A stretch of 64,000 nt of DNA from Mucidula mucida (taxonomy: Eukaryota; Basidiomycota; Agaricomycetes; Agaricales; Physalacriaceae). Position numbers and translations under genes: made by a program. Shown here piece by piece: positions 1 to 64,000 of this stretch (position 1 is its first letter; each line of letters starts with the position of its first letter). The notes under the pieces were generated by a model. The model was not told the origin of the DNA and did not search any database. It worked only from the letters and a program-made list of their open reading frames with translations. The stretch is from contig JADNYV010000178.1 of the NCBI GenBank assembly GCA_015501055.1, positions 1 to 64,000 on the forward strand. Reading direction: 5' to 3'.

Positions 1-1047
1 GTTTGGGGTGTTGTCTGCTACTAGACCTTCTATTATCGTTGCAACTGGGAAAGCCGCCAGCCGTGGCGGACAGCTTGCGCTCTCCTCCGGTGCTGCCCTC
101 GCCGCAATCACAGTCGCTCTTTGCCCACACGTACACTCTGTGTCATATTGTATCCCGAATTAATCTGCATCTATACTTTGGGTTTACACCATCAGCACCG
201 ACCGCGTTAGCCACGCTAAAGAAGGAGCTGGATTGTGGCAGCAAACTTTACCGATGCAGTTTCGGATATCTTTAGGGCACCAGCCGGAGCAGAAAGTTCT
301 TGAAGTCAACATGTTCTATCACGTCGCTGTGATACTGCTTTATCGCCCTTTGTGAGTGCTCGAGTTTTTCCACGTCGCTTCCGACTTAGTCCTATCTACA
401 GTTACAAGGACAAGAGCAAAGTCGGCGTATTTCTCGACGCTGCCTCGACGTTCAACATGCTGCTGGAGAAGTATCGTAATACCGACACTTCTCCTTCCTT
501 GCTCTCCGTATCTAGTCCGAGTATGATTTACCTCATTTTCACAACGGCGATTGCCCATTTGTCCGGCTACAAGTATAAAGAAAAGACTGAATCCCACTCG
601 ACGACGGCCGCGCTGCAAACACAGCTGCATCTGCTTCACTGCTTAGAAGCGCTCAAGGCTATCGGGGGCACTTGGGAGCTCGCGCGGCGGTGTTGGCGGA
701 CGCTCGACCGATTAATGGAGGTAGAGGGGTTAAGGCCGTCCGTTCCAGGCGAGGTGAAGCGTAAGCGGGACGGGGACGACAATCCTCCGCCACGACAGCG
801 GGAAGAGCCGACGAGTACTACCGCATTGATGTTTCCTCCGTCGACGACAGAGGGGTCGTTCCCACTGGGAGATATGAACTTTAGCCCGCTGCTCTTGCCA
901 GCAGACTATTTCGATCCGAGTCTGAACATGGCGTGGTTGCCGGATGTGGGTTCGGGATTGTGGGATGGCGAGTGGGATGAAAAGTTTTGGGGGAAGAGCT
1001 TGATGGGTCTTGGATTGGATGGGGTTTCCTTAAGCCAGGATATCTAG
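1..1047 (+). CDS. Fungal-specific transcription factor, C-terminal part (5' end outside window)
   Basis: The readable protein matches the middle and C-terminal regulatory domain of Zn2Cys6 fungal transcription factors (NirA-like group). Visible hallmarks are a VNMFYHVAVILLYRPF segment, then an SPSMIYLIFTTAIAHL helix and a CLEALKAIGGTWELARRC helix, followed by an acidic, Pro-rich tail that ends in TAG at 1047. An intron of about 52 nt (donor at 350, GTGAGT; acceptor CAG at 401) separates RPF from YKDKSKV and keeps the frame. Upstream, the frame before about 233 (ALATLKKELD) and after it (LWQQTLPMQF) differ by one base, so a 1-nt deletion or sequence error lies there. The DNA-binding zinc cluster would lie upstream of the window. 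The family is fairly clear; whether the gene still works is not. Confidence 0.65.
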
Positions 1048-2039
1048 TACTTATTTATTTATGTAGCTGATCTATCGTGTACAGTGTAATATACTTGTAC
1101 AGACATCTAACCTTGATTAGATACTCTTTGACGCGTCTCAGGTTCAAAGCTGGTACAATCAGCGCAGGGCAGGACGGCGAAGGGCAATCAACCTTGTACC
1201 CCAATAATGGATATCTGAGGAAGGACTCGGTAAGCCTCCTGATTCATATCGAATGATTGGCTGTCCCTCAAATACTAGCGCCCTGCGCTTACTCAATGTG
1301 TGGCGTTCCTTGAGTCTTACATTAAATTCCAAAACTGCTTCACAGTAAACAGAATTGTACGCATCGCACCTACCTCTCTTAGTTTAATTGCCTTCTAGCT
1401 CTTTCAAAGGGACGTTTCAGACGGCCGAGATGTTGTGTTGAGCGAGATTATGTTATCGACCCACTGCCCATCATCTACATACTTCAGGTTCATCCACTAC
1501 TTACTATGGATCTAGACAGTCGGTACGGTGTCTTCCGGCGCATGATCCGCCTTCAAAGCTTCAGGCTTCCACTCGAACTACATGCACGGCAGGGCTCAAC
1601 CACCTAGAATGCTCTTATGACCGGTCCGGTGTCGTAGTGAGCTCGTCTTGACAATATTGCGCCAGATGATATGATGACTTTCAAAGTGCCGACGCGCAGA
1701 TGATCACACTCACGTTTATTGAGCTCTCGGGGGTAAACGAAGAGCTGATTTAGTTCCGGGTCCTCCAATCACCGCTATCGCACTAGAGATCCACTTCGCC
1801 AAGCCAGAAACACGTCTCACTGGTAATAATCCATCTTCTGGGACATCTCAAGGCCATACTAGTGTATCACCCACTAACGAGCCACTCAGAATCGCAGCTT
1901 TGCCACTCGTAATTGATCGCGTCGGCGGAAAACACATAATCCTCGATCATACTGCCCTGGAACAAGCCCCTTCCGTCTCCTCAAAAGCGAGCCCACGAAA
2001 CAACATGACCCTCCCTTCACAACAACAACTCGGAGAAGC
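1048..2039. other. Intergenic, nothing recognised
   Basis: No coding frame, RNA gene or repeat is recognised. It separates the 3' end of the transcription factor from the TIM-barrel gene and presumably holds that gene's promoter. Long frames antisense to the start of the next gene (1886-2449) are shadows. Confidence 0.6.
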
Positions 2040-3384
2040 ATGTCCAAACCAAACTTCGCGATCGCGAGCTTGTCCTTAGGCTCGTGTCTGTACCACTCTC
2101 TTCCGACCAAAGTCGAAGTCGCCGCGAGCCTCGGATATGATGGCTTGGAGATATTCATTCCCGACTTTGAAGCCTTCGTCGACGAGGTGCGCAATGGCGC
2201 GCACCGACAGCTTTTCCCCAAATCATTTACTTTGCCGTCCCTATCGACCGAGGCGCTCGAACGCGAATGCGCAAAGGCAATTACCACCATGGCGGATGGC
2301 CTTGGACTCTCTCTCCCGCTCTTCCAGCCTATCAGGAACTTTGAGAACTTCAGGTCGGAGGAGGAGCTACAAGCTGGCTTGGACGGCATCGAGAGATGGC
2401 TGAAGCTCATGGAGCACTTCCGATGCGATCTCGTCCTAGTCTGTTCCAACTACGTGCCGGGCAGCCCTATCACGGACGACTATACCTTCGAGATGTACCT
2501 CGATGCACAGGTACATGCGTTTACTCGTCTCGGATACCTGGCGGCGGGGTATAATGTCAGGATCGGGTATGAGCCTTTGGCGTGGGGTACGGTGATCGAC
2601 AACTGGGAACAGGTTTGGGAGGTCGTTCGCAGAGTGGATCTCCCCAATGTTGGCATCATCTTGGATTCCTTTAATTCGCTGTGGGTTTCATGTTTTGTGT
2701 TGAGGAGTAGCGTACTCACATATATATAGTGGAAACCAATACGCCGATCCTGGGACATCGTCGTCCATTCGAGTGGGACAGACTCTTGCTGGAATGATGG
2801 AAAACTTGGAAAAGCTTTCACGAACTATCTCCGGTGACAAGATCTTCATATATCAGCTCGCCGATGCTGCCAAACCTGCCCAACCCGTCTCTGATGGCCC
2901 CGACGCCCCCCGTAGGATGACATGGTCGCGTGCATCGCGCGTCTTCCCGTGTGAACCATGTGAAGATGAGCTGCCCATACAAAACGTATCCCTGGACGAA
3001 GTCAACCCGCCAAGCGGGTATCTTGGGTTCTTACCAGTTGTTCAGATGACGAAGCTGGTTCAAGCGACTGGGTACGCCGGCTGGTGGAGTCTGGAGGTCT
3101 TCAACAAGAGTCTGTTGGAGCAAGATGAAGGATGTACATGGCGTCATGGACGGAGGGGAATCGATGGACTGAACAACTTATGGGAGGTGATTTCAGACGA
3201 ACACTCCGGTGACATTCCAAGTATTGGGACGCCGGAGTTGGTTGAAGGGGAGCTTAGCGAGAGTGACGAGAGCTTGGGGAGCTTTGAGGCTACCATTGAT
3301 CACGTCGCACCTGTGCCCAGGAAAGCGCTCGTGAGGGAGACCATCGAGGAATGGCAGGTACAAACAGAGCTTCCTATTCAGTAA
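2040..3384 (+). CDS. Xylose isomerase-like TIM-barrel protein (sugar phosphate isomerase/epimerase family)
   Basis: Two exons, 2040-2680 and 2730-3384, are joined across a 49-nt GTGGGT...TAG intron, giving 431 aa. The N-terminus (LGSCLYHSLPTKVEVAASLG then YDGLEIFIPDFE) is the usual first strand and helix of the AP-endonuclease-2/xylose-isomerase-like barrel. Likely metal-binding carboxylates are the Glu in IGYEPLAWG, the Asp in GIILDSFN and the Glu in WWSLEVFN. In fungi such proteins include 3-dehydroshikimate dehydratases of the quinate pathway, but many members are uncharacterised, so the reaction is not assigned. The last 70 residues are acidic and look disordered. No signal peptide, so probably cytosolic. 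The gene looks intact. Confidence 0.88.
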
Positions 3385-3757
3385 TCGTTGGGCCATTTTG
3401 TTTCATTTGCTGTTTGATATATGCTTCAGTTCAATCAAGGAATGTTGTAACACAGTATACGCACATATATAAGGGATGGAATGGTATCGTTCGTGCAGTT
3501 GTATTGTTGTGAGCCCGTAAAAGGAAGAGAAACGTTTGAAGCGATGATGATCGTATTTGGACAAGGTCCATCCTCACAGTTCCTCTGACCCAAGACTGTT
3601 AAACTTTTCAATGAGTGCTTTAGTAGATCGTTACTTACTAGAACGTGGGTCTGAGCGGGAATGCATGGTGAGACCCAACAAGGAATAAATAATCAGCTTT
3701 GTCTAAAGCCACGTCCGACCTGAAGCCGGCGTCTTTCACCACGAACGGATATCATGA
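3385..3757. other. Intergenic, nothing recognised
   Basis: 3' flank of the TIM-barrel gene. No gene or repeat is recognised before the putative hAT terminus at 3758. Confidence 0.5.
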
Positions 3758-4613
3758 CAGTGTTGGGCGGGCATCTGCCCGACATGTCAGTCAGATTGCT
3801 GAATAAGCAAAAGACACCTGTCGGACAGAGGCGGACAGATGTCGGTGTCTAACCGGCAAAACCGGTGTTGCGTTGCCGTAGCCGGATGACTGCGATCGTC
3901 TTGATTGTTCCCTCTCTTTCCTCCTTTCTGTCACCATCTTCTCACTGACTGAGAATGTGCGCACAAACAACGCTTCCAGTGCTTTACTAAGTCTGTTTTC
4001 ATGTCCCTTTCATCGAATAACTACCATTTTTCTCCCGCTATCAATCCGATTGCAAGATAAATACTGAGCTATTGAGTCGTCACTTCCCATCATCCCTCGA
4101 ACCACCGCAAATGCCCAAAGCCGACGCCTCTGGGTGGTACAGAGACTACATCGTGCGAACGGCTCAGTGTGTTCGGTAACACATTAACAAAACTTCGTAC
4201 ACGATTAGGCCTCGACAACCTCACTCGGCTCTCAGAACTCAAGTTGCACATTCGGGATCAGCACCTTCGTGCAAAGGAAGCACGGGAACGGCTGAAGAGA
4301 CAATTTGGCGTAGACAAGGAGAATATGGAGCGGGCTCGAAGGGCACAGGAGGCTGAACGTCAGGGAACAGCGACCCAGGCTACTACCTCAAATCAGAGTG
4401 ACGATGACGAGGACATATCAATGACCGGTAGGCTTCAACCCGAGTCTCATGCTTTTTTCCAACTAACAGCACCTGATAGATGTAGCATCCACAGAGCAAA
4501 GGCCCCGGAACTCGTTTAGGACATTCATCGAGAACCAGTTGCAGGCTATCGACGCGGATGCTGACGACAATGTTGATGAAGTTCCTGGCTTCGCAACGGA
4601 CATATTATCATGA
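3758..4613 (+). mobile_element. Probable hAT transposon relic (5' end plus transposase C-terminal piece)
   Basis: At 3758 the sequence begins CAGTGTTGGGCGGGC, which resembles the terminal inverted repeat of basidiomycete hAT elements. Just inside are short palindromes: GGGC/GCCC at 3767-3781 and GACACC/GGTGTC at about 3811-3849. Downstream, 4169-4613 encodes a piece that reads like an hAT dimerisation region. I could not find a matching 3' inverted repeat before 5.2 kb, so the right end is unknown and the element looks incomplete. The end given is simply the last coding base. Confidence 0.4.
4169..4613 (+). pseudogene. hAT-like transposase C-terminal fragment
   Basis: Frame 4169-4427 reads VFGNTLTKLRTRLGLD, then LSELKLHIRDQHL and an R/K/E-rich helix. 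A clean 52-nt intron (4428-4479, GTAGGC donor, CTAAC branch, TAG acceptor) follows, and the frame continues to TGA at 4611-4613 through an acidic tail (DADADDNVDEVPGF). The FGNTLTKLRTRLG block resembles the GN..TKKRNRL block of hAT dimerisation domains. No catalytic part is found upstream; the nearest in-frame stretch stops early. It could also be an unrelated domesticated remnant. Confidence 0.45.
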
Positions 4614-5584
4614 GTCATCTTGCGACGATCCATGCGTCTGCAATATCGCGGCCAGGGGCCTTTCCAGCGCGATACAATTTTAGGTGAGTGTCCACGCTGA
4701 AGACTTCGCTCATTTATGACCAATCTTGCTGTAGACTGAGCGGAAAACTATCAGCATGCTTAATATTGATCGCAAGCTTCTACCTAGACTGTCCGCCAAG
4801 AGTTATCACACTGTTTCTTGCAACAAACACATCTCGCCGGTGCGATAAAGTAGCTGGCCACCTTTGGTGCCGCGTTGCTTGAACAGAGACTCAAAGACTT
4901 GTTCACATCATATGGCGTGCATTTATGTTGAGGCACCACCCACCTAGTTTCAGCAGTCACCACGCCTAAGGGCATTCTAGCGAGAATGGGACGTTATCTG
5001 TGAAGACATCGGACTTCGCGTAGGACGATATGGCTTCCAGATATCTGCCTCGGGTGTTGTTTTTGCACACCGAGTTCCCCGTTATTGTTCCAAAACTCAC
5101 CATCTTAGTCGTTCTTAAAGAACAAGAAACATGCGAAAAAAACTCTGTCAAATCTAGGCACTGATCTCAACAATACAGTCTCCTCATGGAATAAGACGTT
5201 AACACTGTGGCGCGTTTAGATGCCAAGTAAGCCAAGCTTACACGTCTGTTTTCAGTACTGCTTACTATTTTTTCAAGAGACTACAGGTGTAGTAATTTGG
5301 AGGCGACGATCACGAAACAGGTCCATTCTTCAAAAGGATTTACCAGATTCACTGGGCGTTTTGAGGCTGAACACATTGCTTTTAGAGATTAAGATGCACT
5401 GGCAGCGAAGAAATTTTCCATCCTTGTTCAGTCTCACAAATCATGCGTTCCACTCCTCCTCGTCCGAAGTTCTCGCTTCTTTCCACGAGGTGACTAGAAC
5501 AGTTAGCGATAAGGATTGAGTATTTAACGGAACATGACTGTCAGTACCCGATGAACTACAAGATCTCTTCATCTCTTGCGTATC
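4614..5584. other. Intergenic, possibly decayed transposon sequence
   Basis: Several intron-like GT...AG stretches (for example near 4684-4735) lie between short frames, but I could not assemble a protein. A TATTTAA box about 65 nt before the M35 start is a candidate core promoter. Confidence 0.4.
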
Positions 5585-7015
5585 ATGTTCGCCTCCCTCG
5601 TCGTTTTTGGTTTCGTTGCCTCCGCCTTCGCGAGTCCGTTGAAGCGATTCGATGGTCTGACCGTGACCTTGTCTGGACCCGCTACGAACGTCAGCTCTAT
5701 TGCTGACCTCAAGTTCACGGCCACCGTGACCAACTCGGGCACAGACGATGCGAAGATCTTGAAGTACGGCACCATTTTGGACGATACACTCCCGACGAGA
5801 TCGTTCACTGTCACCAAAGACGGTGAAACTGTGCCCTTCACTGGTGTCAAGGTAAATCTGTTGATGGAACATTGTGTACGTAGCTAATATCTTCCATCTC
5901 ACAGATAACCGTGTCGTTGGAGGACGCTGATGATTCTGCGTACGCGTTCATAGCAGCAGGCGAGACCATCACCGTCCAACATGATGGTAAGGCCATGCCA
6001 ACCTTCATATTCGCGCGCACAAGTGTTAACGCGACGTTTAGTGTCTTCTTTGTTCGACTTCAGCTCTGCTGGTCAAGGTACTTTTACCTTTGAGCCCGTT
6101 ACCAACTTCCGTGTCGCGACCCCGGAGGCCAGCATCATCAGCGAGAGCCAGATGGACCGCATCGAAGCTAGTGCCGAATCAATTGACGTTTTCGTCTCCG
6201 GTGACTTGGCCAAGCGTGAACTCCATGAGCGCAATAAGCGTGCTGTCAACATCTGCACAAACGCTTCCCGCAAAAGCTTCATCGACTCTAGGCATGTGTT
6301 GCTAATTGCTGAGGTATCAAAACGATTGCTGAATGTTCTACAGCTACACTGAAGCTAAGGCTTTGGCATCTGGGGCTTCGTCCTACATTTCCAGCAACGG
6401 CGCCAATTCACTCTACACTGCTTACTGGGGCACTAACAGTCAATCCACCATCCGCGGTGTTTTCAACGGAGTCGCTAACGAAGCGTCGTCTTCTCGCACG
6501 TGAGGACTAACACACTCCATGTTTGTGTGCGGCTGACTTCCCCTGAAGTTTGAGCTGCACGGATTCCTACGGTGTCTGCACTGGCGGTGTTATTGCCTAC
6601 ACAGTCATCGCTACCACGAACGTTAGTATCTACCGGTGCACAAGGTTGAGGACATACTAAGCTCTCTTAGATTTACTACTGTAGCATCTTCTTTAACGAG
6701 GTTCCCTCGACCAGCCTCTGCTCCGGTACTACTGTCGCTTCCCGAAACGTTCGCGGTGGAACAACCCTTCACGAGGTACGCGCTGTAGTCTACGTAGATA
6801 ATGTTACTTATTCATTACATTATAGATCACGCACGCGGTGTCTGGCACTGACGATGTTACTTACGGCTGCGCCGCTGACCAGGCGCTGTCGACAGCTAAC
6901 AAGCGCATCAATGCCGATAACTACAACGTAAGCGTATCGCGTATTCGGATCTCTCCATTCCTAACAAGCAGTCGAGTGCTTCGCCACTCAAGTTTACGCC
7001 AACACGCAGTGCTGA
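5585..7015 (+). CDS. Secreted deuterolysin-type metalloprotease, peptidase family M35 (peptidyl-Lys endopeptidase-like)
   Basis: Eight exons (5585-5851, 5905-5986, 6042-6291, 6344-6499, 6549-6621, 6671-6775, 6826-6927, 6977-7015) give 357 aa. Residues 1-17 are a signal peptide (MFASLVVFGFVASAFA). A propeptide-like N-terminal domain follows, then the mature catalytic domain from about residue 180. The zinc motif HEITH is split by an intron between HE and ITH, and the aspzincin motif SGTDDVTYG with its third ligand Asp follows. The C-terminus NYNCFATQVYANTQC matches the peptidyl-Lys metalloendopeptidases of mushrooms, which cut before lysine and help extracellular protein digestion. Intron 3 uses a GC donor (6292), required by the frame. 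The gene looks intact. An extracellular location is inferred from the signal peptide. Confidence 0.95.
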
Positions 7016-8397
7016 AATACGTAGCTGATATGGAGACATATCACCTTGGAGATCCAAACACAGTAAGAAGATCATTGAAAATATGTATGCTTCATTACCA
7101 TTGTACCAAAATGTGCTTATCTGCTGCTTGCCCTGTCTCCGAGTGCTTATGGTAAGCAACGCCCCGGACATAAAAACCCCACTTGGAGTTTCCAGAGTAC
7201 ACGCATTACATATCCAGTACATGAGTACTCAAGTCAAACGTGACCCAGAGACACGCGGAAACCGTTCGAGACCTCTTGCATTCGGTAGGCTTGCCGTCAT
7301 TATCTGCATAGTCTTGCGCCTGTAAATCTTTTACGCAAATGCTCGGTCATAGGTATAGAACGATCTGAACAGTCAACGACCTTTCCATCGACCAAGTCAG
7401 TAGCATTGGCCTGGAGTAAATAGGCGCGGTCCGGATATTGTAGCTCAGCCAAAGATGAGATATGTAGGGTTGATTCGAGGCGCCAATCCACGTCACTTGC
7501 AGAAACTTTATGGCTGTTCCAAGGTCAAATTCCTGGTTGGTTTCATTCAAAGTTCGGGTAGGAGTGATGCCGTTCGGCGGCGGAGTTTCAATACGCCCTC
7601 TCTCATCCCACCATCCTTGTCAATGCTATCTGCCCTCATTCACTTTTTCATCAACGTATCACATTGGATGCTACAAGGAGCACTAACCTATTTTGGGGGT
7701 GTCTTTCGACGACGTTGGGCAACCTCGAGCTCAGAATGATTCCTGTAACGGCCAGGCGCCGCCAGGAGAAATCTGAAACCTTGAGTAGGCTCGAAGATAT
7801 CAACGCGTGTATAAAAATAGAGAGCGGCCGGTTGACCCTGGTAGCAGTGGTGAGGTTTCTTCCTCATCACAAGGAACTTACTCATAATTCGCGTAACGTG
7901 CACAGATTAACAAGTTCAGCGTGGACACTGGACCTGTTACGAGTAAACGCTTTTGGCCGTCAATTCATTCCTCTGTCGCATCCAGCAACACCAGCTAGAC
8001 CTTTGTAAACCTGCATTTGCGCAATAAAACCTTCTGTGAGAGGGCCAAAGACCAAAGCTTGTCGACTCCGCTGTTGTTAAAGAAACTCGAAGTACCGCCT
8101 CCAAGTACGTAGCATGGAGTCCATCGGCACGGCTAACGAAGAACCTAGATCTGTATCAAAGCGCGCTCAGGGTGCGCCGTTGAGTTGCTGGAGACTGGAG
8201 TCGTGCAAATACTACGCTATTAGTCATGCCTCTTCAGTCCTGCAGACGGCTATATATTCCTGCCCCAATCCTGCGCAGTCCGACGGAGATCTAAAGGCGG
8301 TGCTATGTTTTCCAACTCGAGTCCTGAATATTCAGGTGATGGCTCCACCCGTATATAAGGCTCGCTTCAGTTCATCTCCCCATACCTTACGGGCGCC
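7016..8397. other. Intergenic, nothing recognised
   Basis: No coherent gene found on either strand; short frames lack splice support and family resemblance. The 3' end carries the promoter of the oxidase. Confidence 0.5.
8351..8359 (+). promoter_or_regulatory. TATA box of the FAD oxidase
   Basis: TATATAAGG lies about 40 nt before the ATG at 8398, consistent with a TATA box and a short 5' leader. Confidence 0.6.
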
Positions 8398-10526
8398 ATG
8401 TCCACCATAGTTTCCCCAATAAAAATCCACTCCCTTCTTCTTTTCGTTCTTCTTTCTTCCGTATGCCGGATTGATGCTCAGTCCTGTCGAAGTGCTCCGG
8501 GAGATGCAGATTTCCCTTCGGATGACGCGTGGAGTGCATTGAACGCGTCGATTTCTGGCCGCCTAACCACGGTCGTCCCTTCTGGCCAATTCTGCAAAGA
8601 TCGTGGTGGGTGTACAGACGCCGAATGGACCAGTTCTGTATTCCGTGCAAACATTCCCGGCGCGATGAATCAGGTATGCATTCTTTGTTTCTAACAGTCA
8701 TTTGTTGTTCACGTCTTTGACCCCACAGTTGAATTGGGAACAGGTACTGCAAATACATTCTGATTTTTTCGTATAACAGCTGAAGCAGGGTTAGAGTTAT
8801 GAGTCCGAACCACCAGAAATTTGCTCGCGCAATACGACCGGAAACTGCGAGCAAGGAAACGTTCCTCTCTACGCAGTCCTAGCAACTTCTGCTGATGACG
8901 TTGAGGTCAGAAAATTTTTGATTCACATACATACTCTTCATCAACTTTGGTTTCTAGGCTGGCATCGCATTTGCAAAAGCATACAACTTGCGGGTCGCCA
9001 TCAAGGCGTCGGGCCACGACTATCTCGGCCGTTCCACTGCCCGCGACTCATTACTGATCTCGACGCACCTTCTACAGAACATCTCGTTCTATGAGGACTA
9101 CAAGGTCGGTAATGTCAGTCAAGGCTCAGCAGTGACTGTTGGCAGTGGCGTCTTCTTGAGCACACTGTATCAAGCCGCCAAGGCGGAGGGGAAGATAGTT
9201 ATTGGTGGAACAGCTGCCACCGTCGTAGCCGCAGGAGGATATCTCCAAGGCGGTGGACATTCGGCGCTCTCTCCTTTACTCGGTCTGGCAGCCGACAATG
9301 TGCTTCGTATGTTCTCTGGCCTCTCGGTGTATAACTTGTTTGACAATTCTTTAGAATTCGAGGTTGTCACTGGGAACGCACAAGTCGTCACGGCAGACGA
9401 GACTCAAAATAGCGATCGTCAGTGTCTGTATTCTGACTAGTATGCGCCAACTCATGCTACGCTTCAGTGTTCTGGGCTCTTCGTGGTGGCGGAGCCGGCT
9501 CTTGGGGCGTCATCGTATCTGCAACTTTCCGTACATTCCCCACCTTCAACGGGACGGTGTCCAGCATCCTGGTAGAATCCAACTCCTCCATTACCTTTGG
9601 AAACATCATGGGAGTGCACGCTAAGCACATCTTCGATTGCGACGACCTTCGCCCTGGCCAGTACCTGTATGCACGCCGGAACGTGTCCTCCGAGTTGCAG
9701 TTCCACGTCGTGATAGCCACATACTTCCCGAACGTCAGCACAGACGTTGCAACGTCGGCGCTGCAGCCGTTGGTGGATGATATTGTAGCAACTGGTGGAC
9801 GATTGGGTCACAGTCTATGCAGGAATTGAGCTTTAACGATGCTGTCACAACTGCGGATGACGTTGTTGCGCAAAACCTAGCTATGGGTTCTCGCTTGTTT
9901 CCCGAAGCCGTTTATCGTGATTCGCCAGAGGCTATAGGCCAGATGTACACGAAGCTGTGGGACGCTGGCGCTCTCTCGTAAGTCGTTTCTCGTTGTCTAC
10001 CTGTCCGTAGGCTGACAAGGCGGGACATACAGCATTCTTGGTCATCTTGTTGCTGGAGGTAGTTATTATCGCTACCAAGGCACATCACGACTAACAAAAT
10101 CTTGCTGTTGTTCACAGGCAAAGTCGCAGAAAACGCGTATATCGATTCTGCTGTTCATCCAAAGTGGAGATCAGCCAAGACGCATGTATGGCCTTGTTGA
10201 AATTTCCCTCCCGAATCTAATGCTTTCCTCAGATGATTGTTGTCAATGGTTGGGCCGATACCACTGATCCGTCCTTGATCCCCTCCGTCAAGACGGAGTT
10301 CCAGACGACTCAACTGCCGATCATGGAGGAGGCCATTGGGCCCGATGCTGGCTCGTACTCTAATGAAGCGGACCCGACAGAGCTCAATTTCCAGACTACG
10401 TTCTACGGACCTAATTATGACAAATTGAGCGCGATTAAGAGCAAGTATGATCCTGATGACTTGTTCATTGTCGTAGGCGGTGTCGGAAGTGAACGTTGGG
10501 ATGCAGATGGTTTCTGTACAGTGTAG
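8398..10526 (+). CDS. Secreted FAD-linked oxidase, berberine bridge enzyme-like, with one frameshift
   Basis: Nine exons: 8398-8673, 8729-8743, 8795-8905, 8958-9306, 9355-9417, 9468-9977, 10033-10058, 10118-10185 and 10233-10526, about 570 aa. Residues 1-27 are a signal peptide. The FAD domain shows IKASGHDYLGRS, whose His normally binds FAD covalently, and GGYLQGGGHSALSP. ALRGGGAGSWGVI follows, and a C-terminal BBE segment ends near SKYDPDDLF. Such enzymes oxidise sugars or secondary metabolites outside the cell; the substrate here is unknown. Exon 2 is only 15 nt (LNWEQ). The frame breaks near 9787-9800 in exon 6: before it the protein reads LVDDIVAT, after it SMQELSFNDA, and summed exon lengths are one base short of a multiple of three. 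All splice sites look intact, so this is a very recent mutation or a sequencing error. Confidence 0.88.
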
Positions 10527-11118
10527 AAGGACGTTGGAGAGATTTCTCTGTACACTTTTTTACCACAACGTTGGCATTGTTTCTGGTAGTGCCACCAGCT
10601 CTAATCCCTTTCTGCCATGATACCCTTTCGCCATAAACAAACTTCTAAATATAGTGCCCTCTCGTAGAGACTGGACTGTTGGGTCAGTATTATAACGAAC
10701 GATAATTCGATTTATGGCTTCTCATACTGCGTATGGGATTCTAATGATGTCCTCACGCTTTCTCGAACTCCATCGACTTGAACGGGAACGCGCCGTGGTG
10801 TTATTGGTAGGTCCTTTGCCTGTTTACGCCTAACAAACTTTGGCCTCGTTGATGCTATTCCCATCGTTTTCAGAGAATTATACTTTAGAAGTTGACATGC
10901 GTACATATCGACATGTTGAAGTAAGACGTGTCTTCAATCTTCCAAGTACTGTATGGACTATGTACTTAACGGCGAGGAATCAGGAGAAGCTGTTTGAATA
11001 AGAGTTCATAAATTAAGAGATAACAGGTGGCACAGTGCATTATGAAGAGTCAGAAGCTGCGCGAAGGTATAATGCGCTTAACCTTCTCCTTCTTCTCAAC
11101 AAAAAATCCCCTCCTCGT
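10527..11118. other. Intergenic and 3' flank of family copy A
   Basis: No gene is recognised. The last 70 bases (11046-11118) are the decayed 3' end of copy A beyond its premature stop. Confidence 0.6.
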
Positions 11119-11593
11119 CTACTTTAGCGTGTAACAACCCTCTGCGACGACTGACGTTGGATTCCGTATCAACGGCGACGGCAGGTACGTGTCAAGACAA
11201 CCTCGGTTTTTCAGCTTCTTAGGCCGCCCTGATCTCGCAACACACTTGACCGCTCGCACCACGGGCACGTCCGTGTCAGGTGGGTAGGGATTGGACGCGA
11301 AGGGGGATGAAAAAGGCCGTGTGATGGGTTGAAGCTTTTTCACAAGTGGACGTGTGAAGGGCTGAAGCTGTTTCTTCAGCAACTGCTTGAATGACACTGT
11401 AATCCGTGATCAGGAGGTGGCAAATGGAATCGAGGAAAGAAGACATACACTTTGGTTTGCCATATATGTCTTCCATGACGGCCGGGGAGTCCCAGTCGAC
11501 ATAGGCTGCGCGAGTTTCGGGAGCTTGTTCTATGAAGATTGTAGGTGACACGGGAGCGCCGGGATACATAGGTTTAAAACCGGTTAATCTCAT
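11119..11593 (-). pseudogene. Small basic GRPKK family, copy A (truncated by a stop)
   Basis: Exon 1 is 11449-11593 and exon 2 runs 11396 down to 11119, with the family's usual intron between (donor GTATGT). The protein is identical to copy B up to the GCYTLK block, where TAG replaces a Glu codon. The remaining codons down to 11046 still read as the family C-terminus (FFVEKKEKV), so the stop is new. The promoter, like that of copy B, lacks the TATAAAA box seen in other copies. The sequence is a perfect inverted copy of B over about 600 bp. Confidence 0.8.
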
Positions 11594-12587
11594 GGTTGGT
11601 TCGAGTGCGAGTGATGTGATAGTGGTGTGAGATGTACATTGTGAAGTTTTAGGACGGAATAGTGTAGAGCACTGAGACTGTCGGAGAACACGTCTCGAGA
11701 AGAGAGGAGCCATTCCTGTGCCGACTCAGATGGTCGTGAAGAGGGGCCATGTCTGGAATACGCATAACCCTTTGCCCAGGCAAGTCGGTGAGATCCAGCG
11801 ACGCCATCCCCGCCCAAACTCCTGCTCATACAAATCGGCAACGTACTCAGCCATGTCATTCATTCAGTATGTAGAGGTCGAAACAATGATATCTAGAATG
11901 CCAAAGGCCAGCTTTCAAGGTGTTCCAAAGGCCGAGGGCAGTACAGCTTTAATAAACGCCGGAATGAGTAGTCTCTCCGAACGAAGACATGGAGAGCTGA
12001 GACAGTGCGAGTGTGAGAACGTCAACGATCGCCGTCAGCGATCTGCGTCCGAGAGCAGTGCAGGTTGACCATCGGACGCTCTCTTACTATGTGCATATAT
12101 GGAGAGTGAGACCAGGTTAAGACCCTCAGGAAAGTCGTGATGAAGAGCAGAGCAAGAAAAGAAAGCGTAGATGTTTGCTGGTCTATATTGACCGCTTGAT
12201 CGTTGACTTTCTCACGCTTCTCTCTGTCTCGGCTCGTCATCGTGTCTTCGCGTACCGTCTTCGGCGTCTAAATTCCACTTGCTCTCGGACTTTGCGCCCT
12301 CAGTAAAATTGACCTTTCGCTTCTCTGATAACATTAGTATCTCATAGGGGGGCTTGATTGTCTACACTAGGCTCGAGCGACACGTCTCAGCTATGGACCT
12401 CACCAAACTGCCTGGGCAGAGGGTTATGCATATTCTAGACATGACCCCCATCTGAGTCGACACAGGAATGGCTCCTCTCTTCTCGAGACGTGTTCTCCGA
12501 CAGTCTCAGTGCTCTACACTATTCCGTCCTAAAACTTCACAATGTACATCTCACACCACTATCACATCACTCGCACTCGAACCAACC
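11594..12587. promoter_or_regulatory. Bidirectional spacer of pair 1 (A/B)
   Basis: About 1 kb separates the start codons of the head-to-head copies A and B. It carries the family's conserved spacer blocks, including repeats of GAGCTGAGACAG and CTGCTCTCGGAC and the promoter-proximal block GGAATGGCTCCTCTCTTCTC at both ends in opposite orientation. Where the other pairs have CCGACTATAAAA before the start, this pair has CACTATTCCG, so the TATA box is lost on both sides. Confidence 0.6.
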
Positions 12588-13131
12588 ATGAGATTAACCG
12601 GTTTTAAACCTATGTATCCCGGCGCTCCCGTGTCACCTACAATCTTCATAGAACAAGCTCCCGAAACTCGCGCAGCCTATGTCGACTGGGACTCCCCGGC
12701 CGTCATGGAAGACATATATGGCAAACCAAAGTGTATGTCTTCTTTCCTCGATTCCATTTGCCACCTCCTGATCACGGATTACAGTGTCATTCAAGCAGTT
12801 GCTGAAGAAACAGCTTCAGCCCTTCACACGTCCACTTGTGAAAAAGCTTCAACCCATCACACGGCCTTTTTCATCCCCCTTCGCGTCCAATCCCTACCCA
12901 CCTGACACGGACGTGCCCGTGGTGCGAGCGGTCAAGTGTGTTGCGAGATCAGGGCGGCCTAAGAAGCTGAAAAACCGAGGTTGTCTTGACACGTACCTGC
13001 CGTCGCCGTTGATACGGAATCCAACGTCAGTCGTCGCAGAGGGTTGTTACACGCTAAAGGAGACAAGGAAGGGATTTTTTGTTGAGAAGAAGGAGAAGGT
13101 TAACCGCATTGTGCCGTCGCGCAGCTTCTGA
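12588..13131 (+). CDS. Small basic GRPKK family, copy B
   Basis: Exons 12588-12732 and 12785-13131 give 163 aa. I do not recognise this family. Exon 1 encodes MRLTGFKPMYPG...YVDWDSPAVMEDIYGKP. Exon 2 starts LSFKQLLKKQLQPFTRPL and carries two tandem copies of a K-K-x-L-x-P-(I/F)-T-x-P motif. It goes on with NPYPPDTDVPVVRA, an AT-hook-like GRPKK core, PSPLIRNPTSVVAEGCYTL and a Lys-rich C-terminus ending RIVPSRSF. No signal peptide or membrane segment; the protein is strongly basic and probably partly disordered. Compared with its relatives it lacks a few residues after GRPKK. It is divergently paired with A and appears intact, but its TATA box is missing. Confidence 0.75.
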
Positions 13132-14366
13132 TCTTTCATGAAAAGTCGAGTATTTATTCACGTGTCATGTTCTATACCTACCAACCCACCTTGATATCTT
13201 CCAATGTGGCTGATCTAACTCTTTGTTAAACTACCTCTCAGTAAAAGACCACGTACGTGGCCTCGATTCAAGTGTTTCGGTACCGCTGTGCTCAAGCCAT
13301 TGCCAATATCCAAGGAATCAGGCAACCCTCCAGCACAGACGACGCGTCAAACACAACGCCATGCCATCGGACGAACTGTACCCCTGCAGAACGTTCACAC
13401 ACATCAACAACTCTTCGCTCCTAATTCATTTAACCATCACATGCAAATGTCCTCTGTGGCTTCAACGACTGAATCACTTGCGGAAGTGTCGCAATACAAT
13501 GACCTCTGCAACGTCTTTCATCTGGGCCCGTGTCCTTTGACCTTTAAAGCTGTAACGGTATCCGACTTACTCCTGCATGGTGCTCAGCTGTTGCGTGTCA
13601 AATCTGAACGTGTCCGCCTCTGGAAATTGGTGCAGTAAGATTAGCGCATTTAGGATGTCAAGTCCCGGGCGGGGATGTCGACCTGGATTTCCTCCAGTCG
13701 CGCACGGCCCTACGGTTCTGGATAATGTCTATCTGAGAGTGACATTCTTCGTTGTAACAAAGAATGCAAACATGTTTCCTGAGCGCAGGTTCATCATCTC
13801 TGGTCCCGTCGAACTGGGGCTCGGATTAGATGAACTGACGGACAAGCTATTCTTTATGAACAATGGATTCGGAGATCACAAACAATCTCAACACCTCGCA
13901 CCAGCGCTCTTCGCCAAGACTCTGTGATATGTCACGGATCTTCTAGTAGACCGCTGGGCAGTTTTCAAGATCTTCACGCGGCATGCTACGTAGGAAACAA
14001 ATGCATCGCTCCCTTCTTTTTGCCAGGAACCCAGCGCCACAGATTTATTACTCGCAGTCAGGTCTGGGCAACGATAGTAGGCCTAAAGACACTGAAGGCC
14101 GTGAAGCACCTCCAGGCTACAGATTGATGCACCCACGCTACATACGCGCTTACTTGACGGTCGAAATGATCCTCAGATTATTGCATTCTTAGACAAGGAA
14201 GGACTGAAGAATTGTTGCTACGCAACCATAATACAAGTTATGAGTCTGTACAGCGACTGTAAAGGCAATGTCATCAATGGTTTTCGACGAGATGTTTGTA
14301 TCAGCTTGATAAATGAAGAGACATAGATTGACTGGGTATCATAAACAATGCAGATTGTGTGCTTCG
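13132..14366. repeat. Inter-unit spacer between pairs 1 and 2, duplicated
   Basis: The first 350 bp are the conserved 3' flank of the PSRSF-type genes (also at 16500, 24600 and, inverted, near 56300). The segment 13741-14190 recurs almost unchanged at 17139-17588, an offset of 3,398 bp. Open frames inside it are shared only because the DNA is nearly identical. No protein is recognised. Confidence 0.75.
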
Positions 14367-14942
14367 TCATAAAGATGCTCGCTTGCGCGGACTACTCTTC
14401 GTAACCTTCTTTCCCATAATCCTCCTCGGCTTCTGTTCAACGAAGTATCCCGTCGTCGTCTCCACCAACGTATAGCACCCCTCTGGGACGATCGACGTGG
14501 GGTCTCGTACCAACGGCGACGGCGGGTACATGTCAAGACCTTCGTTTTTCATTAATTGCAACTTCTTGGGCCGTCCTAGTCTGACGACTGCCTTGGCCGC
14601 TCGCACAGCGGGCACGTCCGTGTACTCTGGGTATGGGTTGGACGTTGATACGACGAAGGGGGATAATAACGGCCGTGTGATGGGTTCCAGCTTTTTGACG
14701 AGTGGGCGTGTGATGGGCTCAAGCTGCTTCTTAAGCGATTGCTTGAATGACACTACGATCCGATATCAGGAGCCGCCAATGCAAATGGAGGAAGACATAC
14801 AATGGGGTTTGCCATCAATATCTTGAATGGCCGGGGAGTCGCAGTTGACGTACGCGGCAGCGCGGATTTCGGGACCTTCCACGAAAACTGAAGGTAACGT
14901 GGGAGCGCCGGGATACATGGGTTTGAAACCGGTTAATCTCAT
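14367..14942 (-). CDS. Small basic GRPKK family, copy C (RASL type)
   Basis: Exon 1 is 14801-14942 and exon 2 is 14367-14752, joined across a 48-nt GTATGT...TAG intron, 175 aa. It belongs to the second subtype: KKQLEPITRPLVKKLEPITRP doubled motif, an insert PFVVSTSNPYP, AAKAVVRLGRPKKLQLMKNEG, PPSPLVRDPTSIVPEGCYTL and a basic end KRASL. TATAAAAA lies upstream on the minus strand (15008-15015). Start ATG is in the same context as in all copies. The reading frame is intact. Function unknown; basic charge plus the GRPKK core allow a guess at nucleic-acid binding, nothing more. Confidence 0.75.
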
Positions 14943-15949
14943 GGTTAGTTAGAGTGCGGGAGATGTGATGTCGGTGTAGGATGCGTATTGTTAAGTTCTG
15001 GGAAGGGTTTTTATAGTCGGTAGAGCACTGAGACTGTCGGAGAACACGTCTCGAGAAGAGAGGAGCCATTCCTGTGTCGACTCAGATGGGGGTCATGTCT
15101 AGAATATGCATAACCCTCTGCCCAGGCAGTTTGGTGAGGTCCATAGCTGAGACGTGTCGCTCGAGCCTAGTGTAGACAATCAAGCCCCCCTATGAGATAC
15201 TAATGTTATCAGAGAAGCGAAAGGTCAATTTTACTGAGGGCGCAAAGTCCGAGAGCAAGTGGAATTTAGACGCCGGAGAGTACGCGAAGACATGATAACG
15301 AGCTGAGACAGAGAGAGCGTGAGAAACTCAACGATCGAGCGGTCAATATGGACCAGCAAACATCCACGCTTCTCTTTCTTGCTCTGTTCTTCATCACGAC
15401 TTTCCTGAGGGTCTAAACATGGTCTCACTCCCCATATATGCACATAGTAAGAGAGCGTCCGATGTTCAACCTGCACTGCTCTCGGACACAGATCGCTGAC
15501 GGCGATCGTTGACGTTCTCACACTCGCACTGTCTCAGCTCTCCATGTCTTCATTCGGAGAGACTGCTCATTCCGGCGTTTATGAAATCTGCACTGCTCTC
15601 GGACTTTGGAACGTCTTGAAAGCTGGCCTTTGGCATCCCTAGATATCATTGCTTTGACCTCTACATTCTGAATGAACGACATCGGCTGGGTATGTTGCCA
15701 ATTTGCATGAGCAGGCATTTGCCCGGAGAAGGCGTCGCTGGATCTCACCGCCTTGCCTGGGCAGAGGGTTATGCGTATTCCAGACATGGCCCCTCTTCAC
15801 AACTATCTGAGTCGGCACAGGAATGGCTCCTCTCTTCTCGAGACGTGTCCTCCGACAGTCTCAGTGCTCTACCGACTATAAAAACCCTTCCCAAATTTTG
15901 ATAATATACAATTTACTTCACTATCACATCACTCGCAGTTTATCTAACC
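14943..15949. promoter_or_regulatory. Bidirectional palindromic spacer of pair 2 (C/D)
   Basis: Shared promoter region of C and D. TATA boxes face outward at 15008-15015 (minus) and 15877-15884 (plus), each 66-73 nt from its ATG. The middle is an imperfect inverted repeat: 15300-15336 (GAGCTGAGACAG...CAACGATC) pairs with 15504-15540 (GATCGTTGAC...CTGTCTCAGCTC). The same arms are found in the spacers of the other pairs. Confidence 0.7.
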
Positions 15950-16499
15950 ATGAAATTGACCGGATTCAAACCTATGATCCCTGGCACTCGCATGTCACCT
16001 ACATTCTTCATGGAAGCTCCCGAAATCCGCGCAGCCTATGTCGACTGGGACTCCCCGGCCGTCATGGAAGACATATATGGCAAACCAAAGTGTATGTGCT
16101 CTTTCCTCGATTTCATTTGCCACCTTCTGATTACGGATTACAGTGTCATTCACGCAGTCGCTGAAGAAACAGCTTCAGCCCTTCACATGTCCACTCGTGA
16201 AAAAGCTTCAACCCATCACATGGCCATTTACATCCCCATCCTCGTCCAATCCCTATCCACCTGACACGGACGTGCCCGTGGTGCGAGCGGCCAAGTGTGT
16301 TGCGAGATTAGGGCGACCTAAGAAGGTCAAGTTGATGAAGAAGCAAGGATGTCTCGACGAGTACCCGCCGTCACCTTTGATACGCAATCCAACGTCAGTC
16401 GTCACAGAGGGGTGCTATACATTAAGGGAGACGAGGAAGGGATATTTTGTTGAGAAGAAGGAGAAGGTTAAGCGCATTGTGCCGTCGCGCAGCTTCTGA
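15950..16499 (+). CDS. Small basic GRPKK family, copy D (PSRSF type)
   Basis: Exons 15950-16091 and 16144-16499 give 165 aa. Exon 1 reads MKLTGFKPMIPGTRMSP, then AAYVDWDSPAVMEDIYGKPK. Exon 2 reads LSFTQSLKKQLQPFTCPLVK (Cys and Trp replace Arg in the two repeat motifs), SNPYPPDTDVPVVRA, ARLGRPKKVKLMKKQGCLDE and an RIVPSRSF end. TATAAAAA at 15877. The frame and splice sites are intact. It forms a divergent pair with C. Confidence 0.75.
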
Positions 16500-17764
16500 C
16501 CTCACGAGTATTCATGTGATGTGTCATGTTCTATACCTACTACTAATGCAACTCGATATCTTCTAATGTGGCAAATCAGACTTTTTGCTAAACTGTCTCT
16601 CAGTAAAAGGACACGTATGCGGTCCTGATTCTGCTGTTTTAGTACAGGTGTGCTCAAGCCATTGACATTATCCCAGAAATCAGCCAACCCTCCAGCGCAG
16701 ACAACGCGTCAAGCACACCGCCACCGGCGACATGCCATCAGACGAATCATAGCCCTGCAGAACTTTCACACACATTAGCAACTCTTTGCTCCTTGTTCCC
16801 TTAACCATCACATACATAACGTCCTACGGTGGCTTCATGACTGATTTACTTTGGGAAGTGTCGCGATACGACTATCTCTGCAACGTCTTTCATCAGGGCC
16901 TGTGTCCTTTGACCTTTAAAGCTGTAACGGTATCCGACTTAGATACCTTTACAGTAGTCGTGCTCTCCTGCATGGTGCTCAGCTGTAGCGTGTTAAGCCT
17001 AACCGTGTCCGTCTCTAGAGATTGGTGCATTAAGATTGGCGCATCTAGGATGTCAAGTCCCGGGCGAGGATGACGGCCTGGATGCCCTCCAGTCGCGCAC
17101 GGCCCTACGGTTCTGCATAATGTCTATCTGAGAGGAATGACATCCTTCGTTGTAACAAAGAATGCAAACATGTTTCCTGAGCGCAGGTTCATCATCTCTG
17201 GTCCCGTCGAACTGGGGCTCGGATTAGATGAACTGACGGACAAGCTATTCTTTATGAACAATGGATTCGGAGATCACAAACAATCTCAACACCTCGCACC
17301 AGCGCTCTTCGCCAAGACTCTGTGATATGTCACGGATCTTCTAGTAGACCGCTGGGCAGTTTTCAAGATCTTCACGCGGCATGCTACGTAGGAAACAAAT
17401 GCATCGCTCCCTTCTTTTTGCCAGGAACCCAGCGCCACAGATTTATTACTCGCAGTCAGGTCTGGGCAACGATAGTAGGCCTAAAGACACTGAAGGCCGT
17501 GAAGCACCTCCAGGCTACAGATTGATGCACCCACGTTACATACGCGCTTACTTGACGGTCGAAATGATCCTCAGATTATTGCATTCTTAGACAAGGAAGG
17601 ACTGAAGCATTGCTGCTACGCAACTACAATACAAGTTATGAGTCTGGACAGCAACTGTAACGGCAACGCTATCGATGGTTTTCAACGAGATGTTTGTATC
17701 AGCTTGATAAATGAAGAGACATAGATTGACTAGGTATCATAAACAATGCAGATGGTGTGCTTCG
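16500..17764. repeat. Inter-unit spacer between pairs 2 and 3, tandem copy of 13132-14366
   Basis: Nearly identical to the spacer one unit upstream from 17139 to 17590, less so before that. The arrangement gives a tandem unit period of about 3.4 kb. No recognised protein or RNA gene. Confidence 0.75.
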
Positions 17765-18327
17765 TCATAAAGATGCTCGCTGGCGCAGACTGCTCTTCGA
17801 AGGCCTCTTGCCCCTGATCTTCCTCGGCTTCTGCTCAACAAAGTACCCTTTCCTCGTCTCCACTAACGTATAGCACCCCTCTGGGACGAGCGACGTGGGG
17901 TTTCGTACCAAAGGCAACGGCGGGTACATGTCAAGACCTTCGTTTTTCATTAATTGCAACTTCTTGGGCCGTCCTAGTCTGACGACTGCCTTGGCCGCTC
18001 GCACAGCGGGCAACGTCCGTGTCGGCTGGGTATGGGTTGGACGTTGACACGACGAAGGGGGGTAATAACGGCCGTGTAATGGGTTCAAGCTTTTTGACGA
18101 GTGGGCGTGTGATGGGCTCAAGCTGCTTCTTGAGCGATTGCTTAAGTGACACTACGATCCGATATTAGTAGCCGCCAATGTAACTGGAGGAAAGAAGACA
18201 TATAATGGGTTTTGTCATTACTATGTTTGACGGCCGCGGTCTCGCAGTTGACATAGGCTGCGCGACCTTCTACGTAAGGTGACGTGCAAACATTGGTGTT
18301 CATAGGTTTCAATCCGGTCAATTTCAT
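17765..18327 (-). pseudogene. Small basic GRPKK family, copy E (RASL type, broken)
   Basis: Exon 1 is read from 18327 (MKLTGLKPMNTN...AVKHSNDKTH) and exon 2 from about 18150 down to 17765. Three defects are visible. The intron donor GTATGT has become ATATGT near 18202. One extra A near 18013 shifts the frame inside ADTDVPAVRAAK. The upstream TATA box is changed to TATAGAT. The rest of exon 2 is very close to copies C and G, so the decay is recent. Confidence 0.8.
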
Positions 18328-19369
18328 GGTTGAATGATGTGCGAGTGATGTGATAGTGGCGAAAGATGTACATTATGAAGTTCTGGGAAGGGTATCTATA
18401 GCCGCTAGAGTGCTGAGACTGTCGGAGAACACATCTCGAGAAGAGAGGAGCCATTCCTGTGCCGACTCAGATAGTCGTGAAGAGGGGCCATGTCTACAAT
18501 GCACATAAACCTTTGCCCAGGCGAGTCGGTGCAAGTGGGTGACATCCATAGCCTAAGACAAGTTGCTCAAGCCTAGTGCAGACATCCAAGCCCCCCTATG
18601 AGATACTAATGTTATCAGAGAAGCGAAAGGTCAGTTTTACTGAGGTTGCAAAGTCCGAGAGCAAGTGGAATTTAGACGCCGGAGAGAGTACGCGAAGACA
18701 CGATGACGAGCTGAGACAAAGAGAGCGTGAGAAACTTAACGATCGAGCGGTAATATGGGCCAGCAAACATCCACGCTTTCTTTTCTTGCTCTGGCTTTTA
18801 TCATGACTTTTGTCTGGATGGTCTTTTGAGCATGGTCTCACTCTCCATATATCTACACCGTGAGATGGCGTCCGACATTCGACCTGCACTGCTCTCGGAG
18901 GCAGACTGCTGAGTCGCTCACTGCGATCGTTGATGTTGTCACACTCGCACTGTCTCAGCACGTCATGTCTTCATTCGGAGAGACTGCTCATTCCGGCGTT
19001 TATGAAATCTGCACTGCTCTCGGACTTTGGAACGTCTTGAAAGCTGGCCTTTGGCATCTCTAGATATCATTGTTTCAACCTCTACTTCCTGACTGAACGA
19101 CATGGCTGGGTACGTTGCCGGTTTGCATGAGCAGTCATTTGGGCGCAGAAGGCGTCGCTGGATCTCATCGACTTGCCTGGGCAGAGGGTTATGCGGATTC
19201 CAGACATGGCCCCTCTTCACAACTATCTGAGTCGGCACAGGAATGGCTCCTCTCTTCTCAAGACGTGTCCTCCGACAGTCTCAGTGCTCTACCGACTATA
19301 AAAACCCTTCCCAAATTTTGACAATATATAATTTACATCTCTATCACATCACTGGCAGTTTATCTAACC
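18328..19369. promoter_or_regulatory. Bidirectional spacer of pair 3 (E/F)
   Basis: Same block order as the pair 2 spacer, including GAGCTGAGACAAAGAGAGCG and its inverted partner. TATAAAAA at 19297-19304 serves copy F. The E side is degraded. Confidence 0.65.
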
Positions 19370-19925
19370 ATGAAATTGACCGGATTCAAACCTATGATCC
19401 CTGGCACTCGCATGTCACCTACATTCTTCATGGAAGCCCCCGAAATCCGCGCAGCCTATGTCGACTGGGACTCCCCAGCCGTCATGGAAGACATATATGG
19501 CAAACCAAAGTGTATGTGCTCTTTCCTCGATTTCATTTGCCACCTCCTGATCATGGATTACAGTGTCATTCAAGCAGTCGCTCAAGAAGCAGCTTGAGCC
19601 CATCACATGTCCACTAGTGAAAAAGCTCCAACCCATCACATGGCCATTTACATCCCCCTCCTCGTCCAATCCCTATCCACCTGACACGGACGTGCCCGTG
19701 GTGCGAGCGGCCAAGTGTGTCGCCAGACTAGGGCGGCCTAAGAAGGTCAAGTTGATGAAGAAACAAGGATGTCTTGACACGTACCCGCCGTCACCTTTGC
19801 TACGCAATCCCACGTCAGTCGTCGCAGAGGGGTGTTACACGCTAAAGGAGACAAGGAAGGGCTATTTTGTTGAGAAGAAGGAGAAGGTCAAGCGCTTGTG
19901 CCATCGCGCAGCTTCTGATCTTTGA
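19370..19925 (+). CDS. Small basic GRPKK family, copy F (PSRSF type with shifted C-terminus)
   Basis: Exons 19370-19511 and 19564-19925, 167 aa. Almost identical to D through GCYTLKETRKGYFVEKKEK. A 1-nt deletion near 19894 then replaces the family ending RIVPSRSF by LCHRAASDL. Everything before is intact, so a protein with an altered last nine residues is expected. TATA box and splice sites are normal. Confidence 0.7.
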
Positions 19926-20558
19926 TGAAGAGTCTAATATCCATGTGTCATGTTTTATACCTACCAATCGAACTATTAATCTCGTAATCTAAATCTACCA
20001 ATCAAATGCTTCTTCAGAACACTCTCTTTAAAACTCGTACTCTACGATTTCGTGACTGCTCTTCGAGAACTGGCAGTCGTCTGACACTGTTGCGATATGG
20101 TCCATGCTATCTGTTGTCATTGTCTGTGCCTTCTTCTCTTATGGGGTGAGGTCCTGGGTTTTGTTATTTCTTGTCCGTGGGCTCTGGTATTATACCTGCG
20201 AGTTGATTTTCTCTTAACCCTTGTAGCACTCAGATTCCTTGACCACCCTCTCATTCGCTCAGCTCCCTCTTCCGTTGCCTGCTATGTCCTCCATAGTAGC
20301 ACTTTGCAGCTCGTTCAACGTTATGTCGTCCTAACTTTGTTGGCACTGCGTAGGGCACTTCATGTTGCCCTTCAAGTTGTAACGGCCATCGAGGCCATAT
20401 AGACTACTGAAAGGAGCCTCGAACTTTGCAGACTTCGCGTGAGCGCATTAACCTTCTAGCATCACGTCAAGTGGCCTCGTGTCATCGTCTCATGCTCCTT
20501 ACGTCACGAAGCAAGTTATATATAAAGGCAAGTCAAAATGCCTTCCCACCGTTGTAAA
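19926..20558. other. 3' flank of F and promoter of the AtuA relic
   Basis: The first 100 bp are family 3' flank. The rest is unrecognised; a hydrophobic frame at 20097-20402 has no splice or family support. TATATAAA at 20517-20524 lies about 40 nt before the AtuA-gene ATG. Confidence 0.5.
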
Positions 20559-22165
20559 ATGGCTGCTCCAAGAGCCGACCGGCGACCTATCCGAGTAGGC
20601 CGCTCATTATGGTTGTTCGTCTGCTCAAACGCACTGTAGATTGGCGCGTTCAGCGGATACGCTGGTGACAGATAGTGCGTACGGTTCTTCATTGCCGACC
20701 ATCTTTTTTTAGCTTTTAAATTCAGCGACGGTCTTCTGCGCCAAGCGACGCACGGAAATGCCGATATTCTCTTTGGCGACTATCTTGCGGAAGTAAATAT
20801 CGCTCGTCTTGCGCTGGACAGATGCGAGACCCGACGAAGGGATACGAGATGCAGTTCTTTCGATAGTTTAGCGATGCTGTGGACGTGATTGTTGAGAAGC
20901 GTCTTCGAGTGGGCGCCAAATCACCTTGTGGAGATTTCGTTCTCATTTCCTGCTCAGGTCATCACGAATGCTGGAGGATTGAATCCTTCTGCTCTCGCTG
21001 ACGCTTGCGACAAGCTGCTCAATCTCGAGGATATCAAGAAATGAAGGTCAGTCCCTCCCTCGGCTCACTATTCAGCGAACGACGAGGTTGAGCTCCCCTC
21101 AGGTGGCGGCGGTAACTGGAGACGACGTTCTCCCGTTCATCTCCAGCCTCACTACAGACGGCGAGCGCTTTCCGCACTTGGAAGACCAAGACCACTGCAT
21201 CGTGGGGTCCATTCTGCCAATGCGTATTGTGGTGCCCGAGCATCGTTGGGGCACTCGAGGCGGGTGCGGATATTATTATCGTTAGTGCCACGCTTTTCCA
21301 TGAAGTGAGCTTCTGCCACTGATCCTCAGACTGGCCGCGTTACGGACGCTTCACCTGTGATCGCCGCTTCGCAATGGTGGCATGGATGGTCATGGAATGC
21401 ATACGACCGCCTTACTGGTACGCTTCTGGCTGGACATTCTATTGTAGGTGTCCAGTGTAGATCAATGGAGCGCGGTCACTAATGAGGTATTATAGGAATG
21501 CGGCGCGTATTGTACCGGGGGTAATTTCTCGGGCTTCAAGTCTCTGGGGGCTGAACGATGCATTGATCTGGCTTTTCCCATCGCAGAAGTATCTGTCGAT
21601 GGGACTTTCGTCATTACTCGACCGGAAGAAGGCGACTTCAATGGGGTGGTCACTATCGATACTGTTCGATCTCAAATATTATACGAGTTGCAAGGGAATG
21701 TCGGTATACCCCAACAGTTCTACGAGGTCTGATACTGACGCGCGATATTGTTAGATATACCTCAATCCCGATGTAGTCTGCTGTAACTGTTACAGGACCA
21801 AGTCAAACCACTGCTCCATTACGACAGTCGAATTACGACTCCGCCGGTAAAGGGCAAGTCGTTCCAAATATTGCTCTTGAGACTGTTCGCGGGCCTCTGG
21901 GATGGATCGTTCACGCACGCTCTGGGTATGTTCTCTGATCCTCCCTTATCGTCTTATTCTGACAAGGATAAGGGTGGTAGTGAGTTGAAGCACCGACGAA
22001 TGAGAACAATCTTATTGAGCGCGTATAGATGTCAAAGTTGGTTTTTTCGTGCGCCACGAAGACGAGTACCCGTGGCTCAGGTCCCTTTTATCGCTCAAGA
22101 AGATGATTGAACTTCTTTCTGAGGAGTTCGTGGGTAATAGGATTGAACGTGTCGAGTCGGAACTA
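20559..22165 (+). pseudogene. AtuA-domain (DUF1446) protein, decayed and 3'-truncated
   Basis: Start MAAPRADRRPIR, intron, then IGAFSGYAGDR, YDGLLRQATHGNADILFGDY and LAEVNIARLALD, VITNAGGLNPSALADACDKL, VAAVTGDDVLPFISSL, TGRVTDASPVIAASQW, GAYCTGGNFSGFKSLGAE, FPIAEVSVDGTFVITRP, IDTVRSQILYELQGN, YLNPDVV, and the C-terminal LGWIVHARSG and VGFFVRHEDEYPWLRSLLS. This is the acyclic-terpene-utilisation AtuA family (a bacterial terpene-degradation protein whose fungal role is unknown). Several introns still read correctly. Defects: a frameshift near 20830, a stop in FFR*FSD near 20870, a frameshift near 21245, and loss of the 3' end where family-unit DNA begins near 22178. Confidence 0.85.
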
Positions 22166-22295
22166 TATGAATTTGCATAGCAACTGTAAAGGCAACATTA
22201 TCAATGGTTTTCATCTGTGTAAATGTTTGTATAGCTGATAAATGAAGAGAAATAGATTGACTAGGTATCATAAACAATGCACATGGTGTGCTTCG

Positions 22296-22839
22296 TCATA
22301 AAGATGCTCGCTGGCGCAGACTGCTCTTCGAAGGCCTCTTGCCCCTGATCTTCCTCGGCTTCTGCTCAACAAAGTACCCTTTCCTCGTCTCCACTAACGT
22401 ATAGCACCCCTCTGGGACGAGCGACGTGGGGTTTCGTACCAAAGGCGACGGCGGGTACATGTCAAGACCTTCGTTTTTCATTAATTGCAACTTCTTGGGC
22501 CGTCCTAGTCTGGCGACTGCCTTGGCCGCTCGCACAGCGGGCACGTCCGTGTCCGCTGGGTATGGGTTGGACGTTGACACGACGAAGGGGGGTAATAACG
22601 GCCGTGTAATGGGTTCAAGCTTTTTGACGAGTGGGTGTGTGATGGGCTCAAGCTGCTTCTTGAGCGATTGCTTGAATGACACTACGATCCAATATCAGAA
22701 GCCGCCAATGTAGATGGAGGAAAGATGACATACGATGGGTTTTGTCATTACTATGTTTGACGGCCGCGGAATGGCGGTCGACACAGGCTGCGCGACCTTC
22801 CACGAGGCCCGAAGGTGACGTGGGAGTGTTGGCGTTCAT
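22296..22839 (-). pseudogene. Small basic GRPKK family, copy G (RASL type, start deleted)
   Basis: Exon 2 (about 22681 down to 22296) is intact and nearly identical to E and C. In exon 1 the usual MKLTGFKPM start is lost: compared with E, a deletion of roughly 30 bp joins the CCGGT of the KLTG region directly to the GATAGTGG of the 5' leader. The next in-frame ATG (22839) would give MNANTPTSPSG...AVKHSNDKTH, so a shortened protein is possible. A TATAAAG box remains upstream on the minus strand. Confidence 0.7.
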
Positions 22840-24035
22840 AGGTTTGAAGCCGGTGATAGTGGTGTAAGTTGTATGTTATCAAGTTTTGGGACGGGTCTTT
22901 ATAATCAGTAGAGAACTGAGACTGTCGGTGAAAACGTCTAGAGAAGAGAGGAGCCATTCCTGTGCCGACTCAGATGGTCGTGAAGAGGGGCCATGTCTGG
23001 AATACGCATAACCTCTGCCCAGGTAAGTCGGTGAGATCCATATGGGTCGCTCGAGGCTAGTGTAGACATCCAAGCCATAACATGTAGTACTCAGGTTAAT
23101 ACAACCGCTAAAATGTCAACCTGTCCGCATATCGCAAAGTCCAAGAGCAGTAGAATTTAGACGCCATGATGGGTTGAGACAGATAGAGCGTGAGAAACTC
23201 AACGATCGAGCGGTCAACATGGACCAGCAAACATCCACGCTTTCTTTTCTTGCTCTGCTCTCCATCACGACTTTCCTGAGGGTCTTAACCTGGTCTCACT
23301 CTCTATATGTGCACATAGTAAGAGAGCCTCCGATGTTCACTCTGCACTGCTCTCGGAGGCAGACTGCTGAGTCGCTCACTGCGATTGTTGACGTTCTCAC
23401 ACTCGCACTGTCTCAGCTCGTCATGTCTTCAATCGGAGAGACTACTTCTTCCGGAGTTTATGAAAGCTGCACTGCCTTCAAGCTATGCAACACCATCAAA
23501 ACTGACCTTTTGGCAATCCGGGCCTAAATTGCTGCCTGATGCGACTTTGACGTATACACTTTAAAGAACGACATGTCTGGGTATACTGCCGATTTGCACC
23601 GACTAGCTGGAATTTGGGCGGAGAGACGTGGCCGGTCTTCACGACAAACCGCCATCGTTGATTGTCTCATGCTCCCTCTGTCTTACATAGCTCGTCGTTC
23701 ATCAACTACTCTCTCCGACGTCTAATTACCATTGCTCTTGGACTTTGCGACATACGGAAAATTGAGTATCTAGTCTTCATACTGATATCAGTACTACTGA
23801 TTGGCTTGGACCTCTACGCTCTGCAGCGAGCCTATGAATCTCACCCGACTTGCCTGGGCAGAGGGTTATGCATATTCAGACATGACCCCCATCTGAGTCG
23901 ACACAGGAATGGCTCCGCTCTTCTCGAGACGTGTTCTCCGACAAGTCTCAGTGCTCTACCGACTATAAAAACCCTTCCAAAACTTGATAATATGCATCTA
24001 ACATCTCTATCTCATCACTCGCACTCTAAGCAACC
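22840..24035. promoter_or_regulatory. Bidirectional spacer of pair 4 (G/H)
   Basis: Contains the conserved palindromic blocks plus an extra partial copy of the spacer (around 23640-23770), making it the longest on this side. TATAAAAA at 23964-23971 serves copy H. Confidence 0.6.
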
Positions 24036-24588
24036 ATGAGATTAACCGGGTTTAAATCTATGTATCCCGGCGCTCCCGTGATACCTTCGCTCTACATAGA
24101 AGAAGCTCCCGAAATCCGCGCAGCCTATGTCGACTGGGACTCCCCAGCCGTCATGGAAGACATATATGGCAAACCCCAATGTATGTCTTCTTTCCTCGTT
24201 GTCATTTGGCACTTTCTGATTACCCTTCGCAGTATCATTCACACAGTCGCTGAAGAAGCAGCTGGAGACCATCACACGTCCATTAGCTAAAAAGCTCCAA
24301 CCCATCACATGGCCATTCACGTCCCCCTTCGCGTCCAATCCCTATCCACCGGACACGGACGTGCCCGTGGTGCGAGCGGCCAAGTGTGTCGCCAGACTAG
24401 GGCGGCCTAAGAAGGTCAAGTTGATGAAGAAGCAAGGATGTCTCGACGAGTACCCGCCGTCACCTTTGATTCGGAATCCGACGTCAGTCGTCGCAGAGGG
24501 GTGTTACACATTAAAGGAGACGAGGAAGGGTTTCTTTGTCGAGAAGAAGGAGAAGGTTAAGCGCATTGTGCCGTCGCGCAGCTTCTGA
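24036..24588 (+). CDS. Small basic GRPKK family, copy H (PSRSF type)
   Basis: Exons 24036-24180 and 24233-24588, 166 aa. Starts MRLTGFKSMYPGAPVIPSLY. Exon 2 has SLKKQLETITRPLAKKLQPI, so the first repeat motif has Thr for Pro. ARLGRPKKVKLMKKQG and the RIVPSRSF end are present. Intact frame, donor, acceptor and TATA box. Closest to copy I, 32 kb away. Confidence 0.75.
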
Positions 24589-25175
24589 TCTCTCATGAAG
24601 AGCCGAGTCATGTTCTATACCTACTACTTAATGCAACTTGATGTGTTTGATCAAACTCTTCGTTAAACTGTCTCTCAGTGAAAAAATATGTTCGCGGTCT
24701 TGATTCTGCTGTTTCGGTACCGGTGTGCTCACGCCATTGACAATACCCCGGGAATCAGGCAACCCTTCAGCACAGTCGACGCGTCGAACACCCCGCCACG
24801 CCATTGTACTCCTGCAGAGCGTTCACACACATCTTGGCTCCTCGTTCCTTCCGAGACCGGTGGCTTCAACGACTGATTTCCTTCAATGGAGAAGTACCAT
24901 ACGCAATACGACGATCTTTGCCACCGTGTTTTTTTTTTTTTCATTGTCCGTAGACTCAGATACCTTTAGGCTCTTTCTCTACTCACGCAGTCCATCGTCT
25001 TCTTCTAAAAGACACGCGCCCACAAAAAGGACATTACCCTTCGCCCACCAGATTCATGCGCATTCTCACAACAATACCCCTCTTCCTCATATCGATCATC
25101 ATAAAGGTCTCACTCGTGCTCTCTCGATATATAATCCCATCCCGTTTCGCCCCCTCCTCCATCACCCCCACCACC
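24589..25175. other. Family 3' flank followed by a promoter region
   Basis: 24600-24850 is the conserved 3' flank of PSRSF-type genes, with a run of 14 T near 24930. TATATAAT near 25126 is a candidate TATA box for the next gene, about 50 nt before its ATG. Confidence 0.55.
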
Positions 25176-25763
25176 ATGATCTCCATCGAACTCGTAGTCC
25201 GTGTAGTATCACTCGGCTTTGAGATTGTCAAGGTTTGCTTGCAGATCATTCATTCATTCGGAAGCTAACCAGTGATGCGCTGGACAGAGCCTATGCATCT
25301 TAATCCTCTGGGTCATCGACCCATCTCTCGTGCCTCCTCTGCCCACCCGGCGTGCGAGAGCGCCCGACTCCGCACATACAGAGACCGTTGTACCTGACGA
25401 TAGTGTTAGAAGAAAGAAGAAACATCGCAAAGGTAGTACGCGCGCATGCCATCTCTCATTCATCACCTCCTAACATCACCAACAGCTCCAGTTGCATCCA
25501 TAGAGTCGCTGAAGAAGCGATTGCGCCGAATCAGAGCATTCGCCTCCTCCTCCTCCTACACCTCCTCTCGCGTATACTACATCCCGGGAGTCCTTAATAT
25601 ACAGGTTGCGCGCAAAGGCCACATCACTTCCCAGACATTCAACGTGGCACGGCTCCCCAGTACTGCCCCGGAACAGCTGGCGGACACTAAGGCCGGCGAA
25701 AAGTTGAAGAAGAAGACGTTGCGAAAGAAGATCCTTCGAGTGTGCCAGAGGGTTTTCGCATAG
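25176..25763 (+). CDS. Unrecognised small basic protein, 159 aa
   Basis: Three exons, 25176-25232, 25288-25432 and 25486-25763, keep one frame across two good introns (53-55 nt). The protein begins with a hydrophobic stretch of about 30 residues (MISIELVVRVVSLGFEIVK, then SLCILILWVIDPSLVP) that could be a signal anchor. A basic linker VRRKKKHRK, a Ser-rich patch, YYIPGVLNIQV and a Lys/Arg-rich C-terminus KLKKKTLRKKILRVCQRVFA follow. I do not recognise it. Its length, two-part build and basic tail are reminiscent of the neighbouring GRPKK family, but no sequence blocks are shared, so homology is not claimed. Located directly downstream of copy H. Confidence 0.6.
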
Positions 25764-25855
25764 AGTCACATGTAACATATATATATATCCCCATATACCC
25801 ACTTGCTTTGACATTCCTAGAGTCGTGTATGAATGTATCGTTTAATCGCTCCCAT

Positions 25856-26212
25856 TTACAAGCATCCTCCAACCATCAACCCAGCCTGTGTAAAAAGTGT
25901 TGGCGATTCGAGCTTCCATGAGCAGACAAAAAACACTTACGGAAGTAGACACGGCCGTACCAGAGCAGCAGTAAGTCGCGCCACCGCCGACGTAGCAGAC
26001 GTACGAAGTCTGAACCTAATAGAGTAGATCATGGTGAGCTACACCTCGCACGTACTCAACGACGACGCGGAATCTTACCCAAGAAACCTTGGAGCAGCTA
26101 AACGTCTGCCCAGCACCATTGTACGCCGTGTTCACGTAGCTTGGGCAGAAGGCGCAGCAGCCACAGTGGCGGCCGCAATGATGGACAGGAGTGCAAAGAG
26201 ATTGAAGCGCAT
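25856..26212 (-). CDS. Tiny secreted cysteine-containing protein, 66 aa
   Basis: Four exons on the minus strand: 26136-26212, 26079-26097, 25941-26015 and 25856-25885, totalling 201 nt in one frame. Residues 1-20 are a clear signal peptide (MRFNLFALLSIIAAATVAAA). The mature part has five Cys in a Gly/Ser/Thr-rich context (CSKVSW, SYVCYVGGGATYCCSG, VGGCL). Intron 1 is only 38 nt, short for this genome; without it the signal frame and mature frame do not meet, so this is the least certain junction. TATAAAAG about 60 nt upstream supports a real gene. Small secreted proteins of this kind act outside the cell; no family is assigned. Confidence 0.6.
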
Positions 26213-26265
26213 CGTTGAGAGTGAGATTGTTTTCGCTGGTGCATATCCACCACCGACTCGAACAC

Positions 26266-26273
26266 CTTTTATA
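26266..26273 (-). promoter_or_regulatory. TATA box of the small secreted protein gene
   Basis: TATAAAAG on the minus strand, 54-61 nt before the ATG at 26212. Confidence 0.5.
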
Positions 26274-26596
26274 CAACAAGAATGAGCTTGGCGTCCCCGG
26301 CATATGCGGGCTTGGGTTCAGTCCAGATCATGTCAAGCATATGAGAGATGGAGGGAAGCACCATACTGCTACCCAAACTCTGACAGAGGGCAAGGACACC
26401 CGCCCGACATTGGCCCGAGGGCCTGCCTATGGACGAATGTCTCCCCAGAGTTATAATCCACATCAAACCCCAAATTTCGACGGTGAACGTTGAACGGTCA
26501 CAGGTTGATTATCCAAGGATCTAGGCAGGTCCTTGGAGAAAAGTCATGGTCATATATTGAAGCAGAGTAAAAAGAACAAGTAGTAACATAAAATCA
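26274..26596. other. Intergenic, nothing recognised
   Basis: Separates the divergent small secreted protein gene from the 3' end of RFC3. No gene seen. Confidence 0.5.
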
Positions 26597-27952
26597 TTAC
26601 GCTTTCGCAGTCAACTCGACCGCATTCTTGAAGGCGCTCAGGAGCGCAGTCATCTGTAACTTCTCATTTCCGCCCGTCGAGAGCCGATGCCTAAAAACTG
26701 CGTCAGACAATAAAAGGAAACGAACAAGTGATTGATTTACTCTGTAGTCGCAAGATGATCCAATAGATAAATCCTGGCATTTGGCTTCAGGTCAAGGCCC
26801 TCAATGAATTCGTATGTTCCGGCGATGAGATCTTGTAATGCCATGCCGCGCTCCGTCTTCATCGCGGTGATCACTGTCAACCAGCATTTAGTCCCAAATG
26901 GATGTGGCAGGGGGATAATTACGATTGTAAGACGTCGTGAACTCATCAGAAAGCATCGAGTTTACGATGACTTCGACGTCTTTGGGGTGGGGACTGCCAG
27001 TGCAATTGTATATTTCCTCCTCGCCGATGAGATCATATGCGGCATGGCAGGCTTGTAAAACGTTTAATGCTCGGCGCATGTCACCCTTCGAGAGCTTGAG
27101 AAGGGCCTTCTTGCCATCATCAGTGAGGTTTACGCTGCTGGTCGTTAGTTCAAAGATTATGGACAGTGTATGCACGTACTTTTCAGCCTCTACCACCGTT
27201 GAAAGTCGTCTCTCCACCTGATCAATAGGCAGAGGCGAGAATCGGAAGCGAGTGCACCGACTTTGTATGGCTGGCGTGATCTTGTTGACGTAGTTGCAGA
27301 TGATGCAGAAGCGCACGTTCTTGGTGTATTGTTCGATGACGCGACGAAGTGCTGCTTGGGCGGCTTGAGTCATCATGTCTGCCTCGTCGAGAACGATGAG
27401 TTTGTATCCTTTTGAGAAAAGAGTACGCGTTTCGGCGAATTGCTTGATTTGCTCGCGCACAACGTCGATACCACGTTCGTCCGAGGCATTGAGCTGAGAA
27501 ATGAATGTCAGGCAGGACATGACGCGAAGAAAGAGAATGCACTTCTAGAATTTGCTTTCGATATTCATTGCCGTATATACGTCGCGCGACAGCAAGGATA
27601 GTTGACGTTTTTCCGGTACCAGGAGGGCCATAAAATAGGAGATGCGGTAGGCGATTCTTCTCAATAAACTTTTCGACTACAGCGGTGTCAGTAAAGCAAA
27701 TAACAGTAGAACACGACACGCACTGGTCGCTGTGATATCCTTGTGCGACACGACATCGTCAAGCGTGACTGGCCGGTACTTCTCCACCCTACGCCCCCGT
27801 TAAGTGCCAATTCAAGCAGCGAGTACAAACGCGTACCAAGGCAGATTCTCATCATATTGCTGGGCTGAGGCATTGGTAGCCTTTCCCTTTCCCTTGGCCG
27901 AGGCTGGTATTGGGTCAACGTCCATCAAGTCGTCTTCATTCTGTGATGACAT
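26597..27952 (-). CDS. RFC3: Replication factor C small subunit 3
   Basis: Seven exons (27837-27952, 27724-27788, 27543-27676, 27180-27493, 26923-27134, 26741-26873, 26597-26690) give 355 aa. Motifs in order: VEKYRPVTLDDVVSHKDI, Walker A GPPGTGKTST, LNASDERGIDVVREQI, Walker B LIVLDEADMM, sensor-1 region FCIICNYVNKI, the SRC motif QSRCTRFRFSPL, and the RFC collar helices to the end. It is a subunit of the RFC clamp loader that opens and loads PCNA in DNA replication and repair, in the nucleus. Size fits the family (about 340 aa). The N-terminus is acidic and disordered. Intact; a good housekeeping anchor for synteny. Confidence 0.96.
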
Positions 27953-28071
27953 GGAGACAATATTCAAAATAGACGGAGGAGGAAGTCTGCTCGTTGTGGC
28001 GCACGATAACAAGTTGATGATGGTCTGGGTGAAAGCACCAAATTGAAATCGACGCGTCTCGGGCCGTGTAG

Positions 28072-28888
<817 letters not shown>

Positions 28889-29463
28889 GCTACTCATAGC
28901 GTTGTATGATCCATGTTGTATGAGTACATGAAATTGATAACTGCTTAATATACACAATGCAGCGCCGCTTCGTCTATAACCTAGTCGTGATTTCAATTCC
29001 TTGAAGAAGATCAAGCACTTCGGAACCAATGTAGAGATATTCAAAAGCTAAGATTGCCAAATCAGCTACGCGCTCGTCGATTTCAGATATGTATCTCTTC
29101 TCTACTTTCGCAACGTTTTATTTCAGTGAGGCGTAAACCCTTGCTGGCGCTCACATCTCGCAGGCTTCCGACGTCTCAAATGGTAACCTATTCAATTCTT
29201 TTCCCGGCGAAGTACACTCAGTGGTACAGCCCAAGGCGCAACACGGATCAAGAACGCAGTATGCATCTGTCGATAGGACGCATAACCACGTCTCTAGACG
29301 TCCACATCTCGTTCTCGACCCCACCCGCCATCCTACCCTGCGTTCCAGTCCGCCCGCCCCGTCCCGTTCATTATATGCAGGGTCCGGGCCCAGGCCTCTT
29401 TGTGTAATCGAGAAGCGCCTTCGACTCGCTTCCGGACCACCGCATTTCGATAACATGGAGAGG

Positions 29464-29470
29464 TATAAAT
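29464..29470 (+). promoter_or_regulatory. TATA box of microprotein copy 1
   Basis: TATAAAT about 90 nt before the ATG at 29559. The same box in the same context precedes copy 2 (46531-46537), inside about 300 bp of conserved upstream DNA. Confidence 0.6.
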
Positions 29471-29558
29471 GTCGGTCGTGGATGTCATGTAGAGATCATT
29501 CGACCGCCCTACAGCCGTTTAACGTTTAACGTTCAAACCACCACCCAAACTCTCAAAC

Positions 29559-29834
29559 ATGTATTACACTTGGCTCGCTCGTCGTGGAGTATGTCTTCTT
29601 CCTACCTTACCGTCTGCGCTAGATCTCACTGTGTTTCTTACAGCCCCTCATGTCGTGGGCCGCGATTGAAACCACTTTTCTGACGTTCGTGTTGTATAAC
29701 AACGAAAAGTACGTCGCACTTTCTTCTTCTTCTTTGGAACTAATGCTCATGATCTTTGCAGAGTCCGTCCGATATTCCTGACCCGCGGCCAGGTCGACCA
29801 GCTACGGGCGACATCGAGTCTGATGACCCACTAA
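29559..29834 (+). CDS. 55-aa membrane microprotein, copy 1
   Basis: Three short exons (29559-29588, 29644-29708, 29762-29834; 168 nt) encode 55 aa. Sequence blocks: MYYTWLARRG, PLMSWAAIETTFLTFVLYNN, then EKVRPIFLTRGQVDQ and LRATSSLMTH. Residues 11-32 form one likely transmembrane helix. Both introns (55 and 53 nt) have GT/AG ends. Copy 2 at 46627 keeps the same exon lengths exactly, differs in the protein at only a few positions and has a conserved promoter. I know no such family. It is convergent with the DUF6535 gene about 450 bp downstream. Confidence 0.7.
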
Positions 29835-30288
29835 GCCTGAGGGAGATATACCCTAGAGCGAGTGAAAGAGATACCCCGTCCCGTCCCGCCACATACACCT
29901 ATGATTTCACGGACTACTTTATAATCAAGCAGAGCATTGTACTTTTAGAATAGTAATGTGTACATACCAAGCACATTTTTACCGCGATGTCGTGTCTACA
30001 GACTCCATAACTATGCACACAGCGTTCTCTAGGCACGAAACGTACACGACGGATTGAATCCTCTGAAAGACCGTACGAATCGGAACTGGCGCGACTAACT
30101 TGACATCGAGGAGGAATCCGGGTCATCTCGCGCGGGCAGGGTGTCAACGGCAGCGCCGGTGGAAAAATCAAACTGTTTTTGTGGAAATGATGTAATCATA
30201 CTGTAATGCATGAAAATACAAGATCCATCAGTGACTCGTGCAATATTACGATGCGTGTATTTCAAGTACTAAAGGTAATTACTGTATT
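29835..30288. repeat. Conserved 3' intergenic region of the microprotein/DUF6535 arrangement
   Basis: Shared with 46901-47516 (with an extra roughly 110-bp segment there). No gene is recognised between the two convergent stops. Confidence 0.6.
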
Positions 30289-33193
30289 CTAACTTGAAGT
30301 AGGCCAAGGAGCGGGCTCTCCTAGAATAATAGTACACGCGTTCCACTCCATCCTGTCCCGGCAATCTTTGTTAGTGAACATCTTCAATCGCAGCGTCTCA
30401 TCCAAGGATACCGCCCCCTTGTCCGTCTGCACGACTTTCCCGTTGAAAAAGTTCTCTAAAGGGAACGGCAAATCAGTACGATTGGAGGCCTGGCACCAGT
30501 CGATGATACCATCCAATGTGGCGCGGTGTGAATCCCACGAGGAAGAGTCTTTGGGGCATAACTTCGGCAAATGGTCGCTAGCGACCATTTGCTGGAGTCT
30601 CCAATCAAAAGCAATCATGCTGAACGTGATGATGAAATTTCTGGGTTGTTGCAAGTAGTCCAAAACTTTGAGCGCTGATGCGGGATCCAATGCTTGTAGA
30701 CCCTCGATAAAGGCTAAGATTGGTAGAAGGTAGGTAAGATGTGGGTCCACAATGTATCTTTCCGCAAGCATCGACAACCATCCCCCGTCGATAAAGGCTT
30801 GATACATTCCTTCATTACCAACTTCAAGTGCGGTTTCCATCAGGTTCAACGTGGAGCGTATCAGAGGACTTAGCCCTTTGGCAGACCTGACATCCTGTAA
30901 CAGACGGTGGCATGACGGGAACACAAATTCAGGCTGGCGTGACGATACCAATCTCCTCAATAAAACACTGATGGCCGAGAGCGTCTGGTCAAACAGATCA
31001 CGGAGTTCTGGATGCTGCAGGCCTGCTGCATCATAGTCACAGATCGACGTATCGTCAACAGTGGCGCGAAGAAGTTCGAGTATGGGAGCCAAAAAATAGG
31101 GATGTTCCTCAGCGATGGTGGCGTACTCCTCCTTCAGGCACAGCAGGACCTTTAAAAGGAGCTCTAAATGGCGACAACTTCCTGCATCTCTATATGATGC
31201 CCAATATTCATCTGAAAGATAACGCAGCGCAAATTGAGCTGCCTTGTAGAGCAGGCGATAGCATGACGGCAATGTGGCAGGGAGATCATCATTGAGGGAC
31301 GAGAGCATGTCCAAGAGACGGTCTGGTACGGACATTGAGATGTCGCCCAAATCGCAGGCGAGAGCTTCATGTAATGTCACTGTACAACTATGACCTGTCC
31401 TGTGCCGAATTGACACGTGATCAGATTCGTCACGGGCTTGGGAAGCAGGCAGAAAGAGAGAGACAATATGAGCGTAGTCCGGATTGTAAAGATCTCCAGG
31501 ACTGTTGAATTGGAAACAATGAGACCGAACTCCCAGTGCAGATTTCACAAGTCCTTCCCATACGAAAGGATGAAGTTTCAGTTCATTGAAAGTGCAGAAA
31601 AACTTTCGAAGGTCTCTACTTTGGTTGTACCAATCCCCATCGCTTGCGACCCAAGCAGTCGCCATGCAACGAGGTTCATCAAAATCCAAATGATTCACAA
31701 GATGTGAGTGAATGTTGTACCAATAATGACAAAAAAAGTGTGATCGAATGAGCCGTTCCCGGACACTGTCGCACTCAATCGCGCCAAGTCGGGAATATCC
31801 AAGAGCATCATAGAGACGTTGGTGCACGTCTTGAATATCTTTTCGACCCTTCCAAGTTGCCTGCGCATACGCCTGAACATCAGGCGGTAGCCCCCGATTG
31901 CTTGTACAACGAGGCTATGAACAGTGGGATTGGACGAGTTGTTGAACAACCAGTCAAGCGCATCAACGGAGACCTTGCCATAATCCGATTCAACCGTTAT
32001 AGTTTCGAGCTGGTTTAGCGATTTTGGTGGGTGCTCTGGCCTTTGAAGACGAGCACGGTCGATCGCGATAGCTAGGATATCAAGATCGAGGTCGTCATCT
32101 TGACGCACTGAAAGTATATGTCGAGTAAGGCTGGATATAAAATGCCTGATAACCAGGCAAGTGTGAAAGATAAAGTCCGTCAATGGGGTTTGATACGGAC
32201 ATTGGGGGAAGAGGATCGGCAGAGCACTGCTAACGAGGTATAGTAGACAGAGGACAACCGTGACTACGCCAACCGCACAAGCCAGTGATGTGCGCAGAGG
32301 GATGAAGAAGAGCATCAGGCCCACAAGGAACAGGACAAGCGATATATGCATAATGATGGGGAATAATCCGATGATGACGTTCACGCGCCATTTCTGGAGA
32401 CCATCGAATCGGTACTGACGAAGATGGCTGCGCGCTCCCGGTGTGCCAGATGGTATAGATGTGTAATGGTGGAACCACTGCTTAACCAGAACAGCCGAAA
32501 GAGCCACGACAAGGCTCATCGTGAGACTGACCACCCAGAGGCCGTTCACCCAGACCGTGATGGAGTCTGCTCGGAAAGTCTGGAGAGGATTGATGGACGG
32601 AGCAGTTATGTTGAGTCGGGACGAGCCGCCGTCGGCTATGGAGAGCTGAACGGAGACAAGGTCGTGTAGGAGAATCGCAGACATCGCGGTGTAGTCTGCC
32701 TGTAGACTTTGCGAGACCTGCACCAGGAACGAAGTTACGACGGCAGAGAAAAGACCAGCCTAAGATAGTATATATGTCTGAGTAAAGGCATAGCGCTCAC
32801 ACGAACACTCACAAATACGAGCATGACATCGAGACCGTCGCGGGCTTGTCCGACATACACCGTATCGTACGCGGCAGCCTCCTCGTTGTAGACACGCCAT
32901 ATCCTCGCGTTGGGAGCGGTCTCCTCGCCATACGGGTCCTCGGGGAGCCGCTTCTCATAGTCGTCGTTGAAGACAACGTTCTGAGGGGGCTGATAGTGGT
33001 TGGCATCCTGTCTCAGACCGAAGACGGTCTTCCCCGGCTGCGCTGCCGAAGCCTGGGGGGCGACACCAGTTGGAAGAGGCGCTTGCGCACCGGGCGTCTG
33101 TACAGCTGATGCAGATGGCCCCGGTTCTGAAGGAGGCGCCGCTGCGCTGTCGATGGGAGGTGGTACGGCGGTGGAGCCTTCGGGCTCTGACAT
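30289..33193 (-). CDS. DUF6535 multi-pass membrane protein, copy 1 (one frameshift)
   Basis: Exon 1 is 32813-33193 (127 codons), then a 53-nt intron, then one long exon from 32759 to 30289. The N-terminus is Pro/Ala-rich. The DUF6535 domain follows, spanning the intron: IWRVYNEEAAAYDTVYV, GLDVMLVF, AGLFSAVVTSFLVQVSQSLQ, WVNGLWVVSLTMSLVVALSA and LVKQWFHHYTS. The two hydrophobic pairs suggest four transmembrane helices. The C-terminal 500 residues are soluble and helical, with no recognised domain. This family is common in Agaricomycetes and has no known function. The frame breaks at about 31891: a run of 5 C, where copy 2 has 6 C, so the N- and C-terminal halves are in different frames. A single-base homopolymer change or sequencing error explains it. 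Confidence 0.82.
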
Positions 33194-34724
33194 CGAGACT
33201 TTGTATGGGAATGGAGTGGGCTCTGGGAGGTAGGCAGATAACTTGTAAGTTAGATGCAGCTGCACTGCCTACGAGCTGTGGCAAATGGTGGGGATGAATG
33301 AGGTTAGATGCATTAACACAGTACAGCATCCAACAACCAATGAGGCGGCTTGACTGGTGGACCGGAGTCTGACAGCTGGAATGGCACGACTGCCAAACGC
33401 GCAGGTAACGAGGCCAATCCTATTGATAGCTCAGCCTTGCAGCCGACATCAAGATTTCGCTCGAGTTTTGTAGACAAGTCGGTGCGACTGAAAGAATTAC
33501 GAACTCCTTCATCCAATTCAATCAAGCATTCCCAGCCATACGAACATATTCAGCCGCCATCTGCTATGCGTGATTAAGTCTTAACAATCAATAACCAAAG
33601 GGAGCACAACGTACAAAATTCTGAGCCAATACACGAAGCCTAACATCGCAGAGCTCGAACCCCGTAGTGGTGATTGGGGTCAAAAGAATGGCTGTACTTC
33701 ACCCACTCGTCTCCTCCCTGAATGCTCGGCATAGCATGTTATCCTCGTCCAAAAATCTAATAATGTCTCGTACCCATGCAGATACTAGTCGATCCAGGCG
33801 TGGACGCGTCGTCTAGATTCTAGACAATAGCTGATTCGAAGCGTCAATGGGCAAGAGACAGATCAGTAACGCGAATGTTTCTTTATGTCCCAGAGTCCAA
33901 GAGCACGCGCAGCCGTACTGTAACATTTTGAACGCCGTGAAGCTAAGCCGGGTAGCGAGTAGGAGGAGACTATACTTACATGGTAGACAGGACACGAGTA
34001 TAGCAAGAGGGTACTACGCGTCGAAAATGGCGGTGAGCTTACCGTTGTCACTGTCAAGCACGTTGAGCCAGCTTCCGAGTTGGTGTTAGTCTTTGACGTA
34101 CCTTTGCCATGACACCGCCAGCCAGATGGTCTTCTTTGAATGCTAGCAAGATAAGAGTAGGCCGTGGAGCTACCTACCCAAGCATTGTAATCCTGGTACC
34201 TCGGGAGGTTTCAGAAACAATATCACTGTATTTAAAGGCGCCGTGTGGGAGGAAGTGTGCCTGAAGCGAAAAACTCTGGCGGCATTTCGGGCGTAAACAG
34301 TCTTTAAACAGTACAGACGAAGATGTCAAAGTCCAAGCAGAAAGCCGCTTTGGACTCAGAGCGAGTACCCGTTCAAGAAAGCGATGGCCGCCGAGGTCGG
34401 GAAGGCGAAAGGATGAGGCATTAGGCTAAGAGAGCGAGTCGTAATACTAAGAAAGTTACAAGACCTGTTGCGTTCACGTGTCCTCAATTTTGAAATCAAA
34501 AATTTACCACGCTTGGTTTCCCTCCTGCCGCATGAGCAGTCACTAGTCACTGTCCGTCTCCGTTCTCGCTGTTCGAAACCGAGAACTAGGCGTGTGATCT
34601 AGTCTAGTTTCATTCGCATGGCCGAGTACGGAGCTCAACTTTTGCGTCATGTGCATCTCATGTGACCCGGTCGGCTTACCTTAGCATCAAAAATTAAATT
34701 AGCGCGTCGCCGCCTTTCTTTCCA
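33194..34724. other. Intergenic, nothing recognised
   Basis: 5' flank of the DUF6535 gene (first 250 bp resemble 51622-51870). No convincing gene after that; a 33-codon frame at 34323 has no support. Confidence 0.5.
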
Positions 34725-35264
34725 ATGCCCTCAGACGCGTCAACGACGATATTTGCCTTTGATTCTCTTGAGGGACGCAAATTGTGTCGGGATTTGTCCC
34801 ATCATGACCTCAAATACGACCCCCACGACTACTCGCTGGATGTCGCTGTCAAAATCATCGATGGCACTGATTGTCTCGTAAGGACAGCATGTGGTTCAGG
34901 AAAAACGAGGATTATAGCGCTTCTAGCCATCGTCCTGCGAAAAATTGGCCAGGATCAGACCCTGTTCCCTGGGAAGCCCGTGCAAGAAGTCATCCGAAAC
35001 CCTGTCATCTTAGTGATTTGTCCCACTAATGCTTTAGAACAAGATCTGGTTCGTATCCACTTCTCACAGTTTAAGAAGTTGTGCACCTTCGGCATTCAAG
35101 CGCTTGCCGTTAACTCGATAATCGCGGAAAGGGTACGAAACGATGCCGGAGTAGGAGTATTATTGCAGGAGATATTTGTAGAGGTGATGGTCGCTGGAGT
35201 GGATGGAAAGAGTGGTGCATTTAAGGATAGTAGTGGTGTAGAAAAAGAGGCCGGATTAGTGTGA
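34725..35264 (+). pseudogene. RecQ-like DEAD/DEAH helicase, N-terminal fragment
   Basis: The protein begins like the helicase family expanded in Agaricomycetes: FDSLEGRKLCRDLSHHDLKY, HDYSLDVAVKIIDGTDCLVR, a Walker A-like TACGSGKT, then NPVILVICPTNALEQDLV and IQALAVNSIIAE. The Walker B (DEAH) motif and helicase C-terminal domain are missing. After about 35130 the sequence changes to an unrelated purine-rich stretch that stays open to TGA at 35264. This is a truncated relic, perhaps of subtelomeric-type helicases or a Helitron-like source; the fragment alone cannot tell. Confidence 0.65.
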
Positions 35265-35683
35265 GAGAAGTCGGGGAATGTAGTAGGTCTGATAGGTGAG
35301 AGATTAAAGATCGGAGGTATAGGATTGATTGGCAAAGAGTTCGGGGGCTGTCCCGAGCTCATAAATTAACGACAAAGTGGAAGCAGACTAAAAAGTAAAC
35401 GGCGCGAAAGCGCACTTAGGGCGTCACGTGAATTTGGATATATGGAGATATGCAATTGCGTCATTGCAAGCACAGCCAGAGTCTTTTGCCGAGCTCCTAT
35501 ATGGACGCGGCGTATGAAAGCAGACTCTAGATCAAAGTGTCAGCTTTGATCGAGTCTGCCTAAGGGAGACTACGTGTGATCCGAACGCGCTGTGGGAAAG
35601 CTGCGCCGCTATGTCCGGTCTTCTGACTTTTAGCGAAAGGACGTCGCGCTTTTCTTTGGGACCAATGCTCATGACCTTGGCAA
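35265..35683. other. Intergenic with a strong hairpin
   Basis: No gene. 35521-35558 forms a near-perfect hairpin: CAGACTC, two extra bases, GATCAAAG, a 6-nt loop, CTTTGATC and GAGTCTG. Bases 35625-35683 are the decayed intron of the microprotein relic that follows. Confidence 0.55.
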
Positions 35684-35756
35684 AGTCCGCCGAAGATTTC
35701 TCACCCACGACGAGGTCAACCAGCTACGGGCAACGTCGAGTCTCATGGCACACTAG
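35684..35756 (+). pseudogene. 55-aa microprotein, exon 3 relic (copy 3)
   Basis: A 73-nt segment matches exon 3 of the microprotein in length and sequence (VRRRFLTHDEVNQ then LRATSSLMAH, stop TAG). The intron before it is recognisable from about 35629, but its donor GTACGT is now GGACGT and its acceptor GCAG is GCAA. Exons 1 and 2 are not found. It lies convergent to the DUF6535 fragment at 36701-37755, as in the complete copies. Confidence 0.7.
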
Positions 35757-35879
35757 ACTTTGAAGGCCTGAGGGCAATCTACCCGGGAGCCTGTAGAAGA
35801 GACACCGGGAGCGGAGAACACCGGCGCTACATACTGAAATTTCGCCAACATACCAACAGATCTTAGGAGCCACGTCGAT

Positions 35880-36062
35880 GTCGCAATATTGTCAGAAGCT
35901 GCTCGTCGGCACACTCGACAATCTGTTCAACCTTTTTCGCTTTGGTTTTACGCTTCTTCTCCCGGGTCCTTCCCGCGAGCGTGTAGCTTCCTTCTGGTAT
36001 GACCAACATTGGATTCCGCGCCAAGGGCGATGGCGTGCTGATAGTGTAGGAACGTACTACCG
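35880..36062 (-). pseudogene. Distant relic of the small basic GRPKK family
   Basis: On the minus strand the reading SPLARNPMLVIPEGSYTL, followed by a Lys/Arg-rich stretch (TREKKRKTKAKKVEQIV), aligns with the family block SPLVRNPTSLVPEGCYTL and its basic tail. No exon 1, GRPKK block or repeat motif is visible. It is the most diverged member and the only one found outside the divergent pairs. Confidence 0.55.
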
Positions 36063-36700
36063 ATAGGTAGGAAGGACATCTTGAGGTATAAAGACCTACT
36101 GGTAAACTGAACTACGCCATTGACATTTGTTTGACCGCAAAGTGAAGGCTTTGACCAAGTAGATCCATCTTTACGTTTCGCTGATTTACATCTCAGAATT
36201 GTGTTAATCGACGCGCCAGGTCTGGCGACCGTTAAGTGTTCACCCCCTTCGTTTTCAATTCCAGCTTTTCACGAATAGTCAAGAAAGTGATCCAACTGGG
36301 GAGCCCCGAGAAGTTTGCGATGAGTCGAGTTAATAGAAAACGGAGGCATGCTGACTTGCCGGACGGCTCTCCTACGTTTGAGGCCAACACTATCGCGCAC
36401 CCCTACATGACGTATGCCTGCACTGGCGCGACTATCTTACCATCTTCGAGGGCAGCCACGGCCAACCCAGGTCCTCTCGCAGGGTCTTACTGGATTCGTC
36501 ACCCTTGGCAGAAGGGTTAAAGTATCATATATCAACGTGCAAAGAGGTGTAATCATAATTCACGAAAATACAGGCACATTCCCCGCCTCAGTGACTCGTA
36601 CGTTTTTCCGAGTATCTGAATGTCCCGTAAGCCGTCAGTCCGTCACAGATAAAGGTACTGGAGACGTCCTTTCACGGTTCCAGAGGAGCATCTCTCTTTG
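36063..36700. other. Intergenic with a shared duplicated piece
   Basis: About 45 bp at 36075-36118 recur inverted at about 47190-47240. The rest resembles the decayed 3' region of the microprotein/DUF6535 arrangement. No gene is recognised. Confidence 0.45.
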
Positions 36701-37755
36701 TTAGCAATCCCACTCTGAGCAGCCCGAAGCACGGTCTCCTAAAAGTATCGTGCGTGCGGCCCACTGCACCTTCCTCCGGTATGCATCGTCAGTTAACATC
36801 GCTTGCAGCGCCTCGTCGAGGTACACTGCCCCCTTACGTGTATGCACAACTTTCCCGTCGAGAAAGTTCTCTACTGGGAACGGCAAATCAGTATCTTCGC
36901 ACCAGTCGATGATACCGTCCAATGTGTGGCGGTGTTTATACCACGAGACAGAGTCTATGGGGCATAACGTGAGCAAAAGTCCGACATTGAGATGCCCGGA
37001 AAGTGAAGCAAGTGCGATGAATGTGATGAAGAAATTTCTGGGTTGTTGCAGATAGTCGAAACACTCGAGCGCTGATGCGGAACCCAATGCGTGTAGACCA
37101 TGGACAAAGGCACAAATCGGTTCGATGCACCAATCTGCGGAGTTCGCAACATATCTCTCCGAAAGCATCCACAGCCATCCCTCGTCGATAAAGACTCGAT
37201 ACATTGCTTCATTACCACTTTGAAATGAAATTTCCATCAGGTCCAAGGTCCAGAAAGCGGAGCGTGTCAAAGGACTTTGCCCTTCAGACAAGTAATTTGC
37301 AAGCACCTGTAAGAGACGGTGGAATAACGGAAACACGAATTCGGGCGGGCATGATGGGAAGACTTTACTTGATAGACGCATGATGGCCATCAGAGATTTC
37401 TCAAGCAGGTACTCGAGTTCTGAATGAGGCGGTAGGCCTGCTGCGGGACAGTCAAAGATCAAAGTATCATCAATAATGGCACGAAGAAGTTCGAGCATGG
37501 GTGCCAAAAATCAGGGATGCTGCACAAGGATGGTTTCGTACTCCCAAGACAAGCGAAACAAGACATCTGAAAGGAGCGCTAAACGGCGACAACTTCCTGA
37601 ATCATCACAAATATCATCCGGAAGATACCACAGCGCGAATTTAGGTGCCTTGTAGAGTAGTCGATACGGTGATGGCAATATTGCGGGGAGATCATCATCA
37701 AAGAATGGGAGCAGGTTCAAGAGACAGTGTTGTACGGACAGTGAAATCTTGTCCG
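36701..37755 (-). pseudogene. DUF6535-protein C-terminal fragment (copy 3)
   Basis: Reads as the soluble C-terminal half of the two larger copies (LPSPYRLLYKAPKFALWYLP, LLRAIIDDTLIFD, FDYLQQPRNFFITF, LDGIIDWCEDTDLPFPVENF). A TGA replaces the Tyr codon in HPYFLAP near 37514. The 5' part with all membrane helices is missing; homology ends at about 37755, where unrelated DNA leading into the MFS pseudogene starts. The site CTTGTAGA at 37649 is empty of the transposon found in copy 2. Confidence 0.85.
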
Positions 37756-37821
37756 AACAATGCTAAAGGCGGTCACGTCATTCCTTCACCCCGACAGAGG
37801 CATGTCACAGAAACTTTGACG

Positions 37822-39826
37822 ATGTTTCCTCTGAGGATGGTAAAGCCACACGCCCAACTTGTAAACATGACAGATGTACTAGAGCCTTCTTCCGAGACGT
37901 GCCATTCAACGAACGACAAACCGGAAGCTGACATAGTCGCGGACTGGGATGGTGAAGATGATCCTTGTAATCCAAAGACGTACGTTTCTCGTTGTCCTAT
38001 CATCGTCTAAAAACAATCTCTTCTTAGATGGTCATACGCGAAGAAAAGGCGCGCGACTTTGACCGTCTCTCTCCTCACGTTTGTTAGCCCGGTGTCATCG
38101 TCTATGATTGCTCTTAGTGCAACAAAACTGGGGACGAGCTTGGTATAGCGTTCTACTCGCTATGCCAGTATCGCTTTTTGTTCTTGGGTATGGTGAGTCG
38201 TCGTAAGTGTTCATCTTCTTCCTCTCTGACGCTATTGATAGCTGTCGGTCCTCTAGTATGACGCCACTTGAAGATCATACGCCTTCGGTTCCTGGCCCTA
38301 TCCGCGAGCTCTATGGGCGCACGAAAGGTTTTCAATTCGGAAACCTCTTCTTCTGTGGTAAGTAAACATTTCTATACGGATATGTGTTCGTATACTGATT
38401 GTAGAACAGTATGGAACGTAGCATGCGGCTTTGCGCAGACCGAAAGTCAGTGCATCGCATTTAAATTCTTCAGCGGCGTCAGTGGATGCGCATCACCAGC
38501 TGGAGGCGGAATTCTCGCAGACAAGTGGCGCCCGGAAGAACGAGGCAAAGCAGTTGCGATTTATTCTCTTGCTCCATTACTTGGGCCTGTTGTCGGACCG
38601 ATTACGGGTGGATGGATTGCGGAGAAGACCAGCTGGCGATTCCATCCTCTCCGATTTCGCTAAGAGTTATTAGTTTTGGTAGGTGCTGGGACTCTTCTTT
38701 CTTCCAGAAAGCGTGTACATCTGTCCTTCGAGCGTCTGATTTGACCAAATTTCCATGTACAGCCTACCCGCCTGTTCTCCTCGAAAGGCGAGTACAAGCC
38801 ATAAGGCAAAGCATGGATCCCGAGAAAGGCAACCGTCGTGTACGGACTGTCTTTGAGAAAGCCGAGTCCCGGGAGTACGTCTACTTCCATGGTACTTATT
38901 AATGCGGTACTGATCGTCTCTCATAGCTGGAAACATCTCTTCGGAAAAGCTTTTGCTCGCCCTGTGGCTTTATTCATTTACGCGCCTATCGTCCAAGCAA
39001 CCGCGGTGTACAGCGCCTTCGTTTATGGCGTCTTTCATCTTCTCAAATCCTCCGACTTCATCCTTGCCATGACAAGACGGCGCTTCTAGTGTTCCTCACA
39101 ACGATGCCGACAGTATTCAAAGTCATCTATCATGAAGACATTGGCGTGGCTGGTCTTCATTATATTGCCCTCGGACTTGGCCTTTGGATTGCGTCGGAGG
39201 TCAATGCTCGGTATATGGATAAGATCTATATATATCTGACAGAGCAGAATAACGGTATTGGTCGCCCTGAATGTCGAGTTCATGAGTGCCTGTCGAAATG
39301 TCCTCACAGAGTACTGAGATTATTTTTCGCACAGCCGCTATGGTCCCTGGCTCGGTGATTTTTCCTATCGGGATGCTCATAGCTGGCTGGTGCGCTGACC
39401 AAGGCGTACACTGGATCGGTTCGGACATCGGGCTCGCGTTAGTGGGATGTGGAGCTATCCTCATTCTGCAAAGTATTCAAGCATACATTGTCGACACGTT
39501 TGCGTTGTACGCTGCTTCCGGTAAGAGTACTGCGGCATTCGCTGACGTTTATTGATCTTGTTCTTAGCGCTATCCGCCGTAGCGTGTCTGCGTTCCCTTG
39601 CAGGCTTTGGATTCCCGCTCTTTGCTCCGGCGATGTACGATGCGTTGGAATATGGTAAGGGTGTCACGGTACTCGCTGTCATCTCTATCACTATAGGGTG
39701 TCCTGCGTACGTCGCCCTTCCTGCTTCCTTCGGAGAGAGTCTGATATGAATTTCTGGCTTAGGCCGTTCCTGTTTTGGAAGTATGGACAAGGTATAAGAG
39801 AAAAGAGCCGATATTCGAAGAAGTAA
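37822..39826 (+). pseudogene. MFS drug/H+ antiporter-type transporter, decayed
   Basis: Recognisable pieces in order: DWDGEDDPCNPKT, WSYAKKRRATLTVSLLTFVS and PVSSSMIALSATKL, LAMPVSLFVLGY then AVGPLV, ELYGRTKGFQFGNLFF, WNVACGFAQTESQ, KFFSGVSGCASPAGGG then LADKWRPEERGKAVAIYSLA, VVGPITGGWIAEKTSWRF, HLFGKAFARPVALFIYAP, GSVIFPIGMLIAGWCADQ, and a well preserved end LRSLAGFGFPLFAPAMYDAL to the stop at 39824. These are typical of the DHA1 multidrug family with 12 helices. At least four frame changes (near 38140, 38265, 38650 and 39090) break it, although most introns still fit. The 5' boundary abuts the DUF6535 fragment. Confidence 0.85.
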
Positions 39827-40176
39827 TGATTACGAGTCGTGTCGAACGGACTTTTGACGTCTGGATCTCCCAACAATAATGATTGACTTTAGACACGAGT
39901 ACACAGGTCGGGACAAACTTGCTACCTAGCTGTCCAATCATCAGTTTAGTCAGATTACCCTCCCTTGCATAGTAACGTCTTGAAACGAGCTCGAGCAAAA
40001 GAATGATAAAACAGTTGCATTGAGCCAGAGCAGCGTATGAACAGCTTCTCTTGACGGTCGACTATCCACTCAAACGACGCCTTTGAATCCCTTTTTGGAA
40101 ACACCGACCACGCTTAATTCTGTAAAACTCCTGTTAGTATCACGGTCCTTGACACAGAAGGAAATGTGGCGCCACA
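39827..40176. other. Intergenic, nothing recognised
   Basis: Lies between the convergent 3' ends of the MFS relic and the small secreted protein gene. No feature found. Confidence 0.5.
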
Positions 40177-40637
40177 TCATTGAAAGAAGCACTGGAAACT
40201 GCTCATGACATCGTTGAAGTTGACCTGTTCCAAATGGGACGAGCCAGGATTGACGAGTGTGATGTGGCTGCCGGTGCAATCTCTGTTACTGTTTGCAAAG
40301 GGTGGTTATCTAATGTGACGAAGCTCTCAATGGAACAAGCATACGTGAACAGGTTGCAGAAGACGCCGGGGTCGGGCCCGAAGCTCGAAACGTTGTCATT
40401 GAACCCGGTGCCGACGTTGATGCAGCCGCTCGTGGTGGACAGGAAGCAGCTGCCCTTGAAGTCGGCGTCGGTGCAGAAGAAGGCATTGGGCTGGCGCTGT
40501 TAGGTCAAAGGGTTAGTCTTGATCTGCACGAACAATGTCGACAGAGACGCGCTGACCTTCTCGATCTCATGAGCGGGAGCTGCAGACGCAAGAGCTGCAG
40601 CGAGTAGAACGGTCTGGGCGATGCGTGTGAAGAACAT
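40177..40637 (-). CDS. Small secreted protein, beta/gamma-crystallin-like
   Basis: Three exons (40557-40637, 40345-40496, 40177-40288) encode 114 aa with canonical introns of 60 and 56 nt. Residues 1-22 are a signal peptide (MFFTRIAQTVLLAAALASAA). The mature domain has two similar halves, FFCTDADFKGSCFLSTTSGC and LFTNRDCTGSHITLVNPGSS, each followed by a turn of the type INVGTGFNDNVSSF or LEQVNFNDVMSSFQCFF. This is the pattern of crystallin-fold small secreted proteins of mushrooms, with six Cys likely paired. Extracellular. TATAAAA about 65 nt upstream. Function unknown. Confidence 0.78.
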
Positions 40638-40699
40638 TGCTGTTGAGTGATTTGTGTGAGGTGAGAAGTCGATATGTATTTAGCGCGAGCAGCTCAAGG

Positions 40700-40706
40700 T
40701 TTTATA
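40700..40706 (-). promoter_or_regulatory. TATA box of the crystallin-like gene
   Basis: TATAAAA on the minus strand, 63-69 nt before the ATG at 40637. Confidence 0.55.
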
Positions 40707-42002
40707 CGGTTGTGTGCGGATCCAGGACACAAATTGGAGATGCATTTTCGCCATAAACGCGTCTAACGGATTGCGGTCAGAGACGGAGTGACAGTATCGG
40801 GGTTCGGCGAGGCACAATTGAAAGTCAGCTTATCGTGCGCCGACATAGCGAGTCCTGTACAAGCGTATGCGGCTCCGAGTGGTGGTCAGCGTCCACGCTT
40901 CGAGGCGCAGACTGTATGCATGAGGGTTCATGCTTCATCTCAAACTGCGAGCTAGCAAGTCTCGACGAAGCTCAAGGAGCGTACGCGGCTCCGAATGGTG
41001 CACACTGCTCAGAGTCCGCACTTCGAGGCAGAGGCACAGACTGTATGGACTAAGAAGTCGTGGAACCTGACAAACGCTCAGCGACTGAATGTGAGGGGCA
41101 GATGAACAGGAACGACGCACGTTGGTAAATTAGCGCTGTAGTAATTGCTTAGTTGAACTCGGCACCTTCGCAAAGAAAGTGTACAGAGATACATGTCGTT
41201 TGGCCGTCGTTCTGAAGAACTCTCAGGGGAGCTCTTTTCGCGCTGTAAAGCCGAAGAAACGGAGGAAAAGAAAACATAGATAAGAAGCTCATTACAGGAT
41301 GGCTTTCCGAATCCGAAAGATTGTTGGCCGTCTGACAAGCAGCATCGGGGAATCAGCCGAGGAATGTAGCTTTTCAAGTTGCGTGAGATGGTGATGGACG
41401 ATGTGGGAGCAGAACGGAATACATAACGCTGACCCACCGGCATTCCGAGTCAAAGGAAAGTACAGAGTTACACGTGTGTGGCAAACGTCCGGCCTTATTC
41501 GGAGGCACCGGATGGTATGACCTTTCGAACCACCATGTCGATCGACCGTCCGCATTTCTTGCAACGTCAATGAACTGAAGAATCTACCGCTCCGCTTGAG
41601 TACTCCGTTACTATTCTCCCTTTCAAAACCAAAGTTCCGTGTACCAACTAGAAGGACAGGCTCACGGAAACGCGTTCTGGACTTACCTTCTAGGTCGACG
41701 TTGGCGCTACCTGAATTACTTCTCATTTTCTCGTGTCGACGAATTCAATCGCATGCGCGTATTAATTACGAAAAGACATAAATCTAAGGTGTGTCCGTGT
41801 TCGTGAATCTTATGGGCCACTCGAGTCTTGGTAAAAAGAATACTGGCTGCGCAGTCATAACGTGCCTTGTGTCAAATCGTGGAAGTCTGGGGTCATGCAC
41901 GACCTCGTCATATCTGGGGAAGCAACACGTTCTTACTGCATGTCCTCGTCGCCTGACAGCCTACACGCTTTACTTCCCTTTCTCACCTCAGTCTTTGCTA
42001 AC
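40707..42002. other. Intergenic with an imperfect direct repeat
   Basis: 40862-40920 and 40979-41048 are imperfect direct copies (GCGTA(T/C)GCGGCTCCGA(G/A)TGGT ... TTCGAGGC ... CAGACTGTATG). No protein is recognised; frames on either strand in 41078-41781 have no family resemblance. The true 5' end of the next gene may extend into this region. Confidence 0.45.
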
Positions 42003-43497
42003 ATGCTCGCCAGAGTCAGCAAGTTTGTTACCCACTCGCTGGCGGCATCAAAAAGTAGTGTCGATGCGACTTCCAGTATACCACGACCTGGAGAAACGTC
42101 TACTATCAACCACGTATCCGGGGAACGCATTCAAAACCAAGGTAGCTTACCGGTAAGCTCAAGCGAATCTCCCAAGGTATGCCTTGTCTTAGGAGATTAT
42201 CTCAATTTCATAATCGTGTTAGCCTCTGGCAGCACCTAGTTCTAGCCCGACTCGAAGGTCTAGGAAATCCGAGGAAATACATCGCCTCAGCAACGAGCTG
42301 GTCGACCTCAGGGTGCGCGCCGACGAGTTACACATGCGTGTGCAGACGATGGATAAAGAGCTGGGGAAATTCAAGGCCGCAAACAGAGAACTGGCTGATG
42401 CTAACAGCGTCCTTCAGGCGGAGCTGAGGGAGATCCAGGCGGTCTTAGCCAAGAATGAATCGGAAGGGACAATCATGCGACAGAAACTCCAGCAGGAGCG
42501 GTCCCTGCGAGGAGACGATCATCAGCTGCTGGAGATGCGCACTCGGGAGCTGCGGGATGTACAGACGTACCTCACCACGGTCGACACGCTTCCTGTGCAA
42601 GAAATTGTCTCCATGGTCAAGGCTTTGAACTCGGATATATTCCAAATCGCCGCCGTCATCTCAGAATCCACTTCCTTTGCCAAACGCTTTCAGCTACCGC
42701 ACGAGGTTATCAAGTATGCTGAGGATCACCTGGGGCATGATATCACGCATCTTCTATACAAAGCGCAAGAGAGAGACGCGGATCATCGCAGTCTCGTTGT
42801 CCAGACAGTCATTCAAGCCGTGCTGGCAGACGCGTGTTTGGGGATAACGCTTTCGTGGGACGCAGGGCTGAAGACCACTGCCTTGAGATGGGCCTATGAT
42901 AGAATCCGAGTAACCTGTATGTACGTTCATTCTCACATCTATATATCAAGATAATTGAAGGTAAAAGCAGCATCTCAGTCTGTTAGTGCGCGGTGGCGCA
43001 TGCTGACACGTGCAAATACCAAGTACGCGGAGCCAATCGCTGTTGAAAAGGCCGCTTTTTCGCTTGTTGTCCATACGCTCTCCGTCATGCTTACGATCGC
43101 TGGCTGGACACACGGTTCAACCGATTGGGAAGCTTATACGCGCGCAGTCGCGAAGACTTTTGGACTTGACCTGGAGCGACTTGTGAAGGATGTCGTGACA
43201 TTGGATAGGGCGATGGGCGAAGGACTTATGTCGATGGACGTCGGACTTGTTACAGCTGCGACAGGTGAAATCTTTGATGGGAATACCATGGAGAACGGCT
43301 TTGGCGGCGACGCCGGTTGGATGGACAAACACAGAGAAGGTAGAAGTGCGGAGACTGTTGCATGCACGAGTGACTTGGGTTTACACGCCAGAGCAGTTGG
43401 ACGAGAAGATGGGGGTGGTCGACCACAGGTGCTGCTCAAGCCCAAGGTGGTGCTTTGGTCGACGCTTCTCGACGCGCCTCAGACGGAGGTGGAGTAG
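42003..43497 (+). CDS. Coiled-coil protein of unknown function (Agaricomycete family)
   Basis: Exons 42003-42176, 42223-42916 and 42968-43497 give 465 aa if the ATG at 42003 is the start; an upstream exon is possible because the frame is open before it. A coiled coil spans about residues 75-165 (EIHRLSNELVDLRVRADELH, VQTMDKELGKFKAANREL). A helical domain follows (VQEIVSMVKALNSDIFQIAA), then a second domain from ARWRMLTRANT to GWTHGS. It ends TVACTSDLGLHARAV and VLLKPKVVLWSTLL. I recall proteins of this layout as abundant hypothetical proteins in mushrooms; no biochemical role is known. Intact, probably cytosolic. Confidence 0.7.
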
Positions 43498-43911
43498 CTA
43501 CGACTCAGCCATACATGACATTGTTTGTCGCATCTTCTTTGAATGCGAAAGGGTCACTAATTGTTACATCGAACGTGTACTGATTGGCGAGGCACAAAAG
43601 TTGAGCTCAATGGGCGACCTAACTAAGTCAACGTGCGATATACAGAAGCTCGTTCCCTCCTGTTCCATCCGATAATTCGTAGTAGGATACGACACCGCAC
43701 AGTAACCTCAAGCGCTAAGAGAGCGCAGACTAGTGGCACACGATACTAGGGTACAGTACATGAAACGAAATGCAGTGTTGTGTTCTTGCAAGCGCAGAGT
43801 AGAAGTCCAAAAGATCCGCCGAGAGGCCCGGGATGCCTGACGCAGATACCTGAAACAGCATAGTGGGTACAGCAAGGTAGCAGCAAAAGCTGAGGCGGAA
43901 TGAATTAGAAT
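43498..43911. other. Intergenic, nothing recognised
   Basis: No gene is seen; the ATG1-derived duplication begins at about 43912. Confidence 0.5.
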
Positions 43912-44860
43912 GGCCTGATTAGGAAGTGGCACGCCATCAGGCAATCACGAATTCAGGCCTTGTTCCCGACCTACTACCTCGATGCCGGCGACGCTGCACG
44001 TCTTCATTTGTCTTCTACGCTCATAACATCTGCGATATCAGCGCCGACGCCGGCCAGCATCGTCGCCAATGCCACCAAAGCCCACGACCACAAAGGTCCT
44101 CGCCGCACTGCGCCGCGACGACGAAGAGGATGTACGCCCGTATGTTATCTTAGCTGAGATTGGACAGGGCAGTTTCGCCACCGTCTACAAGGGCTACTAT
44201 GAGGTGCGCATTGCTACTGCCTTTCACCCATTACTGCTAACAATCAAGTGCAGGAAACGCATGTCCAGGTCGCTATTAAGACTGTTAGGCGCGATAATCT
44301 CTCCGCGAAGCTATTCGAGAATCTGCAGAGTGAAATCCAGATTTTAAAGGCGCTCTCTCATCGCAATATAACCAAGTTGACCGACATCGTTGTGCGTATC
44401 TCATACCGGAATTTACGCATGCCTGACGATTGCTGCAGCGGTCTGAACATCACATCTACCTAATCATGGAGTACTGCTCAGGCGGAGACTTGACCAATTA
44501 CATCAAGAAACGCGGTCGAGTTGAGACGCTCGAATACACACCATCAGCAGGCGCCTCACCTCAGTACTATCCCCATCCACGCACAGGCGGTCTAGCGGAA
44601 ATCGTCGTACGCAGCTTTCTGCGCCAGCTCGCGCGTGCGCTCAAGTTTCTGCCCCACCGTGGTTATATCCATCGAGATATCAAACCGCAGGTATGTATCC
44701 GTACGCAGACGTGACGTGATTATTAAATGTTGTAGAATCTCCTCCTCAAACCAGCACTCCCGGAAGAACTCGCCAAAGGCCACCCTATGTGCATCTCCAT
44801 TCTCAAGGTGGCCGACTTTGGGTTTGCTCGTTCATGTTAACCAGCGCGATGATGGCGAAA
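43912..44860 (+). repeat. Inverted duplicate of the 5' part of ATG1
   Basis: Matches the reverse complement of about 54215-55165 with high identity, including roughly 150 bp of promoter and three introns. Together the two copies form an inverted repeat enclosing about 9.4 kb. The match ends near 44860 in the codons after DFGFARS. Confidence 0.85.
44069..44840 (+). pseudogene. ATG1 kinase, N-terminal fragment
   Basis: Four exons repeat those of the intact gene: [91 protein letters not shown]. The frame is open with all splice sites kept, but TAA follows at 44838 and the DNA then switches to ubiquitin-S27a promoter sequence. It would encode half a kinase domain without the activation-loop end or C-lobe, so it should be inactive; it may still be transcribed from its duplicated promoter. 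Confidence 0.88.
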
Positions 44861-44993
44861 AAGGCAACCTCCGAAATTGTACAGTCATTCTCGACGAGTG
44901 TGTCAGTCATAAATCTTGTCAGCATCTATCACCGGCCGGTGCGCTCGTCAAAGCTTCCATCGTTGTGGTCGTTGGACAGGCGCCCGTCGCAAG

Positions 44994-45515
44994 ATGCATA
45001 TTTTCGTAAAGACGTTTGTGGATTTGCTATTCTGCTCTGCTCGCTGCTGACGATAACGACGACAGCCTTACGGACCATACCACTTTAGGTCGAGTCTTCG
45101 GACACCACCGACGATGTCGAGACCAAAATCCAGGACAAGGAGGGCATTCTCCCCGACCAGCAGCGTCTGATCTTTGCTATAAAGCAGTTCGAGGACGGCC
45201 GTACCCTCAGCGACCTCAACGATCAGAAGGAGTCTACACTCCATCTCTCGTTGCGTCTCCGTGGTGGTGCCAAGAAGCGCAAGAAGGAGACCTATAACGT
45301 CAAGATGGCCATCTTGAAGTACTCCAAGGGCGACTCGGATGGCAAGATCAAGCGCCTCCGTCGGTGCCGATATCTTCGTAAGTCAAAGTTCTTTCCTTCG
45401 TCTGACCTTTATCTAATCTTTTCGCTAGATGGCCTTCCACCAGGACCGCCAGTAGTGCGGCACGTGCGGCTCGACCTACACCTTCCAGCCCGGGAACAAG
45501 CCTCCTGTAGTCTAA
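44994..45515 (+). pseudogene. Ubiquitin-S27a fusion pseudogene
   Basis: A decayed copy of 28253-28888. Intron 1 and intron 3 are still present, so it arose by DNA duplication, not from mRNA. Disruptions: a deletion in the LTGKTITLE region that shifts the frame, loss of intron 2 with about 90 bp, and CAG-TAG-TGC in place of QYCGK. About 110 bp of the parental promoter is included and abuts the ATG1 fragment. Confidence 0.92.
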
Positions 45516-46626
45516 ACTACTCAAAGCGTTGTACGGTTTATGTTGTATAAGTACACGAACATTGATAACAACTTAACACTTGCCAGAGTGCCGCTATGTC
45601 TACCCGGTCGCCATTTGAATTATATGAAGAAGAGTAGGCACGATGAGAAGACTATGAATCAGCTGCTCGTTGACTTCCGATATACATTTGCGCTGACTCT
45701 GCCGAGCTACAACCCAGAAGAACTCTTCACTGACGCTAGTAATCCCGTTGACGAAGTCCTCAGTATCGCTCCAGTCTCAATCTTGCACAATGCACCGATT
45801 TCGGCGTCAGTAAGGGGAGCGCAGAGAGCTGTATGAAGACTATTGGCCAGTTTTTGAAGAGTGTTGTTGCCAGGTACGTGTTCTTGATCTTTGTGCGACG
45901 TGTATCGTTTCTTTTTGTAGGAATCCCTCAACCTTCCGTATCTTCTCCCCGATGAATTGCTTTCAAATAAGTTGGACGCGGTCCTTGATGACCCTGGTCA
46001 TAACTTCCAATGGTGATCGCGCCGTAGAGATTTTATCTGCAAACCTGCCAAGGTAAGTATGCTTCAAGGATATTTTATGACTGGACGCACTGGCTCGTTT
46101 CCAAGTCACGAAACCTTTCGGTGCCTCGTTCATACTATGATGGTACAATACTCTCAAATCGCGAGAAAGCAACGTTTCGTTTGAGTGTGGCGTAAGGCGC
46201 CCCCTCTCGTCGGCGCGCGGTTTCCGCAGGCATCCCACGAATGTTAGTATCTCAAACTCTCATACTGTGATCACCGCAAATCTATTTCGTAGTCCCGGAC
46301 AAGTACAGCATAAGGCGCAACATCGATCAAGAACGCAGTATGCATCTGTCGATATGACGCATAACCACGTCTCTAGACGTCCACATCTCGTTCTCGACCC
46401 CACCCGCCATCCTACCCTGCGTTCCAGTCCGCCCGCCCCGTCCCGTTCATTATATGCAGGGTCCGGGGCCCAGGCCTCTTTGTGTAATCGAGTCGCTTCC
46501 GGACCACCGCATTTCGATAACATTCAGAGGTATAAATGTCGGTCCTGTTATGACATGGAAATATCATTCGACCGCCCTACAGCCGTTTAACGTTTAACAT
46601 TCAAACCACCACCCAACCTCTCAAAC
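45516..46626. other. Spacer with unrecognised exon-like frames and the copy-2 promoter
   Basis: Unlike copy 1, about 700 bp here (45590-46250) is extra. It reads in part like protein (NQLLVDFRYTFALTLPSYN, DEVLSIAPVSILHNAPISAS) with GTACGT...GTAG intron-like gaps, but stops interrupt it and I cannot name it. From about 46300 on, the DNA matches the promoter of microprotein copy 1, including TATAAAT at 46531-46537. Confidence 0.45.
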
Positions 46627-46900
46627 ATGTACTTCACCTGGCTCGCTCGTCGTGGAGTACGTCTTTCCCTTTCTACCTCACCGTCTGCACTAGATCTCAC
46701 TGTGTTTCTTACAGCCTCTCATGTCGTGGGCCGCGATCCAAACCACTTTTCTGACGTTCGTGTTGTACAACAACGAACAGTACGTTGCGCTCTTCTTCTT
46801 TGGAATTGATGCTCATGATCTTCGCAGAGTCCGCCCGAGATTCCTCACCCGCGGTCAGGTCGACCAGCTACGGGCGACGTCGAGCCTCATGACCCACTAA
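46627..46900 (+). CDS. 55-aa membrane microprotein, copy 2
   Basis: Exons 46627-46656, 46715-46779 and 46828-46900 have the same 30/65/73-nt lengths as copy 1. The protein differs by four substitutions (Y3F, E19Q, K32Q and I36R, numbered from the ATG), while introns differ more and by indels. That pattern suggests constraint on the protein. Splice sites and the TATA box are kept. It is convergent to the second DUF6535 gene. No known family. Confidence 0.72.
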
Positions 46901-47516
46901 GCCTGAAGGAGATACCCTGTGGAAGAGATATCCTGCAGCTCTGGAGCAGAGTGCACCGACGCCACATACACATATGATTTCGCAGACTACATTATAATCA
47001 AGCAGAGCATTGTACTTTTAGAATAGTAGTAATGTGTACATACAAAGGCACATTTTCCGACTCATCGCTACGTCGTGACCACAAAACCTCATCACTATAG
47101 TCTATGCACACATCGTTCTCTAGGCACGAATCAATTGAGGCCCGGTACCCCCAGAGCGTGGCGCATGGTCAACAAACTGCCAATGGCGTAGTTCAGTGAA
47201 CTAGTAGGTCTTTACATCTTGTGATGTTCTAAGTATAATGATGTACCCTTACACGACGGATCGAATCCTCTGAAGGACCGTGCTCGAAAATGGCGCGACT
47301 AACTTGACGTCGAGGAGGAATCCGGGTCATCGCGCGCACTCTCGCTGGATTCGTCACCATGGGTGTCAACGGCAGCGCCGGTGGAAATTTTGAACTGTGT
47401 GCGAAGAGATGTGATCATACTGTAATGCACGAAAATACAGCATGCACAGAAAGCCGCCTGCGTCCGTGACTCGTGCGATATTACAATGCACGTATATGCG
47501 CGTCCTGCCGCGTATC
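46901..47516. repeat. 3' intergenic region, second copy
   Basis: Matches 29835-30288 apart from an insertion around 47130-47250 that shares about 45 bp (inverted) with 36075-36118. No gene is seen. Confidence 0.55.
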
Positions 47517-48479
47517 TCATAGGGGTAAAGGTAAATACTCTAAAACAGGCGGAGGAATTTCTTTTCCCAACATTATTGTACGTGCGGCCCACACCACCCT
47601 CCTCCGGTAGCGCTCATGAGCAAACATCTCTCGCAACGCCTCATCCAAGGATACCGCCCCCTTATTCGTTTGCACAACTTTCCCATTGAAGAAGTTCTCT
47701 AAGGGGAGCGGCAAATCATCGTGATTGGAGGCTTGGCACCAGTCAATGATACTATCCAATGTGGCGCGGTGTGTATCCCACGAGGAAGAGTCTTTGGGGC
47801 ATAACTTCAGTAAATGGTCGCTGTTGGGTCTCCACTCAGCAATCATGCTGAATGTGATGATGAAATTTCTGGGTTGTTGCAAGTAGTCCAAAACTTTGAG
47901 CGCTGATGCGGGATCCAATGCTTGTAGACCCTCGATACAGGCTAAGATTGGTTTTAGGTAGGTAAGAATCGGGTCCGCAATGAATCTTTCCACAAGCATC
48001 CACAACCATCCCCCGTCGATAAAGGCTTGATACATTGCTTCGTTACCGCTTTCAAGTGCGGTTTCCATCAGGTACATGATTTCGAGAGCAGAGGGTGTGA
48101 GAGGACCTTGCACTTCTGACAAGTAATGTGCAGGCACCTGTAACAGACGGTGGCATGACGGTAACACGAGTTCAGGCTGGCGTGACAAGACCATTGTCCT
48201 CAATAAAACACTGATGGCGTAGAGCGACTTGTCAAGCAGATGACGGAGTCCTGGACCTGCTGCTGCATCATACTCGCAGACTGAAGTATCGTCGATGATG
48301 GCGCGAAGAAGTTCGAGTACGGAAGCCAAAAAATAGGGATGCTTCGCAAGGATGGTGTCGTACTCCACATACAGGCACCGCAGGACCTCTGAAAGGAGTT
48401 CCAAATGGCGACAACTTGCCGCATCTGTATATGGCGCCCAAATTTCATCTGAAACATTATGTATCGCAAATTTGGTTGC

Positions 48480-48487
48480 CTTGTAGA
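48480..48487. repeat. Target site duplication, left copy
   Basis: CTTGTAGA directly flanks the left terminal repeat; the right copy is at 49697-49704. The paralogous empty sites have a single copy, at 31243-31250 in DUF6535 copy 1 and 37649-37656 in the fragment. Confidence 0.93.
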
Positions 48488-49696
48488 AGGACCCCGGATA
48501 ATACACTAAGATGATTGATCCCAAATCCGGACATGAACGGCAGATTTTGGCCAGTAAGTTTGATCCCAGATCCGGACATCAGGCTCTTGAGGGTCCGGAA
48601 AGCCAGATCCAGTGTACGGACACGGACTTCGATGGGCTGGAATGGCTGATCCAGAAAATCCGGACATGGCCAAGGAGCGCTCACGGGGTAACCTCACAAG
48701 CCAGTATGGTGTATCCGTTACGGTGGGTGGTTGGCGGAACCGGTGGTCTCTGTTTCGATCCCGCCTAAGGAACAGCTGTTTTATTGCTAACCCCCACAGG
48801 CTGTTGGGACTGGTGGTGAATGCGCTTTGCACTGGAAAGGGGAGGTTCGTGCGGCTACCGGTAACTCTGCAAACGCAGAGTTTGTAGCAGCTGACACTGC
48901 TAAGCAGGTTTGTCCTTCATTCGATTGAAACTATCCCACAGACTGACAAGCATGTACTAGCTTGCTACCAAGCGCCGTAATGCCTTCGTCAAAGTCAAAA
49001 TTACAAATGTGGATTTGGTATCGACCGCTCGCATTACCCCATTGCGCCCATTAGGACTGGGAGATCATCTAATTGTCTTGACAAACAGCGAGCTCTTCAT
49101 CGCTCATGGTACGTCCATGTAAGTCCTTTCTGGTGTACTAACTAATCTCTGGGTAGTTCTTGCCTTGTACAAGCAAGGAGGAGGCAAGATGGCCAAGAAC
49201 TTATCAGTCACCAAGGCAGAAGGTATCTCTGCCCTTTCGTATGTCGGCGTCGAGCTCTTTCCTTTTCAAACCGGACGTACCTTCACACAATTCTCGACTC
49301 TCCTGCGGACCCAACGTGTTGCACACTTGTTTCCTATTGAAGTGATGACTATCCTCGCCAACAAGCCTGTTATAAACAATGTAGGCTTGGAGCTGTCGGA
49401 GCACGACATGGGGACATTCAACGACTTGAAGAGAGAGCTTGCAAAGTTGATTTTAGGTATTAAAACATACAAGAAGCGTGTACCAGACGTTGTAGAAGAC
49501 GAATAGACATACTGACCGGCTCTGTACGCTGTATACAACCCCTAGGAACCTTGATCCCAAAATCCGGACATGCAACCCCTTCCAGCGCCGAACCTTGAGG
49601 CAAAATCCGGACATGGCATCTGAGCGCTGTCCGGACACGGACGGCAAAATTTCCGAAATTTGGGATCAATCATCTTAGTGTATTATCCGGGGTCCT
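48488..49696. mobile_element. 1,209-bp DNA transposon with 39-bp perfect TIRs
   Basis: Left end 48488-48526 (AGGACCCCGGATAATACACT...) and right end 49658-49696 are perfect inverted copies over 39 bp and are flanked by the 8-bp duplication CTTGTAGA. Just inside both ends, the motif AATCCGGACATG and close variants recur at least seven times, as expected for transposase-binding subterminal repeats. No transposase is encoded, so the element is non-autonomous. An 8-bp duplication fits hAT or KDZ-type superfamilies; the TIR start does not settle it. The identical TIRs indicate recent movement. Cargo: three spliced exons of a host-like gene (48800-49506). Confidence 0.93.
48800..49506 (+). CDS. Cargo exons inside the transposon, unrecognised protein (no start found)
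   Basis: Exon blocks 48800-48907, 48961-49108 and 49157-49506 share one open frame (201 codons before the stop). The introns are good, and the first block is preceded by a branch-plus-acceptor (GCTAAC, then CACAG). The protein reads GTGGECALHWKGEVRAATGN, then FVAADTAKQ, ARITPLRPLGLGDHLIVLTN, YKQGGGKMAKNLSVTKAEG, LSALSYVGVELFPFQTG, and a C-terminus VGLELSEHDMGTFNDLKREL. I recall similar hypothetical proteins in mushrooms but no function. No start exon is visible, so this is either a captured gene fragment or an accessory protein with an unseen first exon. Confidence 0.6.
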
Positions 49697-49704
49697 CTTG
49701 TAGA
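49697..49704. repeat. Target site duplication, right copy
   Basis: CTTGTAGA, identical to 48480-48487. Confidence 0.93.
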
Positions 49705-51621
49705 GTAGTCGATAGCGTGATGGCAACATTGCAGGAAGATCGTCATTGAAGGACGAGAGCATGTCCAAGAGACAGTCTTGTACGGACATTGAGATGTCGC
49801 CCAAATCGCAGGCGAGAGCTTCATGTAATGTCACTGTACAACTATGACCTGTCCTGTGCCGAATTGACACGTGATCAGATTCGTCACGGGCTTGGGAAGC
49901 AGGCAGAAAGAGAGAGACAATATGAGCGTAGTCCGGATTGTAAAGATCTTCAGGACTGTTGAATTGGAAACAATGAGAGCTAACTCCCAGTGCAGATTTC
50001 ACAAGTCCTTCCCATACGAAAGGATGAAGTTTCAGTTCATTGAAAGTGCAGAAAAACTTTCGAAGGTCTCTACTTTGGTAGTACCAATCCCCGTAGCTTG
50101 CGACCCAAGCAGTCGCCATGCAACGAGGTTCATCAGAATCCATAGGTATCAATTGAATCCGATATTCGTGCGAAATCCCAGAATCATGAAAAAAGTGTGA
50201 TCGAATGAGCCGTTCCAGGGCACTGTCGTACACAATCGCGGGAAGTCGGGAATATCCAAGAGCATCAAGCAGACGTTTGAACACGTCTTGAATATCTTGT
50301 CGACCCTTCCAAGTTGCCTGCGCATACGCCTGAACATCAGGCGGTAGCCCCCCGATTGCCTGTACAACGAGGCTATGAACAGTGGGATTGGACGAGTTGT
50401 TGAACAACCAGTCAAGCGCATCAACGGAGACCTTGCCATAATCTGATTGAACCGTTATAGTTTCGAGCTGGTTTAGCGATTTTGGTGGGTGCTCTGGCCT
50501 TGGAAGACAAGCACGGTCGATCATGATAGCTGGGATATGGTCGTCATCTTGACGCACTGAAAGTAAATGTCGAGTAAGGCTGGATATAAAATGCAGCGCT
50601 TTCCTAAAAACCAGGCAAGTGTGAAAGATAAAGTCCGTCAATGGGGTTTGATACGGACATTGGGGGAAAAGGATCGGCAGAGCACTGCTAACGAGGTATA
50701 GTAGACAGAGGACGACCGTGACTACGCCAACCGCACAAGCCAGTGATGTGCACAGAGGGATGAAGAAGAGCATCAGGCCCACAAGGAACAGAACAAGCGA
50801 TATATGCATAACGATGGGGAACAATCCGATGATGACGTTCACGCGCCATTTCTGGAGACCATCAAATCGGTACTGACGAAGATGGCTGCGTGCTGCCGGT
50901 GTGCCAGATAGTATAGATGTGTAGTGGTGGAACCACTGCTTCACCAGAACAGCCGAAAGAGCTACAACCAGGCTCATTGTCAGGCTGACGACCCATAGAC
51001 CATTCACCCACACGGTGATGGAGTCTGGTCGGAAAGTTTGCAGAGGATTGATCGACGGAGCAGTTATGTTGGGTCGGGATGAGGTGCCGTCGGCGATGGA
51101 GAGCTGAACGGAGACAAGGTCGTGTAGGAGAATCGCAGACATCGCGGTGTAGTCTGCCTGTAGACTTTGCGAGACCTGCACCAGGAACGAAGTTACGACG
51201 GCAGAGAAAAGACCAGCCTAAGATAGTATATATGTCTGACTAAAGGCATAGCGCTGACGCGAACACTCACAAATACGAGCATGACATCGAGACCATCCCG
51301 GGCCTGTCCAACATACACCGTATCGTACGCGGCAGCCTCTTCGTTGTATACCCGCCATATCCTCGCGTCGGGAGCGGTCTCCTCGCCATACGGGTCTTCG
51401 GGGAGCCGCTTCTCATAGTCGTCGTTGAAGACAACATTCTGAGGGGGCTGATAGTGGTTGGCATCCTGTCTCAGACCGAAAACGGTCTTCCCCGGCTGCG
51501 CCGCCGAAGCCTGGGGGGTTACACCAGTTGGGAGAGGTGCTTGCGCACTGGGCGCCGGCCCCGACTCTGAAGGAGGCACGGATGCGCCGTCGGCACTTTG
51601 TAAGGGTGTTATATCTGACAT

Positions 51622-52065
51622 CGAGACTTTATTAATATGTGGGAATGAAGTGGGCTCTGGGAGACAAGTCAGCAGCTTATAACACGGCCTACGAGCTGTG
51701 ACGAATGCTGGGGATCAATGAGGTTAGAAGCATTAACGCAGCCAACGACCACTCGGCTCATGTCGTCTGACAGTTGGAATGGCACGAGGGTCAAACCTGC
51801 AGGAAACGAGGCCGATGTTATTGATAGCCCAGCTGAGAGCTGAGTCAGCTCGAGTTTGGAGACAACTCAGAGAAAAAGAAAGTCATCGCTCAAGATAAGT
51901 ACATCGATCCAATACTATTCACGACACCAATTTAAGAGTCGCGCCACTGGCTAACAAATGCTAGATACATGCACCAATAAAATTACATAGATACTGAAGA
52001 TGTGAATGTTAGTTGAAAGAAAGTCCCAGTAAAAATACATCATTGAATCCTACACAAACATCTCG
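51622..52065. other. Intergenic
   Basis: The first 250 bp resemble the 5' flank of DUF6535 copy 1 (33194-33440), so the duplication extends past the gene. Nothing else is recognised before the ATG1 stop. Confidence 0.55.
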
Positions 52066-55012
52066 TCACGGAGACGGGTCCCCCGGCCTGGGCTTCACCT
52101 CCCACGGCGCCGGAATTCTCGCCACATCCACCAGGTTCACATCTGCCTTGACATCATTCAGCCTCTCCCTCTCCGTCATGTTCATGCGCGCCCGACACCG
52201 CACCAGGCGTAATTTCGTCCGCTTGATCCCTGTACTCAATGAGAAACGATAGAGAGGAAGGTGACAGAAAATGATACTCACAGGTGGCAATCGTCTCCCG
52301 GTCCTCCTCCATGTACGGGTTCTCCGTCTGCAGCAGGTCATCCTCTAACGCATACAGGCACCACAGCGACTCCTCGTACAGCTTCTCGCATTCGTCCGCA
52401 CTCGTTGCTTGATCTAGGAGCTCCTTCCGCGCAGCAGTGCGACTCTGTTAAACTGTTAGATGAAAACGATTGGAAAACGGACACATACCAGAACCAACGC
52501 CCGATCATAGACGAGCTGATCCAAAAAGGCTCTCGGTCCTTCATACTTGGCCGGCAACCACGTCTTCACCAGCATCGCACGCTCATTGCACTTCAGGAAA
52601 TGATCCTTGAACCACGATAGCGCTACACCTCTCATCAGTCATCGGCAGCTGAAAACAAGACATCATACCGTCATCAAAGCCCTCACTGACAACAAACTCC
52701 CCATCGGGATTAATCTCCTTCATGCTCTCCTGATGCTGCCGGAGCTTATTGATCCCCTTCTGCGAAAAGTTCATCAAGAAGATGTACACCGCCACACACG
52801 TAACCGCGTTGTACTCTGCCTCCACCTCGCCCTCCTTCCGCCGCTTCGCTCTCTTCTCGGGCTCGCCCGCGAGCATCTGAAAGTTCTTCGGATCCGGAAG
52901 AGGTTCTGCCACCAACGTAAACATGTTTTCCCGGTAAGAGAAATAATAGACACCTACTCTGCGGTACAGCCTTTACAAATTCGTACATCTCGTCTGCCCA
53001 GTGCGTCAGCACATCCGTCTTCTGCGCGAGCTCCTCTAGATCCGCAAGTAACTGGTCTTCAAGTGGATCCCTTTGTTCATCGCCGTCAAGCGCGATGATC
53101 GGTGGTCTTCTAGGTGAGGAGGGAGCACTGTAGTCTCTTGATGAGCTTGGTCGATGACCGAACAGCTTCCGCGAGGCAAGGTTCAGCGCTCGATGTAGCG
53201 CGTTCGTCGCCGCGCGCGAGGCCACACTGGAAGGGGAATGTGACAACGGCGGCGCGGTGGGATTCGGCGGAGGGGGGAAAGTAGTAGTGGGATACTCTGT
53301 TGACGGCGAAGGAGGCACGCGGCGGTCGTCCAAAGGTTTCCGACGGGAAGTTATTTCGTCGACCGTGCGGTTGAATTCGACGGCTTGCGTGTCGCCCACT
53401 AAGACATACTCACGTCGGAGGATACTGTCCTCTTCTTTCTCCCCAGGGATTATAGACTCTGTATCTGTTGGTATAGGTGCCGGCGGTTTGCTCGGTTGTG
53501 TTACACGTCTGGATGTAGGTGGAGGTGGGGCATACGTTCGTGTCGGTACTGGACTAGTTTACTGTCAGCTCGAACCAGTTGCACAATCAAAATGCTTACT
53601 ATACAGGTTGCGGAGCCGCTTCTGATACAGGTGTGGAAGGTTCTCCCAGAGTCGAAGGCTTTCTGAAGTTGAACTTACTGGGAGGTATCATTGCTGTGGG
53701 ATCTAAAACCTCGGGAGGAATTATTCTATGATGTGGAGGGGTCGGGGGCCTCCCCGACCAAGACTGACCATCATCATCGGGCAGATCAGGCGACGGTTCT
53801 CTCGGTTTGGGGAATTTAGACTTTGCCAAGGCCTGGCTGTTGAAAAACTCGTCAAAACTCGCACGTTCCACAGGCTTCTGTTTCAACAACGCGCGAATGA
53901 GCTTCTTGATATCGCCCGCAACCGGCAAATCGGAGCTGCCACCACCACCAGTCTTTGCAGCGGCGGACTGGGGCTCCTCATCGGGAAACTTGATACCTTT
54001 GGAACCTTCGATCTTTTTCAAAAGTTCGATATGATTCTGTGCTCGGAATGGAGGTCTCCCGACGGACATTTCGTAAAGAACAGCACCGACAGACCAAAGA
54101 TCGGCCTTGGCATCGTACTTGTGGTATCCAAGAATCTCGGGTGCCATATATAACCTAGGCCGCGGTTAGTGCGGATCCTCAAGAACGTAGATCAGACATA
54201 CGGCGATCCACAGAGGGTTTCGGCCATCATCGCGCTGGGTAGTGAACGAGCGAAACCAAAGTCGGCGACCTTGAGAATGGGGACGCCCAGGGGGTGGCCT
54301 TTGGCGAGTTCTTCCGGGGGTGCTGGTTTGAGGAGGAGATTCTACAACATTGTCAATAATCACGTCATGTCTGGGTACGGATACATACCTGCGGTTTGAT
54401 ATCTCGATGGATATAACCACGGTGGCGCAGAAACTTGAGCGCACGCGCGAGCTGGCGCAGAAAGCTGCGTACGACGATTTCCGCTAGACCACCTGTGCGT
54501 GGATGTGGATAGTACTGAGGTGAGGCGCCTGCTGATGGTATGTATTCGAGCGTCTCAACTCGACCGCGTTTCTTGATGTAATTGGTCAAGTCTCCGCCTG
54601 AGCAGTACTCCATGATTAGGTAGATGTGGTGTTCAGAACGCTGTAGTAGTGGTTAGGCATGCGTAAATCAAGGTATGAGATACGCACAACGATGTCGGTC
54701 AACTTGGTTATATGGCGATGAGAGAGTGCCTTTAGAATCTGTATTTCACTCTGCAGATTCTCGAATAGCTTCGCGGAGAGGTTATCGCGCCTAACGGTCT
54801 TGATAGCGACCTGGACATGCGTTTCCTGTAATTGAAGATTGTGAGCAGTAATGGGTGAAAGCGGCAGCGATGCGCACCTCATGGTAGCCCTTGAAGACGG
54901 TGGCAAAACTGCCCTGTCCAATCTCGGCTATGATAACATACGGGCGCACATCCTCTTCGTCGTCGCGGCGCAGTGCGGCGAGTACCTTTGTGGTCGCGGA
55001 CTTTGGTGGCAT
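52066..55012 (-). CDS. ATG1: Autophagy-initiating Ser/Thr kinase Atg1
   Basis: Ten exons (54878-55012, 54688-54825, 54389-54640, 54202-54341, 53600-54154, 52958-53553, 52669-52905, 52489-52622, 52282-52444, 52066-52229) give 837 aa. The kinase domain starts [20 protein letters not shown] (Gly-rich loop), with Lys in VAIKTV, catalytic HRDIKPQNLLL, DFGFARS, APE in [10 protein letters not shown] and [13 protein letters not shown] Pro/Ser-rich linker follows ([18 protein letters not shown]), then the C-terminal helical MIT-like domain ([20 protein letters not shown] to the end), where Atg13 binds in known homologs. It starts autophagosome formation under TORC1 control at the phagophore assembly site. 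Length matches fungal Atg1. Intact; source of the fragment at 44069. Confidence 0.95.
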
Positions 55013-56427
55013 TGGCGACGATGCTGGCCGGCGTCGGCGCTGATATCGCAGACGTTATGAGCGTAGAAAAGAAGGAGACTTGTGCAGCGTCGCCGGCATC
55101 GAGGTAGTAGGTCGGGAACAAGGCCTGAATTCGTGATTGCCTGATGGCGTGCCACTTCCTAATCAGGCCGGTGACCAATCACCCACATCCATACCTCCTT
55201 TTGGTTTGCCAGTCAGGCGCCAGTTTAACTCAAGCACCCATGTCTGATAGCATACTTGCGCTAGACTCTCTTATTTTAGAGCAAGACGAAAAGCAGATCG
55301 TGGACATATATGACCCAGGAAATGTGCGTCACGTTTGTATCGTCTCTCACAAGTCCTCCTTGCTATCTGCCATTGTTTATGATACCCGAATCAATCTATG
55401 TTTCTTCGTCTCTTAACCTGATACGAACATCTCACTGCTCATAAATGATCAATAACGTTGTCTTTGCGCGCGCTGTCCGAACTCTGGATATTGTACTGGT
55501 CCGTAACAGTCCTGACTATTCTAAGAATCTGCAATAATCTGAGGATTCCGTCGACCGTCAAGTAAGCGCGTATGTGGCGTCGGTGCTCCAAGGCCTTCAG
55601 TGTCTTTAGGCTTGCCGTCGCCCAGATTTTGCTGCGAGTATCAAACAGGCTGTGGCGCCGAGTCCTTGACATGCAGGGAAGCGCGCAATGCATCTGTCGT
55701 TATTGTACGTCTGAGCATGATGGTTCCAGAGCGTTAAGATCCTGAACAACTGCCCAGCGGTCTACTACCAGATGATCCGTGACATATCAGAGAGTCCTGG
55801 TGAAGAGCGCCGGTGCGAGGTGTTGAGGTTGTTCGTGCTCTCCCGATTCGATTGTTCAAGGCGTCACGAAACGGGCAGGAAAAGTAGCTTGTCCGTCAGT
55901 GCATCTATTCCGAGGCCCAGTTCGACGGGACGAGAGATGATGAACCTGCACTCATGAGAGGCGTTTGCATTGTTTGTTATCGCTCAAGTATGTAGACTTT
56001 ATCCAGAGCATTAAGGCCATGCACGATTGGAGTGAATGCAGGCTGTCATCCCCGCCCGGTACTTGAGATCCTAGATGCGCCAATCTCACTACAGCAATGC
56101 CTAGAGGCGGACGCGTTCGGGACCCGGATTTGACACGCTACAGCTGAGCACCATGCAGGAGAGCACGACTACTATGAAGGTATCTCAGTCGGATACGGCC
56201 ACAGCTTCAAAAGTCAAAGGACACAGATCCCGTACACTGATTCCCGGAATATTAAGAATGACTTGAGAACAACGGTACCGAAACAGCAGAATCGAGACCA
56301 CGTACTTGTTCTTTTGCTTTACTAAGAGAGAATTCAACAAAGAGTTCGATCAGACACTTTAGAGGATATCAAGTCGCATTAGTAGGTATAGAACATGACA
56401 TATGGATAATCGACTGCTCATGAAAGA
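55013..56427. repeat. ATG1 promoter, then family inter-unit spacer (inverted)
   Basis: 55013-55165 is the ATG1 5' region duplicated at 43912. From about 55370 the DNA matches the inter-unit spacers 13670-14330 and 17070-17730 in opposite orientation (for example the CCGCTGGGCAG segment at 13950 against 55750). Near 56220-56400 it matches the 3' flank of PSRSF-type genes. No gene is recognised. Confidence 0.65.
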
Positions 56428-56980
56428 TCAAAAGCTGCGCGACGGTACAATGCGCTTAACCTTCTCCTTCTTCTCAACAAAGTATCCCTTCCTCGTCTCC
56501 TTTAGCGTGTAACACCCCTCTGCGACGACTGATGTTGGATTCCGTATCAAAGGTGACGGCGGGTACGTGTCAAGACATCCTTGCTTCTTCATCAACTTGA
56601 GCTTCTTAGGCCGCCCTAGTCTCGCAGCACACTTGGCCGCTCGCACCACGGGCACGTCCGTGTCAGGTGGATAGGGATTGGACGCGAAGGGGGATGTAAA
56701 TGGCCATGTGATGGGTTGGAGCTTTTTCACTACTGGACGCGTGATGGGCTCAAGTTGTTTCTTAAGCGACTGCTTGAATGACACTGTAAACCATAATCAG
56801 GAGGTGGCAAATGAAATTGAAGAAAGAAAACATACACGTTGGTTTGCCATATATGTCTTCCATGACGGCCGGGGAGTCCCAGTCGACATAGGCTGCGCGG
56901 ATTTCGGGAGCTTCTTCTATGTAGAGCGAAGGTATCACGGGAGCGCCGGGATACATAGATTTGAAACCGGTTAATCTCAT
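56428..56980 (-). CDS. Small basic GRPKK family, copy I (PSRSF type)
   Basis: Exon 1 is 56836-56980 and exon 2 is 56428-56783, 166 aa. The start is identical to copy H through MRLTGFKSMYPGAPVIPSLY. Exon 2 has SLKKQLEPITRPVVKKLQPI, RLGRPKKLKLMKKQG and the RIVPSRSF end. TATAAAAA is upstream (57046-57053, minus strand). All signals are intact. In this pair the PSRSF member is on the minus strand, the reverse of pairs 2-4. Confidence 0.75.
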
Positions 56981-58177
56981 GGTGATTTAGAGTGCGAGTG
57001 ATGCGATAGTGGTGTAGGATGCATATTATCAAGTTTGCGGAAGGGTTTTTATAGTCGGTAGAGCACTGAGACTGTCGGGGAACACGTCTCGAGAAGAGAG
57101 GAGCCATTCCTGTGTCGACTCAGATGGGGGTCATGTCTGAAATATGCATAACCCTCTGCCCAGGCAAGTCGGGTGAGATCCATAGCCTCGCTCAAGAGTC
57201 TAGAGGTCCAAGCCACATCACGTTGTACTGATGTTAGTGGGAAGACCAAAGGTTCAAAATTTCTGTATGTCGCAACGTCCAAGAGCAATGGAAAGTAGAC
57301 CCCGGAGAGAGTAGTTGATGATGACGAGCTGAGACAAGGAGAGCGTGAGAAAGTCAACGATCGCAAAGACTGGCCACGTCCTCTCCGCCTAAACTGGTGA
57401 AAATCGGTAATATACCCAGACAAGTAAAAGTGTAGAGGTCTAAGTCGTATCATGCAGCAATTTAGGACCGGGGAGGCCAAAAGATCAGTCTCCAAGTTCT
57501 TGGGGTTCCATAGTTCAAGGGCAGTGCAGTTTTCATACTAAACACCGGAATGAGTAGTCTCCCCGAATGAAGACATGACGAACAGCGAGCTGAGACAGTG
57601 CGAGTGTGAGAACGTCAACGATCTGCGTCCGAGAGCAGTGCAGGTTGAACGTCGGACGCCAACTGACGGTATATATATATGGAAAGTGAAACCAGGTTGA
57701 GAATCTCCAGGAAAGTCATGACAAAGAGCAGAGCAAGAAAAAGAAAGCGTGGTTGTTTGCTGGTCAATATTGACCGCTCGATCGTTGAGTTTCTCACGCT
57801 GTCTCTGTCTCAACTCGTCATCGCACTCTCTCCGGCGTCTAAATTCTTCTGCTCTTGGACTTTGCGAGATGCGGACAAGTTGAGACTTTACTAACCTCAG
57901 GACTACATGCTGTGGCTTGGACGTCTGCACTAGGCTCGAGCGACCCGTCTCAGGCTATGGATCTCACCGACTTGCACCAACTGCCTGGGCAGAGGGTTCT
58001 GCGAATGCCAGACATGACCCCTCTTCACGACCATCTGAGTCGGCACAGGAATGGCTCCTCTCTTCTCGAGACGTGTTCTCCGACAGTCTCAGTGCTCTAC
58101 CGAATATAAAGACCCGTCCCAGAATCTGATAACATACAACTTACACCACTATCACCTTCCTCGCACTCTAACCAATC
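56981..58177. promoter_or_regulatory. Bidirectional spacer of pair 5 (I/J)
   Basis: Same palindromic blocks as in pairs 1-4, with the block order of pair 4 reversed, as expected for an inverted unit. Outward TATA boxes lie at 57046-57053 and 58105-58110. A TATATATAT run lies near 57671. Confidence 0.6.
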
Positions 58178-58733
58178 ATGAAATTGACCGGCTTCAAATC
58201 TATGAACGCCAACATTCGCACTTCACCTTCCGTGGAAGGTCGCGCAGCCTATATCGACCGCGATTCCGCGGCCGTCAAAGATGTTTATGGCAAACCCCAT
58301 TGTATGTCTTCTTTCCTCCATTTACATTGACGGCTCCTGACATCGGATCGCAGTGTCATTAAGGCAATCGCTTAAGAAGCAGCTTAAGCCCATCACACGT
58401 CCACTCGTAAAAAAGCTCCAACCCATTACACGGCCATTATTATCCCCCTTCATCGTGTCGACGTCCAACCCATACCCAGTGGACACAGACGTGCCCGCTG
58501 TGCGAGCGGCCAAGGCAGTCGCCAGACTAGGGCGGCCAAAGAAGTTGAGATTAATGAAGAACGAAGGTCTTGACATGTACCCGCCGTCGCCTTTGGTACG
58601 AAACCCTACGTCGCTCGTCCCAGAGGGGTGCTATACATTAGTGGAGACCAGGAAGGGATACTTCGTTGAGCAAAAGTCGAGGAGGAGAAGCGGTATGAAG
58701 ATCAGCAGTCTGCGCCAGCGAGCATCTTTATGA
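58178..58733 (+). CDS. Small basic GRPKK family, copy J (RASL type)
   Basis: Exons 58178-58301 and 58354-58733, 167 aa. Exon 1 is shorter than in the PSRSF type (MKLTGFKSMNANIRTSPSVE, ends AVKDVYGKPH). Exon 2 reads SLRQSLKKQLKPITRPLVKK, PFIVSTSNPYP, AAKAVARLGRPKKLRLMKNE, PPSPLVRNPTSLVPEGCYTL and the end LRQRASL. Intact frame, splice sites and TATAAA box. It preserves the exon-1 end (DVYGKP) that copies E and G have lost, so it is the best representative of this subtype besides C. Confidence 0.75.
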
Positions 58734-59070
58734 CGAAACATACTCTCTGCCATTGTTAATGATACCCAGTCAATGTATTCCTCTTCATCTATGAATCTGA
58801 TACGAACATTTTCACGGTCTTGAAACCCATCGATAACGTTGGTTTCGCAGGCGCTTGCACAACTGTTGATGTTGTACTGTAATTCCGTAAGTTCGACATT
58901 GCAGAGAAACACGCGATGCATGCAGTGTCTCTATTGTACTTAGCCAAGAAGCTGACTGAGATCGCGGCTCACGACACGAGGTGTTCCCGCGGAAATGTAC
59001 CGTTCTTTCGCGCGCTCCCATTCGAGTGTCGCTGAAGAGAGCAAAAATTGCCTATCGCACTGCCAAAACA
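58734..59070. other. Family 3' flank
   Basis: 58741-58900 matches the 3' flank of RASL-type genes (compare 14200-14366 inverted, and 55370-55500). Nothing else before the tRNA. Confidence 0.55.
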
Positions 59071-59165
59071 TGCTCACGCCCAGGATTGAACTGGAGACCC
59101 TTGCATACTGCCAAGAGGTATGTTAACCGCATAAGTACAATGCTCTACCACTGAGCTACGCGAGC
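59071..59165 (-). tRNA. tRNA-Ile (anticodon UAU) with a 23-nt intron
   Basis: Read on the minus strand from 59165. The 7-bp acceptor stem pairs GCTCGCG with CGTGAGC. A D-arm with GCTCAGTGGTAGAGC follows, then anticodon stem TTGTA/TGCAA with loop C-T-TAT-G-A. A 23-nt intron lies one base 3' of the anticodon (59107-59129). The T-arm is TCCAG-TTCAATC-CTGGG and A73 is at 59071. Without the intron it is 72 nt. The anticodon is at 59131-59133. Yeast tRNA-Ile(UAU) likewise has an intron at this place. Confidence 0.93.
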
Positions 59166-59239
59166 ATTGAAGGTTAAGGCAAAGTGACGTATATAATCAT
59201 GAAGTCGAATTTTGTTGACATTTTACTTCAGTATTCACC

Positions 59240-61149
59240 TTAAGCATTACACGCCTGATATAATTCCGCACCCGTCCCAACCATATCGTCGATATCTAAT
59301 AACACCGTCAGCAACAAGAATTGAAATTCGGAAATTGCACAAACAGGATATCCACTCATCCATGGCGATCATATCGAGCGTTCCAAGAGGCGTCGAGGTA
59401 ACAATCGGCTGGCCGCTCCAAAGCACACGAATGTAGTATGCGGAATCCTTGCTGTATAGCTCGAATACAACTTCAGATCCCCTGAAGGACGAATCAGCTC
59501 CATGTCCTGCAGCGGGAGGAGGAAACGCACATTCCAGGCCACACCATATGGTCCACTTGCAGGAAACCGAGGAGAGCTGATATCGATCCGTCGTGCCCAA
59601 CGTTGTGAAAGTATTTGATCTATTCGACTTTGAGCACGGAAGGTAATTTGGACTAGAAGACCAGGATCTCACCGGATTCGTGCCACTCCTCGCGGTATTG
59701 AGGTGCTCCTTAAGCTCCAGCAGCCACGCACCAAACACCATGGTGCTATACACCGTAGAGTTGGCAGAGTATCGGTAGATATACGAGTATTCCCAGTTTC
59801 CCAGACGATAAACATTGTTCGCCTGTCAATTCAGATTGATTTAGGAACCGAAATTGAGAACAAACATACCTCGTCCTGCGTTACACATAAGCTCGTATCG
59901 TTGACACTACATGGCAGAGAGAAACCATGGCACTGCTTAGCGCTCAGATTATCGTAATCACTAGAAATGGAAGGAGGATTCAAAACTCGAGTGCATAGTT
60001 TGGCTGTCACTTACTGATCAAACCATGTATGCCACCCAGCCGTATCCTCGCTGTCAATACCCGACACGGCATCAAGCTTCTCGTACAACGACGCAGCGGC
60101 TTCCAAATGGCCCGTCCAAACTCCACCGTCACCTACGCCCTTGTCGGTGATGCCAGGCTTCACCAAATTATCGCATGGATCAAGACTTGGTTCCAAGGAG
60201 TCAATACCATCGCGTTCAATGTGAACTTCGGCATTATGGGTATCAGGAAACAATCCACGGACGAGTCCTCCGGCGACTTGGGAAGTGATAACATTGTTCG
60301 TGACGCGTACAAGCGCCGCAGATGTTTCGAGCTTGGAGCTCAGATTGAGCCGACGCGCGTAGACTTTGCGGAGATCCTATATCAAAGCTCAGAATTGCAA
60401 AGGAGACTCCGCGGGTTAAGACCGTACAACACCGTGGATATACGCGTCCCAAAGACCCTCGGTGGTGATTTGTGGAAATTGGCAACTAGTAGAGGAGGTC
60501 AGAACATATGGATATGAAGTATCTTGAAGGAATTGCACGTCGAATCAACGAATCCAGGACCGACAGTCGACGTCCAAGGGTTCTCGGCCGAGCCATACGC
60601 TTGCCACTATCGATAGCATTATCCCTGAGGGCGCTCCACAAGACGGTGGGCATCGCACCTGAATCTCAGCAACCCGCGGGCCAGTCGTACTGCAAATTCT
60701 TTATTGTTGCGATAGCAAATTTACTACTAAGAAGGAGACGTACCTCTTCGCATAATGAACAGGCCCTGAACCTTCACAACTCCATGAAACGTCCTCTTTG
60801 AAGAACGTGTTCGAGCCGTATGGCGTCCGCTTATGATGTCTTTGTATGACCTCGACGTACTCGAGGGTATACTCGTCTGAGGGCGTTCTGTAGATCCCAA
60901 TGAGAAAACATCGTTCTACATGAGTATCTCGCCTACTCACATGTACTCCCTGGCGCGCACATGCGGCATATTGCACCAATTGTAAACGCCGTAGAGCGCG
61001 TCGGGCGTCTGTGACGAGTTAAAGATACCAGGCGCGTCGGTTGTGCCGTTCATGACATAGGAGATGTTCGTGGTCGTGGACGGGGTATAGTGTATGGGAT
61101 TGAAGGCATAGCTGGCACCTGCACCGAGGAGAAGGACAGCGACGAACAT
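59240..61149 (-). CDS. Histidine acid phosphatase superfamily (clade 2) protein, secreted or membrane-anchored
   Basis: Eleven exons (60941-61149, 60744-60887, 60659-60689, 60539-60606, 60431-60485, 60015-60376, 59870-59960, 59673-59822, 59531-59619, 59345-59481, 59240-59295) sum to 1,392 nt, 463 aa. The N-terminus MFVAVLLLGAGASYAFNP is a signal peptide. YNWCNMPHVRAREY is followed by the catalytic block VEVIQRHHKRTPYGSN, a variant of RHGxRxP whose first His is the expected phosphate acceptor. CQFPQITTEGLWDAYIHG and DLRKVYARRL follow, then the acid-catalyst HD in FHNVGHDGSISALLGFL, and the C-terminus MDEWISYIDDMVGTGAEL. Such enzymes release phosphate from organic phosphates such as phytate. 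Several N-glycosylation sites fit secretion. Exon 3 is only 31 nt. Intact. Confidence 0.9.
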
Positions 61150-61836
61150 GGATGGCGGCGGAAGAATGACCGTGATGGTAAGAGGTAAACCCTTTTGAAG
61201 AAGAACATCGTTACACGTGCGTCCGTCACTCTTGAATTTTGATTAGCTTCCACGTTTAATTCAAAATTCAGGAGAAACGTTCCACGACGTCCACCTGATG
61301 GCGAGGTGGCGACGGGCCGGTGAGAACAGGTAGCGATAAACGTACGAACTTGATTGAGCAAGGGGTAGAACTGGTCAAATGTGATTGGGCGGCGGTAAAG
61401 CTATCAGAGGCTATCAGTCGCGTCTGTGGCAGTGTCAACCTTCTTACCCAAATTAATGAAGTTGTGTACAAGAATGAATCTCCGAGCTCACCCACATACT
61501 TATGAACTAGATAAATGGCCCTACGTCGGCTTCTCCCCAGAAAGAAAATCGGATATCTTGAAGAACCTACAAAGTAGACGTTTTCTGTTTACTTCTTCGC
61601 ATGAGTGCGCCCGCAAGTGTTTGCTGAATCTAACTAAGCCTGGAGGGATCCTGCCTCGCATTCACAGTCATAAACATGTTGACTCCGTGTCTTGCTCACA
61701 GCAATGGAAGGATAGCACAGCGAAGACGAATCTATAACCAACATCGTGTACACGAAGGCTATCCTATTAAATTAAGAATTATGAACCATCCAAAAAACAA
61801 GATGCATAGACATTAAAGAAATCTGTACCAAATCCA
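61150..61836. other. Intergenic, nothing recognised
   Basis: Between the 5' end of the phosphatase gene and the 3' end of GLO3. No gene or repeat recognised. Confidence 0.5.
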
Positions 61837-63415
61837 TTACCGCTCAGACATTTGGGCGAGATAGTCGGAGAGCTGTCCCACGTATTAAACAACATCCCAA
61901 AACGAGTATCAACGAACATACCTTCAACGCCCCAGTTCTGATATTATCAGAGATATTTTGCACATCAGGATTAGCCATTAACCGCTGCATCGCTTCCCTA
62001 GCAGCCGATTCCAATGCGGCCAGTCCATCGTCGTCGCGCGCCGGTAGCGCCTCCTCCTCTTCCCTCCCAAAGTACGCATTCGAGGAAATCGATGTCGCCC
62101 CTTGGAACGACTGCAAACGCGTCTGCGCTTCGGCGACAGCATTCGGGTCATACGAGTTCCGCCCAAAATACATATCGGACGAGATGGCTTTCTGACTGCC
62201 AAACTTGTCCCGTGCAGTGGTAGGAGAATCGTCAGCCACCTTGGAAGCTGGCGGAGGAGCAGCGGCCATGGCAGCTGCACCGGATCCAGGGATGGCACCA
62301 AATCCTAAACGGGGGAACGCAGCAGCACGCTGAGCATCTGCGGCTGGGTTGCTCTTCTTAGTGGTCGTTGTCGTAGACGAGCCATAGTTGGACTTGGGTC
62401 CAATCTCCAGAGCAGCTTTCACGGCGGCAGCCTCCTTCCGCACTTTCTCCTCTTCTTCCTCGCGCTGCCGGTCGTACCCAAGCTGCTTGATCCGCTCTGC
62501 CTCCTCAAGCGCCTTTTTTTCTGCGGCGGCGAAATCAACCGGTTTAGTCTTGGACGCACCAAGACCCAGCTTCGACTTCTTTGGTGCTGAAGAAGACGAA
62601 GACACGGATGAGGCAGAGTTAAGACGGGAGGTTGCTCCAAGCTTGGTAGTACGTGCTGCAGAGGATGATATTGTCCGTGGAGCAGCAGGCTTCTCGACAG
62701 GCGGTGCAGCCGGAGACGGTGTCCTGCCAATGATAGGCGGTGTAGATATACGCGGTGTACCCGGGTTGGACGGCTTTGGCGTTGACGGTTTCGACCATGA
62801 TTCGAAAAAGTCGTCCTCAGTCTGCTCTTTCGGGGCTGCAGGTGCCTCCACGCCTTCGACAACAATGCCTTGAGGGAATCTGCAATTTATTTAGAAATTT
62901 GCATGCTCGCCCAACCTAGATACACACTTTGTAGCGTCCTCCTTGACTCGTCTCGCTAGTTCCTCCTTGTACAATTCAGCGACGCGACTCGAGTACTTTT
63001 TGCGTGTGTCGGCGTCGTTCAATAGTGATGATCCACCGTGCTTCGTAAAGAACTCGGTTGCAGACAAATTTCCGCCAATCTTCATGTTGCGAAGCTGGGA
63101 AAGCTGCCATGTATCGAGATTGGTTGATCTGTATCGCTTGAGACCGTGCCGGTATATTCCAGCGAAGGAGGTGCGCACCGGACAAAGGAGATATGCACGC
63201 CCATGTTTCTGTGATTGCTGGAGCAGTCCAAGCAGATGTAAACGCCGAATGTTACGCTCGACCAGGTGGGATTCCGCGCATTGCAGTCAAAACAGACCTG
63301 TTTAAGATGAGGAAAAGTCGCCAGTGAGGAATGAAATTATGCCTACCTTGTTCGCCTTTTGTGCACGCAGCACCTTAAACACTTGTTCCGTTTCCTGCTT
63401 GGTTGGCTCAGCCAT
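61837..63415 (-). CDS. GLO3: ADP-ribosylation factor GTPase-activating protein, Glo3 type
   Basis: Exons 63347-63415, 63179-63297, 62928-63128, 61922-62879 and 61837-61872 give 460 aa. The ArfGAP zinc finger is at residues 24-50 ([18 protein letters not shown] to CLDCSSNHR, CxxC-x16-CxxC), with the arginine finger in SNHRNMGVH. The middle is Ser/Pro/Ala-rich and disordered. Near the C-terminus are the Glo3 motifs [14 protein letters not shown] and [14 protein letters not shown]. It stimulates GTP hydrolysis on Arf1 and acts in COPI-vesicle retrograde transport at the Golgi. Intact; five exons with introns of about 50 nt. Confidence 0.95.
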
Positions 63416-64000
63416 TTTGATATGTAAGATGGTGGTCGATGAGAAAAGGATTACACGTCGCGGTTTTTCCATTTTGGGATTCTCATCCCGGCCGGAGTTT
63501 GCCGTAAAAGCTCCTGTCTTATCCTCACACCACCAGGCCTGTACCGGTGAGGCCATGATCCTCCAATGCCTACGTGCTGAATGTGCTTGCTTGCTTCTCC
63601 CTCGAAGACTCTCAGGCCGCCTACATTATCAACAATCCTCAAAGTGACGGGTTTATCACTGCTGATTGCTCTAAACCAGATTTAAACAGCTCAAAGCCGA
63701 TGCACACCTCCCTGCAAAACATCATCAATTCTCGCGATTTCGCTTGTGGCCATACCTTTCGCGCCGGATATGTTTACTACTCGACGGGTTCGTCATCGCG
63801 TGTTAGCTAGTGAAGGTTGGTTGTAGGCACGACGCATATATTCAATTGGATATCGTCCGTTGTTGAATACACCGGTAAGTGCAGTTGGTCTTGATAGCAG
63901 GGCTCCCGTCAACCGACTCCGATGTAGCCTTCAACCTGGTTGTTGTAACATTATCGACGTGTCATCATGATCTATCGTCGCTACTTTTGGACTAATCATC
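63416..64000. other. Intergenic, nothing recognised
   Basis: 5' flank of GLO3 and beyond. A frame at 63574-63810 has no splice or family support. The window ends before another gene is evident. Confidence 0.45.

Follow-up and report, generated by a model that had tools for sequence, protein, structure and literature searches.

What are the head-to-head genes that recur in a 64-kb stretch of the Mucidula mucida genome (hereafter the window, taken from contig C136), and do the two protein subtypes that they encode act together? The original prediction described four divergent pairs and a fifth at 56428-58733, all of them from one family of two-exon genes, and all five pairs were confirmed at these places. 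Copy counts given below are genome-wide for the M. mucida assembly, except where the window is named.

Family census and gene structure

We identified 33 copies of the family, 32 of them genes arranged as 16 head-to-head pairs and the last a lone exon 2, with the pairs dispersed over six contigs. Orientation was divergent in 16/16 pairs, which agrees with the proposed amplification as fixed divergent pairs. The gene model consists of two exons separated by a single intron of 47-52 nt; frames are open in 25 of the 32 paired genes and broken in seven. Within the window, seven of ten frames are open and encode products of 163-175 aa, the size range that had been predicted for intact copies. A tree separated the genes into two clades with support of 100/100 each, P (PSRSF, n = 23) and R (RASL-like, n = 9), and thereby upheld the two subtypes distinguished earlier by their PSRSF and RASL endings.

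Pair 1 is P/P, correcting the original prediction: its 'a'-flank gene (11119-11593, minus strand, exon 2 at 11056) is broken by an in-frame TAG after 140 aa, and its 'b'-flank gene (12588-13131, plus strand, exon 2 at 12784) is open and encodes 163 aa. The other four pairs join an R-type gene to a P-type gene with a 'b' flank. Both members are open in pair 2 (R, RASL, 14367-14942, minus strand, exon 2 at 14370, 175 aa; P, 15950-16499, plus strand, exon 2 at 16146, 165 aa). The R gene of pair 3 (17765-18327, minus strand, exon 2 at 17768) is broken by a splice donor change from GT to AT plus a frameshift, and its P gene (19370-19925, plus strand, exon 2 at 19563) is open over 167 aa with a frameshifted tail. 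The R gene of pair 4 (22296-22860, upper end approximate, minus strand, exon 2 at 22299) is broken by deletion of the start codon and faces an open P gene of 166 aa (24036-24588, plus strand, exon 2 at 24235). Pair 5 is again open on both sides, with P on the minus strand (56428-56980, exon 2 at 56434, 166 aa) and R on the plus strand (58178-58733, exon 2 at 58356, 167 aa). A sixth pair, P/P, lies immediately beyond the window at C136:65.5-67.6 kb.

Named homologues recovered by protein database search came from Mucidula and Hymenopellis only. Hymenopellis yielded seven core proteins, on contigs of six different sizes. A sister subfamily (P0024-P0035) was found on M. mucida contigs C129, C146, C338, and C1015 and, as P0025 and P0026, in Hymenopellis, and thus occurs in both genera. 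Searches of eight proteins from both subfamilies against Pfam profiles gave nothing above cut-off, the gene products had no NCBIfam match above cut-off, and PDB sequences offered no credible match, which supports the earlier view of an unrecognised family; the profile search of the gene products, which had been proposed as a check for a transposon-encoded protein, matched none. Sub-threshold hits to DUF6918 (E 0.017), Mannitol_dh_C, PspA, and three PDB chains (E 1.5) were regarded as chance. Among the matches listed in a literature search, no work on the family was found. We consider it very likely that these genes form a lineage-restricted protein-coding family of Mucidula and Hymenopellis, which is the genomic part of the explanation developed here.

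A promoter layout common to the family and its sister

Most genes keep a core layout of GACWGTCTC, 14 nt, TATA, and then about 69 nt to the ATG. The GACWGTCTC-N14-TATA pattern has 37 matches genome-wide, of which 33 fall at identified family genes, three at probable ones, and one elsewhere. The layout occurs at 25 of the 32 pair genes and, among retrieved loci, at eight sister genes, against 0 and 1 for the reversed-pattern control; the remaining 7/32 arms deviate from the exact pattern. This architecture is new here and is common to the family and its diverged sister subfamily. In the window, matches to GACAGTCTC-N14-TATA precede the R and P genes of pair 2 (15012-15038, minus strand; 15854-15880, plus strand), the R and P genes of pair 3 (18397-18423, minus strand; 19274-19300, plus strand), the R gene of pair 4 (22900-22926, minus strand), and the P and R genes of pair 5 (57050-57076, minus strand; 58082-58108, plus strand), and the TATA element is absent from both arms of pair 1. 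Because most genes carry a TATA element of their own and the boxes stand about 0.8-1.1 kb apart in pairs where both were found, a single promoter shared by each pair, as originally proposed, was not borne out. Homogenisation rather than selection could partly explain the low divergence of the promoters. An N-terminal MAPLFSRRVLRQ segment translated from the conserved upstream block was rejected as part of the protein, since the TATA box is found downstream of this block, in which otherwise open genes show indels of 1 nt and about 10 nt.

Constraint and the relation between P and R

Ratios within subtypes were well below 1 in the dN/dS check that had been suggested, with pN/pS, in final figures computed on a reduced set of copies, of 0.24 among P genes and 0.37 among R genes (upper ends of the codon bootstrap 0.33 and 0.49, respectively). 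Purifying selection acts within both P and R, and, judged from their sequences, the genes look functional. The pN/pS interval for exon 1 between P and R extends to 1.15.

Pairs are of two kinds, P/R (n = 9) and P/P (n = 7), and their 3' flank classes follow one rule: every pair (16/16) combines one 'b' gene with either an 'a' gene (7 pairs) or an 'R' gene (9 pairs). Broken genes make up 4/9 of R and 3/23 of P, leaving five and 20 open, respectively. The Hymenopellis proteins are of a single mixed type, with exon 1 nearer to P and exon 2 nearer to R in the three of seven proteins compared. A two-component system, with joint action of the two proteins and a divergent arrangement that coordinates their genes, would fit the nine P/R pairs, the retention of R under purifying selection in its five open copies, and the promoter layout shared by P and R genes. 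The seven pairs without an R gene, the open partner frame beside all four broken R genes, and the one mixed type among the Hymenopellis proteins found argue against it, and we regard such a system as unlikely. The earlier suggestion that the subtypes act together as a pair was therefore not supported; an obligate partnership is weakened, and P and R do not look like obligate partners. Five intact R genes remain, so P and R may still have a looser partnership across the genome.

Copying of pairs and exchange of flanks

Inverted similarity is pervasive, with 50 inverted pairs within 18 kb; the 25 of these listed in detail are 72-100% complementary over 144-692 nt. This is far above chance expectation. 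Arms of P/R pairs are 66-78% identical in exons, and the two arms of P/P units are unusually alike, in tracts: those of pair 1 are 98.8% identical, and those of the pair at C871:85k are 99-100% identical from upstream through the intron and 92% identical in exon 2. The spacer between pairs 3 and 4 (19960-22200) also adjoins pairs on C194, C871, and C321 at 90-93% identity, and pairs were therefore copied together with their surroundings. Inverted arms and dispersal over six contigs would also be expected of a non-autonomous mobile element that has long inverted arms and carries two passenger frames, but copies have outer flanks and spacers in common, the arms end in three 3' flank classes and apparently not at fixed termini, and no transposase turned up when the gene products were searched against Pfam; we hold this origin to be extremely unlikely.

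Contigs with common flanks differ in pair number (3 versus 1, 2 versus 1), and all four combinations of an F1 or F2 flank with an S1 or S2 flank occur: F1-3 pairs-S1 on C136, F1-1 pair-S2 on C321, F2-1 pair-S1 on C194, and F2-2 pairs-S2 on C871. Measured in 250-base windows, flank identity is 98-100% for F1 (C136:9.0-11.0 kb), 90-100% for F2, and 94-99% for S2; S1, from C136:21.4 kb, is 98-100% identical in most windows, with two at 89 and 93%. The exchange of flanks at the arrays is either a rearrangement or an assembly mis-join. The presence of all four combinations with such highly identical flanks is consistent with a real inversion or translocation between two nuclei. The interior of the arrays, however, is near-identical where C136:15.8-20.0 kb meets C871 (96-100% in 16/17 windows, one at 92%), the very stretch in which an assembler might jump from one copy to the other; passages of PMC8480192 name several methods, and the one used for this strain was not found. 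A real rearrangement has an appreciable chance, and we lean somewhat away from it.

Differences in pair number between contigs with common flanks, arm homogenisation, the paired layout, and lineage restriction are also features that a selfish family resembling spore killers or meiotic drivers might display, young, multicopy, and differing in copy number between nuclei. Constraint is nevertheless moderate and stable (pN/pS 0.24-0.37), Pfam and NCBIfam show no resemblance to a described driver, and both genera have kept the sister subfamily, which makes a driver very improbable.

Protein features and proposed explanation

GRPKK is present in 25/25 open copies, as the original prediction had it for the core; one Hymenopellis protein (P0011) has GQPKK in its place. 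Of the predicted doubled K-K-x-L-x-P-(I/F)-T-x-P motif, the doubling stood, as an 11-residue tandem repeat, and the first unit fits KKxLxP(I/F)TxP in 24/25 open copies, but the second unit reads KKLxPITxP in the alignment, with the first x missing. The product is basic and proline-rich, at about 19 kDa. Two predicted models were poor (mean pLDDT 53.0 and 46.5); the AlphaFold2 model at 53.0 contains a predicted hairpin at residues 140-153 with pLDDT of about 59-66. The GRPKK core presumably resembles an AT-hook; the Pfam AT-hook profile, of low sensitivity for so short a motif, gave no hit in eight proteins from both subfamilies, even with E allowed up to 10. We tentatively suggest, with more doubt than confidence, a putative nuclear accessory protein that binds nucleic acid or chromatin.

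Our preferred explanation as a whole, genomic part and molecular role together, has a probability of roughly 0.6. The multiplied unit consists of two divergent genes, one P with a 'b' flank and a partner that is R-type or a P with an 'a' flank, and units were copied with flanking DNA. They would have multiplied by unequal exchange or segmental duplication, their arms homogenised by gene conversion, and copies possibly maintained for dosage. P and R may have diverged in a partly complementary way, P mainly in exon 2 and R mainly in exon 1. The product would be small, basic, proline-rich, and largely disordered, with an AT-hook-like GRPKK core, a predicted beta hairpin, and perhaps an accessory role in the nucleus. 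A more far-reaching version, which we consider distinctly improbable, would make this an orphan, putatively chromatin-associated family whose palindromic pairs, with their family-private promoter, serve as ectopic-recombination sites exchanging flanks and pair number between the two nuclei of a dikaryon, with P and R as genome-wide partners dividing an ancestral role.

A white-rot mushroom lineage gains a constrained, unannotated protein family, together with a sister subfamily whose genes follow the same promoter layout. The fixed unit, arm homogenisation, and varying pair numbers offer a compact natural case of divergent pairs multiplying and splitting into subtypes in fungi. Should the exchange of flanks prove real, the arrays would also shape chromosome structure between nuclei.

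Comparison with the sister subfamily and known systems

The sister subfamily is 24-32% identical to the family in alignment, shares the ...SLVPEEC...FVE region and the GACWGTCTC-N14-TATA layout, and has an intron at the matching place in the same phase. It differs in its greater length (about 215-253 aa), an additional N-terminal exon with a predicted helix, and the lack of both GRPKK and the doubled motif, and its retrieved M. mucida copies are not close head-to-head. AT-hook proteins are basic and disordered, with a lysine-flanked GRP core. The family is likewise basic and predicted to be disordered, with lysines around a GRP core, but it has no Pfam match, a single core, and a sister subfamily in which that core is absent. 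Y-chromosome palindromes contain multicopy palindromic genes homogenised by gene conversion. P/P pairs resemble them in their near-identical inverted arms, whereas P/R arms stay at the lower exon identities given above and units measure about 2-2.6 kb. The HD1/HD2 mating-type pairs of Agaricomycetes are also divergent, with several copies clustered; here, in contrast, there is no homeodomain, and both members of a pair come from one family.

Gene pairs and their number in the genome

Our verdict is that the small basic two-exon proteins belong to a genuine gene family that lacks annotation, is under constraint, is restricted to one lineage and was amplified as a divergent unit; layout and promoter are the firm findings. 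The five head-to-head pairs (ten genes) described in the original prediction were confirmed in the window, which lies on contig C136 (73.7 kb) of an assembly of 59.9 Mb in 1047 contigs. The closest protein match is 99% identical and is a Mucidula mucida CPB85DRAFT model. One protein query yielded 40 exon-level matches in the whole assembly; a single one, on C338 (33%), belongs to the sister subfamily of longer, diverged relatives. This query and a DNA search identified 16 divergent pairs on C136 (n = 6), C194 (n = 4), C871 (n = 4), C321 (n = 1) and C942 (n = 1). Compared allelic pieces are 94.8–99.0% (C136/C194) and 99.1% (C871/C942) identical; some pairs are alleles, so that distinct loci number fewer than 16. 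The PSRSF (P, n = 23) and RASL-like (R, n = 9) subtypes split with support of 100/100 each in a midpoint-rooted tree of 32 rows, and frames read from the spliced copies are open in 25 of 32 (P, 20 of 23; R, 5 of 9). C671 carries a lone exon 2 (L010:2395–2697) with a 100-codon frame without exon 1; ~380 bases are 90% like the pair 5 region, and next to it ends a different reading frame, which by eye resembles a carbohydrate-active enzyme.

The outer flanks of the pair arrays recur in pairs of contigs. F1 (C136:9.0–11.0 kb) is 98–100% identical to C321 per 250-base window, and S1 (C136 from 21.4 kb) is 98–100% identical to C194 except for a few windows, two of which reach 89 and 93%. C194 and C871 share F2 (90–100% over C194:6.7–10.1 kb, 96% over C194:4.0–8.3 kb), and C321 and C871 share S2 (94–99%). 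F1 is joined to S1 around three pairs on C136 and to S2 around one pair on C321, and F2 is joined to S1 around one pair on C194 and to S2 around two pairs on C871. This flank exchange is either a rearrangement separating the nuclei or an assembler crossover within C136:15.8–20.0 kb, a stretch that is 96–100% identical to C871 in 16 of 17 windows. Under either reading the difference in pair number (F1, 3 vs 1; F2, 2 vs 1) holds if the contigs are otherwise right.

Repeat unit and surrounding genes

By the ~350 bases that follow the stop codon, the genes sort into three classes: nine carry an R flank, seven an 'a' flank and 16 a 'b' flank, with no cross-class match at E 1e-3 among the nine best matches listed per row. 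A pair always consists of a single 'b' gene with either an 'a' or an 'R' partner, and P/P pairs are therefore b+a. Exon identity between arms is 92–100% in P/P and 66–78% in P/R pairs. The pair 1 arms are 98.8% identical overall, and those at C871:85k are 99–100% identical from the upstream region to the end of the intron and fall to 92% in exon 2. This P/P likeness resembles gene conversion in tracts, which is not universal, because the b gene of pair 6, a P/P pair just outside the window, is nearest to the pair 5 b gene and not to its own partner.

A spacer recurs between pairs at window positions 13140–14300, 16505–17698 and 55507–56161, the latter two 88% and 73% identical to the first; it contains a 116-codon frame, and short pieces of the spacer are also found elsewhere on C871. 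A Hymenopellis core protein has two very weak, divergent matches at 35917–36042 (minus strand) and 36266–36403 (plus strand; E 0.02 and 0.07), with counterparts at C194:25.8–26.2 kb; these are possibly relics of another pair. Related genes occupy the minus strand at 31695–33268, 36701–37510, 47517–48578 and 49670–51714; 49670–51217 matches DUF6535 (Pfam, E 6.9e-43), and 47520–48578 has no Pfam match. The stretches 31.2–33.4 kb and 49.7–51.8 kb are 88% identical. Ubiquitin-fusion-like frames at 28072–28716 and 45089–45550 (Pfam ubiquitin, E 1.4e-29 and 4.8e-14), the second shorter and diverged, adjoin these duplicated DUF6535 blocks, and a larger old duplication is thus likely.

Promoter layout of the two subfamilies

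Across the 32 arms, the frequency of the majority base averages 92–98% in the ~140 alignment columns that end at a TATA box. The last 70 columns differ by ~3% in P–P, R–R and P–R comparisons alike, whereas P–R comparisons give a pS of 0.43 and an intron difference of 32%. With up to three mismatches, a 32-nt promoter piece has 31 genome matches, all at family arms (31 of 32) and none elsewhere, and its reversed control has none genome-wide. The element GACWGTCTC-N14-TATA has 37 genome matches (reversed control, 1), of which 25 are at P/R family genes, eight precede sister genes in the loci retrieved, one is elsewhere (C115), and three (C338:25887, C1010:10069, C1015:54113) were taken as probable sister copies from the element sequence alone. 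The fit is exact in 25 of 32 arms; among the other seven, the TATA is missing from both arms of pair 1, C136:24235 carries a 1-nt insertion, and ~10 nt are deleted in four. Sister genes carry the fuller palindrome GAGACWGTCTC. The promoter of recent copies is common by descent; the weight of the evidence lies on the same element and spacing in subfamilies only ~24–32% identical.

Selection and protein features

Calculated with NG86 proportions on open copies, pN/pS was 0.241 for P–P (11 of the 20 open P copies, after removal of near-identical sequences; 0.234 with all 20), 0.365 for R–R (all five open copies) and 0.445 for P–R; the proposed dN/dS check thus places neither subtype near 1. In each of the three comparisons exon 1 is less constrained than exon 2, the intervals overlap, and that of P–R exon 1 reaches 1.15; the third codon position is the most variable. 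Four M. mucida proteins (18.7–19.5 kDa) have a pI of 9.8–10.8 and 10–13% proline. The AlphaFold2 model has no residue with pLDDT >70 and a single hairpin (140–145/148–153) in the CYTL.E..GYFVE region, which is kept in Hymenopellis; the sister-subfamily model has one helix (15–40). A nuclear nucleic-acid-binding role is our best guess and no more. Joint action of the two subtypes, as originally suggested, is opposed in its strict two-component form by two results: P/P pairs exist, and R genes have decayed.

Relatives in Hymenopellis

Protein searches (21, 23 and 37 proteins; ~7,990 candidates scored in each of the latter two) gave named homologues only from M. mucida and Hymenopellis radicata, besides seven proteins on short contigs; more distant relatives with few exact words in common could escape these searches. 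The sister subfamily is found in both genera (P0025 and P0026 are Hymenopellis members). It likewise multiplied in inverted blocks: four copies on C129 (L023–L026) alternate strands in surroundings that are 92–99.9% identical. In the three core proteins, out of seven, that were compared by exon, Hymenopellis exon 1 is nearer to P (63–64% vs 49–51% to R) and exon 2 nearer to R (61–73% vs 56–68% to P). Among consensus columns, Hymenopellis agrees in exon 1 with P alone in eight and R alone in none, and in exon 2 with P alone in four and R alone in eight. This opposite affinity of the two exons suggests, in small numbers, complementary divergence of P and R in Mucidula.
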